This document shows positions 1-64,000 of a stretch of DNA of 64,000 nucleotides, piece after piece. Position numbers and translations under genes: made by a program. Under the pieces are notes generated by a model. It saw only the letters and a list, made by a program, of their open reading frames with translations. It had not been told where the DNA came from and searched no databases. Numbering within the stretch: the first letter of the stretch is position 1; every line of letters starts with the position of its first letter. The DNA is from Akkermansiaceae bacterium (GTDB lineage: Bacteria > Verrucomicrobiota > Verrucomicrobiia > Verrucomicrobiales > Akkermansiaceae), in contig JABDRB010000003.1 in assembly GCA_013041925.1 (NCBI GenBank), positions 310,001 through 374,000 on the forward strand, in the 5' to 3' direction.

Positions 1-1
1 A

Positions 2-406
2 GGCCAACTCAGCATGGCGGTCCAAGAACTCCAGCGACTCGGGCTGCATGACCTCCCCATCGTTGGCCTCGCCAAACAACGTGAGGAAATTTTTCGCCCT
101 GGCGTCAGCGAACCCCTTCTCCTACCCCACGACACCGGTGCGCTCAAACTCATGCAACGCATCCGGGACGAAGCGCACCGGTTTGCCAATAACTACAATG
201 AACTGCTTCTGCGCAGACGCGTCACCGAGAGCCTCTTAGACGACTGCCCAGGCATGTCGACCAAGCGTAAAGAAGCGTTGCTACGTCGTTTTGGTTCCAT
301 CAAACGCACCCGCAAAGCCAGCGTCAAAGAGCTCGAGTCCGTTCCAGGGATTGGCAAAAAAACAGCCGAGGAAATCTTCCGGTGGTTGTCGAAGAAAAAA
401 GAATGA
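2..406 (+). CDS. uvrC: UvrABC excinuclease subunit C, C-terminal fragment
   Basis: This is the 3' end of a gene entering from the left edge; the frame is open from base 2, so the ATG at 14 is internal. UvrC makes the dual incisions in nucleotide excision repair. The fragment starts in the GQLS segment of the RNase H-like endonuclease domain, which in UvrC follows the DGGKGQL motif. It then has the linker rich in R and E (HRFANNYN, RRR) and ends in a helix-hairpin-helix pair, with VPGIGKKTAEEI near residue 115. These order and motifs are typical of the last ~130 residues of UvrC. The catalytic 5' part lies outside the window. Confidence 0.9.
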   Translation, partial: GQLSMAVQELQRLGLHDLPIVGLAKQREEIFRPGVSEPLLLPHDTGALKLMQRIRDEAHRFANNYNELLLRRRVTESLLDDCPGMSTKRKEALLRRFGSIKRTRKASVKELESVPGIGKKTAEEIFRWLSKKKE

Positions 407-479
407 CGCCAGCTACTCAGGTAATCACCCGTGGCATGCCCTCGACTTTTAGGACATGGCCCGATTTTTAGGCCCGATT

Positions 480-1322
480 TTAGTCGTCGATTTCCACCAT
501 CCAGATGTTGCGGTATCTCACCGGATTCCCGTGATCCTGAAATTTTAGATACCCTTTATCCTCGTGTTTTTTATACTCAGATACTGAGTGGGGACCACGC
601 CAACCGGTGCCGCCGTAGAGCTCCACATTGTCTTGGATGACGATGCCGTTGTGCACGACATGAAATTTCGCGCGGCGGGTGACTTCCCCTTTTTCGTTAA
701 AAATCGGACGATGAAAGGTGATGTCGTATGTTTGCCACTCACCGGGTTTGCGGCTGGCATTGACGAGTGGCTTGGATCGACCATAGATTGCGCCACATTG
801 ACCGTCTGGGTAGGTTGGGTTTTGGTAGCTATCGAGCACCTGAAGTTCATACTGACCCATGAGAAACACACCACTATTTCCACGTCCCTGGCCGTTGCCT
901 TTAACGGTAACTGGGGTGGCAAACTCAATATGCAATCGGCACGAGCCCCATTGTTCTTTGCTCTGGATGTAGCCGCTTTTACGGACCGACTCCAAGGCAC
1001 CATCAACGAGCTTCCACTTGGTTGGGCCACCCTCCGTATCGGTCCAATTTTGAAAAGATTCCTCGGTGCCGTCAAAAAGGATTTTGGCATTGGCGGGTGC
1101 TTTTGCCGCCTTGGCATCGTAAGGTTTGGGATTCACCACTTTCGGCTGTGGTTGTTTGGCGGGGTCCGTCTCATGCACCTTAATGCCGTCGATAAACATA
1201 TATTCGACTTCTTTCCCCTTCTTATTGAGCCGGATCTCTTTGGTGATGACAGGAGCATCAGCTAATACGGGAATGGCGGCGCTGACAAGCAGCGCAAGCG
1301 TGAGAATGGACTTTTTATTCAT
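480..1322 (-). CDS. Exported DUF1080 (3-keto-disaccharide hydrolase-like) protein
   Basis: A 280-residue protein with an N-terminal signal peptide (MNKKSILTLALLVSAAIPVLA). The body from about residue 80 (LFDGTEESFQNW) to the end has the DUF1080 pattern: GxxxxWxxxDGxLES, a NSGVFL strand, and a GEWQTYDITFHRP segment. The family has a concanavalin-like beta-sandwich fold and some members hydrolyse 3-keto-glycosides; it is strongly expanded in Verrucomicrobiota and Planctomycetota. I placed the start at 1322, because the longer reading adds 21 residues before an otherwise classical signal peptide. The substrate cannot be told from the sequence. It stands alone, with about 250 bp of unassigned DNA upstream. 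Confidence 0.85.
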   Translation of the reverse strand: MNKKSILTLALLVSAAIPVLADAPVITKEIRLNKKGKEVEYMFIDGIKVHETDPAKQPQPKVVNPKPYDAKAAKAPANAKILFDGTEESFQNWTDTEGGPTKWKLVDGALESVRKSGYIQSKEQWGSCRLHIEFATPVTVKGNGQGRGNSGVFLMGQYELQVLDSYQNPTYPDGQCGAIYGRSKPLVNASRKPGEWQTYDITFHRPIFNEKGEVTRRAKFHVVHNGIVIQDNVELYGGTGWRGPHSVSEYKKHEDKGYLKFQDHGNPVRYRNIWMVEIDD

Positions 1323-1571
1323 CGAGGCTGGGTGAATTAATGGGTTCAGGAAATGCTGTGCAGCGTGGCTCAAACGATGGAGCAATCACGTGACATTGAA
1401 AGTCCAATGTTAGCAAAACCATCGATTAATCGGTTATAGAGACTACGTGGGCGGTCGGCGATCCTTTCAAATCACTTAGCCCGCCCTAGCATTTTCAATA
1501 AAAACGCACAGCCTCCGTGACGAAAACATTCAGCCACAGATTGAGGGCCTCACATCTCTGGTGCATTACCA

Positions 1572-3533
1572 CTATTCAGGTTTGGCATGGCTGATCAACA
1601 CAGATTCCGGCCGATCCTTGCCAGATTTGAGCGTGTAGGTTCCTTTTTTAAACACGGGGGCTCTGAACGATTTCCCATGAACACGCCGACAGTAAATAAG
1701 CTCACCCGATTCTGCATCGGTCAGTTCAACCACGGCATTTTCCATGGGAAGCTCGACCTCCTTGAGATAGCCAATCGGTCGCCGACCATCGTTTTCGCTG
1801 ACATTAAACTCGAGTGGCCAACCGGGATACTGGGCCGCGTCACCACGGGAGATATCGGCAAAACGCGGCCAGCACTCAAACACAACCTTACCGGTCTTTT
1901 TATGGATCCGGACCAACCCGTAACCATCGCCCCGGTTTTCACGAGTGCTGTCCAGACGGATCACCTGCATATCCAGCGGCTCGGGATTGGCATAAGCCAG
2001 CATCGTGATTTTATTTCCCAAGCCATCTTCGTAATCCCCCACCCATGGCAAAACTGATTTAATGGGCTTTCCTCCACCGGGGTTTTCGTTTTTCGGCCAC
2101 CACCATCGACCGTAAATCGTATTGACCAAGGCTGGGCTGGTAAAGGCCATCGGCCCATCGCGGTAACCGTCGATGCCGTGTTTAACCACCACGGCAAGGT
2201 GTTGATCACCGCAGAGGTGTGTCACACGAGCCGCTCGCAAGCGTGTAAGCGCCCGATTCCGACCTCGCTGCGGCCACCCGTTGCAGTCGAGATCTGCCAG
2301 CAATCGTCTCTTCCCCGAACCGTGCATATGCACCGCCCCACAGAAAGCCGTTTGCGACAGCGCCACCTTGATGACATCACCTTCCCAGTCACGCACCCAG
2401 TGGTCGAGAAACTTCAGCTGTCTATCGCCAAGTAACTTAAGCCCTGGTAAATCGACCGTATTACGGTCATATGCCGGATCGTTGATATGGTCTGGACGCG
2501 GACCCATCTTCGGGATCTTTCCCAGTGGGCCCGTTTTAAATTTCCTGTCTTCCAAAATAGCAAAACTGACCCCGGCAACGTTGAGTTCGGTGTAGTAAAC
2601 ACCGATCCCTTGTTTGACTGGCGTCGGGTCAAACGGGTCTGGCAGGTTCCATGTCTGCTGGCGCTCAACCATTTTCACAAATGACGCTGGAAACATGTAT
2701 CCGCCGTCGGCAGCCCCCCCCGCCCCCTCGGATTTAGCCCCACCTTCACCCCAGAGGTTGCCGTGTCCGACGTCATGATCGTCGGGAATACAAATCGTCG
2801 GGCGGTCTTTCATCAAGTCCTTAAACTGCATACCGAACTGGAGCCAACCAAAGGTAGCCTCGTCATGCACGTAGTTCTGGTCGCCGGCAAAGAAAAGCAG
2901 GTCCGGATCCTGTTTCTTGAGATTTTTAATAAACTGCGTGCGTGTAAATCGTTCCTTGTCCTTGGGTGAGTTACACGACAACGAACCAACCACGAGCACG
3001 TCTTTTTCATTCGGGTTCTTGCGGATCAGGCCTTCGAACCGAGAAAGTTCCCCGAGCCGAAGGCGAAACGGAACATCACGCGTATTGTCCCATTTCTCCA
3101 CACGGAAGTGGACTGACCAGCCAGGGTAAATGACGGGCTTTTTATCCACTTCAACCCATTTTCCACCCTGCTGCAATTCCAGTGTCACTGCTTTTGGTTC
3201 AGCGGGCAACAGCGGAAAACATTGCCCCGTGACCTTGAGCACCCCGTTATCATGCGTGTAAAGGGCAAAAGCCATCGCCTGACTGCGCGGGATGGTGCGA
3301 AACCATTCACGCATGGGCTTCTCCCTCTTGCTGTCACTCGGTGCAGCATTCCACCATTGGCCGATGGCGACGTTATCAGAATCCCTCGCCCAGCGAGTCT
3401 GCTTACCGAACGGTGAAGAATTATAATACGCCGGATCCAGATCTGCATTTTTAGCAGTATCGTCAAGAGCATTCGCCCCCATGGAAAATCCAAAAAATAT
3501 GAGACTCAAACATAAGCAAGCTGAATTTTTCAT
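1572..3533 (-). CDS. Exported PhoD-like metallophosphatase
   Basis: A 653-residue protein with a signal peptide (MKNSACLCLSLIFFGFSMGANA). It carries the metallophosphoesterase core of PhoD-type phosphodiesterase/alkaline phosphatases: a GSLSCNSPKD strand, FFAGDQNYVHD, PDDHDVGHGN, and a late LCGDQHLAVVV segment that supply acidic and histidine metal ligands. PhoD enzymes use Ca2+/Fe3+ and cleave phosphodiesters or monoesters outside the cytoplasm. The start at 3533 was chosen over an extension of 35 residues, which would run through the divergent promoter. A run of cytosines near 2710 lies in a Gly-rich loop and does not break the frame. Substrate is unknown; placement opposite a sulfatase suggests removal of ester groups from organic matter. 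Confidence 0.85.
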   Translation of the reverse strand: MKNSACLCLSLIFFGFSMGANALDDTAKNADLDPAYYNSSPFGKQTRWARDSDNVAIGQWWNAAPSDSKREKPMREWFRTIPRSQAMAFALYTHDNGVLKVTGQCFPLLPAEPKAVTLELQQGGKWVEVDKKPVIYPGWSVHFRVEKWDNTRDVPFRLRLGELSRFEGLIRKNPNEKDVLVVGSLSCNSPKDKERFTRTQFIKNLKKQDPDLLFFAGDQNYVHDEATFGWLQFGMQFKDLMKDRPTICIPDDHDVGHGNLWGEGGAKSEGAGGAADGGYMFPASFVKMVERQQTWNLPDPFDPTPVKQGIGVYYTELNVAGVSFAILEDRKFKTGPLGKIPKMGPRPDHINDPAYDRNTVDLPGLKLLGDRQLKFLDHWVRDWEGDVIKVALSQTAFCGAVHMHGSGKRRLLADLDCNGWPQRGRNRALTRLRAARVTHLCGDQHLAVVVKHGIDGYRDGPMAFTSPALVNTIYGRWWWPKNENPGGGKPIKSVLPWVGDYEDGLGNKITMLAYANPEPLDMQVIRLDSTRENRGDGYGLVRIHKKTGKVVFECWPRFADISRGDAAQYPGWPLEFNVSENDGRRPIGYLKEVELPMENAVVELTDAESGELIYCRRVHGKSFRAPVFKKGTYTLKSGKDRPESVLISHAKPE

Positions 3534-3651
3534 GACGTGAATTCCTATAGGCGATTCATCCGTGATTGAACAGTACCGATTACAACTTACCCCCAGCCTA
3601 CTTGGTTTGACTTGCCGCGCAACCACGATTATAACCAAGAAAACTTACGCC
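3534..3651. promoter_or_regulatory. Divergent intergenic region, phosphatase/sulfatase
   Basis: This 118-bp space separates the divergent starts of the PhoD-like phosphatase (minus) and the sulfatase (plus), so promoters for both must lie here or overlap the genes. I could not identify a convincing -35/-10 pair or operator by eye. Confidence 0.45.
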
Positions 3652-5130
3652 ATGATACGCTTCACCTCATCATTCAAACCAACTGCACTACCTCTTTGCT
3701 TGTTGATCATCGCCGGCAGCGCCATTGCTTCAGAACAGCCCACCAAACCTAACATACTCTACATCAATGCAGATGATCTTGGCGTTATGGATGTCAGCTT
3801 TATGGGTGACCGCAGATACCATACCCCCAACCTAAAAAAGCTAGCATCGGAGGGGATGGTGTTCACCAATGCTTACGCACCAGCCGCGAACTGCGCCCCG
3901 AGCCGAGCCGCCTGCCTAAGCGGTCAGGCGGCACCGCGATCCGGCGTCTACACCGTCGGTAATTCAACCCGTGGACACACCAAAACCCGCAAACTCATAC
4001 CCACCACAAACAAAAAAGTCCTCTCGAATGACTGCATCACGCTGGCGGATGAAATGAAACGCTCCGGCTATGTCACCTGCCAAATTGGAAAATGGCACGT
4101 CGGCAATGACCCCACCAAACAGGGAATTGATATCAATATCGGTGGATGGGAAGCAGGCGGACCCCGAAGCTATTTCAGTCCGTATCGCAACCCGCAACTC
4201 AACGACGGCCCGAAGGGCGAATACCTGACCGATAGACTTACCCATGAGGCTATTCGGTTTTTGACCGAACATAAAAATCAGCCGTTCTTTCTCTACCTTC
4301 CGTATTACGCTGTGCACACACCCCTCCAAGCCCGTCAGGACTTATTAAAAAAGTACCAAGGGAAACCCGGAATTGATCCTGTCTACGCCGCCATGATCGA
4401 GGGCTTGGACGAAAATATTGGCCGGTTGCTCAAGCATCTTCAAGACAGCGGACTAGCAAAAAACACCGTCGTCGTATTTAGCTCCGACAATGGTGGCATC
4501 CGTAATATCAGCCCCCAAGATCCTTGGCGTGCAGGCAAAGGCTCCTACTACGAGGGCGGCATCCGTGTACCTTTAACCATCAGATGGCCCGGAAAGATTG
4601 CGCCTGGATCAAGCTGCGAAGTCCCTGTGACTGGACTTGATTTATATCCGACGCTACTGGACGCGATCGGCGCGACTCCGGCATCTGGCAAGACGATCGA
4701 CGGCTTAAGTCTGCTGCCACTCCTTCAACAGTCCGGCAGCATCAAGGAGCGGGCACTCTACTGGCATTTCCCCATTTATCTTCAAAAATACGGAGATGAT
4801 GATGCACGCGACTCCCTATTCCGCACACGACCAGGATCGGTAATTCAATTCAGCCATTGGAAGCTTCATGAGTATTTCGAACATGGTGAGATCGAACTCT
4901 ACGACCTGCGAAGCGATAATGGCGAACGTAACAACTTAGCCAAAAAAATGCCAGAAAAATCCAGAGAGCTCCTCAAGATGCTCAACGACTGGCGCGCCAA
5001 GTTGAATGCGCCAGTTCCTACCGAACTCAACCCGAAATACGACCCCTCATTTGAAAAACGCGCCATGAAATCAACCCTAAATAAAAAGCTGCATCGGGGC
5101 AGCACAGGCGCAACTGACCAGAAAGGGTAA
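3652..5130 (+). CDS. Exported type I sulfatase (formylglycine-dependent)
   Basis: A 492-residue sulfatase with a signal peptide ending near AGSAIAS. Metal-binding Asp residues are in NADD (41-42). The C-A-P-S-R motif at 81-85, followed by AACLSG, is the classical Cys-type formylglycine site, which needs an FGE-type or anaerobic maturase (not in this window). QIGKWHVG and FSSDNGG are the downstream active-site motifs. It hydrolyses sulfate esters, probably from a sulfated glycan given the uronate genes that follow. The ATG at 3652 is preferred to a 30-residue extension, because the mature signal peptide begins there. A gap of about 150 bp separates it from the DUF4861 gene, so it may have its own transcript. 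Confidence 0.92.
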   Translation: MIRFTSSFKPTALPLCLLIIAGSAIASEQPTKPNILYINADDLGVMDVSFMGDRRYHTPNLKKLASEGMVFTNAYAPAANCAPSRAACLSGQAAPRSGVYTVGNSTRGHTKTRKLIPTTNKKVLSNDCITLADEMKRSGYVTCQIGKWHVGNDPTKQGIDINIGGWEAGGPRSYFSPYRNPQLNDGPKGEYLTDRLTHEAIRFLTEHKNQPFFLYLPYYAVHTPLQARQDLLKKYQGKPGIDPVYAAMIEGLDENIGRLLKHLQDSGLAKNTVVVFSSDNGGIRNISPQDPWRAGKGSYYEGGIRVPLTIRWPGKIAPGSSCEVPVTGLDLYPTLLDAIGATPASGKTIDGLSLLPLLQQSGSIKERALYWHFPIYLQKYGDDDARDSLFRTRPGSVIQFSHWKLHEYFEHGEIELYDLRSDNGERNNLAKKMPEKSRELLKMLNDWRAKLNAPVPTELNPKYDPSFEKRAMKSTLNKKLHRGSTGATDQKG

Positions 5131-5282
5131 CAACCTTTACCATTACCCGCCATTCTTCCTATCGCTCTCGCTGATTCCGCATATGCAAATACCCTATGGT
5201 CTTATTATGAGGCGAACATCACACACAATTATTCAAACAAAGAAATTGAATCATTTATGACAATCGAGAGACTACAGCCGTC

Positions 5283-6155
5283 ATGAAAAAATACGTATTG
5301 ATCCCCTTGCTCACCATGCCCCTGATGGGTCTGGCGTCTGATACGATAGCTGAGCCAGTTAAACGGGCAACCTTTTGTCGCTTCATACCCGAACGTGATG
5401 ATGATTTTGCGTGGGAGAACGATCACATTGCATTCCGTGTCTACGGACCAGCATTACGCCAAGGCAAAGAGAATAGCGGCATCGACTGTTGGCTGAAGCG
5501 AGTCCATTACCCAATCATCAACAAGTGGTATGGCCAGATGAAAACCAAGAGCTATCATAAAGACTGGGGTGAAGGGCTGGACAACTACCACGTCGGATCA
5601 TCCGCCGGTTGCGGCGGCACCGGCATTTGGCTCAACGGCAAGCGCAAACCACTCAATACATACACCCAGCATCAAGTCATCGAAACCACGCCGCAGCGGT
5701 CCATGTTTAAGCTAAGCTATCAATCTCTTATCGACGGGGTCACATACGGTGAGGAAAAAACGATTACCATCGAACTTGGAAAACGTCTTTTTGATGTGCG
5801 CTCAGTCTTCTTTCAAAATGGCAAACCTGCAGTGGACTTGCCGGTTTGTATCGGCATCACCACCCATGACGGGGCGGCCGAAGCATTTTCAAATCAGAAA
5901 ACAGGTTGGGTTGCCGCATGGGAGTCCATCGGTGGATCTGAGCTGGGAACTGCGGCGTCAACCGACCCGAGACGTATCGATCACATCAAGGTGGTAAAAT
6001 CAGAAAAAAAGGATGAAAGCCACATCTTCATCATCACCAAAACCGACGAGCACGGCGCTATCAACTATCGAGCTGGATACGGGTGGAAAAAAGCTGGAGC
6101 CATCACCACGCGTAAAGCATGGGCAGACTACTTAAACAAAAATACAAAAAACTAA
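5283..6155 (+). CDS. Exported DUF4861 protein of a uronate-use operon
   Basis: A 290-residue protein with a signal peptide (MKKYVLIPLLTMPLMGLAS). Features matching DUF4861 include RFIPERDDDFAWENDHIAFRVYG near the start, a YHVGSSAGCGG segment around 110, and GYGWKKAG near the end. The domain is usually found next to polysaccharide lyases and kdu genes; its biochemical role is not settled. It is the first gene of a tight operon, with only 12 bp to kduI and 12 bp from there to kduD. This suggests a periplasmic role in processing uronate-containing oligosaccharides whose products go to KduI and KduD. Confidence 0.8.
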   Translation: MKKYVLIPLLTMPLMGLASDTIAEPVKRATFCRFIPERDDDFAWENDHIAFRVYGPALRQGKENSGIDCWLKRVHYPIINKWYGQMKTKSYHKDWGEGLDNYHVGSSAGCGGTGIWLNGKRKPLNTYTQHQVIETTPQRSMFKLSYQSLIDGVTYGEEKTITIELGKRLFDVRSVFFQNGKPAVDLPVCIGITTHDGAAEAFSNQKTGWVAAWESIGGSELGTAASTDPRRIDHIKVVKSEKKDESHIFIITKTDEHGAINYRAGYGWKKAGAITTRKAWADYLNKNTKN

Positions 6156-6167
6156 CAAATTATAACT

Positions 6168-6995
6168 ATGAACGTAAGATACACCGTAGGCCAAAATGAA
6201 TACAAGCGGATGACGACCGACGAATTGCGCGATGCCTTTCTGATCGATCTATTTGAAGACGGAGAACTAAACTTGCTCTACTGTGAGGTCGAGCGTGGAC
6301 TCGTCGGCGCGGTCGTCCCATTGGATAGCGCTCTCACACTGGAGGCCGGAAAAGAGCTGGCAGCGGACTACTTCTGCCAGCGGCGTGAAGTCGGCGTGCT
6401 CAACATCGGCGGCAACGGCACCATCACCGTCGATGGCACCGACTACGCAATGGAGAACCTTGATGGACTCTACATCGGCCGAGGATCTAAACAGGTATCA
6501 TTTACCAGCGAGAACTCTACCTCCCCAGCAAGGTTTTATCTCATTTCCTATCCAGCACACACGGACTACCCGACAACCCAAGCGAAAAAGGCAGACGCCA
6601 ATGCTCTTGCGATGGGAACCGAGGAAGATGCCAACAAGCGCACTATCTATCAGTATATCCACGAAAATGGCATCCAGAGCTGCCAGCTCGTGATGGGCTT
6701 CACCGTCCTTGAACCCGGAAGCGTCTGGAATACGATGCCCTGCCACACGCACGAGCGCCGCACGGAGGTCTACATGTATTTCGAACTCGATGAAGCCTCG
6801 AAAGTCTTCCACATGATGGGGCCAGCCGATGAAACACGCCACATCACAGTGGGCAACGAACAAGCCGTCATCTCACCGATGTGGTCGATTCATTCTGGAT
6901 GCGGAACCAAAGCCTACAATTTTTGTTGGGGAATGGGGGGCGAGAACCAACGTTTCGACGACATGGATCACATCGCCATCAAAGATATCAAATAA
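6168..6995 (+). CDS. kduI: 5-dehydro-4-deoxy-D-glucuronate isomerase
   Basis: The 275-residue product matches KduI in length and sequence. It converts 5-keto-4-deoxyuronate (DKI), which arises from unsaturated uronates released by lyases, into 2,5-diketo-3-deoxygluconate (DKII). The cupin zinc ligands are visible as H193, H195 and E200 in PCHTHERRTE, and H242 in IHSGCGTKAYNFCWG. It starts 12 bp after the DUF4861 gene and ends 12 bp before kduD, so the three are almost certainly co-transcribed. No Shine-Dalgarno is seen before the ATG (AAATTATAACT). Confidence 0.95.
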   Translation: MNVRYTVGQNEYKRMTTDELRDAFLIDLFEDGELNLLYCEVERGLVGAVVPLDSALTLEAGKELAADYFCQRREVGVLNIGGNGTITVDGTDYAMENLDGLYIGRGSKQVSFTSENSTSPARFYLISYPAHTDYPTTQAKKADANALAMGTEEDANKRTIYQYIHENGIQSCQLVMGFTVLEPGSVWNTMPCHTHERRTEVYMYFELDEASKVFHMMGPADETRHITVGNEQAVISPMWSIHSGCGTKAYNFCWGMGGENQRFDDMDHIAIKDIK

Positions 6996-7007
6996 CCCAC
7001 CCACATC

Positions 7008-7775
7008 ATGATCTTAGATCAATTCAAGCTGGACGGAAAAGTAGCACTTGTCACGGGCTGTAAACGCGGCATCGGCAAAGGCATGGCTGTCGCCCTGGCC
7101 GAGGCCGGCGCAGATATTATCGGCGTCAGCGCGTCCCTCGAGCCCACTGGGAGTGAAGTGGAAAATGAAGTCATCGCTTTGGGTCGAAACTTCAAAGGCT
7201 ACGCTTGTGACTTCAGCGATCGCAACGCACTCTACGCATTCATCCAGCAAGTCAAATCCGACTTTCCAAAGGTCGATATCCTCGTCAATAACGCTGGCAC
7301 CATCATGCGTGCTCCAGCTGCCGAACACCCCGACGATTACTGGGACACCGTGATCGAGGTCAACCTGAATGCCCAGTTTGTTCTGTCGCGAGAGTTTGGC
7401 AAAGATATGATCCAGCGAGGTTCCGGAAAAGTCATTTTCACCGCATCGTTACTCACCTTCCAAGGTGGCATCACCGTGCCAGGCTACGCGGCTAGCAAAG
7501 GAGGCATCGGTCAACTGACCATGGCTCTTTCTAACGAATGGTCAAGCAAGGGCGTCCAGGTGAATGCGATTGCCCCTGGCTACATAGCCACCGATAATAC
7601 CCAAGCCCTTCAAGATGATCCCGAACGCAGTCAGGCGATCCTCAGCCGCATCCCTGCAGGTCGCTGGGGCAAGCCGGATGACTTTGCCGGCCCTGTTGTC
7701 TTCCTCGCCTCAGCAGCCTCCGACTACATGTCTGGCCACACCATGGTCGTCGACGGAGGATGGATGGGCCGTTAG
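7008..7775 (+). CDS. kduD: 2-dehydro-3-deoxy-D-gluconate 5-dehydrogenase (SDR)
   Basis: A 255-residue classical short-chain dehydrogenase. It has the nucleotide-binding TGCKRGIGKG motif near residue 17, NNAG near 90, and the catalytic Tyr-Lys in GYAASKGG. The family reduces DKII to 2-keto-3-deoxygluconate (KDG) with NAD(P)H. Assignment as KduD instead of a generic SDR rests on the adjacent kduI and on overall similarity, including the IRMAPAAE-like active-site loop region and the MVVDGGWMGR end. It is the last gene of the operon and converges on uxaC with a gap of 47 bp. KdgK and KdgA, needed for the next steps, are not in the window. Confidence 0.92.
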   Translation: MILDQFKLDGKVALVTGCKRGIGKGMAVALAEAGADIIGVSASLEPTGSEVENEVIALGRNFKGYACDFSDRNALYAFIQQVKSDFPKVDILVNNAGTIMRAPAAEHPDDYWDTVIEVNLNAQFVLSREFGKDMIQRGSGKVIFTASLLTFQGGITVPGYAASKGGIGQLTMALSNEWSSKGVQVNAIAPGYIATDNTQALQDDPERSQAILSRIPAGRWGKPDDFAGPVVFLASAASDYMSGHTMVVDGGWMGR

Positions 7776-7822
7776 TCAACCCTCCCTGAGCTCCCCGCTG
7801 GGATCAAACCCAGAGCCTAAGG

Positions 7823-9220
7823 TCACTCAAAATATCTCACGGCATTGGAGCAGGAAATATTCTTCACCATCTGCCCGACCATTTCTAGATTATTAGGCAT
7901 CGTCCCGTTTTCCATATCCTCACCAAGCATTTGACAAAGGAGCCGACGGAAGTATTCGTGCCGCGGGTAGCTCATCATGCTTCGGGAGTCGGTCAGCATC
8001 CCGATGAAATTGGATAACAGGCCGAGGCTAGAGAGCGCGTTCATCTGCCACTTCATACCCTCCCACTGGTCAAGAAACCACCAGCCACTGCCGAACTGAA
8101 TTTTCCCCTTGATCCCAGCTTCGAAAAAGTTGCCACACATGGTGGCAAAGGCGTAGTTATCGGAGGGATTGAGGTTGTAGAGAATGGTTTTGGGTAACTT
8201 ACCACGCAGCGACAACTCGCCGAGCAGAAGCGCAAGCGGCGGCACCTGCTGCTCATCATGGATCGAGTCGCAACCAATATCCGCACCTAGCTCCCGGTGG
8301 AGTCCTGCGTTGACACTTCGGATTGCTCCGAGGTGTAGCTGCATCACCCAGCCTTTGTCGGAGTAGCATTCCCCGAGGAAGGCGAGGATGTTCCCTGCAA
8401 ACCCCTCGATCTCGTCACGGCTCAAGCTCTGCCCAACTCGGGCTTTTTGGAACGTGCTTGCAGCCTCGGCATCATCTGAGATCCTGAGCGGACAGCGGAC
8501 CGGACCGTGATCAGATGCACGGCAGCCAACGCTATCAAAGAAATCAACTCGCGCGCTGAGTGCAGATTTAAACGTATCGAACCGGTCAATCTCCTTGTCC
8601 ACCACTTCCGCGAGTTGCTCTGTCCACGCATTCCATGCCGCCGGGTCCTCTAAGCTGAATGCCTTGTCGGGGCGGAACGTGGGAGCTACGGTCGCTGGGC
8701 AGTCGGAATCTTTGAGCGCTATGTGGTGCTCCAAGTTGTCTATGGGGTCATCGGTGGTGCCAATGAATTTGACATTCTGTTTTTCCAATATCCCCCAGCT
8801 CGTCATATCATCCTGAGCTAACATTTCATTAGACCGATCCCAGATCGCGGGAGCCGTGGATGCGTCGATGCTCTCGTGAATACCGAAATAACGCGCCAAC
8901 TCGAGGTGACTCCAATGATACATCGGATTACGTAGCGTTGCTGGCACCGTAGCGGCAAAGGCATTGAACTTCTCTTCCGGACTCGCGTCGCCAGTGCAGT
9001 ATTGTTCGTCAACCCCATTCAAGCGCATGGCTCGCCACTTGTAATGGTCACCCTCTAGCCATATCTCGAAAAGGTTGTTAAACTGCCTGTTCTCGGCGAG
9101 ATCCTTTGGCGAGAGGTGACAGTGGTAATCAAAAATAGGTTCTGGCGCTGCGTAGTCATGGAAAAGCCGGACAGCGGTTGGGTTCTGAAGAAGAAAGTTG
9201 TCGTGAATGTAGTTACTCAT
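7823..9220 (-). CDS. uxaC: Glucuronate/galacturonate isomerase
   Basis: The 465-residue product is close to the usual UxaC length (~470). It interconverts D-glucuronate with D-fructuronate and D-galacturonate with D-tagaturonate, in an amidohydrolase-fold TIM barrel. FDYHCHLSP near residue 27 provides the HxH pair at the end of strand 1; SWWFLDQWEGM and DSRSMMSYPRHEYFRR are typical C-terminal segments. I used the ATG at 9220; the longer reading adds 44 unrelated residues. It lies 85 bp after an SDR gene on the same strand, so the two likely form an isomerase-reductase pair for ordinary uronates, next to the kdu route for unsaturated uronates. Confidence 0.95.
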   Translation of the reverse strand: MSNYIHDNFLLQNPTAVRLFHDYAAPEPIFDYHCHLSPKDLAENRQFNNLFEIWLEGDHYKWRAMRLNGVDEQYCTGDASPEEKFNAFAATVPATLRNPMYHWSHLELARYFGIHESIDASTAPAIWDRSNEMLAQDDMTSWGILEKQNVKFIGTTDDPIDNLEHHIALKDSDCPATVAPTFRPDKAFSLEDPAAWNAWTEQLAEVVDKEIDRFDTFKSALSARVDFFDSVGCRASDHGPVRCPLRISDDAEAASTFQKARVGQSLSRDEIEGFAGNILAFLGECYSDKGWVMQLHLGAIRSVNAGLHRELGADIGCDSIHDEQQVPPLALLLGELSLRGKLPKTILYNLNPSDNYAFATMCGNFFEAGIKGKIQFGSGWWFLDQWEGMKWQMNALSSLGLLSNFIGMLTDSRSMMSYPRHEYFRRLLCQMLGEDMENGTMPNNLEMVGQMVKNISCSNAVRYFE

Positions 9221-9305
9221 GGCTCGTGCACTGAATATGATAAGCGAACACACAGATTCCCAGCGAAAAATCTTCCGCTGACGCGTCAATCGATGCCATG
9301 GTGCA

Positions 9306-10076
9306 TTAGAATCCAATCGCAGCACCACCGTCGACAGGCAGACACACGCCATTCACAAATTTTGCGGCAGGAGAACACAGGTAGACGGCGGCCCAACCAA
9401 TGTCCTCAGGGTCACCAAAGTCATTCATTGGCGTGCGGGAAAGAATCTTCGCCTTACGCTCGGGGTCGCTGTTGACCGCCTTATGCATCATCTCGGAATG
9501 AATCCAACCCGGAGCAATAGCATTCACCCTCACTCCGTGGGGGGAAAAATCAGCAGCCAGTCCGCGGACCAAACCCATGTGGGCTGATTTCGCCGCCGTG
9601 TAAGCAATCACCTTGGGAATGCCCATGTAAGAAGCCATTGAAGCCGTAAAGAGGATATGCCCGCTGCCACGTTGGATCATGCGCTTGCCACACTCACGAG
9701 CAAGTGAGAACGCAGCATTGACATGCGTTTGCATCAGGTGCTGAAATTCATCGTCGCTCACCTCCTCAGCATTCTTTTTTAAATGGGTTCCCGCATTATT
9801 AACGAGTGTTGTGATTTCACCGTGGTCGGATTCCATCCGTTCGATCAATCCGCCATTAGTGGCAAGATTTGTAATATCGTGGGCTACATAGACGGCACTG
9901 CCGCCAATTTTTTCAACCGCAGCCTGTAGCTTTTCCTCATTACGTCCTACCAGGATCACCTTAGCTCCTTGGGTAGCCATACACTCAGCCATGCCTAATC
10001 CAATGCCGGAACCACCGCCGGTGATGAGAATAGTTTGTGAGCTAAGATCAAAGGCTGCGTTTTTTTCTTTATTCAT
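9306..10076 (-). CDS. SDR oxidoreductase, probable uronate (fructuronate/gluconate) reductase
   Basis: A 256-residue short-chain dehydrogenase with [11 protein letters not shown] for the dinucleotide, NNAGT, a Ser on the preceding strand, and YTAAK as the catalytic pair. It ends in [12 protein letters not shown]. It lies just upstream of uxaC on the same strand. By context it could reduce fructuronate to mannonate (replacing UxuB) or act as a gluconate 5-dehydrogenase; sequence alone does not separate these. The start at 10076 (MNKEKN) is chosen because the extension of 19 residues has no family counterpart. About 160 bp separates it from the pilus genes upstream, so it probably has its own promoter. 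Confidence 0.8.
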
Positions 10077-10238
10077 AATAATTGGGTTTGTTTTTGAACG
10101 AGGGTGACGAAGGTGTTGATACGCACCAGTCATGCCCTTTTTTCTTCATAGATGAATGATCCGTCACGCAGAGGCATCGATCGAATATTCATGCGCACAA
10201 TGACGCTATGGCTAAACAACCCGTGGTGCCTTCGCCTA

Positions 10239-10664
10239 CTACATCCCCCCCTTGAGGTCCTCGATTGTGGCTTTGATCGTGCTGACCAGACTCTCGTTTT
10301 GGGTCAGTAAATACACACCCCAAGCACCGCAACAGGTAAGCATCACTCCAATAGATCGTATAATCCACTGAAACGTAAAGCTTTTTCCATCTTTGGGAGC
10401 GAGGTGTCTGTTATACCAATTTTTCCCTTCGAAGATGTGGGTGGCATGCATGATATGCCCCTTGCGCAACTGGGCAATCACCTCTTCAGCCCGTTTGTTG
10501 TCTTTAATGATCAGCCGGTGTCGGTAATCTCCGCCTTTCTTCTGTTCAAACTCTTGAATCTCGACCCCAGGGCCGAACCCCTCCTCGGGAAGCCTCAAGG
10601 TAAAGATATGCGTTTCATAAATGAAACGCTCCTTGAGCCAGTGATCGAATCGAGTAAGTTGCAT
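10239..10664 (-). CDS. Hypothetical protein with one C-terminal membrane helix
   Basis: This 141-residue protein is not one I recognise. It has a soluble N-terminal part of about 95 residues with charged beta-like stretches (HRLIIKDNKRAEEVIAQLRKGHIMHATHIFEGKNWY). One hydrophobic helix follows at about 101-122 (WIIRSIGVMLTCCGAWGVYLL), then a short acidic tail. It begins 25 bp after the F-protein gene, so it is likely the last cistron of the pilus run. A role linked to the inner-membrane platform is an inference from position only. Confidence 0.7.
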   Translation of the reverse strand: MQLTRFDHWLKERFIYETHIFTLRLPEEGFGPGVEIQEFEQKKGGDYRHRLIIKDNKRAEEVIAQLRKGHIMHATHIFEGKNWYNRHLAPKDGKSFTFQWIIRSIGVMLTCCGAWGVYLLTQNESLVSTIKATIEDLKGGM

Positions 10665-10689
10665 GGAAAAATAGAGGGACGGGGTTCAT

Positions 10690-11829
10690 TTACATCGCTT
10701 CACGCATCATCTGAGGTCCCATCATAAAGATCGGCATAAAGGTTCCGAGGAACACGGCAGCGATCAACATGACCGCGATGATCATCACCACAAAACTAAC
10801 TACTTGGCTAAAATCGTCCATGAGCTGCTCGGCGTCTTCCTCAAACATTTCAGAAAGCATTCCTAGTTGATTACCCAACGATGCCGATCGCTCACCAATG
10901 GCCAACATATGCACCACCTGCGGGTCAACCGAGGTGTATTTGGCGAATGCCGAAGACAAGGGCACACCCGACTTTTCATACATATCGGCCGCTTTATTGA
11001 TCTCCGCGTAAAACGGGGTTTTTTTCACGCTGTTTGCCGATACACGCAAGGATTTAGCCAGGTTAATACCATTCGAATAAAGCAGCTTAATCGTCGAAAG
11101 GACCGTCATCTGTCTGAGACTCATCACCATCATCTTCACGACTCGGAATTTCGCCATCGCCAGATTCATAATCATGTTTTGAACTGGATTGCACTTCCAA
11201 ACCGTGATCAGAATCGCAAGCAACCCCAGCACCACCATCGGCCAAACTTTCTGCACCACATGACTGATCTCAAACGATAACTTCACTAAGCCTTTGGCTT
11301 CCATACCCACCATCATATTTTCCACCTGAGGCACAATATTTACCTGTGAGGCAATGAAGGCACCGATCAGAATCGGGATCACGATACAGGGCATCATAAT
11401 CAACTTTCTCACTTTCTTACGAAAAAACATATCACTTTTGATGCGTTTGCCGAGTTCGGCAAAGGCGGTGTCGAGCTGACCGGCATCGCCACCCGCTTGG
11501 ACAAGACCGATCGTCATGTCGTCAAATTTTTTCGAATGCTTGAATGCCTCGTGAATAGGCACCCCCTTGTTGACATCCTCATGGATTTGAGTCAAGGCCG
11601 CCACAAGAATCTTGTTAGGGTGACCATGTGCATAGTATTTGAGCGCGTCGGCGGTGCTAATTTGGGCGCGCAACATCGATGCCAACGAACGAAACATCTG
11701 CACCAATTCCTTCTTCTTGAAGGGTTTCGACCTACTCGCAAACAGGCTTGATTCAGGTTTTGCCTTCTTAGGGGCAACCCTTGTGGACCTCGGAGTTGTC
11801 TTGCTTGCTGCGCTTTTTGTTTCACTCAT
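10690..11829 (-). CDS. PilC/GspF-type inner-membrane platform protein
   Basis: The 379-residue product belongs to the T2SS-F/PilC family, the polytopic inner-membrane protein that couples the assembly ATPase to pilin polymerisation. Residues 1-40 are a basic, Lys/Ala-rich tail. They are followed by KKKELVQMFRSLASMLRAQIS, the usual start of the first F domain, with AGGDAGQLDTAF matching the conserved GExxGxL-type motif. A first membrane helix follows the KVRKLIMMPCIVIPILIGAF segment. The second F domain contains GERSASLGNQL, and the protein ends in a hydrophobic helix. The gene starts 20 bp downstream of the E ATPase gene. Confidence 0.92.
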   Translation of the reverse strand: MSETKSAASKTTPRSTRVAPKKAKPESSLFASRSKPFKKKELVQMFRSLASMLRAQISTADALKYYAHGHPNKILVAALTQIHEDVNKGVPIHEAFKHSKKFDDMTIGLVQAGGDAGQLDTAFAELGKRIKSDMFFRKKVRKLIMMPCIVIPILIGAFIASQVNIVPQVENMMVGMEAKGLVKLSFEISHVVQKVWPMVVLGLLAILITVWKCNPVQNMIMNLAMAKFRVVKMMVMSLRQMTVLSTIKLLYSNGINLAKSLRVSANSVKKTPFYAEINKAADMYEKSGVPLSSAFAKYTSVDPQVVHMLAIGERSASLGNQLGMLSEMFEEDAEQLMDDFSQVVSFVVMIIAVMLIAAVFLGTFMPIFMMGPQMMREAM

Positions 11830-11849
11830 TTTAGATCAATTGATTCTAC

Positions 11850-13541
11850 TTATTCATCGGTACTCATGTCAATCATCTTCCCGATCGCGGCGAGGTCGGT
11901 CTTCCCCTCCATGAGCAGCTTGATGCCGTTATTACGGAGATTGGGAAGAACCCCCTCATCCTGAATCTTAAGTTCCAACTCATACGGGGTGATTTCTCCT
12001 TTCGAGAGCATATCGGAAACTTTCGGGGTAATGGGGATAATCTCAAGGATAGCTGTCCGACCAGCATAACCTGACCCGTGACACTCTTGGCAACCGTCGG
12101 GCAAATGATTGTAAACCGTCCGTTTCGCCCAGGAATCATCGAGCCCATAGATCATCCGTTCTTTCTCCCCAATGCCTTTCTGCTCAAGCTTGCAGTAAGG
12201 GCAAAGCACCTTTATCAAACGCTGAGCGCATGCCGCCTTGAGCGTTTGGGCAATTTTCCATCGTTCAATGCCAAGCTGTTCAAAACGCTCGATAATCTGT
12301 GATGCCCGTGGGGTGTGAATCGTTGTGAGCACCTTATGACCGGTCACGGCAGCCTCAATACAAAGCTCGGCGGACTCAATATCACGCACCTCACCCATGA
12401 GGATAATATCGGGGTCACTCCGCATGAAACTCGCAATCATGGGCTTAAACTCGCTCGGGTGCTTCAGGTCACAGTGAGTCACTCCAGGGATTTCATCCTC
12501 CACGGGGTTTTCCAAGGTCAGGATATTCACATCTGGCGTATTCATTTCACGCAGAATCGCATTCAGGGTGGTGGATTTCCCCGACCCCGTCGGTCCACTC
12601 ATCACGATAATCCCCGCTGGAATTTTCATCACCTTGTCCAAGGCCAACAAAGTAGAGTCATCAAAGGCCAACGACCCCTTTCCCAATGTCACATCGAGGT
12701 GCCCTTTATCAAGCAAACGCATCGTGATGTGATATCCTCGATAGGTTCGGTGGCGCTCGTAACGAATATCAATCGGTCTTCGATAGTAGGATATAGTAAA
12801 TCGGCCTGAGATTCCTGGTGTCGTGTTCCGGATCTCAGCGGGCAACTTCATCAGGTTCAACAGATAGGCATCCAATCGGTCCTTCAGCTTCATCGGGAGC
12901 TCTGTTTTTTTACCGATATCTCCATCCACTCGGAAGGCATAATAGAAGCTTTCCTTCTCCACCTTGAAGTGCACGTCGGAGGCCCGCTGCTTGACAGCCG
13001 TCGCCATAATCGTCGCGATCAGCTGCGCCATGGGCTCTTCGTAATCCTTGGTGACATCAAAGTCCTTGATCTTGTCGCCTGTGTCCTCGACTTCGATCGC
13101 CTCCAGCTCATCCCGGCTGGGTCCGGCATTACTAGAAACGGCTTCGATCGACCGACTAATCTCTGAGGTCAGCGTGACAATCTTGACGATTTCAAAATCA
13201 GGGAACCGCATCGCAATATATTCATCGGCGGCGGGGTTCCAAGGGTTGGAAATGGCGACGATGATTCTATTTTCATCGGTGCAAAGTGGCGAAAACCCAC
13301 CACGGGTCAACACAGAGGGATCACATTTCTCAAGCAATGAACTTTCACAAAACTCGGCCACCCTAGGAAAAAAGGGCATATTATTGATCTTGGCGATCGC
13401 CGCCATAAACACCGACTTGGTGATCTTCGCTTCCAACTGCCCTGGATCAATGTCTTCCAACGCAGGATCATACTCCACCAATGTCTTCATGATGCGCCGA
13501 CTGATCAGCGCATTGAAGCGTATACCGTCATATTCAATCAT
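11850..13541 (-). CDS. PilB/GspE-type assembly ATPase
   Basis: A 563-residue hexameric secretion ATPase that powers (pseudo)pilus assembly. Residues 1-135 form an MshEN/GspE-N-like domain. Further motifs are: Asp box around 331-350, Walker A GPTGSGKST at 316-324, Walker B LMGEVRD at 381-387, and a His box (TGHKVLTTIHT) near 400-410. A zinc-binding tetracysteine is present: C447/C450 (CPYC) and C484/C487 (CQEC). That metal motif separates GspE/PilB from PilT. Its start overlaps the preceding gene by 4 bp (ATGA), indicating translational coupling to the separate N-domain protein. Confidence 0.95.
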   Translation of the reverse strand: MIEYDGIRFNALISRRIMKTLVEYDPALEDIDPGQLEAKITKSVFMAAIAKINNMPFFPRVAEFCESSLLEKCDPSVLTRGGFSPLCTDENRIIVAISNPWNPAADEYIAMRFPDFEIVKIVTLTSEISRSIEAVSSNAGPSRDELEAIEVEDTGDKIKDFDVTKDYEEPMAQLIATIMATAVKQRASDVHFKVEKESFYYAFRVDGDIGKKTELPMKLKDRLDAYLLNLMKLPAEIRNTTPGISGRFTISYYRRPIDIRYERHRTYRGYHITMRLLDKGHLDVTLGKGSLAFDDSTLLALDKVMKIPAGIIVMSGPTGSGKSTTLNAILREMNTPDVNILTLENPVEDEIPGVTHCDLKHPSEFKPMIASFMRSDPDIILMGEVRDIESAELCIEAAVTGHKVLTTIHTPRASQIIERFEQLGIERWKIAQTLKAACAQRLIKVLCPYCKLEQKGIGEKERMIYGLDDSWAKRTVYNHLPDGCQECHGSGYAGRTAILEIIPITPKVSDMLSKGEITPYELELKIQDEGVLPNLRNNGIKLLMEGKTDLAAIGKMIDMSTDE

Positions 13542-14164
13542 TCGTTCACCCCCTGTCTAAAATGTTTTTCGCACATCTTCGCCCAACTGACAAAATCAAG
13601 ACGCACGATGCCCACGATGGGTTTCAATCCTGTTTGTTGCTCGACGATCTCGGTGATGGATAAGGAAAGAGCCTCAGCGAAGTAAGGATTAATGGAGGCG
13701 ATACAAATCACGTCGAGATCTTCCGCGTAAGCAATGGGCACCAACATCAACTTACACAGCAACGCGATATCGGGATGTTTCTCGTAAAGCCCTGACGGTG
13801 GAATCAACCGACCCGCAAAAGGAATCCGAATAGGAGCAAAAGGAAGAGAGCGACCCATCTTTGCGGAGATCATCTCTACGCTGGCGTCGAGCATATCCCC
13901 ACCTCCAGCACGTAGGCGGGCGAGACAATTGACCGGATCAGAGCCTTTACCTTCCCCCCATTTGCTTCTCACTGACGCGGCCACTTGATTACAGTCATCA
14001 ACAGAAGCAAGGTTGTGCTGCTGTAGCATCGCAAGAGTCCGGATCAGCGCGTGCTCCAAAGCAACGGGCACCTTCTCTGACGAGCGGGCCACGTTGCTTT
14101 TGGGCTGAGAATCTTCTGCTTGAATAAGCGATCCCTCATTATCGTATTGGGGCTCGGTGTTCAC
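13538..14164 (-). CDS. Stand-alone GspE/PilB N-domain-like protein
   Basis: This 208-residue protein has no ATPase motifs. Its second half (PSGLYEKHPDIALLCKLMLVPIAYAE, then DLDVICIASINP and AEALSLSITEIVEQQTG) follows the same pattern as the MshEN-like N domain of the ATPase directly downstream, where NRIIVAISNPWNP and MRFPDFEIVKIVTLT occupy the equivalent places. The first ~65 residues are polar and probably flexible. It overlaps the ATPase gene by 4 bp. I infer a paralogous regulatory subunit that docks the ATPase to the PilM/GspL-like protein or binds a nucleotide such as c-di-GMP, as some MshEN domains do; this is not demonstrated by the sequence. Confidence 0.7.
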   Translation of the reverse strand: MNTEPQYDNEGSLIQAEDSQPKSNVARSSEKVPVALEHALIRTLAMLQQHNLASVDDCNQVAASVRSKWGEGKGSDPVNCLARLRAGGGDMLDASVEMISAKMGRSLPFAPIRIPFAGRLIPPSGLYEKHPDIALLCKLMLVPIAYAEDLDVICIASINPYFAEALSLSITEIVEQQTGLKPIVGIVRLDFVSWAKMCEKHFRQGVNE

Positions 14165-14197
14165 TTATAGGTAGTAGGTGAAGAGAACTAAGAAAAA

Positions 14198-15841
14198 TCA
14201 ACGTGCAGGGTAATAGGGTGCCTGCTTCGGCTTCATACCTCGGATCGTGCGTCGCATATTCGGTTCATGCGCAGGGCCTGGGTTAGAGTCTTCCACCCAA
14301 TCATACTTGGTTGGTAGAGCCATCCCATTGCGAAGGCGTCTCGTTGTGTTGTTATTTGTCCTAACACAACTTGGATCATACGATGTGGGAGTCACCACAA
14401 ACACAAGGCTGGAATTTTCCTTGCGGGTTTCTTTTGATTTGAAAAAGAAGTTGAGAACAGGAATATCGCCAAGTAGCGGAACCTTGTTTTTCCCTTTGCT
14501 CGCAATCTCACCATAAAACCCCCCGATCATGAGCGAATGACCATTGGGAATGCGAGCGATCGACTGAATCGTGGCCTCACTGACACGCGGATAAACATTA
14601 CCTGACGGACCCATGATATTTTCGACAATTTGGGCATTTCTGGGTCGCATATCCATCCTGATCGTCCCATCAGGCAAAAGACTGGGGCGCATCGTCATGG
14701 TAACGCCGATCTCCCTCGTTTTTTCAGGATCGGTTGAGTCCCCCTTATCAATCGTATACCTCACCTCATCCGTTTGGATCGTAGGGCCCGTTCCGGTGGT
14801 GGTGGTCGAGGTAATGATAGGAACACGATCGATAAGTGAGATACTTGCACTTTCGTTATCCTCAGTAATCACCACAGGATTTGATTTTTGGGTAACTAGG
14901 TTACCTGAGTTTAAGGCCCTCAATACCCCTCTTAATTCGACTGGGGTTAAAACAATATTGCTGTTGTCAAATGATGGGCCCGTTGCCGTCCCTCCGGTCG
15001 TACCCGATGTCGACGCGACAGGTTCAGGCAACCCAAAAAGAGCATTCAAACTTGCCGCAGTGTCAATAGATAGACCTGCCGCTCCGAGTGAGGAAGCCCA
15101 ATCCACGCCTGAGTATTTACCCACAGTGCTGTTAATACGTAGGATTTTCACTTCGATCACGATCTGCCCCTTTGGTTTGTCAATTTTCTTGAGAAGTTTC
15201 TCAACACTTTCGATATGCGTCATCGAGTCAATAATGATGATGGTATTCGTCTTCGGTTCAAAATTGACGATTCCCCGTCCCTGGGTGAGCAAGGGTTGAA
15301 TCAGTGCCTTAATTTGTTCGATGTCGGTGGGACGTAGGTATTTCAATGAATATGTCCACTCTTTACTCGGAAGCTGCTCGAGCTGTTCACTCATCATGGC
15401 GTATACCGTATTGCCTTTAACATAGATGCGTAGGCCATACTGGAAAGCCAGCTCCTCCATCTGCTTCAGTGGGTCGGTATCTCCATTGAGGTGACCGGTG
15501 ATCTTGTAATCATCCGCATTCAACCTGTTATTGTGAAAATACTGCTTATCAGCACGCTTGGCGAGCAGCTGGAAGATATCATTGATATTGGCGTCTTTGA
15601 TGATAAAGCCACCATCATCACCCTCGACGGGTTGACCGTCAACCACAACCGCGGGATCGGAGCCTTCGGCTCCAGCTTTCGCTGCCGCTGGTTGATCAGG
15701 ATCAGCCACAGCTTCGACGCTGGCCTCCACGGGATTGACTGCATCCGAGGGGACGTCCTCACTGACCTGAGCATACGTGAGTGTGGTGGCCAGCATGGAG
15801 ATGACCCATGTGCTGCACATGATGGTGGTGGATTTTTTCAT
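14198..15841 (-). CDS. Secretin, outer-membrane channel of a pilus/T2S-like machine
   Basis: A 547-residue secretin (GspD/PilQ family) with a signal peptide (MKKSTTIMCSTWVISMLATTLTYA at most). The order is: an STN-type N domain around 80-145 (FIIKDANINDIFQLLAKRA), a secretin N1/NolW-like domain (YSLKYLRPTDIEQIKALIQPLL and NTIIIIDS), and the C-terminal secretin domain with VTMTMRPSLLPDG, ARIPNGHSLMIGGF and VPLLGDIPVLNFFF. It resembles the Akkermansia secretin Amuc_1098 in type and position. The ATG at 15841 gives a proper signal peptide; the longer reading overlaps the upstream gene. It ends in a Pro/Arg tail, after the membrane domain. Confidence 0.92.
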   Translation of the reverse strand: MKKSTTIMCSTWVISMLATTLTYAQVSEDVPSDAVNPVEASVEAVADPDQPAAAKAGAEGSDPAVVVDGQPVEGDDGGFIIKDANINDIFQLLAKRADKQYFHNNRLNADDYKITGHLNGDTDPLKQMEELAFQYGLRIYVKGNTVYAMMSEQLEQLPSKEWTYSLKYLRPTDIEQIKALIQPLLTQGRGIVNFEPKTNTIIIIDSMTHIESVEKLLKKIDKPKGQIVIEVKILRINSTVGKYSGVDWASSLGAAGLSIDTAASLNALFGLPEPVASTSGTTGGTATGPSFDNSNIVLTPVELRGVLRALNSGNLVTQKSNPVVITEDNESASISLIDRVPIITSTTTTGTGPTIQTDEVRYTIDKGDSTDPEKTREIGVTMTMRPSLLPDGTIRMDMRPRNAQIVENIMGPSGNVYPRVSEATIQSIARIPNGHSLMIGGFYGEIASKGKNKVPLLGDIPVLNFFFKSKETRKENSSLVFVVTPTSYDPSCVRTNNNTTRRLRNGMALPTKYDWVEDSNPGPAHEPNMRRTIRGMKPKQAPYYPAR

Positions 15842-15863
15842 GGTTTGTAGGTATATGTTAGTG

Positions 15864-16472
15864 TTATTCAAGGGGCTGAACATCGTTATGATCGAGGTTC
15901 AATGGGGTTGTGTCTTTGCGATTGAGGGGAACGACTCCTGGGACAGATTGCAAACCAGCATTGCGCGTCATACCTTGGGGTAAGGTATTGAGGTTTCTTC
16001 TCACGAGCTTCTTCGTATCCACATTTTTAAAGAGAATGGAGCCTGATTGCACCGATACAATTTCGATATTAAACTGCCGTTGAGCCCTGATAATGGGGAA
16101 ACGATCCCCCGCTTTAAACTCCCGGGATCCTGTGATAAATTTCTTTTCGGAAGGAAGCACAGCATTCACCTTGATGGCCGCAATCGCCTCTAAAAAGGCA
16201 CCTGGCTTGCGCTTTTTCACTTGCTTCCGTTCAATAGGCTTCGCATCCGTGTCCTGAGCCATACCAAAGGGGCCAATGTCTCGCTGGGCGATCGGAAGCT
16301 GAGTCCGCATTTTTGTAATCCAGGCCGTTTTTTGTTCACCAATCAATCCCCTTGAGCTTTGCTCAGCAAATTCGTTAGGGGTCGATACCCCTTCTTCAGG
16401 TTTGTCGACAGCCCAAGCCACGGGCGCGGCCATGGCAAAAACAGTCAATATGGTGATTATTTGAGTGTCCAT
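15864..16472 (-). CDS. Exported protein of the pilus cluster (PilP/GspC-like position)
   Basis: A 202-residue protein with a signal peptide (MDTQIITILTVFAMAAPVAWA). From about residue 95 it has a short beta-rich segment (KFITGSREFKAGDRFPIIRAQRQFNIEIVSVQSGSILFK) that resembles the single HR/PilP-type domain that contacts a secretin: an alternating pattern with a G-D-x-F turn. The rest is low in recognisable structure. It overlaps the upstream gene by 16 bp and sits 22 bp before the secretin, the slot of PilP in pil operons and of Amuc_1099 in Akkermansia. Function as a periplasmic link between inner-membrane complex and secretin is inferred from order and fold pattern. Confidence 0.7.
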   Translation of the reverse strand: MDTQIITILTVFAMAAPVAWAVDKPEEGVSTPNEFAEQSSRGLIGEQKTAWITKMRTQLPIAQRDIGPFGMAQDTDAKPIERKQVKKRKPGAFLEAIAAIKVNAVLPSEKKFITGSREFKAGDRFPIIRAQRQFNIEIVSVQSGSILFKNVDTKKLVRRNLNTLPQGMTRNAGLQSVPGVVPLNRKDTTPLNLDHNDVQPLE

Positions 16473-16996
16473 ACGGTGAAGGTCGTGTCGAAGTGAATGG
16501 CATTGCCGCTGTCATCTGGGGTCATTTTGATGAAATCCAGCTGCATATTAGGCAAGATCGTCTCCATTTCCATCAAGGCAAGCTGCATCGCGCGGAAGGT
16601 GGCTGTAAACTTCATATTCACCTGACTGGCAGGCTGTTGAACGCCGAGGCCGAGGCCCTGGCTGTAATTCGTCCAGTTATGGGAGGATTTCGTCAACTCC
16701 TTCCCCTTGAAGTTTTTTTCTGCCGTCTTCCAGTGTTCGAGAAACGTCCCGCGTGTTTCCGTCCTCATCATGGTATCCCACTCCTTTAATTTTTCCGCAT
16801 TTTGCGCCACCTTAAGTTGAAGATCCATGGTCTGCCGTATTTCTCGGTGTCCGAGATCATAGACCTTTTGTTTCTTTTTATACTTGAGACCAACAGACGA
16901 TGTCATTGAGTAACATACACCTGCAATGATAGCCATGAGAAGGAATGGAATCACTATGCCAAAAACCGCCACGGATTGTTTGTAATACTCGTTCAT
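16457..16996 (-). CDS. PilO/Amuc_1100-like anchored periplasmic protein
   Basis: A 179-residue protein with a short cytoplasmic N-terminus and one membrane helix (VAVFGIVIPFLLMAIIAGVCYSM, about 9-31). A helical segment rich in K, E and Q follows (40-100), then a C-terminal alpha/beta part with VNMKFTATFRAMQLALMEMETILP. This is the architecture of PilO/GspM. In the Akkermansia locus the same position holds Amuc_1100, which is longer (~317 residues). Sequence similarity is too weak for me to claim orthology. It overlaps both neighbours (4 bp with the PilM-like gene, 16 bp with the next), so translation of all three is likely coupled. Confidence 0.72.
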   Translation of the reverse strand: MNEYYKQSVAVFGIVIPFLLMAIIAGVCYSMTSSVGLKYKKKQKVYDLGHREIRQTMDLQLKVAQNAEKLKEWDTMMRTETRGTFLEHWKTAEKNFKGKELTKSSHNWTNYSQGLGLGVQQPASQVNMKFTATFRAMQLALMEMETILPNMQLDFIKMTPDDSGNAIHFDTTFTVWTLK

Positions 16997-18777
16997 TTTA
17001 TTTGGCTTGAGGTCTGAGCTCCGGCGATGGCCATGTCGTCCTGACCGCTAAAATTTTGTGAAATCGTCAACGTAAAGACCCTTCGATACATGTCACTCTC
17101 TCGCGTCGGTGAAATCGTATTGTAGGTGGGGTTCGCGCGTTGCCTAAGGCTGACAGTAATATCACGTTGTTTGACATCGGGCAAGTAGGCGGCATTCCCT
17201 GTGGTGATGGCGACATCTCGGAAAAGGGTCTTGACCCCATCGCGTGTGCTAAGGCTCTCCAGATGTTCAAGTCCTTTTTCATTGCTGTAGCCGTTAATAA
17301 TCCATGACTTGGTGAAGCCGATGGTCTTTGCCTCCATCTCACGTTTCTGTTCGACGGTATGCCGGACATCCTTAAGAATCACGGAACCATCGGGTGGGGT
17401 CAGTTTGGCAACGAGTTCCATGCTTACCCAGGCTTTAGAACGATCCTTGAGTAAATTGTTCCAATTATCGTAACGCATTAAATCAGACCTCAACTTGATC
17501 ACTGAGGTTTGATTTTTTTTCGCCACGTAACTCCAAGCCTCACTGCTGGTTTGATAAATGACCTTATAGCCCGAATAGAGAGCAAATACTACCAGCAGAG
17601 CCACCGCAATGAGTTTCGCTTGCTTGCTGATTTTCAGCAACTTCATATCATCCTTCCCAGGAAACAAGTCGAGCTCTGCCTGATCGGGTGCCAAAAAGTC
17701 CTGCAAATGCCATGCCTCCTCCTTCAAGGCGGTGAATGTCGCATTTTCGACCAAGGGGTAGGTGTCCCCATCAAAATCTTCGGTAGCCACCATGATCTCG
17801 ATAGGCAAATCCAGAGGCAACGATCTTTTTTTGAGAAGTTCCTCGGCATTCACCACCGCGACATCGGATTCCGGCATGCCTCCCTGAAGGCTACCGACTA
17901 GGCCTTCCACATCATGACCGACCATCGATACGACATGGATTTCAGGATTTTCCAATTCAAAGGCGGTCGCCGTCGCCATCACGGCGGGCCCCAGATTAGA
18001 CGGTGCACTCGCGCCGTTGGGGTGCGGCATAAAGCGCAACATCATCAGGTTGCAGTGGCTATTCAAAAAGGCGAGCAAGGTAAATTGTTCGTAGCTGAAG
18101 ACAGCAATCGTGCCACTCTCCTTGGCTGTGGCGAATAAGGGCAAAGAGGCGAGAGCGCAGAGGGGAGCGCTGATGGCACAAGTTTGAATCGGCAAATTGA
18201 TCTCATTGCCGACCTCTCTGAAGACGCGCAGGGTGTCACTCCGTCTGCGCGAAACGGCAACGGCCGTGGCAAATTCATCACCCGCTGCGGCTCCAGAATA
18301 AGGAAAGAGCCGCCAAGAGTGAGTTTCAACCGACACAGTTTTATCGTCAAGGACTTCACGTGGGTCGTCCACCATCATCGCACGCAGGTTATCCATTTCG
18401 ATCGGATTCTGGTGTTCCGGCCCGAGACCGGCGAGGGAGAGCTCATCGGCCAAATAAAGAATAACACCCAGTGATTTGGCATGGGCGGCCGCATCCAACT
18501 CAAGCGCTTGATGAATAAATTTTTCGAGTTCCTCGCGTTGTTCAAGCTGTCGCGAACTAAGGCTTTGAATTTTTTCACAGGCGTTCTGTGACTTCACATA
18601 AAGGTAACATTCTGCGGCACCGCTATCCTTCAAGTAGCAATGGATCTGGACATCCAAGTCCAAGGCATCCTGATACCAAGCAGGGTTCTTCATCCGACTG
18701 GTGGTTTTGGCCAACTTGACCGTGCGGGAATACTGCTGGAAAATATTAAGTTCTGAGGGATGGATCGCTTCGCTCAT
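16993..18777 (-). CDS. PilM-PilN / GspL-like inner-membrane protein
   Basis: A 594-residue protein. Residues 1-380 are cytoplasmic and look like a divergent actin-like PilM/GspL domain, with repeated hydrophobic strands such as GTIAVFSYEQFTLLAF and EIHVVSMVGHDVEGL. A membrane helix lies at 388-405. A periplasmic PilN/GspL-like tail of about 190 residues follows (VSMELVAKLTPPDGSVILKDV is the usual PilN strand pattern). It therefore combines PilM and PilN in one chain, as GspL does, and corresponds by position to Amuc_1101. Canonical nucleotide-binding motifs of FtsA/PilM are not obvious. It is the first gene after the pilin terminator, so a promoter should lie between 18778 and 18921. Confidence 0.78.
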   Translation of the reverse strand: MSEAIHPSELNIFQQYSRTVKLAKTTSRMKNPAWYQDALDLDVQIHCYLKDSGAAECYLYVKSQNACEKIQSLSSRQLEQREELEKFIHQALELDAAAHAKSLGVILYLADELSLAGLGPEHQNPIEMDNLRAMMVDDPREVLDDKTVSVETHSWRLFPYSGAAAGDEFATAVAVSRRRSDTLRVFREVGNEINLPIQTCAISAPLCALASLPLFATAKESGTIAVFSYEQFTLLAFLNSHCNLMMLRFMPHPNGASAPSNLGPAVMATATAFELENPEIHVVSMVGHDVEGLVGSLQGGMPESDVAVVNAEELLKKRSLPLDLPIEIMVATEDFDGDTYPLVENATFTALKEEAWHLQDFLAPDQAELDLFPGKDDMKLLKISKQAKLIAVALLVVFALYSGYKVIYQTSSEAWSYVAKKNQTSVIKLRSDLMRYDNWNNLLKDRSKAWVSMELVAKLTPPDGSVILKDVRHTVEQKREMEAKTIGFTKSWIINGYSNEKGLEHLESLSTRDGVKTLFRDVAITTGNAAYLPDVKQRDITVSLRQRANPTYNTISPTRESDMYRRVFTLTISQNFSGQDDMAIAGAQTSSQIK

Positions 18778-18921
18778 CGTTTCTGTTCAGTTCACCACTG
18801 AGGGTCTGTCGGGATAGGTTATCGTATAAAAACACATTCGTCACCACTTCCAAACAAGTAACGAATGAATATCTATTTTGTCCTACTTCGACAACTCTTT
18901 ATTTCATGTTTATTAAACAAA

Positions 18922-18952
18922 CTGTTGCCGATTCACAAGGAATCGGCAACAG
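18922..18952 (-). terminator. Rho-independent-type hairpin after the pilin gene
   Basis: A perfect 13-bp inverted repeat (CTGTTGCCGATTC at 18922-18934 and its complement at 18940-18952) encloses a 5-nt loop. Read on the minus strand it lies about 40 bp after the prepilin stop and is followed by the T-rich TTTGTTTAATAAA. It probably ends the pilin transcript and separates it from the secretin operon. Confidence 0.75.
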
Positions 18953-18965
18953 CAAATGATTTCAG

Positions 18966-18987
18966 ATGCAGATCATATGATCTGCAT
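18966..18987. repeat. 22-bp perfect palindrome next to the pilin stop
   Basis: Bases 18966-18987 form a perfect 22-bp palindrome with half-site ATGCAGATCAT, directly before (in transcript terms after) the prepilin stop at 18993-18995 and 13 bp from the terminator stem. With no loop it would form a tight hairpin in RNA or a dyad protein-binding site in DNA. Confidence 0.7.
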
Positions 18988-18992
18988 GTTGA

Positions 18993-19403
18993 TTACCAGC
19001 CTACAATAGAGTCTGGCACATGGTCAGTATAAGTTAAGATATCTGGGCACGGAGCAGCAAGGGAGCTAACAGCTGGATAAGTCGTTCCCGTCAGGTCATA
19101 TGCAGTGTTATCCCTTGGGCATGTTGGTGCGGCTGGAAAGAAGCCACCAGTAACTAAAAGAACACTGAGTGTTGAGCCAACTGCATCGCCAGGGCTCTTA
19201 TTTGCCATATTCTGTGAAGTCCTCGTATGTGTCTGAATATTACGGATATTCATGATACATTGCGAACGCTTGACGCCGTTTTGGTATGCCTGGACTCCGA
19301 TAAAGAGCACGGAGATCAGAGATAGGAGAACGAGAATCACCACGGTGATTTCGATCAGTGTCATACCTGGCTTCAACTTTGTTGTTTTTGTTGTTAGTTT
19401 CAT
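18993..19403 (-). CDS. Type IV prepilin / major pseudopilin
   Basis: A 136-residue prepilin. The basic leader ends at KPG and is followed by MTLIEITVVILVLLSLISV, the class III signal: cleavage after Gly, N-methylated Met at +1 and the conserved Glu at +5. The rest is a short globular domain with four Cys (QCIMN, TCPRD and PCPDI), the late pair giving a plausible disulfide loop. Such small Verrucomicrobial pilins resemble G-type major pseudopilins. I used the ATG at 19403; an upstream reading adds His/Lys-rich residues before the leader. A prepilin peptidase, needed to process it, is not in the window. Confidence 0.92.
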   Translation of the reverse strand: MKLTTKTTKLKPGMTLIEITVVILVLLSLISVLFIGVQAYQNGVKRSQCIMNIRNIQTHTRTSQNMANKSPGDAVGSTLSVLLVTGGFFPAAPTCPRDNTAYDLTGTTYPAVSSLAAPCPDILTYTDHVPDSIVGW

Positions 19404-19469
19404 TGTATTATGTGTTTTGTGTTTATGGGTGTGGCAGATTGCCACGGTTTGGGAACAATTGGATGCGCA

Positions 19470-20762
19470 TCAAACATACTCGGTATCTTCTCTGTGCATC
19501 CTCGCGTTCTCAAAAGTTTCTCGGGAGATTTTATCCTCCTCATAAAGGCTTTGTAATTTGTCATCCCAGGCGATGTTGCCGGCCCGCTTGATCACGTCTT
19601 CCAGCGCACGTGCTCCTTTGTCATAACCGCCAATGGCGCTGGAAACGGCATCCTCGTTATTCTGGAGGAACTCATAGGTCAACACGCGCCCCTTAATGCC
19701 GCTGAGCAAACCTTGGGAGTGGATGAAAATCAGGATTTCACTCAAGCGACTCAATACGGCTGGGTGGTTCTCACGGGGATACATCTCGAGGATACGTCCC
19801 ATCGTTTTGATCGCACCGGTGGTGTGCAGGGTGGAGAGCACGAGGTGACCCGTCTGCGCGGCTTCCATGCAGGTCTCCATCGCCTCCCGGTCACGAATCT
19901 CACCCAAGAGAATCACGTGGGGTGCTTTACGAAGCACATCCTTCAACCCCTGCCTGTAGGAGGCAAGGTCACGACCGACCTCCTGCTGGGTCACGATGCT
20001 CGGTGCCGTACATTTGTGACCTGGCACGTCCGGATCATCCATATCAGATGGGTATTGATATTCGACTGGATCTTCGACCGTGACAATGTGTTTAGGGTGA
20101 TTGCGTCGAAGCCAATCAATGATCGCTGCGAGCGTGGTTGATTTACCGGAACCCGTCGGGCCTGTTACCAGACAAAGTCCAGCACGGCGTTGCACGCCAA
20201 GGCGAAGCATTTCTGAGGTGTCGGGGTCAATACCGAGCACATCCAGATCGGGAATGGAATCATTCAAAATCCGGCAGGTCATGCCGAGACCACTGGCACT
20301 GAGGTGCATCTGGATACGGAGCCGTCCTGATGTTTTCCCTGTGGCGGCGACAAAGATCCCGTTGCAGGAAAAGTCATCGACGTGCGTTTCTTGGAAACGT
20401 TCAATCGCTTCTTCGATTTTACGTTCGCTCCTGTCCTCACTACTTTCATCCTCACCAAATCCATGGCTTGCGGATTCGCGGTTCCTGAGAAGCTCACGGT
20501 AAATCTCATAAACATCATTACTCGACAGCACGCCAAGTTGTTCAAGACACTCCATACCGTGATTCGTCTCAATGTAAACGGGTCGCTCTGACCGTACCTG
20601 GACATCGGAGACCCCCATGGAATCGCACACCTGAAAAATAACGCCCAATAACTGCTCGCCCGCCATCCCCGACTCGAATGTCGGCACCGGTGGCGCCTGC
20701 GGGATCGCAGGCGGCAGCGCAGGTGGGGTCACCTGAGGAGCTGCTTCTGTAGTGTTTGACAT
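19470..20762 (-). CDS. PilT-family ATPase with an insertion
   Basis: A 430-residue secretion ATPase lacking the tetracysteine of GspE, so of the PilT type. A Pro-rich N-terminal tail (1-30) precedes a PAS-like N domain with an acidic insertion at about 95-130 (EDESSEDRSERKIEE). Walker A GPTGSGKST is at 201-209, Walker B LLGEIRD at 285-291, and the His box TGHLVLSTLHT near 304-314. Between the Asp-box (VTVEDPVEY) and Walker B there is an extra ~18-residue loop (DMDDPDVPGHK) absent from usual PilT. It lies 66 bp upstream of the pilin gene on the same strand, so it probably retracts or tunes this pilus. Confidence 0.88.
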   Translation of the reverse strand: MSNTTEAAPQVTPPALPPAIPQAPPVPTFESGMAGEQLLGVIFQVCDSMGVSDVQVRSERPVYIETNHGMECLEQLGVLSSNDVYEIYRELLRNRESASHGFGEDESSEDRSERKIEEAIERFQETHVDDFSCNGIFVAATGKTSGRLRIQMHLSASGLGMTCRILNDSIPDLDVLGIDPDTSEMLRLGVQRRAGLCLVTGPTGSGKSTTLAAIIDWLRRNHPKHIVTVEDPVEYQYPSDMDDPDVPGHKCTAPSIVTQQEVGRDLASYRQGLKDVLRKAPHVILLGEIRDREAMETCMEAAQTGHLVLSTLHTTGAIKTMGRILEMYPRENHPAVLSRLSEILIFIHSQGLLSGIKGRVLTYEFLQNNEDAVSSAIGGYDKGARALEDVIKRAGNIAWDDKLQSLYEEDKISRETFENARMHREDTEYV

Positions 20763-20814
20763 AATCGTGAAAGTTTTTGGGTAATGTGTTTATGTAAAGT
20801 ATTTGCGGTTCGCG

Positions 20815-21771
20815 TTAGTTGACCGACATTTTTTCTGTCATGACGCGTTTCATATAGATGCCTTGGCCTTCACGGAGTTTGGTGAGGGAATTGGCACGTG
20901 CCTCCATGTCATCCAGTCGTATCTCTGAGACAATGCGATTATTTTTCAAGGCCTGATCGCGCAACTGCACATACTGCTGCAAACAAACATCAAACTGCGC
21001 AAGACTCTCTTTCGCCTCGGGGATCGTGTATTGCTCATAGTAACGGCCAATATGGGAGACAATATCATACGCTGCGCTCGCAGCCGTCAGCCATGATTCG
21101 GGATCGACATCATCCTCTTGGCAGAAGTCGAGCGTGCGCATAGCCAGTTTGACAGCACGGTCATCATCGCCTTCAGACTTCCCCAAGCTCGTAGTAGAGA
21201 TAAAGAGATGGTAGTTCCCGTAATTGATGTAATTGGACGGATCCAATTCATAAGCAAACCTCAGCTTGTCTTCGACGACGCCTTGTAAATACTTCTGGTG
21301 CGCGGGTGATAGAGGCTGACCATCGGTCTTCCTACGCGAGTAAGCCGCCATTTTCTTAATCATCCGCTTAGCACGCAGGTGCAGGGGTCCCGTTTCGCCT
21401 TCCTTCAAATTCTCTTGTTTTCCACCATGGGCATCACATGGGCAGTCTTCGCCGTGTGCACTCTTAGCCGCGGCGTGATCATGGCCCGAGTGATCGTCAC
21501 AACCATCGGCACAACTCGCGTCATGCTCATGTGCGTCTTGATTCAAAATACTCGTATCCTCATGAGAGGCACCTTCATGCCAGTAAAAATCGATAGGACC
21601 TTGCATCGCGAGAGCGAGAATCTTCCCGTAGGGGCTCCCCTTGACACAGGCGACATTCGGTTTGTAATCCAGCTGACCCCTTGCGTTAAACTGCGTCGCC
21701 ATCCCCCCCCAAAGCCCTGCACCCAAAACGAGTGTGCAGCCAATGGCTATTGAGTAAGTGGTTACGTTCAT
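20815..21771 (-). CDS. Membrane-anchored His/Asp-rich protein (PilG-like position)
   Basis: A 318-residue protein with an N-terminal membrane helix (about 6-25) and no family I recognise. Between about 75 and 120 it has a cluster of His, Asp and Cys (HEHDASCADGCDDHSGHDH, then HGEDCPCDAHGG) that looks like a metal-binding segment. The remainder is helical, with TPR-like spacing (residues 140-318). It starts 5 bp after the ABC permease gene and ends 52 bp before the PilT-like gene. In Myxococcus the ABC proteins PilH and PilI act with the anchored PilG in pilus assembly; by position this protein could be the third partner, but I see no direct similarity. Confidence 0.75.
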   Translation of the reverse strand: MNVTTYSIAIGCTLVLGAGLWGGMATQFNARGQLDYKPNVACVKGSPYGKILALAMQGPIDFYWHEGASHEDTSILNQDAHEHDASCADGCDDHSGHDHAAAKSAHGEDCPCDAHGGKQENLKEGETGPLHLRAKRMIKKMAAYSRRKTDGQPLSPAHQKYLQGVVEDKLRFAYELDPSNYINYGNYHLFISTTSLGKSEGDDDRAVKLAMRTLDFCQEDDVDPESWLTAASAAYDIVSHIGRYYEQYTIPEAKESLAQFDVCLQQYVQLRDQALKNNRIVSEIRLDDMEARANSLTKLREGQGIYMKRVMTEKMSVN

Positions 21772-21776
21772 GATGA

Positions 21777-22544
21777 TTAAGCGGCGGGTTTGGCTTGATA
21801 ACACAGGGTGGACAACATCGAGAGAACCAGCTTAATCCCTATGAAATAAGCCACCAACTGAGAGAACTCTGATCCAAGCATACTGCCGTGCTTAAACACG
21901 AGCCGAGGCGTAAGATCAGCTAAATGATAATGCGGAGAGACCACATAGATCCAGTCCAAAATTGCATTATTTTGCACCTCGGTCATCATGGCAAGATAAC
22001 CGACTCCATACATACCGTAGACACTGAGACTTAATGGAATCAGATATCCGATGGTGCCACCAAACCGACTTCCTATCGAAGCCGCCACCATCACGAGAGG
22101 CATGATCACGAGGAGAAATAATGCCGCATATTGAAGATTGGTCGCCACCCACATCTTAGCCTGCGCACTGTCGCTTGGCATCGCACCGATCAAGCAAACG
22201 GCTACAGTAATAACCACCAAGGGCAGTAAAAAAGTGAGGCACGCCAACCAAATCTGCATCATTTGATGGACTCGGGATACCCCAGCACTCAGAAAATAAG
22301 CTCCCATGCCTGACCTTGCCGTATCGTCACCAAACCGGGCCGCCTGGAAAAACACCCAAGCAATCGCCAGCACCCACAGACAAATCCACGCTGCCTGTGC
22401 GCGAGCAGGCGCCAGCATCGCTGGGTTAGTCTTGTAGGGCACAAGATAAGGGAGAATGATTGGCAACAGCAGCACACACAAAAACGCAATAATCCAAACC
22501 TTACGTTGGAAAATGGTTGCGAGTGTTAATCGGTAAAGTTGCAT
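21777..22544 (-). CDS. ABC-2 type transporter permease
   Basis: A 255-residue integral membrane protein with about six hydrophobic segments (for example IAFLCVLLLPIILPYLV, AAWICLWVLAIAWVFFQAA, LLPLVVITVAVCLIG, AALFLLVIMPLVMVAAS). The pattern fits ABC-2 permeases. It lies 2 bp from the ATPase gene and 5 bp from the His-rich protein gene. Together they form a transporter whose substrate is unknown; its linkage to pilus genes recalls Myxococcus PilI. Confidence 0.82.
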   Translation of the reverse strand: MQLYRLTLATIFQRKVWIIAFLCVLLLPIILPYLVPYKTNPAMLAPARAQAAWICLWVLAIAWVFFQAARFGDDTARSGMGAYFLSAGVSRVHQMMQIWLACLTFLLPLVVITVAVCLIGAMPSDSAQAKMWVATNLQYAALFLLVIMPLVMVAASIGSRFGGTIGYLIPLSLSVYGMYGVGYLAMMTEVQNNAILDWIYVVSPHYHLADLTPRLVFKHGSMLGSEFSQLVAYFIGIKLVLSMLSTLCYQAKPAA

Positions 22545-22546
22545 GA

Positions 22547-23209
22547 TTAGTTAAGTTGCGTTTTGAGATCCCCCCATTGCTTGGGCGCATCCTCACCAAA
22601 CAAATGAACAATTTTCCCATCGCTGATCAGCACGGAGCTTTCCATCTCCATGCTATCAAAATCTGGATGACAGCTCACCAAGCGAAGCACTCCGTCTTGG
22701 CGTTTGGCCCATAGATCTTGAAAAAGTTCGCGTGCAAAGGCATCAAGTCCCGTAAAAGGCTCGTCGAGCAGCAAGATATCCGATCGGCCATCCTGCACAG
22801 AAAACTCTGCGATCAACAAAGCCACCTTACGTTTATTGCCTGTGGAGAGTTTTCCGTAAGGCTTATCGACATCGAGCTCAAGTTGGCCAGCCAACTCCAG
22901 CGCCTGCTTGCAATCATCCTTCTTCAGTAAACTTTTAAAAATAACACGAGGGGGAAGCTCACGATCAAACACCAAGTCTTCGCTGAGTAACTGACACCTT
23001 CCTCGACATTGGTATGAACCACCCAGCGGTTTCAACACACCTGCCAAGGTCCTCAGTAACGTCGTCTTCCCACGTCCGTTCCGAGCCAGCAAATAATGCG
23101 TGCCACTGCAAAGCTCAATATCCCGGTCAGCTTCGGCCAAGCTCTCTTGGTAGCCAATGCTGAGACCTCCGGATATACCGACACTCAAGTTTTCATCACT
23201 TAATTTCAT
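22547..23209 (-). CDS. ABC transporter ATP-binding protein
   Basis: A 220-residue ABC ATPase, short as in CcmA-type or ABC-2 exporters. Walker A is ARNGRGKTTLLRT, in which the first Gly of GxxxxGK[ST] is Ala. The signature is LSTGNKRKVAL in place of LSGGQ. Walker B is LLLDEPFTGLD and the switch His is in SCHPDFD. These variants should still bind ATP, although the Ala deserves a check. It is the promoter-proximal gene of the run through permease, His-rich protein, PilT-like ATPase and pilin, all on the minus strand. The AT-rich stretch 23210-23280 just upstream is the likely promoter. Confidence 0.88.
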   Translation of the reverse strand: MKLSDENLSVGISGGLSIGYQESLAEADRDIELCSGTHYLLARNGRGKTTLLRTLAGVLKPLGGSYQCRGRCQLLSEDLVFDRELPPRVIFKSLLKKDDCKQALELAGQLELDVDKPYGKLSTGNKRKVALLIAEFSVQDGRSDILLLDEPFTGLDAFARELFQDLWAKRQDGVLRLVSCHPDFDSMEMESSVLISDGKIVHLFGEDAPKQWGDLKTQLN

Positions 23210-23528
23210 TAAAGATAATAATTAAACTAATCGAATTTCTATATTTATCAAAATATTTTAGCAAGAAAAAAAATCATCTCTCCGAATGAGCCAAAGCAGC
23301 AAAAAAATCAACAAAACTAAAACCTTTATCTGTTAGTCGCATTGACACTATACAGTTAGACTACACCAAACCCCAACATAAAAAACCAACCACAACCCAC
23401 CATCGATTACCCCAACGTCATCCTCGGCATAGCTGATTAAAATCAACGCCGACCACTAACATTTAACTTTGACATTTTCCACTGAACTACCTAGGTTGGT
23501 ACACCTGTCATTTTAACCGACAACGGCC
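23210..23528. other. Non-coding stretch between ABC operon and P-type ATPase
   Basis: About 320 bp without a credible gene. It is AT-rich from 23210 to 23350, as expected for the promoter zone of the minus-strand ABC operon. It then holds the sequence upstream of the plus-strand ATPase. I see no tRNA or recognisable riboswitch; in particular I looked for a yybP-ykoY-like Mn2+ element and did not find its conserved loops. Confidence 0.6.
23469..23497 (+). promoter_or_regulatory. Possible sigma-70-type promoter for the P-type ATPase
   Basis: A TTGACA at 23469-23474 is followed after 17 bp by TAGGTT (23492-23497), a weak -10. It is correctly placed to transcribe the small ORF at 23529 and the ATPase. 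This is a by-eye match only. Confidence 0.3.
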
Positions 23529-23699
23529 ATGATTTCGATTGAAACAGAGTTTTCATTAGCGGGGTATTTTTGCTCCCCCATCGACGAATCCCCCTTAGGT
23601 CGTGGCTGTTTCGGAGCGTTCAAGCAAGGCCATCCAGCCGAATTCCCATTGGGCGAGGCGACCGCAACCATGCACGAACAAACCTCATCGAACCCATGA
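23529..23699 (+). CDS. Possible 56-residue small protein overlapping the P-type ATPase start
   Basis: An uninterrupted 56-codon frame begins with ATG at 23529. It ends in TGA at 23697-23699, overlapping the ATG of the ATPase (23696) in an ATGA junction typical of coupled genes. The peptide starts MISIETEFSLAGYFCSPIDE and ends in EQTSSNP; it has two Cys, several Gly/Pro and no membrane helix or signal. No Shine-Dalgarno is seen before it, nor before the ATPase. It could be a small regulatory partner of the transporter or a leader peptide controlling its translation. The frame could also be open by chance over this length, so confidence is limited. Confidence 0.4.
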   Translation: MISIETEFSLAGYFCSPIDESPLGRGCFGAFKQGHPAEFPLGEATATMHEQTSSNP

Positions 23700-26371
23700 A
23701 GGCAAACCATCGACCGACACACTGGCATGCGCAGGACCTTTCATCTGTCTATGAGACGCTGGATGCCGCGGACGTCGGGCTGACCGAGTCCGAGGCTGAA
23801 ATACGATTCCATACGTATGGGAAAAATCAATTGCCTGAGCGGGCTCCGGTCTCCCTTGGAAAGATCATCATACGCCAATTTTGCAGTCCACTCATCTATA
23901 TCCTGCTCCTCGCCGCAGCGTTCTCCGTCGTCATCGGCGACGTCAAGGATGCCATCTTCATCGCCGGCGTCCTCATGATCAATGCCCTGATCGGCACCTG
24001 CCAGGAAAAAAAAGCCGAGCAAAGTGGTCAAGCCTTGAAGAAGCTGCTCCAAATCCGCGCAGCGGTTTTGCGCGGTGGGGAGGTCAGGGAAATCCCCGCT
24101 GAGGAGGTCGTGATCGGCGATGTCGTCTGGCTTGAGTCAGGAAATCGCGTGCCTGCCGATATACGACTGATCTTGGAACATGGCCTCGAGGTTGACGAGT
24201 CACTCCTCACAGGGGAATCCTTACCCGTGGCCAAGGACTCGAACTGGAAAGGCAGGACCGATGCCCCCATCGGAGACCATGCAAACATGGCTTACGCGGG
24301 GTCGATCGTGACCCGAGGGAGGTCAAAAGGGATCGTGGTCGCCACCGGAACGAACACCAACGTCGGGCAACTCGCGCTCGACGTCGCCAGCAGCGCAGGG
24401 GGCAAACCACCGCTACTCCAGCGGATGGAACGATTTACGAAGGTCATTGCGGTGGCCACGTTGACTATCGCGATCATGATTGGCATTCTTGGCGCAACGC
24501 TCGGCGGTTACTCAGCCCAAGAGATGTTACTCTTTGTTGTGGCACTTGCCGTATCTGCCATTCCGGAAGGCCTCCCCGTCGCGATGACGGTGACCTTGGC
24601 CATTGCCACGACGCGGATGGCTCGGCGCGGTGTGATCGTCCGCCGCCTTACCGCGGTCGAGGGATTAGGCAGCTGCACGTTGATCGCGACCGATAAAACG
24701 GGCACACTGACCGTCAATGAGCTGACGGTCACGGAAGCGAGACTCGCCAATGGCGAAACCGTTACCGCAACCGGCGAGGGATTCATCCCTGAGGGGCAGG
24801 TGTTTTCCAAGGGGCAGGTGGTTGACAACGTAGCGGAACACCCAGCTCTCATCGCTCTGGTTCGCGCCAGCATCCTATGTAACGAAGCCGACCTCCATCA
24901 GCGGGCTGGCAGCTGGATAGGGCGTGGTGATGCGGTCGATATCGCCCTACTTACGTTCGGACACAAACTCGGCAGGCATCGTGAAACAGCTTTGGACACC
25001 TACCCGCAAGTCAACGAAATCCCTTTCGAATCCGAGCACCAGTATGCCGCCACATTTCACCAAAAGGATGGCGAGACACGTATTTTTGTCAAAGGCGCTC
25101 ACGAGCGCGTTTTTGCCATGTGCCGTGATGACATCGACACCCTCGACCTCGAAGCGGCGGCGATCGACATGGCGAGCCGTGGGCTGCGCGTGCTGGCATT
25201 GGCTGAGGGTCGTAGCCCGCATCACCTCGATGACACCCGAGCGCCGGCTGAACCAGAGGGCCTCGCATTTCTTGGCCTCGTTGGGATGATGGATCCCCTC
25301 AGACCGGGTGTTTGTGACGCGGTGCAAACCTGCCGCCGAGCAGGCGTAGAGGTCACCATGATCACTGGCGACCATCGGGTCACAGCCCTTGCCATTGCAC
25401 GAGAAATGAATCTGGCAGACGAACCCGATCAGGTGATGACCGGCCCCGAACTCAATGGCTTGTCATCGGAGGAACTGGAAAGGGCCGTTAAGCAGGTCCG
25501 AGTGTTCGCCCGGGTCGCCCCCCACCAGAAGCTAGAGATCGTCGAGGCCGCCAGAAGATCGGGGCATTTTGTTGCCGTCACGGGGGATGGAGTCAACGAT
25601 GCGCCTGCCCTGCGCACGGCTAATATTGGGGTGGCCATGGGAAAAGAAGGCACCGATGTCGCCCGCGAGGCGGCAGAGTTGGTGATCAGTGATGACAACT
25701 TTGCGACCATTGTCGCAGGCATCGAGGAGGGACGTGTCGCTTTCGACAACATCCGAAAGGTGATATTCCTACTTATCTCGACGGGTGCCGCAGAATTAGT
25801 CCTCATGGCCTTATCCGTTGCCACAGGAACACCACTCCCACTGCTACCGGTGCAAATTCTCTGGTTAAACCTCGTCACCAACGGAATCCAAGACGTCGCG
25901 CTCGCCTTCGAGCCAGGCGAAGATGATGTCCTCAAGCGCAAACCCCGCCCACCCCGTGAAAGCATCTTCAACCGGTTGATGGTCGAGCGGACGCTAGTGG
26001 CCGCCATGATAGGGGGATGCGTCGGGTTTGGCTCCTTTTACTGGATGATTGCCAACGGATGGGAGGAAAGCGCGGCCCGAAACGTGTTGCTGCTCACCAT
26101 GGTTTTGTTCGAAAATTTTCACATCGGCAACTGCCGATCGGAAACAAAATCCGCATTCACGCTGTCGCCTTTACGCAGTCCGATTCTCTTATCGGGCACT
26201 CTATTGGCCTTTTTGATCCATGTGATGGTCATGCACCTCCCCTTCATGCAGCAAATCCTAGGAACGGCACCGGTTTCTGCAGAAACATGGCTTGTCGCCA
26301 TGGCTCTGGCCGTGCTCGTGGTCCCCGCCATGGAACTGCACAAGTGGTCGTGGCGATCGCGATCACGCTAA
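23696..26371 (+). CDS. P-type ATPase, Ca2+-transporting (type II/SERCA-like)
   Basis: An 891-residue cation pump. The N-terminal cation-ATPase domain (residues ~10-75) has the GLTESEAEIRFHTYGKNQLPE pattern of type II pumps. The actuator domain has LTGESLPV. The phosphorylation motif DKTGTLT has its Asp at residue 333, and the hinge is GDGVNDAPALRTANIGVAMG. SAIPEGLP in M4 is the Ca2+/Mn2+ site motif of type IIA pumps. The C-terminus has about six further membrane segments. It probably exports Ca2+ (possibly Mn2+). Local base composition looks richer in G+C than the genes on either side. The ATG at 23696 is preferred to a 42-residue extension. Confidence 0.92.
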   Translation: MKANHRPTHWHAQDLSSVYETLDAADVGLTESEAEIRFHTYGKNQLPERAPVSLGKIIIRQFCSPLIYILLLAAAFSVVIGDVKDAIFIAGVLMINALIGTCQEKKAEQSGQALKKLLQIRAAVLRGGEVREIPAEEVVIGDVVWLESGNRVPADIRLILEHGLEVDESLLTGESLPVAKDSNWKGRTDAPIGDHANMAYAGSIVTRGRSKGIVVATGTNTNVGQLALDVASSAGGKPPLLQRMERFTKVIAVATLTIAIMIGILGATLGGYSAQEMLLFVVALAVSAIPEGLPVAMTVTLAIATTRMARRGVIVRRLTAVEGLGSCTLIATDKTGTLTVNELTVTEARLANGETVTATGEGFIPEGQVFSKGQVVDNVAEHPALIALVRASILCNEADLHQRAGSWIGRGDAVDIALLTFGHKLGRHRETALDTYPQVNEIPFESEHQYAATFHQKDGETRIFVKGAHERVFAMCRDDIDTLDLEAAAIDMASRGLRVLALAEGRSPHHLDDTRAPAEPEGLAFLGLVGMMDPLRPGVCDAVQTCRRAGVEVTMITGDHRVTALAIAREMNLADEPDQVMTGPELNGLSSEELERAVKQVRVFARVAPHQKLEIVEAARRSGHFVAVTGDGVNDAPALRTANIGVAMGKEGTDVAREAAELVISDDNFATIVAGIEEGRVAFDNIRKVIFLLISTGAAELVLMALSVATGTPLPLLPVQILWLNLVTNGIQDVALAFEPGEDDVLKRKPRPPRESIFNRLMVERTLVAAMIGGCVGFGSFYWMIANGWEESAARNVLLLTMVLFENFHIGNCRSETKSAFTLSPLRSPILLSGTLLAFLIHVMVMHLPFMQQILGTAPVSAETWLVAMALAVLVVPAMELHKWSWRSRSR

Positions 26372-26425
26372 AAACTCACGTAATTTGGCGTTCTTTCGCG
26401 GTTCCCATCACCATGCCCCCCCCAT

Positions 26426-27427
26426 CTATTTCCCCTGATAGCTCCGAGCCATTGCGCTCAACTCATCCCTTACCGCATTCTTCAGCTCCAGCGGAGCGAT
26501 CACCCTAGCGCAGGAGCCCCAGCCTAGGACAAGATGTTTCACTTCCTCCAAGTTTCCCAACTCCATGCGAAGTTCCACTTTTTCCCCCGTCGCATCGAGT
26601 TCCCTTGTTGTTTGCGTGGGATGCCAAAGCCGTTCCTGCACAATCCTGGCCATCCAGCCGACCACCTCGATGATCACCTCCACGGGATCGGCCTGGTTGT
26701 GATCCCAGACGCCAAGACTACCACCAAGGTGCTGGCCAATCTGAAAATCATCCGGTCGGTCAAAGCTTGTTTTGAGCACATTCAGCCCTTTAATGCGTTG
26801 AATAGCAAAGGTCCTGAGTCCATCACGTAAAACATCATAACCGATCACATACCAGCCTCCGTCGATCTCCCCAACATGGTAGGGCTGCAGCCGACGCCTC
26901 AATGACGTCTTCCCCCCTATCTTTCTGTATCTAAAACTCACCTCTTGTTGTTTCAACACGGCTTCTGCCAGCTTACCAAATAAAGTCAGGTCAGCGTCAA
27001 CGACTCCGATTTCCTTAACGAGAAACACCTTATCGAGATCGCTCCATCTCATATTGACCTTTCCATCCAACTGCTGAGTCAACCTTTCGAAAGCTGGCTG
27101 CAGAGCCTCGGCCAACTTCGTCCCCTTAACGGTCTTCATCGCATGACGAGCAAGGAACATCGCGGCCAAATCCTCCACCTGTATTTCAAACACGGGAAAA
27201 TCAGAACAGTCACCTGATAGCTCATACCCGTGCAACGATTTGTTATAGGCAAGCGGAACCCCTAACTGGTCTTGAATATAAGTCACATCCCGTTGGATCG
27301 TTTTTTGCGTCACCTCCATCTTATCCGCCAAACTACGGCAGTTCGGATACCCCCCACCCTTCACCGCTTCGATGATCCCATAAATACGCCGCATCTGCAC
27401 CTTACCACCTCCGCTAAATCCACTCAT
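26426..27427 (-). CDS. WYL-domain transcriptional regulator
   Basis: A 333-residue regulator. The N-terminal winged helix-turn-helix (about 10-65) has the DeoR/HTH_11 form, with NCRSLADKMEVTQKTIQRDVTYIQDQL. The WYL domain lies at about 140-225 (VSFRYRKIGG, LQPYHVGEIDGGWYVIGYD and LRTFAIQRIKGL), followed by the WCX extension. WYL domains sense ligands such as nucleic acids and often repress a neighbour. It diverges from the vWA gene, with 100 bp between the starts, so it probably controls that gene and itself. The ATG at 27427 is preferred to an in-frame GTG nine bases upstream. Confidence 0.9.
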   Translation of the reverse strand: MSGFSGGGKVQMRRIYGIIEAVKGGGYPNCRSLADKMEVTQKTIQRDVTYIQDQLGVPLAYNKSLHGYELSGDCSDFPVFEIQVEDLAAMFLARHAMKTVKGTKLAEALQPAFERLTQQLDGKVNMRWSDLDKVFLVKEIGVVDADLTLFGKLAEAVLKQQEVSFRYRKIGGKTSLRRRLQPYHVGEIDGGWYVIGYDVLRDGLRTFAIQRIKGLNVLKTSFDRPDDFQIGQHLGGSLGVWDHNQADPVEVIIEVVGWMARIVQERLWHPTQTTRELDATGEKVELRMELGNLEEVKHLVLGWGSCARVIAPLELKNAVRDELSAMARSYQGK

Positions 27428-27527
27428 GACCAACACCTAACCTAAACAAAGAATCATAGCCAACAGAATTTCAACCGATTCAAGCATACCCCACAAAATG
27501 TCCCACCCAGACTGCCATGATTCATAC

Positions 27528-28205
27528 ATGAACAAAAAACTCACCGAAATCGCATACATTCTCGACCGCTCAGGCTCAATGGAACCCCTCAAGGAATCTG
27601 CCATCTCAGGCTTCAATTCCTTTCTCAAGGACCAGCAGAACACGCCTGGAGAGGCCAACTTCACCGTGGTACTTTTCGACGATGAATACCTTCTCTATGC
27701 CGACCGCTCCCCCGTCGAAGACGTCCTCCCGCTTGATGCCCATCGCTACACCCCCCGCGGAATGACCGCCCTACTCGATGCCATCGGCCGCACGATTGAG
27801 AACATCGGTGCCAAGCTCGCCAAAACACCGGAAAAAGACCGCCCAGGAAAAGTCATCATCGCCATCTACACCGATGGATATGAGAATGCCTCCACTGACT
27901 ACACCAGCAAAAAAATCAGTCAACTGATCCGCCACCAGACCAACACATACAACTGGGAATTCCTCTTCCTCGCCGCCAACGAAGACGCCATTGCCACAGC
28001 CACCTCCTACGGCATCGATGCCGGAAATGCGTCTCAGGTTCAAATGAGCAAAGCTGGCAACCTCGCCTCATCAGGCACCTTTTCACGTAAGGTGAGCAGC
28101 CACCGCAAGGTCTTGCAGGAAATAGCATCCCCCCAAGACCTCAGCGACATCAGCCAAGATCTCGAATCCATCGTCAAAGAGGAAACCGAGAAACACGAAA
28201 AGTAG
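27528..28205 (+). CDS. Cytoplasmic von Willebrand factor A-domain protein
   Basis: A 225-residue protein made almost wholly of one vWA domain. The MIDAS metal site is visible as D13-x-S15-x-S17 (LDRSGSM), a Thr in PRGMTALLDAIG, and an Asp in YTDGYENAS. No signal peptide or membrane helix is seen, so it is cytoplasmic. The C-terminus is helical and charged (residues 190-225). Such stand-alone vWA proteins often pair with MoxR ATPases or kinases; none is adjacent here, only the WYL regulator in the opposite orientation. Its partner and function are unknown. Confidence 0.88.
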   Translation: MNKKLTEIAYILDRSGSMEPLKESAISGFNSFLKDQQNTPGEANFTVVLFDDEYLLYADRSPVEDVLPLDAHRYTPRGMTALLDAIGRTIENIGAKLAKTPEKDRPGKVIIAIYTDGYENASTDYTSKKISQLIRHQTNTYNWEFLFLAANEDAIATATSYGIDAGNASQVQMSKAGNLASSGTFSRKVSSHRKVLQEIASPQDLSDISQDLESIVKEETEKHEK

Positions 28206-28240
28206 ATTTACCCCCTGTTGTCGATTGTGTGTTGACAAGC

Positions 28241-28280
28241 TCGGTAGAGAGGTTCCTGTGTGTGGGGGCCTCTCTACCGA
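28241..28280. terminator. Hairpin between convergent vWA and Gfo/Idh genes
   Basis: A perfect 12-bp inverted repeat (TCGGTAGAGAGG at 28241-28252, complement at 28269-28280) encloses a 16-nt loop containing GTGTGTGGGGG. It lies between convergent genes and may end transcription from both sides, though no T-run follows on either strand. Confidence 0.5.
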
Positions 28281-28348
28281 CAAATCATCAGCAACTGCCG
28301 GAGGCTCATCATGTGATCAGCCTCACATTAATTCGGCTTCACAAAGCC

Positions 28349-29638
28349 TCACATGTTGGCAAAGCGCTTATCTTCCTCACCTGGGATCGGTGGTGTCTCA
28401 GCAGGCATCTTCACCGTGCCCTTTTCGAAATCGAGCGGCGTCGGTTTGCACGTGTAGTTGTAATGAGGCGATTGCTCGTTTTTCAAAAGATCATTCAATC
28501 GAATCATTTCACCCGTGTAAGCCGACATGCGTGACATGATGGCGACTGCCGTCACCTCAGCGATGCGCTTGGCTTGATTGAGAGGCTTACCAGCACGGAC
28601 ACTGCGGATGAGATCCACGTGCTCTTGTTGTTGACCATTATCGGTATCCACGGTGATTTCAGGTATTTTGACATCCTTCCCCTTGAGCTTGCCACCACCG
28701 TAACATGCACCTTCGGTGCCGACAAATGACTCACCCACACGACCATAGGTGCCAGAAATCTGACGACATTGGCTGTGAATATGCACATCATCACCAAAAT
28801 CCAAATCAATGCTGAAGAAATCGAACATATTACCTGAGACACGGCGCGCCCGACCACCAAAGCCAAGAGCCGTTAGGGGAAGTCGACCCAAAAACCAAAC
28901 CGCGACATCCAAATTGTGTACATGCTGCTCGACGATGTGGTCACCCGATGTCTCATAGAAGTTCAACCAGTTGCGAGCCATGTAATCGGCATCACTGTCA
29001 CCTGCTTGGCGAGGCTTCACCCATGGCACCCGACTATTCCACTGAACCACACCTCCTCTGATCTCACCAATGGCACCCGCATCAATCAGGGCCTTATTTC
29101 GTAAATATTTGTAGGTGTGACGTCGTTGCGTGCCACAAACCACGGCCAACCCTTTCGCCTTCGCTTTTTCACCCGTCGCGATGACCGAGCGTGCACCCAC
29201 GGGATCCACGGCAACGGGTTTCTCAATGAAGCAGTGTTTGCCAGCCTCAACCGCCGCATCAAAGTGGATCGGGCGGAATGATGGAGGGGTCGCCATCAGG
29301 ACATATTCACAATCGGTTGCGATGACTTCCTTGTAAGCATCAAATCCGCTGAAACAACTTTTCTCTGCTACTTCGTAATGCTTTCCAAGCGACGATGCCT
29401 TATCCTCAAACGCATCGGCCACAGCCACCAATTCGGGTTCCAAACCAAGAATTTTACAGGCGCCCATGAAATCCTTCACGGCGCCCCGTCCCCGCCCACC
29501 ACAACCAATGAGGCCAAATTTGACTTTTTTAGAGCCCGTGCCCGAGCTTTGGCCCCATGCAGATTGGGCTGCGAGACCTGCACCCACCAACGTGGTGCTT
29601 CCGATAAATGAACGACGGCCGAGTAATGGTGATTTCAT
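28349..29638 (-). CDS. Tat-exported Gfo/Idh/MocA-family oxidoreductase
   Basis: A 429-residue protein. The N-terminus carries a twin-arginine signal (RRSFIG, then TTLVGAGLAAQSAWG), so it is exported folded with its cofactor. The Rossmann motif is FGLIGCGGRGRGAV at about residue 42-55; the family motif EKPVAVDP follows at about 145. The C-terminal part is the usual GFO_IDH_MocA_C domain. Members oxidise or epimerise sugars and derivatives using bound NAD(P), and Tat-exported versions (Bacteroidetes_ORF-type) are typical of PVC bacteria. DUF1080-family proteins act on 3-keto glycosides made by such enzymes, and one is at the left end of this window, although it is not adjacent. Confidence 0.88.
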   Translation of the reverse strand: MKSPLLGRRSFIGSTTLVGAGLAAQSAWGQSSGTGSKKVKFGLIGCGGRGRGAVKDFMGACKILGLEPELVAVADAFEDKASSLGKHYEVAEKSCFSGFDAYKEVIATDCEYVLMATPPSFRPIHFDAAVEAGKHCFIEKPVAVDPVGARSVIATGEKAKAKGLAVVCGTQRRHTYKYLRNKALIDAGAIGEIRGGVVQWNSRVPWVKPRQAGDSDADYMARNWLNFYETSGDHIVEQHVHNLDVAVWFLGRLPLTALGFGGRARRVSGNMFDFFSIDLDFGDDVHIHSQCRQISGTYGRVGESFVGTEGACYGGGKLKGKDVKIPEITVDTDNGQQQEHVDLIRSVRAGKPLNQAKRIAEVTAVAIMSRMSAYTGEMIRLNDLLKNEQSPHYNYTCKPTPLDFEKGTVKMPAETPPIPGEEDKRFANM

Positions 29639-29763
29639 AATAAATGTTGAATGTAAGATGACGCATTTCAGTTAAATGCACTACCGCTATACTCCGTCCC
29701 TGTAACGGCGCAAGTTTTTTTCCTTAAAATACCTTGATATGTTAGAACACCAAAAAAAAAGCG

Positions 29764-30582
29764 TCAATTCCCATACGCGGCGTAGAACTCCCCAAGTTTT
29801 GTTGGGCTTCCATCGTGATCAAACAAGGCGGAGGGGCCTAGTTTGGCGTGATCCGGTGAGCCACTGAACCAGGCGTAGCGTTCTACGAATTCTAGCTGTT
29901 CGAGTTTGGGGAGAACCGCTTTCATAAAGTGCAAGGCATCCTCCGGACTATGTTTGTTCCCCTTGAGACTTTTGGCCGACCAATCTGCGATCGCAAATTC
30001 GGTAATCCAAAGGGGTTTTTGGTAGAGTGTGTGGATACGTTTGAGGTATCTGATCAAACCAGCTGGGTTGTTTCCGCCATACCAATGCACACAGACGAAA
30101 TCCACACGGAGATTCTTGTGATTCGCCTGTTTCATGAATGATTGCATCCAGTCATTATCGGCATGAACAGTGGCAGGACTGCCGAGACGACGGTTTGTTT
30201 TTTCCAGCATTGGCCAGAGATCAATGGCCTCCTGCACGCTCATGTTCGCTTGTTTTTTGCCATCGGGCTCATTGAATCCGAGCAAGGGACTGGTGGCCAT
30301 TTTTGACTTAGAAACCCGATGACTCTTGAGGGGGGCCAAAGCCCATTTGCTCTTACCCCAGACCATGGGAACAAAGGATGCATCCTTGATTTTTGTTTCC
30401 TTCCATGCGCCAGTCCAGTTGTAATGCCAACCGGGATTCATAGACTGAATCTTCTTTTTGAGTTGCTGGGAGCTGTTGGATTTTTTCCCGAGGCAAACTC
30501 CTTTCTTGCGTGTCTGATCTTCGCCCGCGAAGGTGCAGCTCAGAGACAAGGCGAGAGTCAGGATGAGATGAATGAGTTTCAT
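29764..30582 (-). CDS. Exported Asl1-like glycosyl hydrolase (GH128-like)
   Basis: A 272-residue exported protein (signal MKLIHLILTLALSLSCTFAG). It has the Asl1-like TIM-barrel pattern: WHYNWTGAW near residue 55, LGFNEPDGKKQANM with the acid/base Glu, VCVHWYGGNNP and LWITEFAIADW with the likely nucleophile Glu. GH128 enzymes hydrolyse beta-1,3-glucans. The gene overlaps the upstream 544-residue gene by 4 bp, so the two are translationally coupled although their apparent roles differ. Confidence 0.82.
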   Translation of the reverse strand: MKLIHLILTLALSLSCTFAGEDQTRKKGVCLGKKSNSSQQLKKKIQSMNPGWHYNWTGAWKETKIKDASFVPMVWGKSKWALAPLKSHRVSKSKMATSPLLGFNEPDGKKQANMSVQEAIDLWPMLEKTNRRLGSPATVHADNDWMQSFMKQANHKNLRVDFVCVHWYGGNNPAGLIRYLKRIHTLYQKPLWITEFAIADWSAKSLKGNKHSPEDALHFMKAVLPKLEQLEFVERYAWFSGSPDHAKLGPSALFDHDGSPTKLGEFYAAYGN

Positions 30583-32213
30583 GGTGAATCCTCCGCTGTT
30601 GATTCCCCCTCAGTTGTGGGTTCTTCTGCGGTGGGTTCTTCTGCGACTGAATGTTTCTTGGGAGGCTTGGCTTTTTTAGGGGGCTTGGCTTTTTGGGGGG
30701 TCGGTTGTTTTTGAATTTCCTTGGCGGCATGCAATGTTCCGTCGGAGAAAAGCAGGACCAATCCTTCGTTAATCAACCAGTGCAGATCGTGGTACCAGAG
30801 ATGGCGCGTATCGTCATCAATCTCTGCAGGAAGACAATCTTTCCACATCGCATCAATGTTTCCCCCTGGGTGGGCAAGAACCCACTGAAAGAGAGTGGCG
30901 GGGCGATCTGCCATCACCATATCATCGGGCAGCTGCTTGGGCCGGGCGGGGCCACAGTGGAGTCGCTTTTTCCATTTAAAAACAGCGAGGTGGCGACCAC
31001 TCATCTGGCGGCAAAGGATGGATGCGAGCTTGCCCGGATAACGTTTTTCATCCGTGACGGTATTTCTCAGCAAGACCATCAAACCTGGGCTGATCATCCG
31101 TGATGGGATGTTGGCGAGGGTAGAGGCGATCTTACTGCATTCATATTCCTGCTCAAATCCGTGATTTAAAAAGTGTTGTTCCACCTCCCGGTGGTTATCG
31201 AGAATCACGACGGGGTTCTCGACCACAGGAGCCGCAGGCACGATGGGTTCGGTCGCTTCCGTGGCTTGAGTTTCAGGTGGAGAGTCGGTGGCAGGCTCCT
31301 CACTGATTGCCTCTTTCTGCACATCGGATGACGGCGCACCCGCCTCTTGTAACGGTTGGGATGGGGCAGCGTCACCACCAGCGTTGATTTCGCTTTTGGG
31401 ACGCCAGCGTGTATGTTTCTTCATCCCCTCGAGCCATTCCTGCACCGCCTCCTCGCCATGATCCATGGTGATTTTACTCTTGTAGTGATCAAGCGACATA
31501 TTGGAGAACTGGTCGCGGTGCAAATTCATCAAGTTTTGCTGGTAGGCATGATGATTGGGTGGCCCGATAAGCTTTCGGGTGAAACCGCAGCGGGCAACGG
31601 ATTGAAAATTTCCTGACGGTGGAGCCACCTCGGTGATTTCCTCATCGTAATACTTACTCAGTATTCCGGTTGACCAAAAATGCGCCATACATTCCTTTTG
31701 GCAGATCCAGACCGAGTGGTCGCTTTGATTTCTATAGAGCGGTTGCTCTTGACTTTCAAAAACCACATGAAAGCGCTCCAAGCCGCCTAACACGACCCAA
31801 GCAAGATCAAATACGGAATGGGTTCTCCCAGTCGCAGAGATTTGTTTTGCCATCGCATCCATCCCCTCCTCAATAGGCATGATCCGCGCAGCCACGCCCT
31901 CGGTTGGCGGAGTGTGGGGGGCTTGCCTTTTGTGTTGCCTACTGTCTTTCTTAAAATCACGTCGATTCCCTCCAGCATATTGCCCTCTCTGGGACTCCCC
32001 CCTCTGGTCGTGGCGCCGATCGGACCTACCTTGGTTCGGTCGTTTCCCTTGGCCCTTCTTACCTGAGTTTCTCGAGTCCCTGGATTTCCTTTCTGGGGAC
32101 TCGCGGCGGGGTTTCTGATTCTGATCTTTTTTTGCCCATGACGGGCCAAAATCCAAGGCACTCAGGTCGGGTGCCTGATCACCTGGCGCGGGGGATGATT
32201 CCTTTTTACTCAT
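30579..32213 (-). CDS. Hypothetical basic protein with low-complexity linkers
   Basis: A 544-residue protein I do not recognise. Residues ~25-105 are very rich in R, K, G and Q (GKKGQGKRPNQGRSDRRHD), like RNA-binding tails. A globular part at ~110-270 follows (FDLAWVVLGGLERFHVVFES, then HSVWICQKECMAHFW). Next come an acidic Ala/Pro/Glu linker (~280-340) and a second globular part (~345-495, LANIPSRMISPGLMVLLRNTV and LWYHDLHWLINEGLVLLFSDGTL) that reads like winged helices. The C-terminus has KKAKPPKK repeats and a Glu/Thr repeat (AEEPT). There is no signal or membrane helix. A nucleic-acid-binding role is inferred from composition. Confidence 0.7.
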   Translation of the reverse strand: MSKKESSPAPGDQAPDLSALDFGPSWAKKDQNQKPRRESPERKSRDSRNSGKKGQGKRPNQGRSDRRHDQRGESQRGQYAGGNRRDFKKDSRQHKRQAPHTPPTEGVAARIMPIEEGMDAMAKQISATGRTHSVFDLAWVVLGGLERFHVVFESQEQPLYRNQSDHSVWICQKECMAHFWSTGILSKYYDEEITEVAPPSGNFQSVARCGFTRKLIGPPNHHAYQQNLMNLHRDQFSNMSLDHYKSKITMDHGEEAVQEWLEGMKKHTRWRPKSEINAGGDAAPSQPLQEAGAPSSDVQKEAISEEPATDSPPETQATEATEPIVPAAPVVENPVVILDNHREVEQHFLNHGFEQEYECSKIASTLANIPSRMISPGLMVLLRNTVTDEKRYPGKLASILCRQMSGRHLAVFKWKKRLHCGPARPKQLPDDMVMADRPATLFQWVLAHPGGNIDAMWKDCLPAEIDDDTRHLWYHDLHWLINEGLVLLFSDGTLHAAKEIQKQPTPQKAKPPKKAKPPKKHSVAEEPTAEEPTTEGESTAEDSP

Positions 32214-32227
32214 TTTCGTGGTTACCT

Positions 32228-33550
32228 TTACATATTCAGACTCCTAACGGAAGCCTTCAAATACAGAAGTTTGATGGTTTTATCAACGGCGTTTTTGTGA
32301 TCCCCCAAGACATCTTGGGCACGATGGCTCATTTGAGCGCCCATTGCAGGATCTTGAAGCAACTCGCTGACGTTGGGTCCGAGTTCATCTACTGATGCTA
32401 ATACCCTAATTCCGTCCACCTTCTTAAGCATCGTCACGAGAGGCTCGAAGTTCCCCATATTCGGGCCACAGACCACGGGGACACCTGCGATGATCGCCTC
32501 AGCTGGGTTTTGTCCGCCATCGCCCAACCAGCTCTTTCCGATCACCACCAGATCTGCATGTGCGGTCCAATCCCGAAGCTCACCGGTGCTATCGATTACA
32601 AGGCACGCTGAATCAGGATCGCTAGGTTGCTTTCCCTCACTGCGCAGCACAACTTCTAGCCCTAGGGACTGGAGGTCGGATTTCACCTCAGCACGCCTCT
32701 CGGCATGACGTGGCACAACCACCAAAAGAGGTTTAGACGCAAAATTCTGCCTACTGAGCGCGTGCGCCAAAAATCTTTCCTCACCCGCGTGCGTGCTGGC
32801 GAGCAGCACAACGGGCCGACTCCGATGATTGTCGGAGTCAAAGTCATCGAGCATCGCTTGAAAACGGTCACGCTTGCGGGGAACCGCACCACCTGCAGGA
32901 TCAAACTTGATACTTCCAGTGACGTGGATTGCCCCCTCCTCGATCCCCAACCCCCTAAACCTTCCAGCATCATCACCATCCTGCACACAAACCCGTGAAA
33001 CCATCTTGAAAATCGGCCTAACGAGAAACCCCAACTTCTGAAACCTCGATTCAGACCGACTGGAAAGACGCGCATTAACCATGGATACAGAAAGCCCCTG
33101 CTGGCAGGCAATGTGCAAAAGATTGGGCCAAACCTCGGCCTCGATGAGCACGATCTGCTGAGGCTTAAACCTACGAAAAACGGCACGCACAATCCATCGA
33201 AAATCAAGTGGACTGTAGATGACACGCACTCCCTCCGGTGCTTTTTCCCGAGCCACCGCGTGCCCCGTCGATGTCGTCGCCGCCAACACCATTTTCTGCT
33301 CGGGGTGTTGCTGCAGCCAAGCCTCAATGAGCTTTATGGCAATGAGCACCTCGCCGACCGAAACGGCATGCACGTAGACCACGTCTTTAGGTTCCTCGGA
33401 AGCCGCTATCTTAAACTTGGCGAAGCGCTCCAACAAACCTGTCCCGTATCCGCCACGTTTCCACATCTTCAGCAACCACGCGGGGAACGCGAGGACGAAG
33501 AACACAGGAAGCAGGATATTGTAAAATGAGAGAACAAAGAAACGGGGCAT
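32228..33550 (-). CDS. waaA: 3-deoxy-D-manno-octulosonic acid transferase
   Basis: A 440-residue Kdo transferase that adds Kdo to lipid A precursors at the inner membrane; it shows the organism makes LPS. The N-terminal membrane anchor (FVLSFYNILLPVFFVLAFPAWLL) is followed by the glycosyltransferase-N domain with VHAVSVGEVLIAIKLI, where the Glu is the catalytic base, and ATTSTGHAVA. The C-terminal domain has VVIGKSWLGDGGQNPAEA, typical of GT30. It lies 11 bp after rsmD on the same strand. The start at 33550 (MPRFF) begins the membrane anchor; a longer reading overlaps rsmD. Confidence 0.93.
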   Translation of the reverse strand: MPRFFVLSFYNILLPVFFVLAFPAWLLKMWKRGGYGTGLLERFAKFKIAASEEPKDVVYVHAVSVGEVLIAIKLIEAWLQQHPEQKMVLAATTSTGHAVAREKAPEGVRVIYSPLDFRWIVRAVFRRFKPQQIVLIEAEVWPNLLHIACQQGLSVSMVNARLSSRSESRFQKLGFLVRPIFKMVSRVCVQDGDDAGRFRGLGIEEGAIHVTGSIKFDPAGGAVPRKRDRFQAMLDDFDSDNHRSRPVVLLASTHAGEERFLAHALSRQNFASKPLLVVVPRHAERRAEVKSDLQSLGLEVVLRSEGKQPSDPDSACLVIDSTGELRDWTAHADLVVIGKSWLGDGGQNPAEAIIAGVPVVCGPNMGNFEPLVTMLKKVDGIRVLASVDELGPNVSELLQDPAMGAQMSHRAQDVLGDHKNAVDKTIKLLYLKASVRSLNM

Positions 33551-33561
33551 CGCGGCGCACC

Positions 33562-34131
33562 TTATCCTGATGATGGCCGTTGGTAAAACAGAATTCCACA
33601 TCCACCGTATTGGCGTTGATCCAGTAATTGCCAACCATGAAGCACTCCGCGTCGGTTACTGGGCGGATCCTCGACAATGAGAAGTCCGCCGTCGGCAAGC
33701 CGATCAGGCAATGTTTCGCTCTCGAGTAACTGCTGAACGAAGTTGGTAGCACCAGCTTGTTTAAAATAAGGGGGGTCAGCAAAAATTAAATCGTATTTCC
33801 CTCGATCGCTCTTGAGCATGCGAAATACGTCCCCCCCGGCGACCCGGCCTCCGTCCAGCTTGAGGTCGTTGAGGTTTTTTTTAATCACCTGCTGGGACTC
33901 ACGGCTGTCATCGACAAATACACACGACGTAGCGCCGCGACTGAGGCACTCCAGACCCAAGGCGCCTGATCCAGCAAAGAGGTCCAGCACCTGTGCTTCA
34001 TTGACGCGCTCACTGAGAATAGAAAATAGAGCTTCGCGCAACCGATCGGTACTAGGTCGTGCTACCGATCCCGGCACACGGATATGTCTTCTTCCTGCCT
34101 TTCCACTAATAATTCTCATATTTCTCGCCAT
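33562..34131 (-). CDS. rsmD: 16S rRNA (guanine(966)-N2)-methyltransferase
   Basis: A 189-residue methyltransferase that modifies G966 in the 30S subunit. MRIISGKAGRRHIRVP and RPSTDRLREALFSIL are hallmark N-terminal segments; LDLFAGSGALGLECLSRGA is the SAM-binding motif I and DLIFADPPYF the DPPY-type catalytic motif IV. The start at 34131 overlaps the upstream AsmA-like gene by 26 bp; a second ATG four codons in would reduce this to 14 bp. It is followed by waaA. The same strand holds waaA-rsmD-AsmA-like as a compact set. Confidence 0.93.
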   Translation of the reverse strand: MARNMRIISGKAGRRHIRVPGSVARPSTDRLREALFSILSERVNEAQVLDLFAGSGALGLECLSRGATSCVFVDDSRESQQVIKKNLNDLKLDGGRVAGGDVFRMLKSDRGKYDLIFADPPYFKQAGATNFVQQLLESETLPDRLADGGLLIVEDPPSNRRGVLHGWQLLDQRQYGGCGILFYQRPSSG

Positions 34132-35647
34132 TAAGTAATTCTTTATTCGGGACGGGGGGCAACACTTTCCCCTCCTCCTTCATTTCCATACGGATAAAAT
34201 TCAAGGTGGTCATCACGATTTGAGCGACGGGCACATCGGCATCATTTTTGCCTACATCGACCACGGCGTCCGCCAAACTGCCGCTGACCAGCAGGTCGCG
34301 CATTTTCCGATCGGGGGTATCGAGATCCTTCCACCAGCCCCCCCCAGCCTTGATTAACCCAGCCCCATTCAAACCACGCCTCAGCATTTCTGCCACCTCC
34401 GGAGAAACCACCAAGCGGGTCACGGAGAGAATCCCGTCACGCACTGACACCTGGCCATTACCGAGGATGGAAACATCCTCCCCGATCAAGCGGACACCAC
34501 TCCAGCGGACTTGTCCTTGGCGAAGAATGGCCGGTAGGGCAACCTCCTCAAACACCACGTCATGGCGACCGTGTTCCTCTTTCAACGCAACATCCTCAGC
34601 ATGCATTAACATCTCGGCCCGCCATGACATCGGGTTTGGCAGAGATCCCGCGAGATGGATTCTTCCGGCAAGCTTTTTGGATGACACCTCCAAAGCAAGT
34701 CTCTCAAACCATTTCACCTTATTGATTTTCTGAGGATCGGCGGTGACAGCACAGAAAAAGGGGAACATACCACGCACCCCCTTCCCCACACCTAACTTGC
34801 CGTGAAAATGGAGTTTCAACCCGCCGATATCCAGCGCTTCTTCTTTCATTTCGAGATACGGTCGTTTCCAATCAATGACTTGTTCGAGACCCGTCATTTC
34901 AGAAAACCCTGGGATTTTAAGAGCCTCGACCTTGATCACACCCTTGGCATCTTCGCCAAAAACGGGTAGGTCAAGAGATGCTCGATCCAGCCTGATGAAC
35001 TCCATATTTTTGCTTGCGGAAACAAGACGCAGGCTCGCGTCATCGATCCGAAATCGTAGCGGAAGACCTGCAGGTGGACGCTTAGGGTGCTTGGGAGATG
35101 TCGCCGACTTCTTGGCAGGGGTGGCCGGTTGCTTGGCGGGGATGGACGGCATGGCTGGCTCCTTTTTCGGCCCGTCCGAATGAGGTTTCTGAGCGGTGAC
35201 CACTGGTGGGGGAAGCACTTGTGACGGAGAAGCATCGGATGCCATTGCCGCGAGCATCTCAACCGCCACGGTCAATTTAGGGGCGTTCAACTGCAACTCA
35301 CGCATACGCACCCTTCCTCGCAATAATGGGGACCAGTATGGCCTGACCCGAATACGATCGACTGCGATCAAAGGTTCACTGAGATAGGGACGTAATGCTT
35401 CTGGCTGGAGCATTTGGGCTCCACTGATGGTCACTCCGTTCCAGGGCGACCAGCTCATCGACTCGACTTGCCAATCCAGTCCAGTCCGGGCCTTCAGTTT
35501 GGTCTCGGCTACCCCCTTCCCCCATCGTGATGACAACCAGATATTCGACGCCCCATAGGCGAGTAACACAATCAAAGCAAACCATCCGCCCAGCCTTGGC
35601 AATGAGCGTAGTGCCGATCGCCCGACAGCCCCTAATGATTTGGCCAT
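34106..35647 (-). CDS. AsmA/DUF748-like membrane-anchored protein
   Basis: A 513-residue protein with one N-terminal membrane helix (LGGWFALIVLLAYGASNIWL). The large outside part begins with LDWQVESMSWSPWNGVTISGAQML and IAVDRIRVRPYWSPLLRGRVRMRELQLNAPKLTV, the repeated beta pattern of AsmA-like bridge proteins. A Pro/Lys/Ala linker (~150-190) separates it from a second beta-rich part. AsmA-like proteins move phospholipids or affect outer-membrane assembly; the size and pattern fit, but the role here is inferred. It lies 3 bp after the upstream exported protein gene. Confidence 0.7.
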   Translation of the reverse strand: MAKSLGAVGRSALRSLPRLGGWFALIVLLAYGASNIWLSSRWGKGVAETKLKARTGLDWQVESMSWSPWNGVTISGAQMLQPEALRPYLSEPLIAVDRIRVRPYWSPLLRGRVRMRELQLNAPKLTVAVEMLAAMASDASPSQVLPPPVVTAQKPHSDGPKKEPAMPSIPAKQPATPAKKSATSPKHPKRPPAGLPLRFRIDDASLRLVSASKNMEFIRLDRASLDLPVFGEDAKGVIKVEALKIPGFSEMTGLEQVIDWKRPYLEMKEEALDIGGLKLHFHGKLGVGKGVRGMFPFFCAVTADPQKINKVKWFERLALEVSSKKLAGRIHLAGSLPNPMSWRAEMLMHAEDVALKEEHGRHDVVFEEVALPAILRQGQVRWSGVRLIGEDVSILGNGQVSVRDGILSVTRLVVSPEVAEMLRRGLNGAGLIKAGGGWWKDLDTPDRKMRDLLVSGSLADAVVDVGKNDADVPVAQIVMTTLNFIRMEMKEEGKVLPPVPNKELLNGEKYENY

Positions 35648-35650
35648 CGT

Positions 35651-36397
35651 TTACTTCTTCGGCGGGCTAAATCGAATCACCAAACTCTTGTCGGCAAGGC
35701 GGTGCCCCGAGGTACTTTCTTGCAAACGGTAAATCAGTAGGCACTGCTTCGCGTCTTTAAACTTCCCGAGGGCAAAGTTTTCCTTGGTCGAGATAAACTC
35801 CGTTTTTTGCTCATAGCGCCACTCTTGGCCCGCCCAAGCCCCGAGGATACTGCGCGCACTGGCGTCGATATCCTCGATGCGTTTAAGCAGCCCATTGGGC
35901 GATTTAAATCCGTCGACCTCAGGATTGTAACGCAAGAGGGATATGGGCATCCCCACGCCACTGACCCGAATCATCCATTCGCCGGGTTTGGGTTCCTCAA
36001 GACGGATGACCACCTGCTGCACGGCTTGAAATTCACGCTGATCCCAAAGCTTGATATAATCGTCATACTCCTCTTTGGTCAGACCTAACTTGTCATGCCA
36101 TGGGAGGGGGATTCCAGGTTTCGCTTTTTGGGAATACTCTGCGTGCCATTCAGGGTCAGCTTTGGCCGACGCTTGAACCTTAGCAATATACTTATTGATT
36201 TCCTTGGGGGGCACAATCGCGCCCACCTCACCTGGCACGGCCTGATCCTTCGTGAAATACGGGGCTAATAAAGCCGGAGTCTTGGTGACCTCCGTCTTAG
36301 GGGCCGCAAACCCAAGCTGGGCAAATGCCATCAAGACGGTCAGCACAGCCGCTGACCTCATCAAAGTTTTCATCGATCTCATAAATGCAGTTGTCAT
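35651..36397 (-). CDS. Exported hypothetical protein
   Basis: A 248-residue protein with a signal peptide (from MKTLMRSAAVLTVLMAFAQLGFAAP, inside the chosen start). I recognise no family. The mature part has a charged N-terminal region with GIPLPWHDKLGLTKEEYDDYIKLWDQR, then beta-like strands (WMIRVSGVGMPISLLRYNPEVDGF, KQCLLIYRLQE, KSLVIRFSPPKK). Three in-frame ATGs lie within 24 bases (36397, 36382, 36373); I list the first. It precedes the AsmA-like gene by 3 bp and is likely an envelope protein. Confidence 0.75.
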   Translation of the reverse strand: MTTAFMRSMKTLMRSAAVLTVLMAFAQLGFAAPKTEVTKTPALLAPYFTKDQAVPGEVGAIVPPKEINKYIAKVQASAKADPEWHAEYSQKAKPGIPLPWHDKLGLTKEEYDDYIKLWDQREFQAVQQVVIRLEEPKPGEWMIRVSGVGMPISLLRYNPEVDGFKSPNGLLKRIEDIDASARSILGAWAGQEWRYEQKTEFISTKENFALGKFKDAKQCLLIYRLQESTSGHRLADKSLVIRFSPPKK

Positions 36398-36613
36398 GGA
36401 AAAATATAATCCGTTGTTTTGTCCGATATGGTTACCGGTATCCGCACCGGCATTGGGCGACCGGCTGTTGCGATATTTCTCCCTCACCGAATCCCATTGC
36501 GGCGACAGAGTGCCGCACGTTACCCAGCCTTCCGACAAGTGCAAGTGCCAATGTCCACCCGCTTTCCGCTGGGGCGACCGAGCTATGATTTCTTAGGGAC
36601 TGCGCACCAGTTC

Positions 36614-36638
36614 ATCGGGGGGCGTGATCCACCCCGAT
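36614..36638 (-). terminator. Possible hairpin terminator after the FtsB/DivIC gene
   Basis: ATCGGGG (36614-36620) and CCCCGAT (36632-36638) form a 7-bp GC-rich stem with an 11-nt loop, 11 bp after the minus-strand stop at 36650. There is no U-run, so this is only suggestive. Confidence 0.35.
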
Positions 36639-36649
36639 CAGCCTACTCC

Positions 36650-37006
36650 CTATCGTTCGATCCGGAACACATGCTCGCCGGGCTTGTAGTAGTTCAGACG
36701 ATCACGGGCGATCAGCTCCAAGTATTCTGAATCTTCCTCAATCGCGCGAAGTTCGCGCTCCTTGGCATCTTTCCGCTCAATCACAGATCGTTCCTGTGCC
36801 TGCACTTCCGAGAAGTCTTGGCGCATCTTATCGAGTTCGCGATAGGGCTGCAAGGCCGCCGTCATAAAGGCGCAGCAGGCCGTAAATGCCAGACAGCATA
36901 GCGCAAAGCGCACCCCCGCGTTGATCCGGTCGGTGCGCACCCTCACCTTATTGTATCCGCCGTGGCGAGATGGCCTCGTGCTTTTATTTTTTTTATTACG
37001 TGCCAT
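36650..37006 (-). CDS. FtsB/DivIC septum formation initiator-like protein
   Basis: A 118-residue bitopic protein. A basic cytoplasmic N-terminus (1-30) precedes one membrane helix (about 33-52, FALCCLAFTACCAFMTAAL) and a coiled coil (LDKMRQDFSEVQAQERSVIERKDAKERELRAIEED). It ends in LIARDRLNYYKPGEHVFRIE, the usual end of the DivIC/FtsB family. These proteins bridge FtsQ and FtsL in the divisome. The size is normal. Confidence 0.85.
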   Translation of the reverse strand: MARNKKNKSTRPSRHGGYNKVRVRTDRINAGVRFALCCLAFTACCAFMTAALQPYRELDKMRQDFSEVQAQERSVIERKDAKERELRAIEEDSEYLELIARDRLNYYKPGEHVFRIER

Positions 37007-37102
37007 GACGATCAGCGGTGATTCGCAGTTTACTTAAAAAGAGCCGTCATCAAAAGCAAAAAAAATAAGCATCCTAGGTTTCGGCGCAGAAATGCTCGAC
37101 CG

Positions 37103-37609
37103 CTACCCTTGCACATCATTGCGTGCAAAACTCTCAGCCACGGACGGACGACTCAGCACGATAAAAGTAAACACGCCCAGCGTCGTCCCCAAGGGGATAC
37201 TCAGGCAGTTCACCCCTGCCGTGACGAGGCACAAGACACGCGACTTCCTCCTCACGATTCTACGTGCCACCAGCAAATTGCACACCGCCAATGTCCATCC
37301 AAGAATAATGACCAGCATGGCAATGGCGACAAAGAATCCCCCCATCATGCGCATGGCTTCCTGATCATGTGGCGACACCTCGGGTGACGTAAAACTCCCT
37401 GTCAGCATGGCCACCCCCATAACAAGGTGAATCACGGGCACACTAGCACCCAGTGCGGTCAACCCCGCCTGAACGTAATAACATATCGACAGGGTTTTCA
37501 GATGATCCGCATCCTGATCCGCTAAAGTCGGCACGTAGGGCGGCAACCCTGGCGGTGGTTGCTGCGGCAGCTGCGGAGGTAACGGCTGCGGTGGCGCGGA
37601 GTGATTCAT
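37103..37609 (-). CDS. Small multi-pass membrane protein with Pro-rich N-terminus
   Basis: A 168-residue protein. Residues 1-30 are Pro/Gln-rich (LPPQLPQQPPPGLPPYVP), a cytoplasmic tail. Three to four hydrophobic helices follow: SICYYVQAGLTALGASVPV, IHLVMGVAML, FFVAIAMLVIILGWTLAVCNLL and CLVTAGVNCLSIPLGTTLGV. RRIVRRK is a basic loop. I do not recognise a specific function; such Pro-rich small membrane proteins are common in PVC genomes. Confidence 0.7.
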   Translation of the reverse strand: MNHSAPPQPLPPQLPQQPPPGLPPYVPTLADQDADHLKTLSICYYVQAGLTALGASVPVIHLVMGVAMLTGSFTSPEVSPHDQEAMRMMGGFFVAIAMLVIILGWTLAVCNLLVARRIVRRKSRVLCLVTAGVNCLSIPLGTTLGVFTFIVLSRPSVAESFARNDVQG

Positions 37610-37822
37610 GACGAGATTCTAGCTTGGCGCTGTGTGAAAAGAAAGCCTCATCACCTAAGCGATACGGCCATATGAACAACGATGCGTGGCCGCGACAGCT
37701 ATTCTTTGGTATTCTTACTTCTCCCTTGCACCATCAGGGGACTTGCTCTTACACTTCTTCTCATTCGAGCCAGGTCCTCAGCAAGGGTCACGGGCAAGCC
37801 GAATTTCAACACTTTTCTTAAC

Positions 37823-38896
37823 ATGTCCTCTGATTCTATTTTTCCAGAGCCCAATACCCTGACGGCGAAGCTCTATCAAACACTCAAACGTCACCCCAAG
37901 CGTATCGTCTTTGCCGATGGCGAGGATCTCCGTGTCCTTCGCGTGGCCGCACGCATGGTGGCGATGAAAATCGGCGTCCCTATCCTGCTGGGCAACCGCA
38001 AACGCATCCACCAGTTGGCTACTGACAACGATATCTCGATGATGTTTGTGAGTGTCATCGAACCAAGCCAGTCATCCGAGATTGATCTTTTCTGCTCGCG
38101 CCTAGAAAAGGTTGCCCGCTACCAAGGGCGCGACATCGCCAACCCACTTGAGTTAATCAGCCGTCCGCACAACTTTGCCGCGATGATGGTGCAGTATGGT
38201 CACGCCGATGGCATGATCGCCGGAAACAACTCGATGCCCGCCAGTGTTTTTCGAGCCGTGATGACGATGATCAAACCACGCAAGGAGGTGCCTCAAGTTT
38301 TTGGTGCCATGATCTTGGTGGCACCTCATCTTAAGAATTTTGGCCGCGATGGCATTCTCTTCATGGCCGACTGCGGTGTGATCCCCGAGCCTGATGTCAA
38401 GCAACTGGCATCCATCGCCGTGGAAACAGGAAAACTTGCGCGCCACTTTCTCGGTCGCCCCCCTAGGGTGGCCATGCTCAGCCACTCGACCAAAGGCAGC
38501 GCATCAACGGATTCAGCAAAAAAAGTCAGTGCCGCCAGTCAGCTTGCAAGACAGAATGTGATCAGCTCTCATTTAGACATGAGGATTGACGGTGAAGTTC
38601 AAGCAGATGTCGCATTGGATGCCGCTGCCGCAGAAACCAAGCTTGCGGAGGGCAGGGCGCGTGAGGCTGCCGATGTCCTCGTTTACCCGAACCTAGACGC
38701 CGGTCACATCGCCTTGAAATTACTGCAACACCTCGGCGGGGCGCAGAACTACGGACAGATCATCATGGGGCTTACTCGGCCCGCTGCTCAGGTGCCACGC
38801 ACGGTCTCCGAGGAAACATTACTCGGCACCGCCGCCATTATCGGAACCGAAGCCATCAAGTTCAACGACCTGTTTATCGAAAAGATGAAGAAGTAG
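37823..38896 (+). CDS. pta: Phosphate acetyltransferase family protein
   Basis: A 357-residue protein of the phosphate acetyl/butyryl transferase family, the size of stand-alone short Pta (~330-360). RIVFADGEDLRVLRVAARMV, ADGMIAGN and HFLGRPPRVAMLSHSTKGSA with SAASQL are conserved. It converts acetyl-CoA and phosphate to acetyl phosphate; a malic-enzyme-type C-terminal PTA paralogue is the alternative, but no malic domain is present. The ATG at 37823 is preferred to a 47-residue extension. No ackA is adjacent. Confidence 0.88.
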   Translation: MSSDSIFPEPNTLTAKLYQTLKRHPKRIVFADGEDLRVLRVAARMVAMKIGVPILLGNRKRIHQLATDNDISMMFVSVIEPSQSSEIDLFCSRLEKVARYQGRDIANPLELISRPHNFAAMMVQYGHADGMIAGNNSMPASVFRAVMTMIKPRKEVPQVFGAMILVAPHLKNFGRDGILFMADCGVIPEPDVKQLASIAVETGKLARHFLGRPPRVAMLSHSTKGSASTDSAKKVSAASQLARQNVISSHLDMRIDGEVQADVALDAAAAETKLAEGRAREAADVLVYPNLDAGHIALKLLQHLGGAQNYGQIIMGLTRPAAQVPRTVSEETLLGTAAIIGTEAIKFNDLFIEKMKK

Positions 38897-39027
38897 GATG
38901 CCGGCAGTCGAGCGACCTGCCCGAAACCTTGCTGACAGAAAAAACCGCGCTTACGCAATCCTGATGGGTATGTTTCGACTCAATTTTTTACTTCCAGAGC
39001 ACCCCTCGAGCAGTCAGATTGCTGCTC

Positions 39028-39537
39028 ATGAAACACCTCATCCTACTCACCCTCTTGCTCACATCCGCGGCCGTCATAGCGAGCGGAAAGAAAACCCCAC
39101 CCGCATCGATTTCCTTTCATATGGAAGGCTCGATATCTGAAGGACCCAAGTTCGTCCGGAAAGTCAATACGCTCGCGGACGAAAGACACTTCCGAAAAGT
39201 CCCCGAGGTTTCAACCAAAGACATTGTTGGTTTCAGCCCCTTTCCAGCCGACGACAAACTCACCTACGGCATCGTTTTCAAACTCAACGCCAAAGCCACA
39301 CGCAGGCTCATGGTAGCGACCACCATGAACCAAGGCAAATTGCTCTTGGCTCTTGTCAATGGCCAACCCTTAGGCGTGGTGCGCATAGACAAACCCGTTA
39401 AAGACGGGCTTTTGGTTATCTGGAGCGGCATCAAACCAGAGGAGATCAAGCTCTACGACAAGCTGGCCCCCCGCATTGGCGAGGACGCCCAAGTCTGGAA
39501 AAAACGCCTCAAGGAAATGAAGAAAAAGAAAAAATAA
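39028..39537 (+). CDS. Exported hypothetical protein with a Lys-rich end
   Basis: A 169-residue protein with a signal peptide (MKHLILLTLLLTSAAVIASG). The mature part has alternating strands, for example ISFHMEGSISEGPKFVRK, YGIVFKLNAKATRRLMVATT and LLLALVNGQPLGVVRIDKPVKDGLLVI, resembling a small beta-barrel or a SecD/P1-like domain. It ends in KEMKKKKK. I do not recognise it with certainty. It is followed 27 bp later by an M23 peptidase on the same strand, so a role at the cell envelope is plausible. Confidence 0.7.
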   Translation: MKHLILLTLLLTSAAVIASGKKTPPASISFHMEGSISEGPKFVRKVNTLADERHFRKVPEVSTKDIVGFSPFPADDKLTYGIVFKLNAKATRRLMVATTMNQGKLLLALVNGQPLGVVRIDKPVKDGLLVIWSGIKPEEIKLYDKLAPRIGEDAQVWKKRLKEMKKKKK

Positions 39538-39564
39538 CCGCCCGTGCGCACCAGCTTCCAGCCC

Positions 39565-40608
39565 ATGAAATCGATCACACGACCCGTCATCGCCCTCCTT
39601 ACCATCGTGGTTCTACTGATGGGTCTCCCTGCGATGGGTGCCACCCCAGAACCGATCTCATTGCCCACGGACAACGATCACCTTTATCGAGGTGGAGGTG
39701 CGCCGTTTTATATGTTTGTCCACCGCAACTTTGAAGGCCAGGCGTCCCGCCCTTGGACGGCTGGAAAATATGGATTTGTCCGCAATCTCAAACGCACCAA
39801 GGACGGACTGATTGGCACCAAGTTTCACGAGGGTATCGATATCAAACCCATGAAGCGGGACCGCTCGGGCAAACCACTTGATGACGTACTCGCCATTGCT
39901 TCTGGCGTCATCGCATACGCCAATACGAGCTCCAAACGGAGTAATTATGGGAAGTATGTTGTGGTCGAACACCTTTGGGACTGCGGCCCAGTTTACAGCC
40001 TTTACGCACACCTCTCGGATATAAAAGTCAACGTAGGCCAGAAAATCAGCCAAGGACAAAGTATCGGCAAGCTAGGTTATACTGGTGTTGGGCTCAGCCG
40101 AGAACGGGCCCACCTTCATCTAGAACTTAACCTTCTGCTGTCGACGCGCTTTCCAGTATGGCACGACAAACATTTCACCAGTAAAAACTACCACGGTAAA
40201 CACAATGGCATCAACATGGTCGGGCTCGATATCGCGGAGTTCTACATGGCGCAGCAACGCAAGCAATCACTCACCCTCCCCGATTTCATCAATTCCACTC
40301 CAGCCCACTACAAGGTAACGGTCCCGCGTCAGGGGCCACTAGAAATCCTTACCCGCTACCCATGGTTAGCACGTGGCGACCACCAATCTCGCACCCCCTC
40401 ATGGGAAATCTCATTCAGTGCCTCAGGCTTTCCACTGGCCATCAACCCCAGCAACCGAACCGTCACGGCGCCGTGCATCAGCTCCATTCGCAAATGCCGA
40501 TCGAGACATGAATACCGAACCAAGGGGTTTGTCAGCGGCACAGGCGGTCGCGCTACATTGAGCCAAACCGGCACACGGTTTATCGAATTGCTTACTGGAA
40601 ATTTTTAA
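39565..40608 (+). CDS. Exported M23-family metallopeptidase
   Basis: A 347-residue protein with a signal peptide or anchor (MKSITRPVIALLTIVVLLMG). The LytM/M23 zinc site is intact: H88 and D92 in FHEGIDIKP, and H183/H185 in RAHLHLE; H149 (YAHL) is the usual extra active-site His. Such enzymes cut peptidoglycan cross-bridges or peptide stems. The C-terminal part (~230-347) has no recognised domain. The chosen ATG removes seven residues from the longest reading. Confidence 0.9.
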   Translation: MKSITRPVIALLTIVVLLMGLPAMGATPEPISLPTDNDHLYRGGGAPFYMFVHRNFEGQASRPWTAGKYGFVRNLKRTKDGLIGTKFHEGIDIKPMKRDRSGKPLDDVLAIASGVIAYANTSSKRSNYGKYVVVEHLWDCGPVYSLYAHLSDIKVNVGQKISQGQSIGKLGYTGVGLSRERAHLHLELNLLLSTRFPVWHDKHFTSKNYHGKHNGINMVGLDIAEFYMAQQRKQSLTLPDFINSTPAHYKVTVPRQGPLEILTRYPWLARGDHQSRTPSWEISFSASGFPLAINPSNRTVTAPCISSIRKCRSRHEYRTKGFVSGTGGRATLSQTGTRFIELLTGNF

Positions 40609-40657
40609 TACGGCATCCGCCTCATCGCCGAGGTTAAGAGATTTAGACGCCCCCCCA

Positions 40658-43060
40658 TCATGGCGACTTGTGTTGTGCCTTCATGATGTTTTGCCAACGC
40701 AGGCGAAAATCGAGATTCACCTCGGCAAGCTTGCTGGCAGCGCGCTCCGCCCTATCCTCTTTTCCGATAAGCCAGAGGTAACAAACTGCCTGCTCGATCC
40801 TCCGCTGCCCCTCTTGGTTACTGAGCCTTAGTTGATAGGCTTTCTGGAAAAGCACGAACACGCTATCGGGCTGGATGGCCGACCAAGGAAGAAACCGCTG
40901 ATCCTCTCTGGGGTTCTTGACGTGTATCCCTCCTTTTTGAGCACGGACAACCCGCTGGTAAACCTGACCATCCATCGCACGAATTGGCATCGCCAGACCC
41001 TCACGGGGAATAACCACTTTTTCTAGTCCCTCAATCAACGCGCTCGCCGTTTCAGCTAGATAAACCCACATATGCCTCCCCTCCTTTTGACCGCCACTCA
41101 CCTCAACCGATTTCATCGCGGCGGCCGCCTCGGCATATTTCGATACAGCCACAAGTTCTCGGAACTTCCTCAGCGCCACTTCATAATCCAGTGCTTCATC
41201 CACCTTTTCATCCACCTTATCCTGAGGCACTTGGAAGCCCTTCATTCTGCGGTGCAATCGGAGCTGCCAGACCCTCACCCGAAACCTCGAACGCCCCTGC
41301 GTTTCAAGGGTTCTTAACAATTTTTTATAGTCGACCAAGCGTTGTTTGGCCTCCACGAGATCAACGGGGTCGGCCATCTCGGCAATGGATTCCATTTTTT
41401 TAAAATCGGACAAGTAGCGCTGAGCAAGGTCAGGGTAGACCCTCCATGGACTATTATGGGCAAGGTGATTCTTTTGGATCTTTTCAAACAAGGGAACGGC
41501 CGCATCCCAAGCTCCCATTTCCCAGTTTTTCAATGCCACAGCCATCAGATAAACGGCGGCCATGGTGTTCTTTTCGCCACCAACATCACGGATGACTTTC
41601 GGTGCTTGGAGCTGCTCGCCAAGTCGACCCAGTATTCCTTCGGCAGGCACCTCGTGGGATGCCATATGCTGCCGCAACGAGGAGATCGCCTCGCTGGCAT
41701 CACCCGAGTTACCACCTAACCAAGCGGCAATCACAGCCTCCACACCCGCCCAGGATGACGTAGGCTCTTTGACGTGATCGTCATGCATCAAGCGAGTCAA
41801 CACCTCCCTCGCCTCACTGTATTGCTTTTCCTTGATCATCTCGTGCGCTCTGCGGAATTGCTTGGCAATCATTACGGCTACCTCAGGATCATAATCAGCT
41901 CCGCCACTCAGCACGATCGCAGCTTGATCGCCCTCGCCCCCCTTACCCGAATAAGCATGAGCAACAATATCATCACCTTGTTGATTGATGAACAAAAGGC
42001 CGATGATCGAACCTAATAAAACAAGAGTAAGCACGGCAATAATTAGCAACCCCAACCTGACGTGCTTCGATTGAGCGCGTCGATGCGCACGTTCACGGCT
42101 ACGAATCGGCTCCGATGCCCCAGCTCCCTCGGTGGCCTTAAAGGCAGCGCGCAATGCCTCCCCCATCACGGCATAGGATGAAAAACGATCCTCTGGCCGT
42201 AACGCCATTGCCTTATCGACGAGGTAACACGTTTCTGGCTTCAGCCAAGGGGCTACCTCTGCGAGAGGTGGAATATCCTCCTTCGCCTTAGCCACAGCAC
42301 GGGTCGATTTAATCGTATCCGGAAAGGGAGGGTAGCCGGAAAGTGCGTGGTAGAGCGTTGCCCCAAGAGCGTAAATATCGCTCCGAAAATCCTCCTCACC
42401 TCCTACCAGTGCCTCAGGGGGAACATAATAGGGTGTAGCCCAGATTTCCGTTGCCCTCGCCTTCCCCCCTTGAGTAACCAGAGCCAAGCCGAAATCAACA
42501 ATTTTGACATGCCCCTGTGCATCAAAGAGGATGTTCCCTGGTTTCACATCACGGTGGATCAAGCCTGCATGCTTTGCAGCCTGCAGGCCTGCGATGATTT
42601 CCGCGGCTAAAGGAAGCATCACATCCTCACCGATTGCATTTTCGCGAGAGATCCTTTGTTCCAGGTTTTCTCCGGACACCATTTCCATCGCGATGTAGAA
42701 ATGGCCATACGCCTTCCCCACGGTAAACACCCGGACGACATGCGGATGACTGATGGCTGCGGTAATTTTGGCTTCATGCTCAAACTGCTGCATACGCTTC
42801 TCATCCTGCGAGTAGTCCTCGTTGAGAATTTTGATCGCCACTTCACGGTCTAGCGTCACATCCGACGCCTTAAAAACCATACTCATCCCCCCAGCAGCAT
42901 GCCTCCCCAGCAAGAGATATTGGCCGAGTTCGCACTTCACCCGTGTATGACTACCACAACCAGGACAAACAACATTCGTGTATGGCCCCATCGGAGAGAT
43001 ATCCATCTTGCAGCCACATGAGCTGCAATGGGCAATGTGTTTTTCCGGCGTGTCATCCAT
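40658..43060 (-). CDS. Transmembrane Ser/Thr protein kinase with N-terminal zinc ribbon
   Basis: An 800-residue Hanks-type kinase. Two CxxC pairs (C12/C15 and C32/C35) form an N-terminal zinc ribbon. The kinase domain (~45-310) has a Gly-rich loop (LLLGRHAAGGMSMVF), K77 in VAIK, catalytic D171 in HRDVKPGN and DFG at 189-191. A basic juxtamembrane stretch precedes a membrane helix (~336-358). The outside part (~360-800) is helical with possible TPR-like repeats and no PASTA domains. It diverges from two PilT-family genes with 135 bp between the starts. What signal it senses is not visible. Confidence 0.93.
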   Translation of the reverse strand: MDDTPEKHIAHCSSCGCKMDISPMGPYTNVVCPGCGSHTRVKCELGQYLLLGRHAAGGMSMVFKASDVTLDREVAIKILNEDYSQDEKRMQQFEHEAKITAAISHPHVVRVFTVGKAYGHFYIAMEMVSGENLEQRISRENAIGEDVMLPLAAEIIAGLQAAKHAGLIHRDVKPGNILFDAQGHVKIVDFGLALVTQGGKARATEIWATPYYVPPEALVGGEEDFRSDIYALGATLYHALSGYPPFPDTIKSTRAVAKAKEDIPPLAEVAPWLKPETCYLVDKAMALRPEDRFSSYAVMGEALRAAFKATEGAGASEPIRSRERAHRRAQSKHVRLGLLIIAVLTLVLLGSIIGLLFINQQGDDIVAHAYSGKGGEGDQAAIVLSGGADYDPEVAVMIAKQFRRAHEMIKEKQYSEAREVLTRLMHDDHVKEPTSSWAGVEAVIAAWLGGNSGDASEAISSLRQHMASHEVPAEGILGRLGEQLQAPKVIRDVGGEKNTMAAVYLMAVALKNWEMGAWDAAVPLFEKIQKNHLAHNSPWRVYPDLAQRYLSDFKKMESIAEMADPVDLVEAKQRLVDYKKLLRTLETQGRSRFRVRVWQLRLHRRMKGFQVPQDKVDEKVDEALDYEVALRKFRELVAVSKYAEAAAAMKSVEVSGGQKEGRHMWVYLAETASALIEGLEKVVIPREGLAMPIRAMDGQVYQRVVRAQKGGIHVKNPREDQRFLPWSAIQPDSVFVLFQKAYQLRLSNQEGQRRIEQAVCYLWLIGKEDRAERAASKLAEVNLDFRLRWQNIMKAQHKSP

Positions 43061-43195
43061 AAATCTTGCAAAGAATACTCATTGACGGAAGGTATTGGAA
43101 ATACAAAATCCAATGAATCTCCAAGGAAAAACCCTCCCCTGATCCTTCTAGCTTGCCCCGAACCTCAACTCTCGCTTTATTGGGTTAAGGAACTT

Positions 43196-44248
43196 ATGCA
43201 TGAGACCATTGACAAGCTAGCCGATGAAGCGTTTCAAGCTGGCGCCACGGACCTTTTTCTTTGTGAAGATCAGGTTCCTCGCATCCGGGTGCACAATGAT
43301 ATCCAAGTTCCCGGGGGCTCCGCGCTCAGCCGTGAATGCATGGCCTCGTTCTGGAGTGCCTGCCATGCCGACCCTGAAACCACGTTGGAAAAAGACACCA
43401 GCCATGTCATTTCTGGCGGGCGCCGATTAAGGGTCAACCTCTACAAATCACTCGGTCTTCTCTCTGCCGTTCTACGCCCCATCAAGGACGTCATCCCCAG
43501 CATGACCGAGTTGGGCTTACCCGAGGCACTGCTGACCAACTGGGCCTCACGCCAATCAGGGCTGATTCTCATCACAGGCCCAACCGGATCAGGGAAATCA
43601 ACCACCCTCGCCTCCGCCCTGCAATGGGTCAACGAAAATCAGGCCCGCCACATTGTGACCATCGAGGACCCTATTGAATACCTTTTCTGGAACAAACTGA
43701 GCTACTTTTCCCAGCGTGAGCTGCATGCCGATACAGCATCGTTCGCATCCGCCCTCAGAAGCTCCCTCAGGCAAAGCCCTGACATCATCCTGCTCGGCGA
43801 AATACGGGACGAAGAAACGGCAAAAATATCTCTGCAGGCAGCCGAAACAGGACACCTCGTACTCGCTACCCTGCATAGCTCCAGCGTAGCCGATAGCTTG
43901 GAACGCTTGGCCAATTTGTTTGACCACGACAAACGGGAAAGCTTGCTCAAACTCTTGGCTCAGCACCTCGTGGGCATCATGTCCCAGCAACTCATCCCCC
44001 GAAAAGACGGCGGCCTGCTGCTCGCGGTTGAACACCTTCAAAACGAAGCCGTCACCCGCGCATGGATCCGAGAAAACAACCTACCCGAGATCTCCGATCA
44101 CATCAACCGAGGCGACAACCCCGCGAACTGCTCCTTTGTCCGTTTTCTGGTCGCCGCCACCCAGCAGGGGTATCTTGACAAAAACATCGCCCGCCGATCC
44201 GCGCCCAACGCCCAAGACTTCGACCGCCTGCTTCGCGGTATCACCTAA
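43196..44248 (+). CDS. PilT-family ATPase (PilU-like paralogue)
   Basis: A 350-residue PilT-like ATPase without tetracysteine. The N domain has GATDLFLCEDQVPRIRV. Walker A is GPTGSGKST, the Asp box is VTIEDPIEYLF, Walker B is LLGEIRDEE and the His box is TGHLVLATLHSS. The ATG at 43196 is supported by AAGGA six bases upstream, one of the few clear ribosome-binding sites in the window; the longer reading adds 56 residues. It forms an operon with a second PilT gene (18 bp) and a membrane protein gene. The pairing recalls PilT/PilU retraction ATPases. Confidence 0.9.
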   Translation: MHETIDKLADEAFQAGATDLFLCEDQVPRIRVHNDIQVPGGSALSRECMASFWSACHADPETTLEKDTSHVISGGRRLRVNLYKSLGLLSAVLRPIKDVIPSMTELGLPEALLTNWASRQSGLILITGPTGSGKSTTLASALQWVNENQARHIVTIEDPIEYLFWNKLSYFSQRELHADTASFASALRSSLRQSPDIILLGEIRDEETAKISLQAAETGHLVLATLHSSSVADSLERLANLFDHDKRESLLKLLAQHLVGIMSQQLIPRKDGGLLLAVEHLQNEAVTRAWIRENNLPEISDHINRGDNPANCSFVRFLVAATQQGYLDKNIARRSAPNAQDFDRLLRGIT

Positions 44249-44266
44249 ACTCCAGCGCACCTGTCC

Positions 44267-45325
44267 ATGAACGAACTTAAAAATGTCACCGATTACCTCC
44301 GTATGTCTGTCGAGCTGGGAGGATCCGACCTCCACCTTTCCAGTGGAGCGCCACCGGCTGCCCGTGTCGATGGCGTGCTCAAACCACTCGAGGAGTTTTG
44401 CTTGGATGACAAGGTGACCAAGCAGCTCATCATGGAAACGCTGACCGAATCCCAGCGTGCGGAACTCGAAAAGGAGTGGGAACTCGACTACGCAATCCAA
44501 GTGGACAAGATCGGACGTTTCCGCGGTAATGTCCATTATATCCGAGGCCACATCGAGGCGTCATTCCGATACATCCCGACAGAAATCCCAGACCTTGCGG
44601 AGCTCGGCCACTACCCAGTCATTGAACAGATCTGCCAGATGCGACGTGGGCTCATCCTGCTCACCGGCATCACGGGATCAGGAAAAACAACCACCTTGGC
44701 ATCCATGGTCAAGCGCATCTCGGAAACTCGGTCCGGCGTGATCATCACCATTGAGGACCCGATTGAATTCATCTTCCCCCACCTGTCCTGCCTAGTCAAA
44801 CAACGTGAGATTGGCACCGATACCAAGTCATTCCCCAAGGCCCTGCGCCAATCGCTTCGCCAAGATCCCGATGTCATCGTTGTTTCTGAATTGCGCGATT
44901 TGGAAACCATCAGCATCGCTCTGACCGCCGCAGAAACCGGACACCTCGTTATCGCTACACTTCATACGATGGATGCTCCCCAGAGTATTGACCGATTGGT
45001 CGATGTCTTCCCAACAGGTCAACAACAACAGATTATTGCCCAGCTCGCCAATGTCCTCGAGGCGATCGTTTCCCAAAGACTCATTGTGAGCGCAGACGGA
45101 CAAGGGCGTGTGCTTGCCTCGGAAGTCCTACGGATGAACCACGGACTCCGCACCTGCATCCGCGAGCGTAAGATCGAACAAGTCGTTGGACTGATGGAAA
45201 TTGGCCAAGCCGAGGGGATGCATACCATCGACGAATCTCTGGACCAGCTCCTACAACACAACCAAATCACGACCGAAGAAGCCGTCTTCAACTGCCGCGA
45301 CCGCAAACGGTTCAAAACCCAATAA
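44267..45325 (+). CDS. pilT: PilT-type pilus retraction ATPase
   Basis: A 352-residue PilT homologue, the canonical length. The N-terminus has GGSDLHLSSGAPPAARVDG, the conserved PilT opening. Walker A is GITGSGKTT (Ile in place of the usual Pro), the Asp box is ITIEDPIEF, Walker B is VVSELRD (Ser in place of Gly before Glu) and the His box is TGHLVIATLHT. The catalytic Glu and Lys are present. It retracts type IV pili in gliding or adhesion. It starts 18 bp after the first PilT-like gene. The pilus assembly genes are 25 kb away on the other strand. Confidence 0.92.
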   Translation: MNELKNVTDYLRMSVELGGSDLHLSSGAPPAARVDGVLKPLEEFCLDDKVTKQLIMETLTESQRAELEKEWELDYAIQVDKIGRFRGNVHYIRGHIEASFRYIPTEIPDLAELGHYPVIEQICQMRRGLILLTGITGSGKTTTLASMVKRISETRSGVIITIEDPIEFIFPHLSCLVKQREIGTDTKSFPKALRQSLRQDPDVIVVSELRDLETISIALTAAETGHLVIATLHTMDAPQSIDRLVDVFPTGQQQQIIAQLANVLEAIVSQRLIVSADGQGRVLASEVLRMNHGLRTCIRERKIEQVVGLMEIGQAEGMHTIDESLDQLLQHNQITTEEAVFNCRDRKRFKTQ

Positions 45326-45345
45326 CAACCTCTTATTACACCACC

Positions 45346-46074
45346 ATGTCAAACCAACCTATCATCTTCAGCGAGTATATCAAACAAGGCATCATCGTTG
45401 CCATCGTCATCGGACTTGCCTTGTTTGGCTTCAAAAGCTACCGAAAGCACCAGCAAAAACGCCAAGTCATCATCGAGCTAAGTTCACACGCCAGCGAGTC
45501 GGCAGCATTTGAGCAGTTCTATCAGGAAAATGCGCGCGAGAACCTCTTCAAATCCATGCACCAGATCCACCTTGGGGTGAAGCTGGGACTAACACCACAG
45601 GAGGTGCTCGATAAGGTCATGCGCGTGGACGAGGCGCTTTTCTCATCCGATGATCTCACCGAGCTCCCGATCCGTAAGACTCTGATCCGTGACGCCTTGC
45701 TGAGCAATTTCGACAACTGCGTCAAACTTGGTCTTTTTTCAGATGCCAGCAATATCGCCACCCTGTCGAAAGGGGAATTCCCCACCATCTTCAAAGGCCC
45801 CGCGATAGGTGAACAAGCTGTGATTCAGTTTATCATCCCCAGCTCTGTCTTACCCGGCGTCGATAAATTACTGCCCAATCTCATCATCAGCCCACCCACT
45901 GACCCGAGTAACAATGCCAGCACCCGCATCAACAACTTCGAGATATCCCGCGCCAAAAAGCTTACCAAATCGCTCGCTGACGCCGCCCTAATCGAACGTG
46001 CCGCCCATCAACAGGTCGTCAAATTTTACAACGAGTTAACGTCCACTGACCCTACACTCAAACCAGTGCGGTAA
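45346..46074 (+). CDS. Membrane-anchored hypothetical protein downstream of pilT
   Basis: A 242-residue protein with one membrane helix near the N-terminus (GIIVAIVIGLALFGF, about 15-29) and a large domain of helical character outside or inside it (residues 40-242). I recognise no family. It begins 20 bp after pilT and is likely co-transcribed with the two ATPases. A role in pilus retraction or in linking the ATPases to the membrane is inferred from position only. Confidence 0.7.
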   Translation: MSNQPIIFSEYIKQGIIVAIVIGLALFGFKSYRKHQQKRQVIIELSSHASESAAFEQFYQENARENLFKSMHQIHLGVKLGLTPQEVLDKVMRVDEALFSSDDLTELPIRKTLIRDALLSNFDNCVKLGLFSDASNIATLSKGEFPTIFKGPAIGEQAVIQFIIPSSVLPGVDKLLPNLIISPPTDPSNNASTRINNFEISRAKKLTKSLADAALIERAAHQQVVKFYNELTSTDPTLKPVR

Positions 46075-46080
46075 AAAATC

Positions 46081-46791
46081 TTATTTCTCAAGCTTCTCCA
46101 TTTTCTTGAGCCAATCTCCAAAAGCTTGATCCAGCTCTTTTTCCTCGGTTCCACGATCCCGACCAAGGGAATCGAGCCTAGCGTAATCTGGACGCTTCAT
46201 CAAGGTGATCTTCTTCTCGATGAGCTTACCACCACGCACGATGTGTAAGGTAACCACACCCCCAGCTTCTTTAGATTGAACATAGTCACTGAACGCTGTC
46301 ACTGAGGATTTCATACCTTGCCCCTTTGGCAGGTCACGAAAATCGAACTTATCGATCGCTACCACCACGTCATTGACAGCTAGCCCAGACGCTTGAGCCG
46401 GCGTATTGGGTATAACCATACTGATCCGCACACCAGGCCGGGTCTTGACTCCGTCTTTTCTAGGCAGAGTCGTCTCAGACATCTGCACCCCGACAAACCC
46501 CTTGCCCTTACCAAATTGACGTTGAATCATCACCTCTTTCATCAAGGTGAAGCAGCGCGTTTTCACCTCAGGATCTTGACTTGTATGCCATGCCTCATGC
46601 AGCGATTCGGGCGACGTCTTGATATTTTCCTGCGACCATTTCTTGAGCCGAGCGTAGGCATCCTGACGCATCTCATATTGCTCAGAGGCCATCTTCTCTA
46701 AAACACCCTCAGGGATCTCAGCCGTCGAAAAACCTGTCATAAAAACGCAAACGACGAACATCGTCACCGCCCTTAAATCGATCAAAATCAT
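46081..46791 (-). CDS. Exported PDZ-domain protein
   Basis: A 236-residue protein with a signal peptide (MILIDLRAVTMFVVCVFMTGFSTA). A helical segment of ~75 residues with repeat-like pattern (EQYEMRQDAYARLKKWSQEN) is followed by a PDZ domain at ~105-205: GFVGVQMSE, VRISMVIPNTPAQASGLAVNDVVVAID and VVTLHIVRGGK. There is no protease domain. The start is uncertain: an in-frame ATG at 46866 overlaps the upstream DoxX-like gene by 4 bp (ATGA) but would place the signal peptide 25 residues in. I prefer 46791. Confidence 0.82.
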   Translation of the reverse strand: MILIDLRAVTMFVVCVFMTGFSTAEIPEGVLEKMASEQYEMRQDAYARLKKWSQENIKTSPESLHEAWHTSQDPEVKTRCFTLMKEVMIQRQFGKGKGFVGVQMSETTLPRKDGVKTRPGVRISMVIPNTPAQASGLAVNDVVVAIDKFDFRDLPKGQGMKSSVTAFSDYVQSKEAGGVVTLHIVRGGKLIEKKITLMKRPDYARLDSLGRDRGTEEKELDQAFGDWLKKMEKLEK

Positions 46792-46862
46792 AAGCCTGAC
46801 GATAACGTCAATCCACCGAATTGCAAACCCTCTTCCCGCACACGGCGAAAAATTCAGCATGC

Positions 46863-47276
46863 TCATGTAAATCGCCCCAATATGGGCAGTGATCCTCGGT
46901 AACGAAACAAAATGACCAGTGACAACAAAAGAACCACCACCGCCAAAACAAAGTGCGTGACACCCCCACCGACCTCGATCCCGAGCACCGCTAGGTGCGC
47001 AAAAATCGCGCCAAACATGGTGCCGACCGCCAACATTGCCCCCGTGGCGATAGCCGCCGGTCTCTTCATCATCAGTAAAATGACCGTCACCAGCTCAACA
47101 ACGCTCACACCCATCCGCATCGCTGGCTCGAGTGATGCATCCCCCGTTACCGCAGCGGACAAACTCGCAAACATAGCCACCGACTCCTCGGCCGCCGTGA
47201 GTTTAAAAAACAAAGACTGCAGTAGAACCAGCGAGGCAACGATACGAAGAACAAATATTATCATGGCTGTTTTCAT
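46863..47276 (-). CDS. DoxX-like small membrane protein
   Basis: A 137-residue protein with about four membrane helices (IIFVLRIVASLVLLQSLFFKL, VSVVELVTVILLMM, AATGAMLAVGTMFGAIFAHL-like and VLAVVVLLLSLVIL). The spacing and FKL at the end of helix 1 resemble the DoxX/DoxD family. Its function is unknown; DoxX proteins are often linked to redox balance. It follows nadC by 51 bp and may be co-transcribed. Confidence 0.72.
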   Translation of the reverse strand: MKTAMIIFVLRIVASLVLLQSLFFKLTAAEESVAMFASLSAAVTGDASLEPAMRMGVSVVELVTVILLMMKRPAAIATGAMLAVGTMFGAIFAHLAVLGIEVGGGVTHFVLAVVVLLLSLVILFRYRGSLPILGRFT

Positions 47277-47327
47277 CTTTCTGATACCCTGTGTGAGTCA
47301 TCGACAGCCAGATGATTCCCAAAAAAT

Positions 47328-48176
47328 TCAGTGAATCTCCAGTGAGAGGTCGAGCGCCATCACCGAGTGAGTCAAAGCTCCCACCGAGATGAAGTCCACT
47401 CCAGTCTGGGCAATGCCAGCAACCGTATTCAGATTCACCCCGCCGCTCGCCTCGAGGAGAGGACCGGACTCGCCACGCATGGCAACGGCACGTTTCATCG
47501 TCTCGTTCGACATATTATCCAATAAGATAAAATCCACCCCAGAGAGTTTGAGGAAATCCTCGACCTGCTCGAGGGTGTCGGCTTCCAGCTCGATCTTAAC
47601 ATCTGGCTGATCAGCATTCAATCGATGGATCGCAGCCTGTAACACCTCCAGTTTGTTTTGCGTAACAAGATGGTTATCCTTCACCATGGCTCGGTCATAT
47701 AACCCCATGCGGTGATTCGTGCCCCCCCCGGCTGCCACCGCCATCTTTTCCAATGCGCGCCACCCCGGTGTTGTTTTTCGCGTATCGAGCACCTTGGCCT
47801 TGGTTCCTTCCACACGGGCAACAAACTGACGTGCCTGTGTGGCAACCCCAGAGAGCCGCTGTAAGAAATTTAAGACAACACGTTCTGCGGTCAAAATCGA
47901 CCGAGCCGAGCCGCCGATCTCCAACACATGATCGCCTGGCTTCACCTCATCTCCATCCTTCAGAAGTTGCTTCATCTGCAATCCGGGATCGACACGGCGA
48001 AACACCTCCATCGCCACCGCCATACCCGCAATAACCCCTGGTGCCTTGGCGTGAATCGAGGAATGAGAAACCCGATCTTCCGGCACAAAATACAACGATG
48101 TTACATCGCCCGAACCAATATCCTCACGTAGCGCCAAATCAATCAGCTCGCTTACTACATCACAAATCTCGTCCAT
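47328..48176 (-). CDS. nadC: Nicotinate-nucleotide pyrophosphorylase (carboxylating)
   Basis: A 282-residue QPRTase that makes nicotinate mononucleotide from quinolinate and PRPP in NAD synthesis. LREDIGSGDVTSL near residue 15, RTILTAERV-type ILTAERVVLNFLQRLSGVAT, VLDTRKTTPGWRALEKMAVAAGGGTNHRMGLYD and EASGGVNL near the end are all diagnostic. The ATG at 48176 (MDEICD) gives normal length; the longer reading adds 26 residues toward the divergent ABC-F gene. No nadA or nadB is in the window. Confidence 0.95.
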   Translation of the reverse strand: MDEICDVVSELIDLALREDIGSGDVTSLYFVPEDRVSHSSIHAKAPGVIAGMAVAMEVFRRVDPGLQMKQLLKDGDEVKPGDHVLEIGGSARSILTAERVVLNFLQRLSGVATQARQFVARVEGTKAKVLDTRKTTPGWRALEKMAVAAGGGTNHRMGLYDRAMVKDNHLVTQNKLEVLQAAIHRLNADQPDVKIELEADTLEQVEDFLKLSGVDFILLDNMSNETMKRAVAMRGESGPLLEASGGVNLNTVAGIAQTGVDFISVGALTHSVMALDLSLEIH

Positions 48177-48284
48177 GGCGGCATCATTGGCTAGGATGCC
48201 ACGATTGACAAGCCCCCAAGCGCATTTCCAGTGGCATGAAAATACCATTGTCAATCGCCGAGATTCTGGCAGAAACCTGCCGCG

Positions 48285-50246
48285 ATGCTAGCTGTTCAAA
48301 ATTTACGTGTAGAATATGGTGCCAGGGTTTTGTTTAAAGACCTGACATTCTCCGTCATGGACAAAGAGCGGATTGCTTTTGCTGGGCACAATGGTGCGGG
48401 TAAATCAACGCTCATGAAGTGTATCGCCGGCATCATTCATTTCAGCGGCGGAAAAATCACCAAACCCAAACACTGCGAAGTCGGATACCTCCCTCAGGAA
48501 GGAATCCATATCCAAGGCATCAGCCTCTGGGACGAAGTTGAGTCAGCCTTTGCCGAGGCCAAGGGGCTCCAAGACACCATCGACCGACTCGCAGAAAAAC
48601 TCCACGACCTTGACCCCCGCTCCGCCCCCTACTCTGATCTTCTTCACGAAATAGGCGACCTCGAACTCCGCCTCGAAGATGCCAACCCAGGACAGATCAA
48701 ACCCCAAATCGAATCCGTGCTCACCGGCCTCGGATTTAAACGCAGCGATTTCACTCGCGACTGCAGCGAGTTTTCTGGTGGCTGGCAAATGCGGATCGCC
48801 CTCTCCAAACTCCTCCTTCAAAAACCAGCCGTCCTCCTGCTTGACGAACCGACCAACCACCTCGATATCGATTCCCAAAAGTGGATGGAAAGTTACCTCG
48901 TCAACTATCCTGGCGCGATCTTGATCATCTCCCACGATCTCGCCCTGCTCAACATGCTCACGACTCGCACCATCGCCTTCCACCATGGACGTGCCGAAGA
49001 GTATGCTGGTAATTACTCGTTTTACATCAAGGAATCCGCCCTGCGTAAAGAAATACTCGTCAAACAATACAAAGCCCAACAACGCGAAATCAAACAAACT
49101 CAGGACTTTATCGATCGGTTCCGATCCAAGGCCACCAAGGCAAAACAAGTGCAAAGCCGGGTAAAACAACTCGAAAAACTCGAACTCATCACCCTCGAGG
49201 AGGACGATGCCGTCATGAGCTTCAACTTCCCCGCCCCACCCGCCTCAGGCCATAGCGTCGCATTGCTCGATAAAGCCTGCAAGGCATACGGCAACATCAA
49301 CATCTTCCAAAATTTCGACTTCGAAATCACCAAGGGAGAACGGATTGCCATCGTCGGCCCGAACGGCGCGGGAAAGTCAACGTTCTGCCGACTAATCACC
49401 GGTCAAGAAGCACCCGACAGCGGCACGCACACCTTCGGGCATCATGCCGCCGTTTCTTTCTTCTCCCAAAACCACGCGGATGAACTCGACCCCGACATCA
49501 CCGTGCTCGAGTGTGCAGAGAAGGCCGCGTCACGCGAAACCGCACCGCTCGCACGCAACCTGCTAGGGTGCTTTTTGTTCCGTGGTGACGATGTCTTCAA
49601 ACGCGTCGGGGTGCTCTCAGGAGGTGAACGGTCACGCGTCGCCCTTGTCTGCATGCTCCTGCGCCCTGCAAATTTCCTGATCCTCGACGAACCGACCAAT
49701 CACCTCGACATCCAATCCCAAGAGGTGCTCCAGAATGCCCTCAACAACTACCCTGGCTCCTACCTCATCGTTTCCCACAACCGGTCGTTTCTCGACCCCA
49801 TTGTCACCAAGACCTTGGAATTTCGCCAAGGGCATCCACCAAGGATGTTTGCCGGAAACATCACTTACTACCTCGAAAAATGTGAAGAGGAAAAAAATGC
49901 CGCCAGAGCAAGCCGCACCATCAGTCAAGAAAAACCATCGACCCCAACCGGCGTCAACCGCAAGGAACAACGGAAAATCGAAGCTGAAAAACGAAAAAAA
50001 CGCAACGACGTCCTCAAACCCCTCCAAACCGAACTCGCCCAACTCGAGAAATCCATCGCCGAGCTCGAAGCCGCACAATCCGCGCTCACCAGCCACATGT
50101 CCGATCCCGCCACCACCAGTGACTCCGACAAAATGCAGCAGGCGTCAGCAGCCTACCAAGCGCTGTCCGAAAAACTCGAACACACTTTTTCGCACTGGGG
50201 CGAAGTCAGCGACTCAATCGAAACGCTCGAAGCCGAGCTCGACTAA
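48285..50246 (+). CDS. ABC-F family ATPase (translation factor type)
   Basis: A 653-residue soluble protein with two ABC domains and no membrane segment. Walker A motifs are GHNGAGKST and GPNGAGKST. Signatures are FSGGWQMRIAL and LSGGERSRVAL, and both Walker B segments read LLDEPTNHLDI or LILDEPTNHLDI. The inter-domain arm (~235-310) is the P-site tRNA interaction motif region. A C-terminal coiled coil (~545-653, rich in K, E and A) resembles Uup/YfmR and could bind DNA or the ribosome. The family acts on stalled ribosomes; subfamily assignment (Uup versus YheS-like) is not certain. Confidence 0.92.
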   Translation: MLAVQNLRVEYGARVLFKDLTFSVMDKERIAFAGHNGAGKSTLMKCIAGIIHFSGGKITKPKHCEVGYLPQEGIHIQGISLWDEVESAFAEAKGLQDTIDRLAEKLHDLDPRSAPYSDLLHEIGDLELRLEDANPGQIKPQIESVLTGLGFKRSDFTRDCSEFSGGWQMRIALSKLLLQKPAVLLLDEPTNHLDIDSQKWMESYLVNYPGAILIISHDLALLNMLTTRTIAFHHGRAEEYAGNYSFYIKESALRKEILVKQYKAQQREIKQTQDFIDRFRSKATKAKQVQSRVKQLEKLELITLEEDDAVMSFNFPAPPASGHSVALLDKACKAYGNINIFQNFDFEITKGERIAIVGPNGAGKSTFCRLITGQEAPDSGTHTFGHHAAVSFFSQNHADELDPDITVLECAEKAASRETAPLARNLLGCFLFRGDDVFKRVGVLSGGERSRVALVCMLLRPANFLILDEPTNHLDIQSQEVLQNALNNYPGSYLIVSHNRSFLDPIVTKTLEFRQGHPPRMFAGNITYYLEKCEEEKNAARASRTISQEKPSTPTGVNRKEQRKIEAEKRKKRNDVLKPLQTELAQLEKSIAELEAAQSALTSHMSDPATTSDSDKMQQASAAYQALSEKLEHTFSHWGEVSDSIETLEAELD

Positions 50247-50310
50247 GGAAAGGAGCAACGCCCCATCATCCTTCGTGCCTGAGGTATCTGCAAGCCGGAT
50301 GCGTGCGCGT

Positions 50311-52017
50311 TTACTCAAACTTATCCGTCACCGCACCCGTCGATGCTGAGGTGACGTGCGATGCGTATTTGGCAAGCACACCGCGTTTGTAGCGCGGCTC
50401 GTAGGGTTGCCAGTTGGCGCGACGCGTGTCGAGTTCCTCATCGCTGAGGTTGACGCTGATTGTGTTCCCCTCGGCATCGATGGTGATCTCATCACCCTCC
50501 TCTAGCAATCCGATCGGGCCACCCACATGAGCCTCTGGGGTGATGTGACCCACCACAAACCCATGACTACCACCAGAGAAACGACCATCGGTGATCAGCG
50601 CTACGGAGTCTCCAAGACCACGCCCCATCACGGCACTTGTCGGCCCCAACATCTCACGCATCCCTGGACCACCCTTAGGCCCCTCACGACGGATCACAAT
50701 GACGTCTCCATCAATAATTTTTCCATCGAGAATCGCCGTCATCGCATCCTCTTCACAATCGAATACGCGGGCCTTACCGGTAAAGCTGTTCCCTTCTTTG
50801 CCGGTGATTTTTGCCACGGCGCCACCGGGAGCGAGGTTTCCATAAAGAATACGCAAGTGGCTGTCCTTTTTAATTGGATTATCCAGTGGGCGAATGATAT
50901 CTTGACCGACTGGATATTCGAGCGCGGAATTGGCCAGATTTTCTGCAAGGGTTTTTCCTGTGACGGTCAGGCAGTCACCATGAAGCAATCCGGCATCAAG
51001 TAAGATTTTCATCAGTGGCACCGTGCCTCCGATTTTCACCAAATCCGCCATCACATACTGGCCACTTGGCTTCAGGTTGGCCAGCATCGGCACATGTTGA
51101 CCAATTTCCGTAAAGTCGTCGATGCTGAGCTCAACATCGCAGGCATGCGCCATAGCAAGAAGGTGAAGCACCGCATTGGTTGAGCCACCGAGGGCAATGA
51201 CAACGGTGATCGCATTTTCAAAGGCCTTACGGGTAAGAATATCACTGGGACGAATCCCCTTATCCATCATGTTGAGAACCGCCGCACCGGCATCAAAACA
51301 ATCGCGCATCTTGTCCTCACCCACAGCATCCTGAGAGGAGCTGTTCGGCAGCGACATCCCAAGAGCCTCAATCGCACTCGCCATAGTATTGGCCGTATAC
51401 ATACCGCCGCAGGATCCTTCTCCTGGTATCGCCGATGATTCAATCTGCTGAAGCTCCTCATCCGTGCATTCGCCCGCAGCGTGTTTCCCCACCGCTTCGA
51501 AAACCGAAACGATATCGAGGTCTTTTTCCTCCCCCTTGATACTGGTGCAACCGGGGAGGATCGTGCCTCCGTAAACAAAAATTCCAGGACGATTCAAACG
51601 GGCCAGCGCGATAATACACCCTGGCATGTTTTTATCACAACCACCAATGGCCACCACGCCATCCATACCTTCGCAACCAACGACGGTCTCGATCGAATCT
51701 GCGATCACTTCGCGGGAAACAAGGGAGTATTTCATCCCCTCCGTCCCCATAGAAATTCCATCAGAAATGGTGATGGTGTTAAAAATGACGGCCTTACCAC
51801 CGGCTGCATCCACCCCCTTGGCCGATTCGATTGCCAAGCGATCAATATGCATATTACACGGCGTCACTTGACTCCATGTCGATGCAACACCAATCTGGGG
51901 TTTATCAAAATCTTCGTTTTTAAAACCAACGGCATGCATCATCGCACGACTCGGTGCGCGATCAGGGCCATCAAATACTTGAGAGGAAAAAGGGCGGCGA
52001 CAATCAGACATGCGCAT
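50311..52017 (-). CDS. ilvD: Dihydroxy-acid dehydratase
   Basis: A 568-residue Fe-S dehydratase of branched-chain amino-acid synthesis, converting 2,3-dihydroxy-isovalerate to 2-ketoisovalerate. GGCDKNMPG and [16 protein letters not shown] hold the cluster Cys. [20 protein letters not shown] is the conserved C-terminal catalytic region. The two in-frame ATGs at 52017 and 52011 differ by two residues. It stands alone but is next to sufE, a factor for Fe-S cluster assembly, about 110 bp upstream. Confidence 0.95.
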
Positions 52018-52129
52018 GTGCTAATAGATCACGGCTTACTTGTAAACAAACAAGTGCCAGATCCTGCTCTTGCGCGATGGGGCACGGAGGGACTCCGACA
52101 AGCAAACCCTCCCTTTTGACCGCCAACAA

Positions 52130-52549
52130 CTAGCCTGCCGCGTAATCCAACGCGCGCTGCTTCATCTGAGTCGCCATCAAATTCAAAGCATTGGCCCGGG
52201 TCGGTGCCAAATGCTCCTTGAGTCCCGTTTCATCCACAAAACTCATATCGGCCTGAAGCACCGTCTCTGGCGTTTCACCATCAAGCACCCGCACAAAAAG
52301 AGCAATCATCCCCTTGGTAATCAGCGAATCTGAATCAGCCCGATAATGCATCACGCCATCGTCAAAACTGGCATCTAACCAGACTTGAGATTGACAACCT
52401 TTGATCAAACGATCAGCCGTCTGCTTTTCGGGCGGTAATGGGGAAAGCTTCTTCCCGAGCCCGATCACATACTCATAACGCTCCGTCCAATCATGGAAAA
52501 ACCCAAGTTCCTCGAGCAACTCCTGCTTTTTCTCTTCGATATCCATCAA
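52130..52549 (-). CDS. sufE: SufE-family Fe-S assembly protein
   Basis: A 139-residue SufE-like protein that accepts sulfur from SufS. RLIKGCQSQVWLDA holds the active Cys at about residue 52; YEYVIGLGKKLSPLP and HLAPTRANALNLMATQMKQRA are typical. It overlaps the HU/IHF-like gene by 4 bp. No sufBCDS genes are in the window. Confidence 0.92.
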   Translation of the reverse strand: MMDIEEKKQELLEELGFFHDWTERYEYVIGLGKKLSPLPPEKQTADRLIKGCQSQVWLDASFDDGVMHYRADSDSLITKGMIALFVRVLDGETPETVLQADMSFVDETGLKEHLAPTRANALNLMATQMKQRALDYAAG

Positions 52550-52866
52550 ATTTTTTCGTATTGCTGGATAAGCGGGAGAATACGCGCCACCCTCTCTTTC
52601 ATTTGCTTACCAGGCTTAAATTTAACCACAGCACGTGGTGGAATTTTCATATCCTGACTCGGATTCTTCGGGTTGCGGCCTACTTTCCCCTTCATCTCAC
52701 GCACCTGAAACGATCCAAAGTTGCGGATCACCACGGAGTTCCCCTTGGCCAGTTCGCTGGTCATGGTGTCGAGCAGGGTCTCCAGAACATGAAGCACCTC
52801 AGCTTGGCCAACGCCTGTTTTATTGCTAAGTTTCGTGACAAGATCGCGTTTTGTTATCGTTTCCAT
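52546..52866 (-). CDS. HU/IHF-family DNA-binding protein
   Basis: A 106-residue histone-like protein, slightly longer than HU (~90). KRDLVTKLSNKTGVGQAEVLHVLETLLDTM and VVIRNFGSFQVREMKGKVGRNPKNP, followed by the arm-tip region IPPRAVVKFKPGKQMKERV, match IHF/HU. It bends DNA. The extra C-terminal tail (LPLIQQYEKI) is unusual for HU. It is translationally coupled to sufE by a 4-bp overlap, an odd pairing. Confidence 0.9.
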   Translation of the reverse strand: METITKRDLVTKLSNKTGVGQAEVLHVLETLLDTMTSELAKGNSVVIRNFGSFQVREMKGKVGRNPKNPSQDMKIPPRAVVKFKPGKQMKERVARILPLIQQYEKI

Positions 52867-52964
52867 GGGTATCTAAGAATCAATGGTTCAGCCTGAAATG
52901 ATCCATCGGCTGTGCGCTGTTTTGAAAACCATACTCTGACGAAATTGTCCCGCACAAAATGATG

Positions 52965-53903
52965 CTAATTCCCTCTCTCATCCAGCCGCGACTCAATTTC
53001 CGTCAGCAATACCATGACTTCCGGCACCTCAACCCCCAGTTGATGCGCACGCCTGACCGGCTCACGCCAGATAGCATCCACTTCCACTTCACGTCCTTCC
53101 ACATAATCAATCATACTCGACGGTCGATAGGCTCCCATCGGACGCGTCACATCGATCTGTTTTTCAATAAACGCATCCGCAATACGATGCCCCAGCGCCC
53201 ATGCCACAGCCTGAACCTCCTTCATGATTCGACGAATACGCGCCTCTACCCCCGGAGTATCAAGCAACACCTGCGTGTCCACCCCACCCTCCGAGATCGC
53301 AAGCCCATTAAACGGAATGTTCCAGACCAATTTCATCCACTGCGCTTTTTCCAGATTTTCCACTCCTTGACAATCAATCCCCCCACTCTTGAGCAAGCTC
53401 ACGAGATACGCCAATCGACCCGAACCATCCGGCCGATACTCACCCACCCGCACTAATCCCGAGGCCGAGTGCACCATCCTCCCTGGCCCAGTGCGATTAA
53501 TACAGACAAAACAAAGTCCGCCAAAAATTCGCTCCGACCCAAAAATGCGAGCCAACGCCTCAACATTCCCCAAGCCATTCTGTAATGTCAAAATCTGGCT
53601 GTGCTCATGGAGCAGCGGAGCGATCACCCGATCATAGTGCCGATTCGAGGTGGTTTTCCACGCAATCACCACCAAATCAACCGGTCCGATTTCTTCTGAT
53701 GTCTGAGCACAACCCACCTCTGACAACTCAAAATCACCCGCAACACTTTCCACCACCATCCCATAATCTTTCACATGCGCATAATCACTCCGCAGCAAAA
53801 AATGCACGTCCATCCCCGCTTGGGCTAACCTCGCTCCATAATACCCCCCCACCGCACCCGCCCCAACGATTGCGATCCTCTTGATTTCTCTCACCTTAGC
53901 CAT
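52965..53903 (-). CDS. panE: Ketopantoate reductase (2-dehydropantoate 2-reductase) family
   Basis: A 312-residue protein. The Rossmann motif IVGAGAVGGYYGARLAQAG begins at about residue 8. NGLGNVEALARIFGSERIFGGLCFV follows, then the ApbA C-terminal domain with MKLVWNIPFNGLA (catalytic Lys region) and DVTRPMGAYRPSSMIDYVEGREVEVDAI. It reduces ketopantoate to pantoate in CoA synthesis; other ApbA/PanE family members exist, so the exact substrate is inferred. I use the ATG at 53903, which does not overlap bioA; an alternative at 53915 does, by 11 bp. Confidence 0.85.
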   Translation of the reverse strand: MAKVREIKRIAIVGAGAVGGYYGARLAQAGMDVHFLLRSDYAHVKDYGMVVESVAGDFELSEVGCAQTSEEIGPVDLVVIAWKTTSNRHYDRVIAPLLHEHSQILTLQNGLGNVEALARIFGSERIFGGLCFVCINRTGPGRMVHSASGLVRVGEYRPDGSGRLAYLVSLLKSGGIDCQGVENLEKAQWMKLVWNIPFNGLAISEGGVDTQVLLDTPGVEARIRRIMKEVQAVAWALGHRIADAFIEKQIDVTRPMGAYRPSSMIDYVEGREVEVDAIWREPVRRAHQLGVEVPEVMVLLTEIESRLDERGN

Positions 53904-53904
53904 A

Positions 53905-55206
53905 TCACCGCACATGGTTTAAATTATCACGGATGGCCGCATCCAGAGCTTGGAAAAGATGCGCGATCTCGTCCGCTCTGATACTCAGTGGTGGCAGGAC
54001 GACCAGCGTATCGAGAATCGACCTCGTTAATAGGCCATGTCTCCTCGCTAATAATGAAACTCTCTCCCCCGTGCGGTCCTCTAGCGGGAACTTCTCACCA
54101 CTTTCTCGCCTCAGCTCAATACCGGCAACCATCCCACACTGGCGCACCTCGTGAACCACCTCATACTTAGCCGCCAGATCCGCCAGCCCCTTTTCCAGTA
54201 GTTTCACCTTCACTGGTAACCCCGCGAGGGTTTCCTCTTGCTCAAAAACATCCAGACTGGCCAAGGCGGCGGCACAGCCGAGCTGGCTCGCCGTGTAGCT
54301 ATGGCCGTAATAAAACGCCCTCTCACCTGCCCCCAGAAAAGCATCATAAACCTCCCCCTTTACCATCGTGGCCGCCATCGGCAGGTAGCCGCCTGTCAAC
54401 CCTTTGGCTAAACACAAAAAATCGGGGATGACGTTTTCACGCTGACAAGCAAACATACTGCCGGTGCGACCAAAACCCGTCATCACTTCATCAAGGATCA
54501 GATGCACACCATGGGCATCACACCACTGCCTCAACTGCCGAAGCATCCCCTCAGGCCATGGATGAATTTGATTCACTCCCTGCACCAGCGGTTCAATGAT
54601 CACCGCCGCCGTCCGCGCTATAACCGATTCATCAAGCGCCATCAAATCCGCCATCCCCGTCACATGACTGACAGGAAACCCAAATTTCCGAAACCGATCA
54701 AAAAAGGCACCCACTCCCCCCAAGGACGCCGCCCCCATGGTGTCTCCATGATATGACTGATCAAACGCAATAAACTCGGTCCTGTTTTCATCTCCCGTCT
54801 GCAAACGATACTGAATCGCCATCTTCACTGCGCACTCAACCGCAGTCGACCCGTCATCTGAGAAAAAAACCCTCTCCAGACTCTGGGGAGGAAATAGAGC
54901 ACAGAGACGCTGCGCAAGTTCACTCGCCCGCGGGTTAGCAAACCCCAAATAGCTGGTATGCGCGACCTTACCCAACTGCTCGGTAATCGCAGCATTCATC
55001 ACCGGATGATTGTGCCCATGCACATTGGTCCAAATCGAGGCATTGCCATCAATATAACGCCGCCCCTCGGAATCCGTCAGCCAAACTCCCTCACCAGATA
55101 CTAAAACAAGCGGGTCGGCAGGCTGACCAGCGGCCCACTCATCCTGCCGAGTGAAGGGGTGCCAACAATGTTTCTTGTCCGCTGCAATCCAGTACTCCGT
55201 GTTCAC
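53905..55206 (-). CDS. bioA: Adenosylmethionine-8-amino-7-oxononanoate aminotransferase
   Basis: A 433-residue PLP class III aminotransferase of biotin synthesis. KKHCWHPFTRQDEW near the N-terminus is the conserved BioA opening; SIWTNVHGHNHP, FSDDGSTAVECAVKMA, LIL/DEVMTGFGRTG and LAKGLTGGYLPMA (PLP Lys) follow. Length fits BioA. The frame is open further upstream to a TTG at 55236, but I prefer the GTG at 55206. No bioBFD is in the window. It lies 1 bp from panE, so the two are likely co-transcribed. Confidence 0.9.
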   Translation of the reverse strand: MNTEYWIAADKKHCWHPFTRQDEWAAGQPADPLVLVSGEGVWLTDSEGRRYIDGNASIWTNVHGHNHPVMNAAITEQLGKVAHTSYLGFANPRASELAQRLCALFPPQSLERVFFSDDGSTAVECAVKMAIQYRLQTGDENRTEFIAFDQSYHGDTMGAASLGGVGAFFDRFRKFGFPVSHVTGMADLMALDESVIARTAAVIIEPLVQGVNQIHPWPEGMLRQLRQWCDAHGVHLILDEVMTGFGRTGSMFACQRENVIPDFLCLAKGLTGGYLPMAATMVKGEVYDAFLGAGERAFYYGHSYTASQLGCAAALASLDVFEQEETLAGLPVKVKLLEKGLADLAAKYEVVHEVRQCGMVAGIELRRESGEKFPLEDRTGERVSLLARRHGLLTRSILDTLVVLPPLSIRADEIAHLFQALDAAIRDNLNHVR

Positions 55207-55306
55207 AGCCCCATCTGGCCACAGCCTCCACCGCAAAGCAAGCCCACCTCAGTTCACCCATAAAAAAAATTGAATATTTCCCGCTCATACGCGTCTATGG
55301 GGTATC

Positions 55307-55996
55307 ATGAAAGCCGTATCCCTGCCCAAATTTGTAATGATCGCACTTAGTTCCATCGCCCTCATCACGCTATCCTCATGCGTCGATCCCAATATTTACG
55401 GTGGTTCAGGTTATGGTTCAGCTTATTACAGCAGCTCGAGCTACTCCACTCTCCCTTACGGCTACCGCACGGTTCGTGTCAGCGGCACCCCCTATTATTA
55501 TTATGGAAACAGCTGGTATCGAAGAAGCAGCGGTCGCTATATAAGCTGTTCCCGCCCCCACGGATACCACGGCACGATCGGCCGTCACTCATACCACCAT
55601 AGCCGGAGCATCACCCACAGCCCGCATCGCTATCGGTCCCCATACACAGGAAGCTCACGCTATTCCTCGCACAACAAGGACTGGAACCACCGCCACAGCA
55701 ACAACCACTACGCCAAACCCTACAGCTCATCCAAGTACAGTAAACACCATCGCACAGGATCCAGCAACTACCACAGCACCTCAAGCCGCCGATCACACGT
55801 AAGCACCGACAGTCGATCCACCCGACACAAGTCGCACACCTATAAAAAGTCGCACAAACCCAAACCTCCCGCATCAACCTCGCACGCACACAAACCCAAG
55901 GACCGCACGCAGGTCAGCCCCGTGTCCCATCAACACGCCGCCAAAAAAACCGCCAAAAAGCGTCACCCCTTTTCCAAACCCATAGGGAACCGTTGA
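55307..55996 (+). CDS. Probable lipoprotein, Tyr/Ser/His-rich
   Basis: A 229-residue low-complexity protein. The signal ends in LITLSSC, a lipobox, so Cys at about 25 is likely lipidated. A Tyr/Ser/Gly-rich zone (GSGYGSAYYSSSSYSTLPYG) precedes a VRVSGTPYYYYGNSWYRRSSGRYI segment, typical of short YXWF-like cell-surface motifs. The rest is His/Ser/Arg/Lys-rich and highly basic. No enzyme motif is seen. A surface or periplasmic binding role (metal or polyanion) is only suggested by composition. GGGG lies five bases before the ATG. Confidence 0.72.
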   Translation: MKAVSLPKFVMIALSSIALITLSSCVDPNIYGGSGYGSAYYSSSSYSTLPYGYRTVRVSGTPYYYYGNSWYRRSSGRYISCSRPHGYHGTIGRHSYHHSRSITHSPHRYRSPYTGSSRYSSHNKDWNHRHSNNHYAKPYSSSKYSKHHRTGSSNYHSTSSRRSHVSTDSRSTRHKSHTYKKSHKPKPPASTSHAHKPKDRTQVSPVSHQHAAKKTAKKRHPFSKPIGNR

Positions 55997-56016
55997 CCCT
56001 AAACGTAGGGCCTCGA

Positions 56017-57729
56017 TCACATCCGCTCAGGCACCTCAATCCCCAACAAACCCAGACCTTTTTGCAGCACCTGGCTCGTTAGCGAACACAGCACGAGCCG
56101 GGTATTTTGAATCTCACCCTCGGATTTCAATACCGGGCAGGCTTCAAAAAACGAGTGAAATGCCTTGGCCAACTCCAGCAGGTAATTGGCCAATAGGTTC
56201 GGACGAAAGTCGTCCAGCAACGATGGCACTGTCTCACCAAAGCGCACCAGCATCCGCGCAAGATGCACCTCCGCGTCAGCCTCGATCACCAACTTTGATC
56301 CGTCAAGCACCACGCCCTCTTCCAATTTGCGGAAAATAGAACGCACGCGCACGTAGCTATATTGAAGGTAGGGTGCTGTATCACCTTGCAGCGAAAGCAT
56401 CCTATCCCAACTAAACACATAGTCCGTCATCCGGTGCTGCGAAAGCTCCGCAAACTTCACCGCCCCGATCCCGACAATGGCCGCCACTTGCTTTTTATCC
56501 TCGGAGTCCATGCCTGGGTTTTTTTCCTCAATCGCCATGGCCGCGCGTTCAACCGCTTCATCAAGCACATCGACGAGCTGCACGTTATCACCACTCCGCG
56601 TTTTCATTAATTTCCGGTCTTCGCCAAGAATGGATCCAAAGGCAACATGGTGCATACTCGGATTCAACCCACGCATCCGCGTGGCTTCAAAGATTTGCTG
56701 AAAATGAAGTTGTTGAGGCATCCCAACAACATACCAGATCTGATCCGCATCCCATTTTTCCACACGGAAGTCGATGGTTGCCAAATCCGTCGTCGCATAA
56801 AGAAAACCACCGTCCGCCTTACGCACAATCGTCGGCTTATCTTCCAGTTTCTGATCTCCTTCAAAAAAGACACAAACCGCCCCTTCACTCACGCGAGCCA
56901 CACCGGATTCCAACATATCGTCCACCAGTGGTGCCAAGCGATCATTGTAAAAACTCTCACCATACCAATAGTCAAAACTCACATCAAGCCGGTCATAAAT
57001 CCCCTGCAATCCCTGCTTGGAGAGATCAACACACTTCTCCCAAATCGACAGATTTTCAGTATCCCCCGATTGCAGCTTCACCAACTCTTGTTTACAGGTT
57101 TCGCGCACCGACTCGTCATCGCCACACAGGGCATTCACTGTGCGATAAACCCGCAACAACTCCGCCACAGGATCCGCTTCAAGATCAGACTCGTTAAGCA
57201 CCGTCTTCCACCCGTGAATGATCATCCCAAACTGCGTCCCCCAATCGCCTATGTGATTATCCCTAATCACCTCATGCCCCAGAAATCGTGCAATCCTTGA
57301 AAGGCTGTCACCGATAATCGTCGACCGAATATGCCCTACATGCATCGGCTTGGCCACATTAGGTGCCGAGAAATCAACCACGATAGTTTGCGCCGGACAC
57401 GCCAGCGGCACCCCCAGTCGGTCATCCGCCAGTAAATCCCCAACACGTCGACTCCACGTTTCTTTTTGAATCCTGAAATTGATAAACCCAGGACCTGCCA
57501 TATCAATCGTTGCCAATCCCCCAAGATCCAGCACCTCGATCACTTGGGCTGCAAGCTCACGCGGGTTCATCCGGAGACGTTTGGCCAACACCATGGCCGC
57601 ATTACTCTGATAGTCGCCAAACCGCAAATCGGCAGACGCTTCCACCTGCACCTGGAACCCCTCGGGAATCTCAACATCAACAGCATCAAGTGCCGAAACC
57701 ATCGCCTTTTTTAGTTCTTCAATCATCAT
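56017..57729 (-). CDS. argS: Arginyl-tRNA synthetase
   Basis: A 570-residue class I synthetase. The additional N-terminal domain (~1-110) is followed by NVAKPMHVGHIRSTIIGDSL, the HIGH-like motif. LGEDRKLMKTRSGDNVQL replaces the KMSKS loop, as is normal in ArgS. The DALR anticodon domain ends the protein (LARMLVRFGETVPSLL and LLELAKAFHSFFEACPVL). The first in-frame codon is GTG at 57732, followed by two ATGs; I use 57729. It converges with the lipoprotein gene with 20 bp between, where CCCTA-AACG-TAGGG could form a small hairpin. Confidence 0.95.
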   Translation of the reverse strand: MMIEELKKAMVSALDAVDVEIPEGFQVQVEASADLRFGDYQSNAAMVLAKRLRMNPRELAAQVIEVLDLGGLATIDMAGPGFINFRIQKETWSRRVGDLLADDRLGVPLACPAQTIVVDFSAPNVAKPMHVGHIRSTIIGDSLSRIARFLGHEVIRDNHIGDWGTQFGMIIHGWKTVLNESDLEADPVAELLRVYRTVNALCGDDESVRETCKQELVKLQSGDTENLSIWEKCVDLSKQGLQGIYDRLDVSFDYWYGESFYNDRLAPLVDDMLESGVARVSEGAVCVFFEGDQKLEDKPTIVRKADGGFLYATTDLATIDFRVEKWDADQIWYVVGMPQQLHFQQIFEATRMRGLNPSMHHVAFGSILGEDRKLMKTRSGDNVQLVDVLDEAVERAAMAIEEKNPGMDSEDKKQVAAIVGIGAVKFAELSQHRMTDYVFSWDRMLSLQGDTAPYLQYSYVRVRSIFRKLEEGVVLDGSKLVIEADAEVHLARMLVRFGETVPSLLDDFRPNLLANYLLELAKAFHSFFEACPVLKSEGEIQNTRLVLCSLTSQVLQKGLGLLGIEVPERM

Positions 57730-57772
57730 CACTTATTAAAAAAATCACGTCCCCTCAGTCTACCAGACACGC

Positions 57773-58252
57773 TTACTTCTCAGAGTGGATGCGCGATGGT
57801 CGGGAGGCAAAAATATCGAGCACCTCCTCAATCGTCTGCGCCCCCTGTAACTGCTGCCTGACTTCGCAGTTATTAAACATCCGGGCAATCGCTGCCAGCG
57901 TCTGCAAGTGAAGGTTATACTCCTTCTTGGGCACAATAAATAGAATCACAAAATTGACCGGAGCATTATCCAGCGCCTCAAAGTCAACACCATCCTTAGA
58001 TCGGCCAAACGCTGCCACCACCTGCTCCACCGAATCAGAAAACGCATGCGGAATCGCCACACCAGACCCAATACCCGTGCTGATCTGCTGCTCCCGTTCC
58101 CTAAGCGACTCAAGGATATCCTCACGCAACTCCCCATCAAGCAATCCCTTGGCAATCAAATGATCGACAATCGCCGAGGTCGCCTCCTCACAGACCTCTC
58201 CCTGCAAATCAAGGATGATTTGCTCTGGCGTCAGTAAGCTTGCTAGTTTCAT
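57773..58252 (-). CDS. PTS EIIA (fructose/PtsN-type) domain protein
   Basis: A 159-residue single EIIA domain. H69 in GSGVAIPHAF is the phospho-accepting His. LLTPEQIILDLQGEVCEEATSAIVDHLI is the usual start. VNFVILFIVPKKEYNLHLQTLAAIARMF is the conserved core. Without EIIB/EIIC nearby it is more likely a PtsN-like regulator (nitrogen or potassium related) than a sugar transporter part. It lies 43 bp upstream of argS on the same strand. Confidence 0.85.
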   Translation of the reverse strand: MKLASLLTPEQIILDLQGEVCEEATSAIVDHLIAKGLLDGELREDILESLREREQQISTGIGSGVAIPHAFSDSVEQVVAAFGRSKDGVDFEALDNAPVNFVILFIVPKKEYNLHLQTLAAIARMFNNCEVRQQLQGAQTIEEVLDIFASRPSRIHSEK

Positions 58253-58425
58253 CGATTGCTTAAAAATTTAAAAAATCCGTATCGACCCCATCTATGAAAA
58301 CACACAGGCGGGACAGCAATTACCCCGATGCCCTCAAACTTGCAAGCAAATTGAGCTATGATCAACACGAATCCACACAGCATCAATCGGATTGACCAAT
58401 CCTCCAACTAACCAAAGATAACGCC

Positions 58426-59190
58426 ATGTCGCTCCGTGCCCCCTTCCTCACCCTCGCCTTCATCAGCTGCATCAACAGCCCATCCACCGCCAAGCCCCGT
58501 ATCACGGAAACCCATCAAACATCCTCAACCCACGACTTGATTCGCCACTTGCTTCATCAGGACCTTGGCACACGCACATTCCCGTTTCCCGATGTCATTT
58601 TCGCCAGCAGTGGTAAAACCGTGACCCCTCTCAACCTCCAACTACCCGCCCACCAAACCATCCTCAACGAAATCAACCGTGCCGCACGTAAGGCCATCGC
58701 CGAATTCAACGCCTCAAACTCCCCAGTGCGTAAACTCAGCCGAATCAATGAGGCCTCCCGCTACTTTGAGGACCACCTCCGCAAAAACCTCAACACACAC
58801 CCCGCCCTGACGTGTTCAATCCCACAAAACACCCAAGGCCATAAACAACGCTCCGGATACCCCGATTTACTCATCACCCACACCACCGCAAACGGCGCCA
58901 CCACCCACGCCTACCTCGACCCCAAAATCTTCGCTGAAAAATCCCAAGCATCCTCGCTGCGCTCGTTCTATTTCGAACCACGCACCCGCACCCTCAAAAT
59001 CCATCACCATGCCATCCACCTCCTGCTCGGCATCAGCCACGATGGCAAGGACGGCGCATGGACATTCTCCCACGGGAAAATAGCCGATCTCTCCGCACTC
59101 AACGTCCGCCTCAAGGTCGAGTTCCAAGCCTCGAACCGCGACCTCTATCACCCCAAAACCACCATCAACCCAATCCAGAGAAATCCCTGA
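58426..59190 (+). CDS. Exported protein with PD-(D/E)xK-like pattern
   Basis: A 254-residue protein with a short hydrophobic N-terminus (APFLTLAFISC, possibly lipidated at C15). I recognise no family. In the C-terminal half, GYPDLLI (P146-D147) and YLDPKIF (D165-x-K167), about 18 residues apart, match the spacing of the PD-(D/E)xK nuclease core, with a helix-forming SLRSFYFEPRTRTL after it. A preceding helix carries E109/E115. If correct, this would be a secreted nuclease or a catalytically related hydrolase. The pattern is short and can occur by chance, so this is a hypothesis. Confidence 0.65.
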   Translation: MSLRAPFLTLAFISCINSPSTAKPRITETHQTSSTHDLIRHLLHQDLGTRTFPFPDVIFASSGKTVTPLNLQLPAHQTILNEINRAARKAIAEFNASNSPVRKLSRINEASRYFEDHLRKNLNTHPALTCSIPQNTQGHKQRSGYPDLLITHTTANGATTHAYLDPKIFAEKSQASSLRSFYFEPRTRTLKIHHHAIHLLLGISHDGKDGAWTFSHGKIADLSALNVRLKVEFQASNRDLYHPKTTINPIQRNP

Positions 59191-59239
59191 TCCACTGAAA
59201 TTCTCTTGATTCTTCGCTCGCAACTCGTAATGCTTCTTC

Positions 59240-59671
59240 ATGCCCGTTTCCCATCGCACCAGCGGCTCCACCGCCCGCGACGATTATCTTGAACAAATCC
59301 TCCACCTCATCGAGGAAAAGGGATACGCACGCCCCATCGACATCTCGAAAAAACTCGAAATCTCCCAAGCCAGCGTCACCAACATGCTGCAACGTCTCGA
59401 TGCCGAAGGCCTCGTCGCCCACGAGAAATACCGCGGCACCACCCTGACCGAGGAAGGCCTGCGCATCGCCCGTGCCATCATCGACCGCCACGAGACACTA
59501 ACTCGGTTCCTCGAGCTCTTCGATATCGATGAAGACACTATCTACCGTGACGTCGAGGGCATGGAGCACCACGTCTCACGCGCCACCCTCGAAGCTATCC
59601 GCGCCGTTACCAACCACCTGCAGGAAAACACCCAAACCCTGGAGCGTATTAAATCGGTAGCCGCCCAGTAG
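59240..59671 (+). CDS. DtxR/MntR-family metal-dependent regulator
   Basis: A 143-residue regulator, the length of MntR. The winged helix-turn-helix (about 10-65) has ARPIDISKKLEISQASVTNMLQRLDAEGLV and YRGTTLTEEG. The metal-binding/dimerisation domain has IDRHETLTRFLELF and DVEGMEHHVSRATLEAI; the E-x-x-H-H pattern is that of Mn/Fe sites. There is no SH3-like C-terminal domain. No mntH or mntABC transporter is adjacent, so its target is not visible; it could act elsewhere in the genome. Confidence 0.9.
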   Translation: MPVSHRTSGSTARDDYLEQILHLIEEKGYARPIDISKKLEISQASVTNMLQRLDAEGLVAHEKYRGTTLTEEGLRIARAIIDRHETLTRFLELFDIDEDTIYRDVEGMEHHVSRATLEAIRAVTNHLQENTQTLERIKSVAAQ

Positions 59672-59808
59672 GCCGATAACTCGGCGGGAGCGATCGACAG
59701 CCCCCGATGACAGCGCAAGTTCCCTATTGAACGCCTGCATGCCGCTTTGGTGAAACATCCCCGCAGCGGAATACGTTTTATAGATGAGATCATCATCTTA
59801 AAAACGTC

Positions 59809-62800
59809 ATGAGCCATGCCCTAGCACACGCCCAGAGATTCTTTCAAAAAGCCTGCATACTCTTCCTCTGCTGCGGCGCCACCATTTCAGCAGCCTCCCC
59901 ACGCACCACCATCGAGGCCAACTGGGTGCAGCAGGAAAAAACCACCTTCTCGCGCAATCTCGCCGATCCGGCGGCGCTCAAGGACCTGCTTCAACGCGGG
60001 CACCTCATGATCGCTGATATGAAAGACCTCGGCGTCAACACTCAAAAAACGGAGACCACACTAGCCGCCATCCAATCCCAACTGGCTCACCCCACCCCCG
60101 ACCTCGCACCCCTCTATAAAAAAGCCCGCTGGGCTATCCGCCAACTCGCGTTTTCCAACCCGCTGCTCGATTTCGACCAACTCCTCTTCGTCAAACGCAA
60201 TACCCCCTACTACCAACACCAATGCGGTCACCGCGTCGGTGAAGCCCAACTCCCAGGCTCCAACCTCTGCATCCTCTCAGGTCTCAAACCTGACGGTAAG
60301 GTAACCGACCTCCTCAAAGGGCCATTCGCCAACGGCGGAATCGGCCGGCCCGACCTCTCGTTCGACGCCAAACGCATCGTCTTCCCCTACGCCCGCAAAC
60401 GGGAAAACGGCACCCCGTTCACCTCCGGAACTTACGGAGGCGATGGACTCTGCGACCCCTACGACCTCTATGAAATCGGGACCGACGGCACCGGTATCCA
60501 TCAGGTGACCCAGCACCCGACCGCAGAGGATACCGAACCGTGCTACCTGCCCGGCAACAGGATCGCCTTCACCAGCTCACGCAACAACCGCTTGGTCCAA
60601 TGCGGCGACTGGGCACTCGTCAACGGCATCTTCTCCGTCCAACCAGACGGCAATGACCTCTATAAAATCACCGAACCCCAAGACGGCGAGTTCTACCCGA
60701 GCCTGCTCGAAGACGGACGCATCCTCTACACCCGATGGGATTACGTCATGAAACCCTACAACACACAGCAACAATTATGGACCGTCAACCCCGACGGTCG
60801 CCGCGCTGAGCTCGCCTACGGTGATTATTACACCTTCAGCCGAGGCCCCATCGCCCTCTTCGAAGCCCGCCAAATCCCAGGCACCGCCAAAGTCATCGCC
60901 ACCGGTGCCGCCCACCACAACAACTGCGCCGGCCCCATCATGATCGTCGATATGGACCAAAATCGCGGTGGTCCCAAGGGCATGAAAAAAATCACCCCAG
61001 AAGTACACTACCCCGAGGTCGCAGGGTCATCTGGAGGCCATAAAAGAAAATCAACCACCGGATGGTTCCGATCACCCTACCCACTCGGCGAACACCACTA
61101 TCTCGTCACCTACAGCTTCGGCCCAGACACGGTCTCAAACTACGGCATCTACCTGATGGACGTCCACGGCAACAAGGAGCTCATCTACCAGACAAACTCC
61201 AAGCTGTCCTGCTACGCTCCGATCCCACTGCGGCCACGTAAAACCCCACACGTCATCCCCAACCTCGTCAAAAATGTCGACCCCGATACACCTGCCACCA
61301 TCATGGTCAACGACGTCTATCAAGGACTCCTCCGTGAAGGTGTCAAACGTGGCGAGGTCAAGCACCTGCGCATCATCGAGGTCTTAACCAAAAAACAACA
61401 CACCCAGCCACGCCGCTGCGACGTCGGAGTCAACTCCGGCTGGGATATCCGCAAAGTCCTCGGCACGGTGCCCATTGAAAACGACGGCTCCGCCCACTTC
61501 CAACTCCCCCCACACAAACTCCTCCTGTTTGAGGCCCTCGATAACGACCACTTGGAAATCAAACGCATGCGTAACTACCTCAACGTCAAACCTGGCGAAT
61601 CCGTCAGCTGTATCGGATGCCACGAGCCCTACGGCATGGCACCCCCCAATAGGAAACAACCACCACTCGCCTCCCTACGCCCCCCCTCACCCATCACTCC
61701 TCCTCCCTGGGGCGTCCGTGGGATGTCATTCAAACACATCATCCAGCCCATCCTCGACAAGCACTGCACCTCATGCCACGACGGCTCGACCGCCCCCCAA
61801 AAATCATTCAACCTGCACGGATCGACCATGGTCGTTGCCCCCAAACCCTACGATGCCGATGAGGGCCCACAACACGCCGTCAGCCAATCATTCCTCAATC
61901 TCATCAACTACGTCAGCTTTACCCAAGTCGGCGGATACGGTAACCACAACCCCAAAACCCTCGTCCCAACCCAGGCCAAAACCACCGGCTCCCACGCCAG
62001 CAGCCTGATGAAAACACTCAAGACAGGCCACCACAACGTCCAACTCCCCCAAGACGAATGGCGAGCCTTCGCCGCGTGGATCGACTGCAACGCCCCCTAC
62101 TACGGTGACTTCCAAGAAATCATCACCATCAAAGACCTCGCCCCCCCATCCGACCCATCCACCCCCCCATCCCCACAGCGGTCCTTCGCTGTTACCGACC
62201 TCCGCCGCAACGAGGCCCTCATCATCCGCAATGGCAAAATCCTCTGGAGCTACCCGATGCATGCCGCCACAGAAATCAAAGCCTACCCAGATGGTGCCTA
62301 CCTGATCTCAGGTCAAAATCAGGTTGTCATGGTCGACCGAGCCAAGCACACCCGCTTCCAATTCACCGGCGACGACCTGTTTTCGACCGAACGCATGCCC
62401 AACGGCAACTTCTTGATCAACGATAACACCAGCCACTCCCTCATCGAACTCACCCCCACCGGCCAAGAGGTCAAGCGAACCCCCACCACCATCAAAAACA
62501 GCAAGGTCAGCAAACACCACCACGCACTCCATTTCCAACTCCTTGCCAACGGCAACCGCTGGGTCGCCCACCGCGACAACCAATTTGCACGGAAATACGA
62601 CCCCCACGGAAAAATCCTGCGCACCCTCCACATGCCCTGCTCCGTCACTTCCGTCCAAGAACTCGCCAACGGAAACGTCCTCATCGCGGGCGGTCAACCC
62701 GCGCGCCTCAGCGAATTTGACCCCCACGGAAAAGAAATCTGGTCCCTCACCGCCAACGATGTCCCCACCGCCCACCTCATGACCATCTGCGGATTTCAAC

Positions 62801-62958
62801 GCCTACCCAATGGCAACACCATCCTGACCAACTGGACTGGCCACCACTTCAAAGGGAAATACCTCCCCATCATCGAGGTCAATAAAAAGAAAAAAATCGT
62901 CTGGTCCTTCTCTGACACTGCGCTCACCCCCGAGCCCATTAGTATCCAAGTCCTCTAG
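59809..62958 (+). CDS. Large HZS-alpha-like di-CxxCH protein with C-terminal propeller
   Basis: A 1049-residue exported protein (signal to about ISAA, residue 27). A PD40-type propeller in the first part (~170-500; KRIVFPYARKRENGTPF, GTGIHQVTQHPTAEDTEPCYLPGNRIAFTSSR) is followed by a segment like the middle domain of hydrazine synthase alpha. Two haem-binding motifs are present: CIGCH at 601-605 and CTSCH at 653-657. The last ~270 residues are a second beta-propeller with repeats reading PNGNFLIND, ANGNVLIAGG and PNGNTILTNW. Such proteins are common in PVC bacteria and need not make hydrazine. The function is unknown; a redox or extracellular binding role is inferred. Confidence 0.85.
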   Translation: MSHALAHAQRFFQKACILFLCCGATISAASPRTTIEANWVQQEKTTFSRNLADPAALKDLLQRGHLMIADMKDLGVNTQKTETTLAAIQSQLAHPTPDLAPLYKKARWAIRQLAFSNPLLDFDQLLFVKRNTPYYQHQCGHRVGEAQLPGSNLCILSGLKPDGKVTDLLKGPFANGGIGRPDLSFDAKRIVFPYARKRENGTPFTSGTYGGDGLCDPYDLYEIGTDGTGIHQVTQHPTAEDTEPCYLPGNRIAFTSSRNNRLVQCGDWALVNGIFSVQPDGNDLYKITEPQDGEFYPSLLEDGRILYTRWDYVMKPYNTQQQLWTVNPDGRRAELAYGDYYTFSRGPIALFEARQIPGTAKVIATGAAHHNNCAGPIMIVDMDQNRGGPKGMKKITPEVHYPEVAGSSGGHKRKSTTGWFRSPYPLGEHHYLVTYSFGPDTVSNYGIYLMDVHGNKELIYQTNSKLSCYAPIPLRPRKTPHVIPNLVKNVDPDTPATIMVNDVYQGLLREGVKRGEVKHLRIIEVLTKKQHTQPRRCDVGVNSGWDIRKVLGTVPIENDGSAHFQLPPHKLLLFEALDNDHLEIKRMRNYLNVKPGESVSCIGCHEPYGMAPPNRKQPPLASLRPPSPITPPPWGVRGMSFKHIIQPILDKHCTSCHDGSTAPQKSFNLHGSTMVVAPKPYDADEGPQHAVSQSFLNLINYVSFTQVGGYGNHNPKTLVPTQAKTTGSHASSLMKTLKTGHHNVQLPQDEWRAFAAWIDCNAPYYGDFQEIITIKDLAPPSDPSTPPSPQRSFAVTDLRRNEALIIRNGKILWSYPMHAATEIKAYPDGAYLISGQNQVVMVDRAKHTRFQFTGDDLFSTERMPNGNFLINDNTSHSLIELTPTGQEVKRTPTTIKNSKVSKHHHALHFQLLANGNRWVAHRDNQFARKYDPHGKILRTLHMPCSVTSVQELANGNVLIAGGQPARLSEFDPHGKEIWSLTANDVPTAHLMTICGFQRLPNGNTILTNWTGHHFKGKYLPIIEVNKKKKIVWSFSDTALTPEPISIQVL

Positions 62959-63097
62959 CCCGTATCGATCACCCACTTGGAGGCGAGCCGCAGTCCCGAG
63001 GCTGGTGATTGATGTGGGTTAGCTAATCCCTTGCCATTCCCCCCATGCAGGTGTATGGAACTCCCCGCGCGAACAACCATCCTGCGCACTCTTTACA

Positions 63098-64000
63098 ATG
63101 CTTAAGTGGACTCTTCAAAAAATCGTCGGCAATAAAAACCAACGCGAGGTCAAACGCCTCCGACCCGTCGTCGCCAAAATCAATCAAATCGAAGAAGCCT
63201 ACAAGCTCGAATCCGATGACTCACTGCGCGAAAAAGTAGCCGAATGGCAAACATACCTGCACCGCTACCTCCCGCTCAAAACTGCCACCGTCCGGGAACT
63301 CGAGCTAATGAACAACGACCAGCTTGCCGATGCTGCCGCCGGCCTCAACGGTCGCCTCGACATACTCCGTGACGAATTCCCGTCACTCCCCAAGGCATCC
63401 TCTGACGTCGAGTCCATCGAGCAAGCCAAAGCAAGCTTCCGCGAAATCGAGGAAAACCAATTCGACGCAGCACGCGCCAAATACCTCGACCAAATTATGC
63501 CCGAGGCATTCGCCGCCGTCAAAAGTGCCGCCCGACGCCTCTGCGGCCAAACCATCACCGTCTGCGACATCCCCCTCCCATGGGAAATGGTCCACTTTGA
63601 CGTCCAACTCGTTGGCGGCATCGCCCTCCACCGCGGTATGATCGCAGAAATGCAAACGGGTGAAGGTAAAACCCTCGTCGCCACCCTGCCCGTCCTGCTC
63701 AATGGCCTCACCGGCATGGGCGTCCACGTTGTCACCGTCAACGATTACCTCGCCCGCCGTGACTCCGAGTGGATGGGCGCCGTCTTCAAATTCCTCGGCC
63801 TCACCGTCGGTTGTATCCAAAGCCAACAACCCGCTCAACTCCGCCGCGAACAATACGAATGCGACATCACTTACGGCACCAACGCCGAGTTCGGCTTCGA
63901 TTACCTCCGCGACAACGGCATGTCATCCTCCAAGGAAGAACAAGTCCAACGCGGCCACTACTACGCCATCATTGATGAGGTCGACTCCATCCTCATCGAC
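63098..64000 (+). CDS. secA: Preprotein translocase ATPase SecA, N-terminal part
   Basis: The first 301 codons of secA; the gene runs off the right edge. The frame starts with ATG at 63098 ([20 protein letters not shown]). [15 protein letters not shown] is the SecA Walker A, preceded by [24 protein letters not shown] and [15 protein letters not shown] are hallmark motifs, and DEVDSILID is the Walker B helix. SecA drives Sec export across the inner membrane. A segment of about 50 residues between the first helix and the Walker A region ([29 protein letters not shown] parts) looks like an insertion relative to short SecAs; I cannot align it here. Confidence 0.95.

Follow-up and report, generated by a model that had tools for sequence, protein, structure and literature searches.

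A gene trio for an ABC transporter, probably an accessory of the neighbouring type IV pilus and divergently related to Myxococcus PilG/H/I, in Verrucomicrobiota

We analysed a window of 64,000 nucleotides from the genome of an Akkermansiaceae bacterium (contig JABDRB010000003.1, assembly GCA_013041925.1). Three adjacent minus-strand genes, encoding an ABC ATPase, an ABC-2-type permease and a membrane-anchored protein, lead into the genes of a PilT-like ATPase and a prepilin (Table 1). The open reading frames are as the initial annotation had claimed, and so are the gaps of 2 bp between the ATPase and permease genes and of 5 bp between the permease and anchored genes; 52 bp separate the anchored gene from the PilT-like gene. 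The anchored gene has an alternative start, a GTG at 21804, which would make it overlap the permease gene. On the 5' side of the trio, a divergent gene that by inspection encodes a P-type ATPase lies beyond a 360-bp AT-rich gap. At the other end, the prepilin gene is followed by a strong hairpin with a T-rich tail. Thus, ABC-permease-anchored-pilT-pilin is probably one transcription unit that ends at the hairpin. The nearest published parallel is in M. xanthus, where pilA, pilG, pilH and pilI form a single operon (PMC3546991).

Table 1. Genes and features of the trio and pilus locus (positions in the window).
Feature	Position	Strand	Remarks
ABC ATPase	22547-23209	-	220 aa; Pfam ABC_tran, E 1.4e-10
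ABC-2-type permease	21777-22544	-	255 aa; kin to intermediate Verrucomicrobiota permeases and, probably, via them to PilI
Membrane-anchored protein	20815-21771	-	318 aa from the ATG; probable remote PilG relative
PilT-like ATPase	19470-20762	-	First pilus gene after the trio; T2SSE, E 2.1e-41
Prepilin	18993-19403	-	Cleavage/methylation motif KPGMTLIEITVV; weak N_methyl match, E 0.025
Terminator-like hairpin	18921-18953	-	14 pairs, then T-rich; z -7.5; directly 3' of the prepilin gene
PilM/GspL-like protein	16993-18777	-	No Pfam match; marker for this pilus type
PilO-like membrane protein	16457-16996	-	Named from size, N-terminal TM segment and position
PilP-like exported protein	15864-16472	-	Named from position and inspection
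Secretin (PilQ/GspD family)	14198-15883	-	Pfam, E 1e-32
Conserved 208-aa operon protein	13538-14164	-	Kept in the operon
PilB-type assembly ATPase	11850-13541	-	E 2.6e-78
PilC/GspF platform protein	10690-11829	-	E 2.7e-35

A prepilin, members of the PilB and PilC families, a secretin and a PilT-like ATPase lie within this one locus, which identifies it as a type IV pilus locus. The ABC ATPase, the PilT-like ATPase, the secretin, PilB and PilC are recognised by Pfam and NCBIfam. The PilM-, PilO- and PilP-like proteins have no match in either collection and were named by size, hydrophobic segments or topology, and gene order only. By eye, the 208-aa protein looks like a stand-alone PilB N-terminal domain (MshEN-like); it has no Pfam match. 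The PilT-like ATPase scores E 9.5e-73 against pilT_fam yet stays under the family cut-off, and the AIRNLIRE-type motif of retraction ATPases is absent from it and from the orthologues checked. From its sequence, it may be something other than a classical retraction motor. The same protein also resembles TraJ/DotB.

We aligned the trio proteins with their orthologues. The ATPase keeps its Walker A (ARNGRGKTT), signature (LSTGN), Walker B (LLDEPFTGLD) and H-loop (CHPD) motifs in 37 orthologues. The window permease has no Pfam match, five of 37 permease orthologues match the Pfam family ABC2_membrane_3, and a permease profile found nothing in the PDB. The anchored protein has a single N-terminal hydrophobic segment, 13 His and 8 Cys. 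After the TM segment come the motif NVACVKGSPYGKILALAMQGPIDFYWHEG, a variable His/Cys-rich linker and a helical LDPSNY domain. The TM segment, an NxxxxKGSPYGxxxAxAMQGPIDxYWHxG region and a helical LDPxNY region are common to 37 orthologues, in which N39, S46 and G49 (motif region) and D177 and T213 (helical region) are invariant. Searched against the PDB, the anchored protein profile gave weak matches to designed helical repeats only, and an AlphaFold model made from the one sequence is unreliable (pLDDT 39.6). A search of viral contigs returned no match.

Is the trio consistently found with the pilus? We mapped the window genes onto 40 loci of the family; placement in the order Verrucomicrobiales, among relatives of Akkermansia, follows kinship labels and the Amuc_1098-family secretins of the window's genome. 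The trio stays together in all 40, save for gene ends lost to contig ends or gaps, and it adjoins pilT in 32, mostly upstream and on the same strand. Conservation of this linkage in related genomes had been named beforehand as the check on which the idea could fail, and the linkage was found. In three loci (L068-L070) the trio and pilT are transcribed divergently. The anchored gene and pilT share 4 bp in several orthologous loci, which points to translational coupling. One locus ends at a contig edge, and the remaining seven hold a solitary trio among unrelated genes; these seven come from six genomes of one genus and from a second copy in genome G093. This second, unlinked copy (L064, C36) resembles the solitary type of another genus. 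In a second family of the order (L127-L130), the trio comes after pilC and pilT is convergent. The link between the trio and the pilus genes is thus beyond chance and recurs in dozens of related genomes.

The distribution of the genes gave the same picture. In profile searches of 97 family genomes, the permease and the anchored protein occurred in an identical set of 46. The PilM-like marker occurred in 42, all of them among the 46 trio carriers, and in none of the 97 without the trio. The four trio genomes in which it was not detected are fragmented drafts of at least 170 contigs. Six genera mix carriers and non-carriers; the co-occurrence counts are not fully corrected for phylogeny, and an exact test stratified by genus gives p 3.6e-7 for the absence of any marker-side exception. 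Genus g3, with complete single-contig genomes, has none of the anchored protein, the permease and the PilM-like marker. Across 387 genomes of the phylum, strong matches of all three fell in the same 18, and no window-type PilM-like match was found outside these 18 carriers. The mixed genera, together with the genus in which the trio is unlinked, argue for functional coupling of the trio and the pilus. The coupling itself is a genomic observation; the action and target of the trio, set out below, are inferred.

The initial annotation had proposed that the trio is equivalent to PilG/H/I of Myxococcus. Using the M. xanthus PilA sequence (PDB 8tj2) as a query, we fetched myxobacterial pil loci, which carry pilA-pilG-pilH-pilI-pilD (including M. 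xanthus AM003, L156). Like PilG-PilH-PilI (MXAN_5782-5780), the window trio consists of an ABC ATPase, an ABC-2 permease and a TM-anchored periplasmic helical protein, encoded by three adjacent genes alongside type IV pilus machinery, with the trio order kept in nearly all loci. The gene orders differ: pilA-G-H-I in Myxococcus versus ABC-permease-anchored-pilT-pilin here. The window ATPase is also shorter than PilH (220 versus 324 aa).

Direct profile comparison aligned the permease with PilI only weakly, if end to end (11%, E 0.0027). The corresponding hhalign comparison of the anchored protein with PilG gave 2.7%, which is not significant, and was dropped as evidence. Weak permease matches across the phylum revealed a second clade of ABC-permease-anchored trios, which is the larger one and is spread over dozens of genomes from many Verrucomicrobiota families; these intermediates bridge the distance. 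For the permease, the window profile matched the intermediates at E 4e-11 over 240 columns, and the intermediates matched PilI at E 4e-27. For the anchored protein, the corresponding values were E 3e-6 (window to intermediates) and E 1e-8 (intermediates to PilG), and the window profile matched a combined PilG and intermediate profile at E 3e-8. The alignment with PilG pairs the motifs IDFYWHEG/ADFYWIQA and LRFAYELDPSNY/DLATDLDLRF. No control (column-shuffled profiles, TPR family, TM, PilD, E. coli YadH, CcmB, CcmC) gave a comparable score. With a combined PilI profile, a generic ABC-2 permease reached 5e-7 versus 4e-13 for the window family, which makes the permease evidence good but short of overwhelming. 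The ATPase showed no specific affinity: E. coli YbhF, CcmA and YadG scored at or above PilH against its profile, and its similarity to PilH was rejected as generic.

Of the proposed equivalence, then, a pilus-dedicated ABC trio with probable remote PilI and PilG kinship through intermediates is supported; the one-to-one correspondence is not, given the weak direct comparisons, the missing PilH affinity and the other gene order. Because the ATPase lacks PilH affinity, we do not count the trio as a member of PilGHI but as a divergent relative with a probably similar mode of action. The anchored proteins also differ: PilG is extended at the C-terminus and lacks a His-rich segment, which the window protein possesses. 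AlphaFold predicts PilG as a TM-anchored, TPR-like protein (pLDDT 88.9), and the PDB matches of this model are ordinary TPRs. PilG proteins (in M. xanthus, L156:10706-11623) end in a sequence like LVxxGYLxxxPxDPxGGxF, which resembles the C-terminus of GspG-type pseudopilins and is absent from the window protein.

The intermediate trios share with the window trio the three-gene order, the permease and anchored-protein similarities given above and a His-rich segment. Their pilus neighbours are different, with no PilM-like match of the window type; in several genomes they adjoin ExeA-like, GspB, PilB, PilC and pilin genes. Among the matches listed, none of the genomes with a window-type trio has an intermediate match. 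The GldA-GldF-GldG system of Bacteroidota gliding offers a more distant likeness, a related ABC-2 type that serves a motility machine. PilH matches GldA (E 5e-53) and an intermediate permease matches GldF (E 1.4e-6), both below the cut-off. In contrast, the window permease has no GldF match, no GldG-type partner was found, and the machine is a type IV pilus.

The initial annotation had also called the third protein metal-binding. At least four His within 40 residues occur in 32 of 37 window-type orthologues and in 28 of 30 intermediates versus one of 26 PilG proteins; in two control families of the window clade that are not His-rich, 9 of 21 and 4 of 37 proteins reach the same count. Both Verrucomicrobiota clades have such His-rich segments, which are not a feature of PilG; they are not noise. 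Their place differs: they form an internal linker in the window clade and a C-terminal tail in the intermediate clade. Among the orthologues, the His/Cys/Asp-rich linker ranges from 10 to 74 residues and from 0 to 21 His, with 0 to 2 His in seven of 37, and it is missing in several. Because it varies in both length and His count, metal binding is not the conserved core. What survives of the claim is the recurrence of the His-rich segments in two clades; metal binding as the conserved function, or as the main reading, was set aside since several orthologues have no linker. The C-terminal tails of the intermediate loci (L131-L142, L196-L225) often read HxC...EEHDHD.

Together, these data suggest, with a probability of roughly 70%, that the trio forms an inner-membrane ABC complex that serves the neighbouring type IV pilus as a dedicated accessory and is divergently related to Myxococcus PilG/H/I. 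In such a complex, ATP hydrolysis would drive the permease, and the permease would move the anchored protein. The latter, a putative helical or TPR-like arm in the periplasm, might act on pilins or on the base formed by PilO, PilP and the secretin, and its action would lead to the delivery of pilins or the assembly of the machine. The trio would thus act as an assembly factor, the role of PilGHI in M. xanthus, and would not export a substrate unrelated to the pilus. The His-rich linker, either metal-binding or a flexible spacer, would be an adjustable extra outside the core activity. PilG, PilH and PilI have been described as essential for moving pilin across the inner membrane (PMC3724824).

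What else might the three genes do beside a pilus? They might simply sit there, as an unrelated ABC transporter inherited vertically with the neighbouring pilus locus. Linked genes often come and go as a block, and the trio and the pilus are adjacent in most genomes. Yet their co-occurrence holds in the genus in which they are unlinked, three different arrangements keep them together, and related trios in other parts of the phylum and in Myxococcus adjoin genes for pili or type II secretion. An accident of operon position is therefore very improbable and fits worst of the alternatives. Export is a common task of ABC-2 permeases, many of which move polysaccharides, lipids or drugs, and the trio could export a surface substance (polysaccharide, lipid or peptide) and be co-inherited with the pilus for a shared role in surface attachment. 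Deletions of pilGHI in M. xanthus abolish not only S-motility but also EPS, and they were complemented (PMC5544727), which would suit an exporter. However, a PilB mutation suppresses the EPS defect (PMC3724824), so the defect is indirect. Moreover, it is PilG that the anchored partner resembles, as opposed to a membrane-fusion or chain-length protein, and the neighbours of the solitary trios include no recognised gene for a glycosyltransferase or for export (by inspection only). We consider an exporter unlikely.

The His-rich segments raise another alternative. NosDFY-type copper ABC systems combine an ATPase, an ABC-2 permease and a periplasmic partner, the general layout of the window trio. 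A metal-handling system of this kind might load or remove metal, for instance for an envelope enzyme, and merely share the operon of the pilus. The His counts given above for the window-type linkers and the intermediate tails, against those of PilG, speak in its favour. But seven of the 37 orthologues have only 0 to 2 His in the linker, no NosD-like partner or nos genes were seen, and no metalloenzyme genes neighbour the solitary trios (by inspection). The trio associates with the pilus and its presence tracks the pilus, not metal genes. We consider a metal-handling role quite improbable. A bolder version of the pilus-accessory reading gives the metal a part in the pilus itself: in addition to PilB and PilT, Verrucomicrobiota type IV pili would possess a third engine powered by ATP, namely an ABC complex with a metal-binding segment in its periplasmic arm, placed differently between the clades, and pilus assembly would be gated by or dependent on periplasmic metal. 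We regard this version as decidedly unlikely.

Why Myxococcus pili need an ABC transporter is a question that has stood since 1998 (Wu et al., as cited in PMC3724824), and a 2018 survey found no experimental account (PMC6060248). We found no description of this module in Verrucomicrobiota in the open-access literature. With a related trio that strictly accompanies one pilus type in a second phylum, and with intermediates across many Verrucomicrobiota families, in several of which they lie beside pilus or type II secretion genes, what seemed peculiar to a single species becomes an accessory that recurs. The conserved residues of the trio proteins also offer targets for mutation.

The genome also carries parts of other pili. 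On its plus strand, the window contains a second PilT/PilU-like ATPase gene pair (43028-45325; own-genome matches at 43421-45274), which places parts of another type IV pilus close by. In addition, the window's own genome encodes two Amuc_1098-family pilus secretins over the curated cut-off (contig C29), which makes the pilus described here an additional system.
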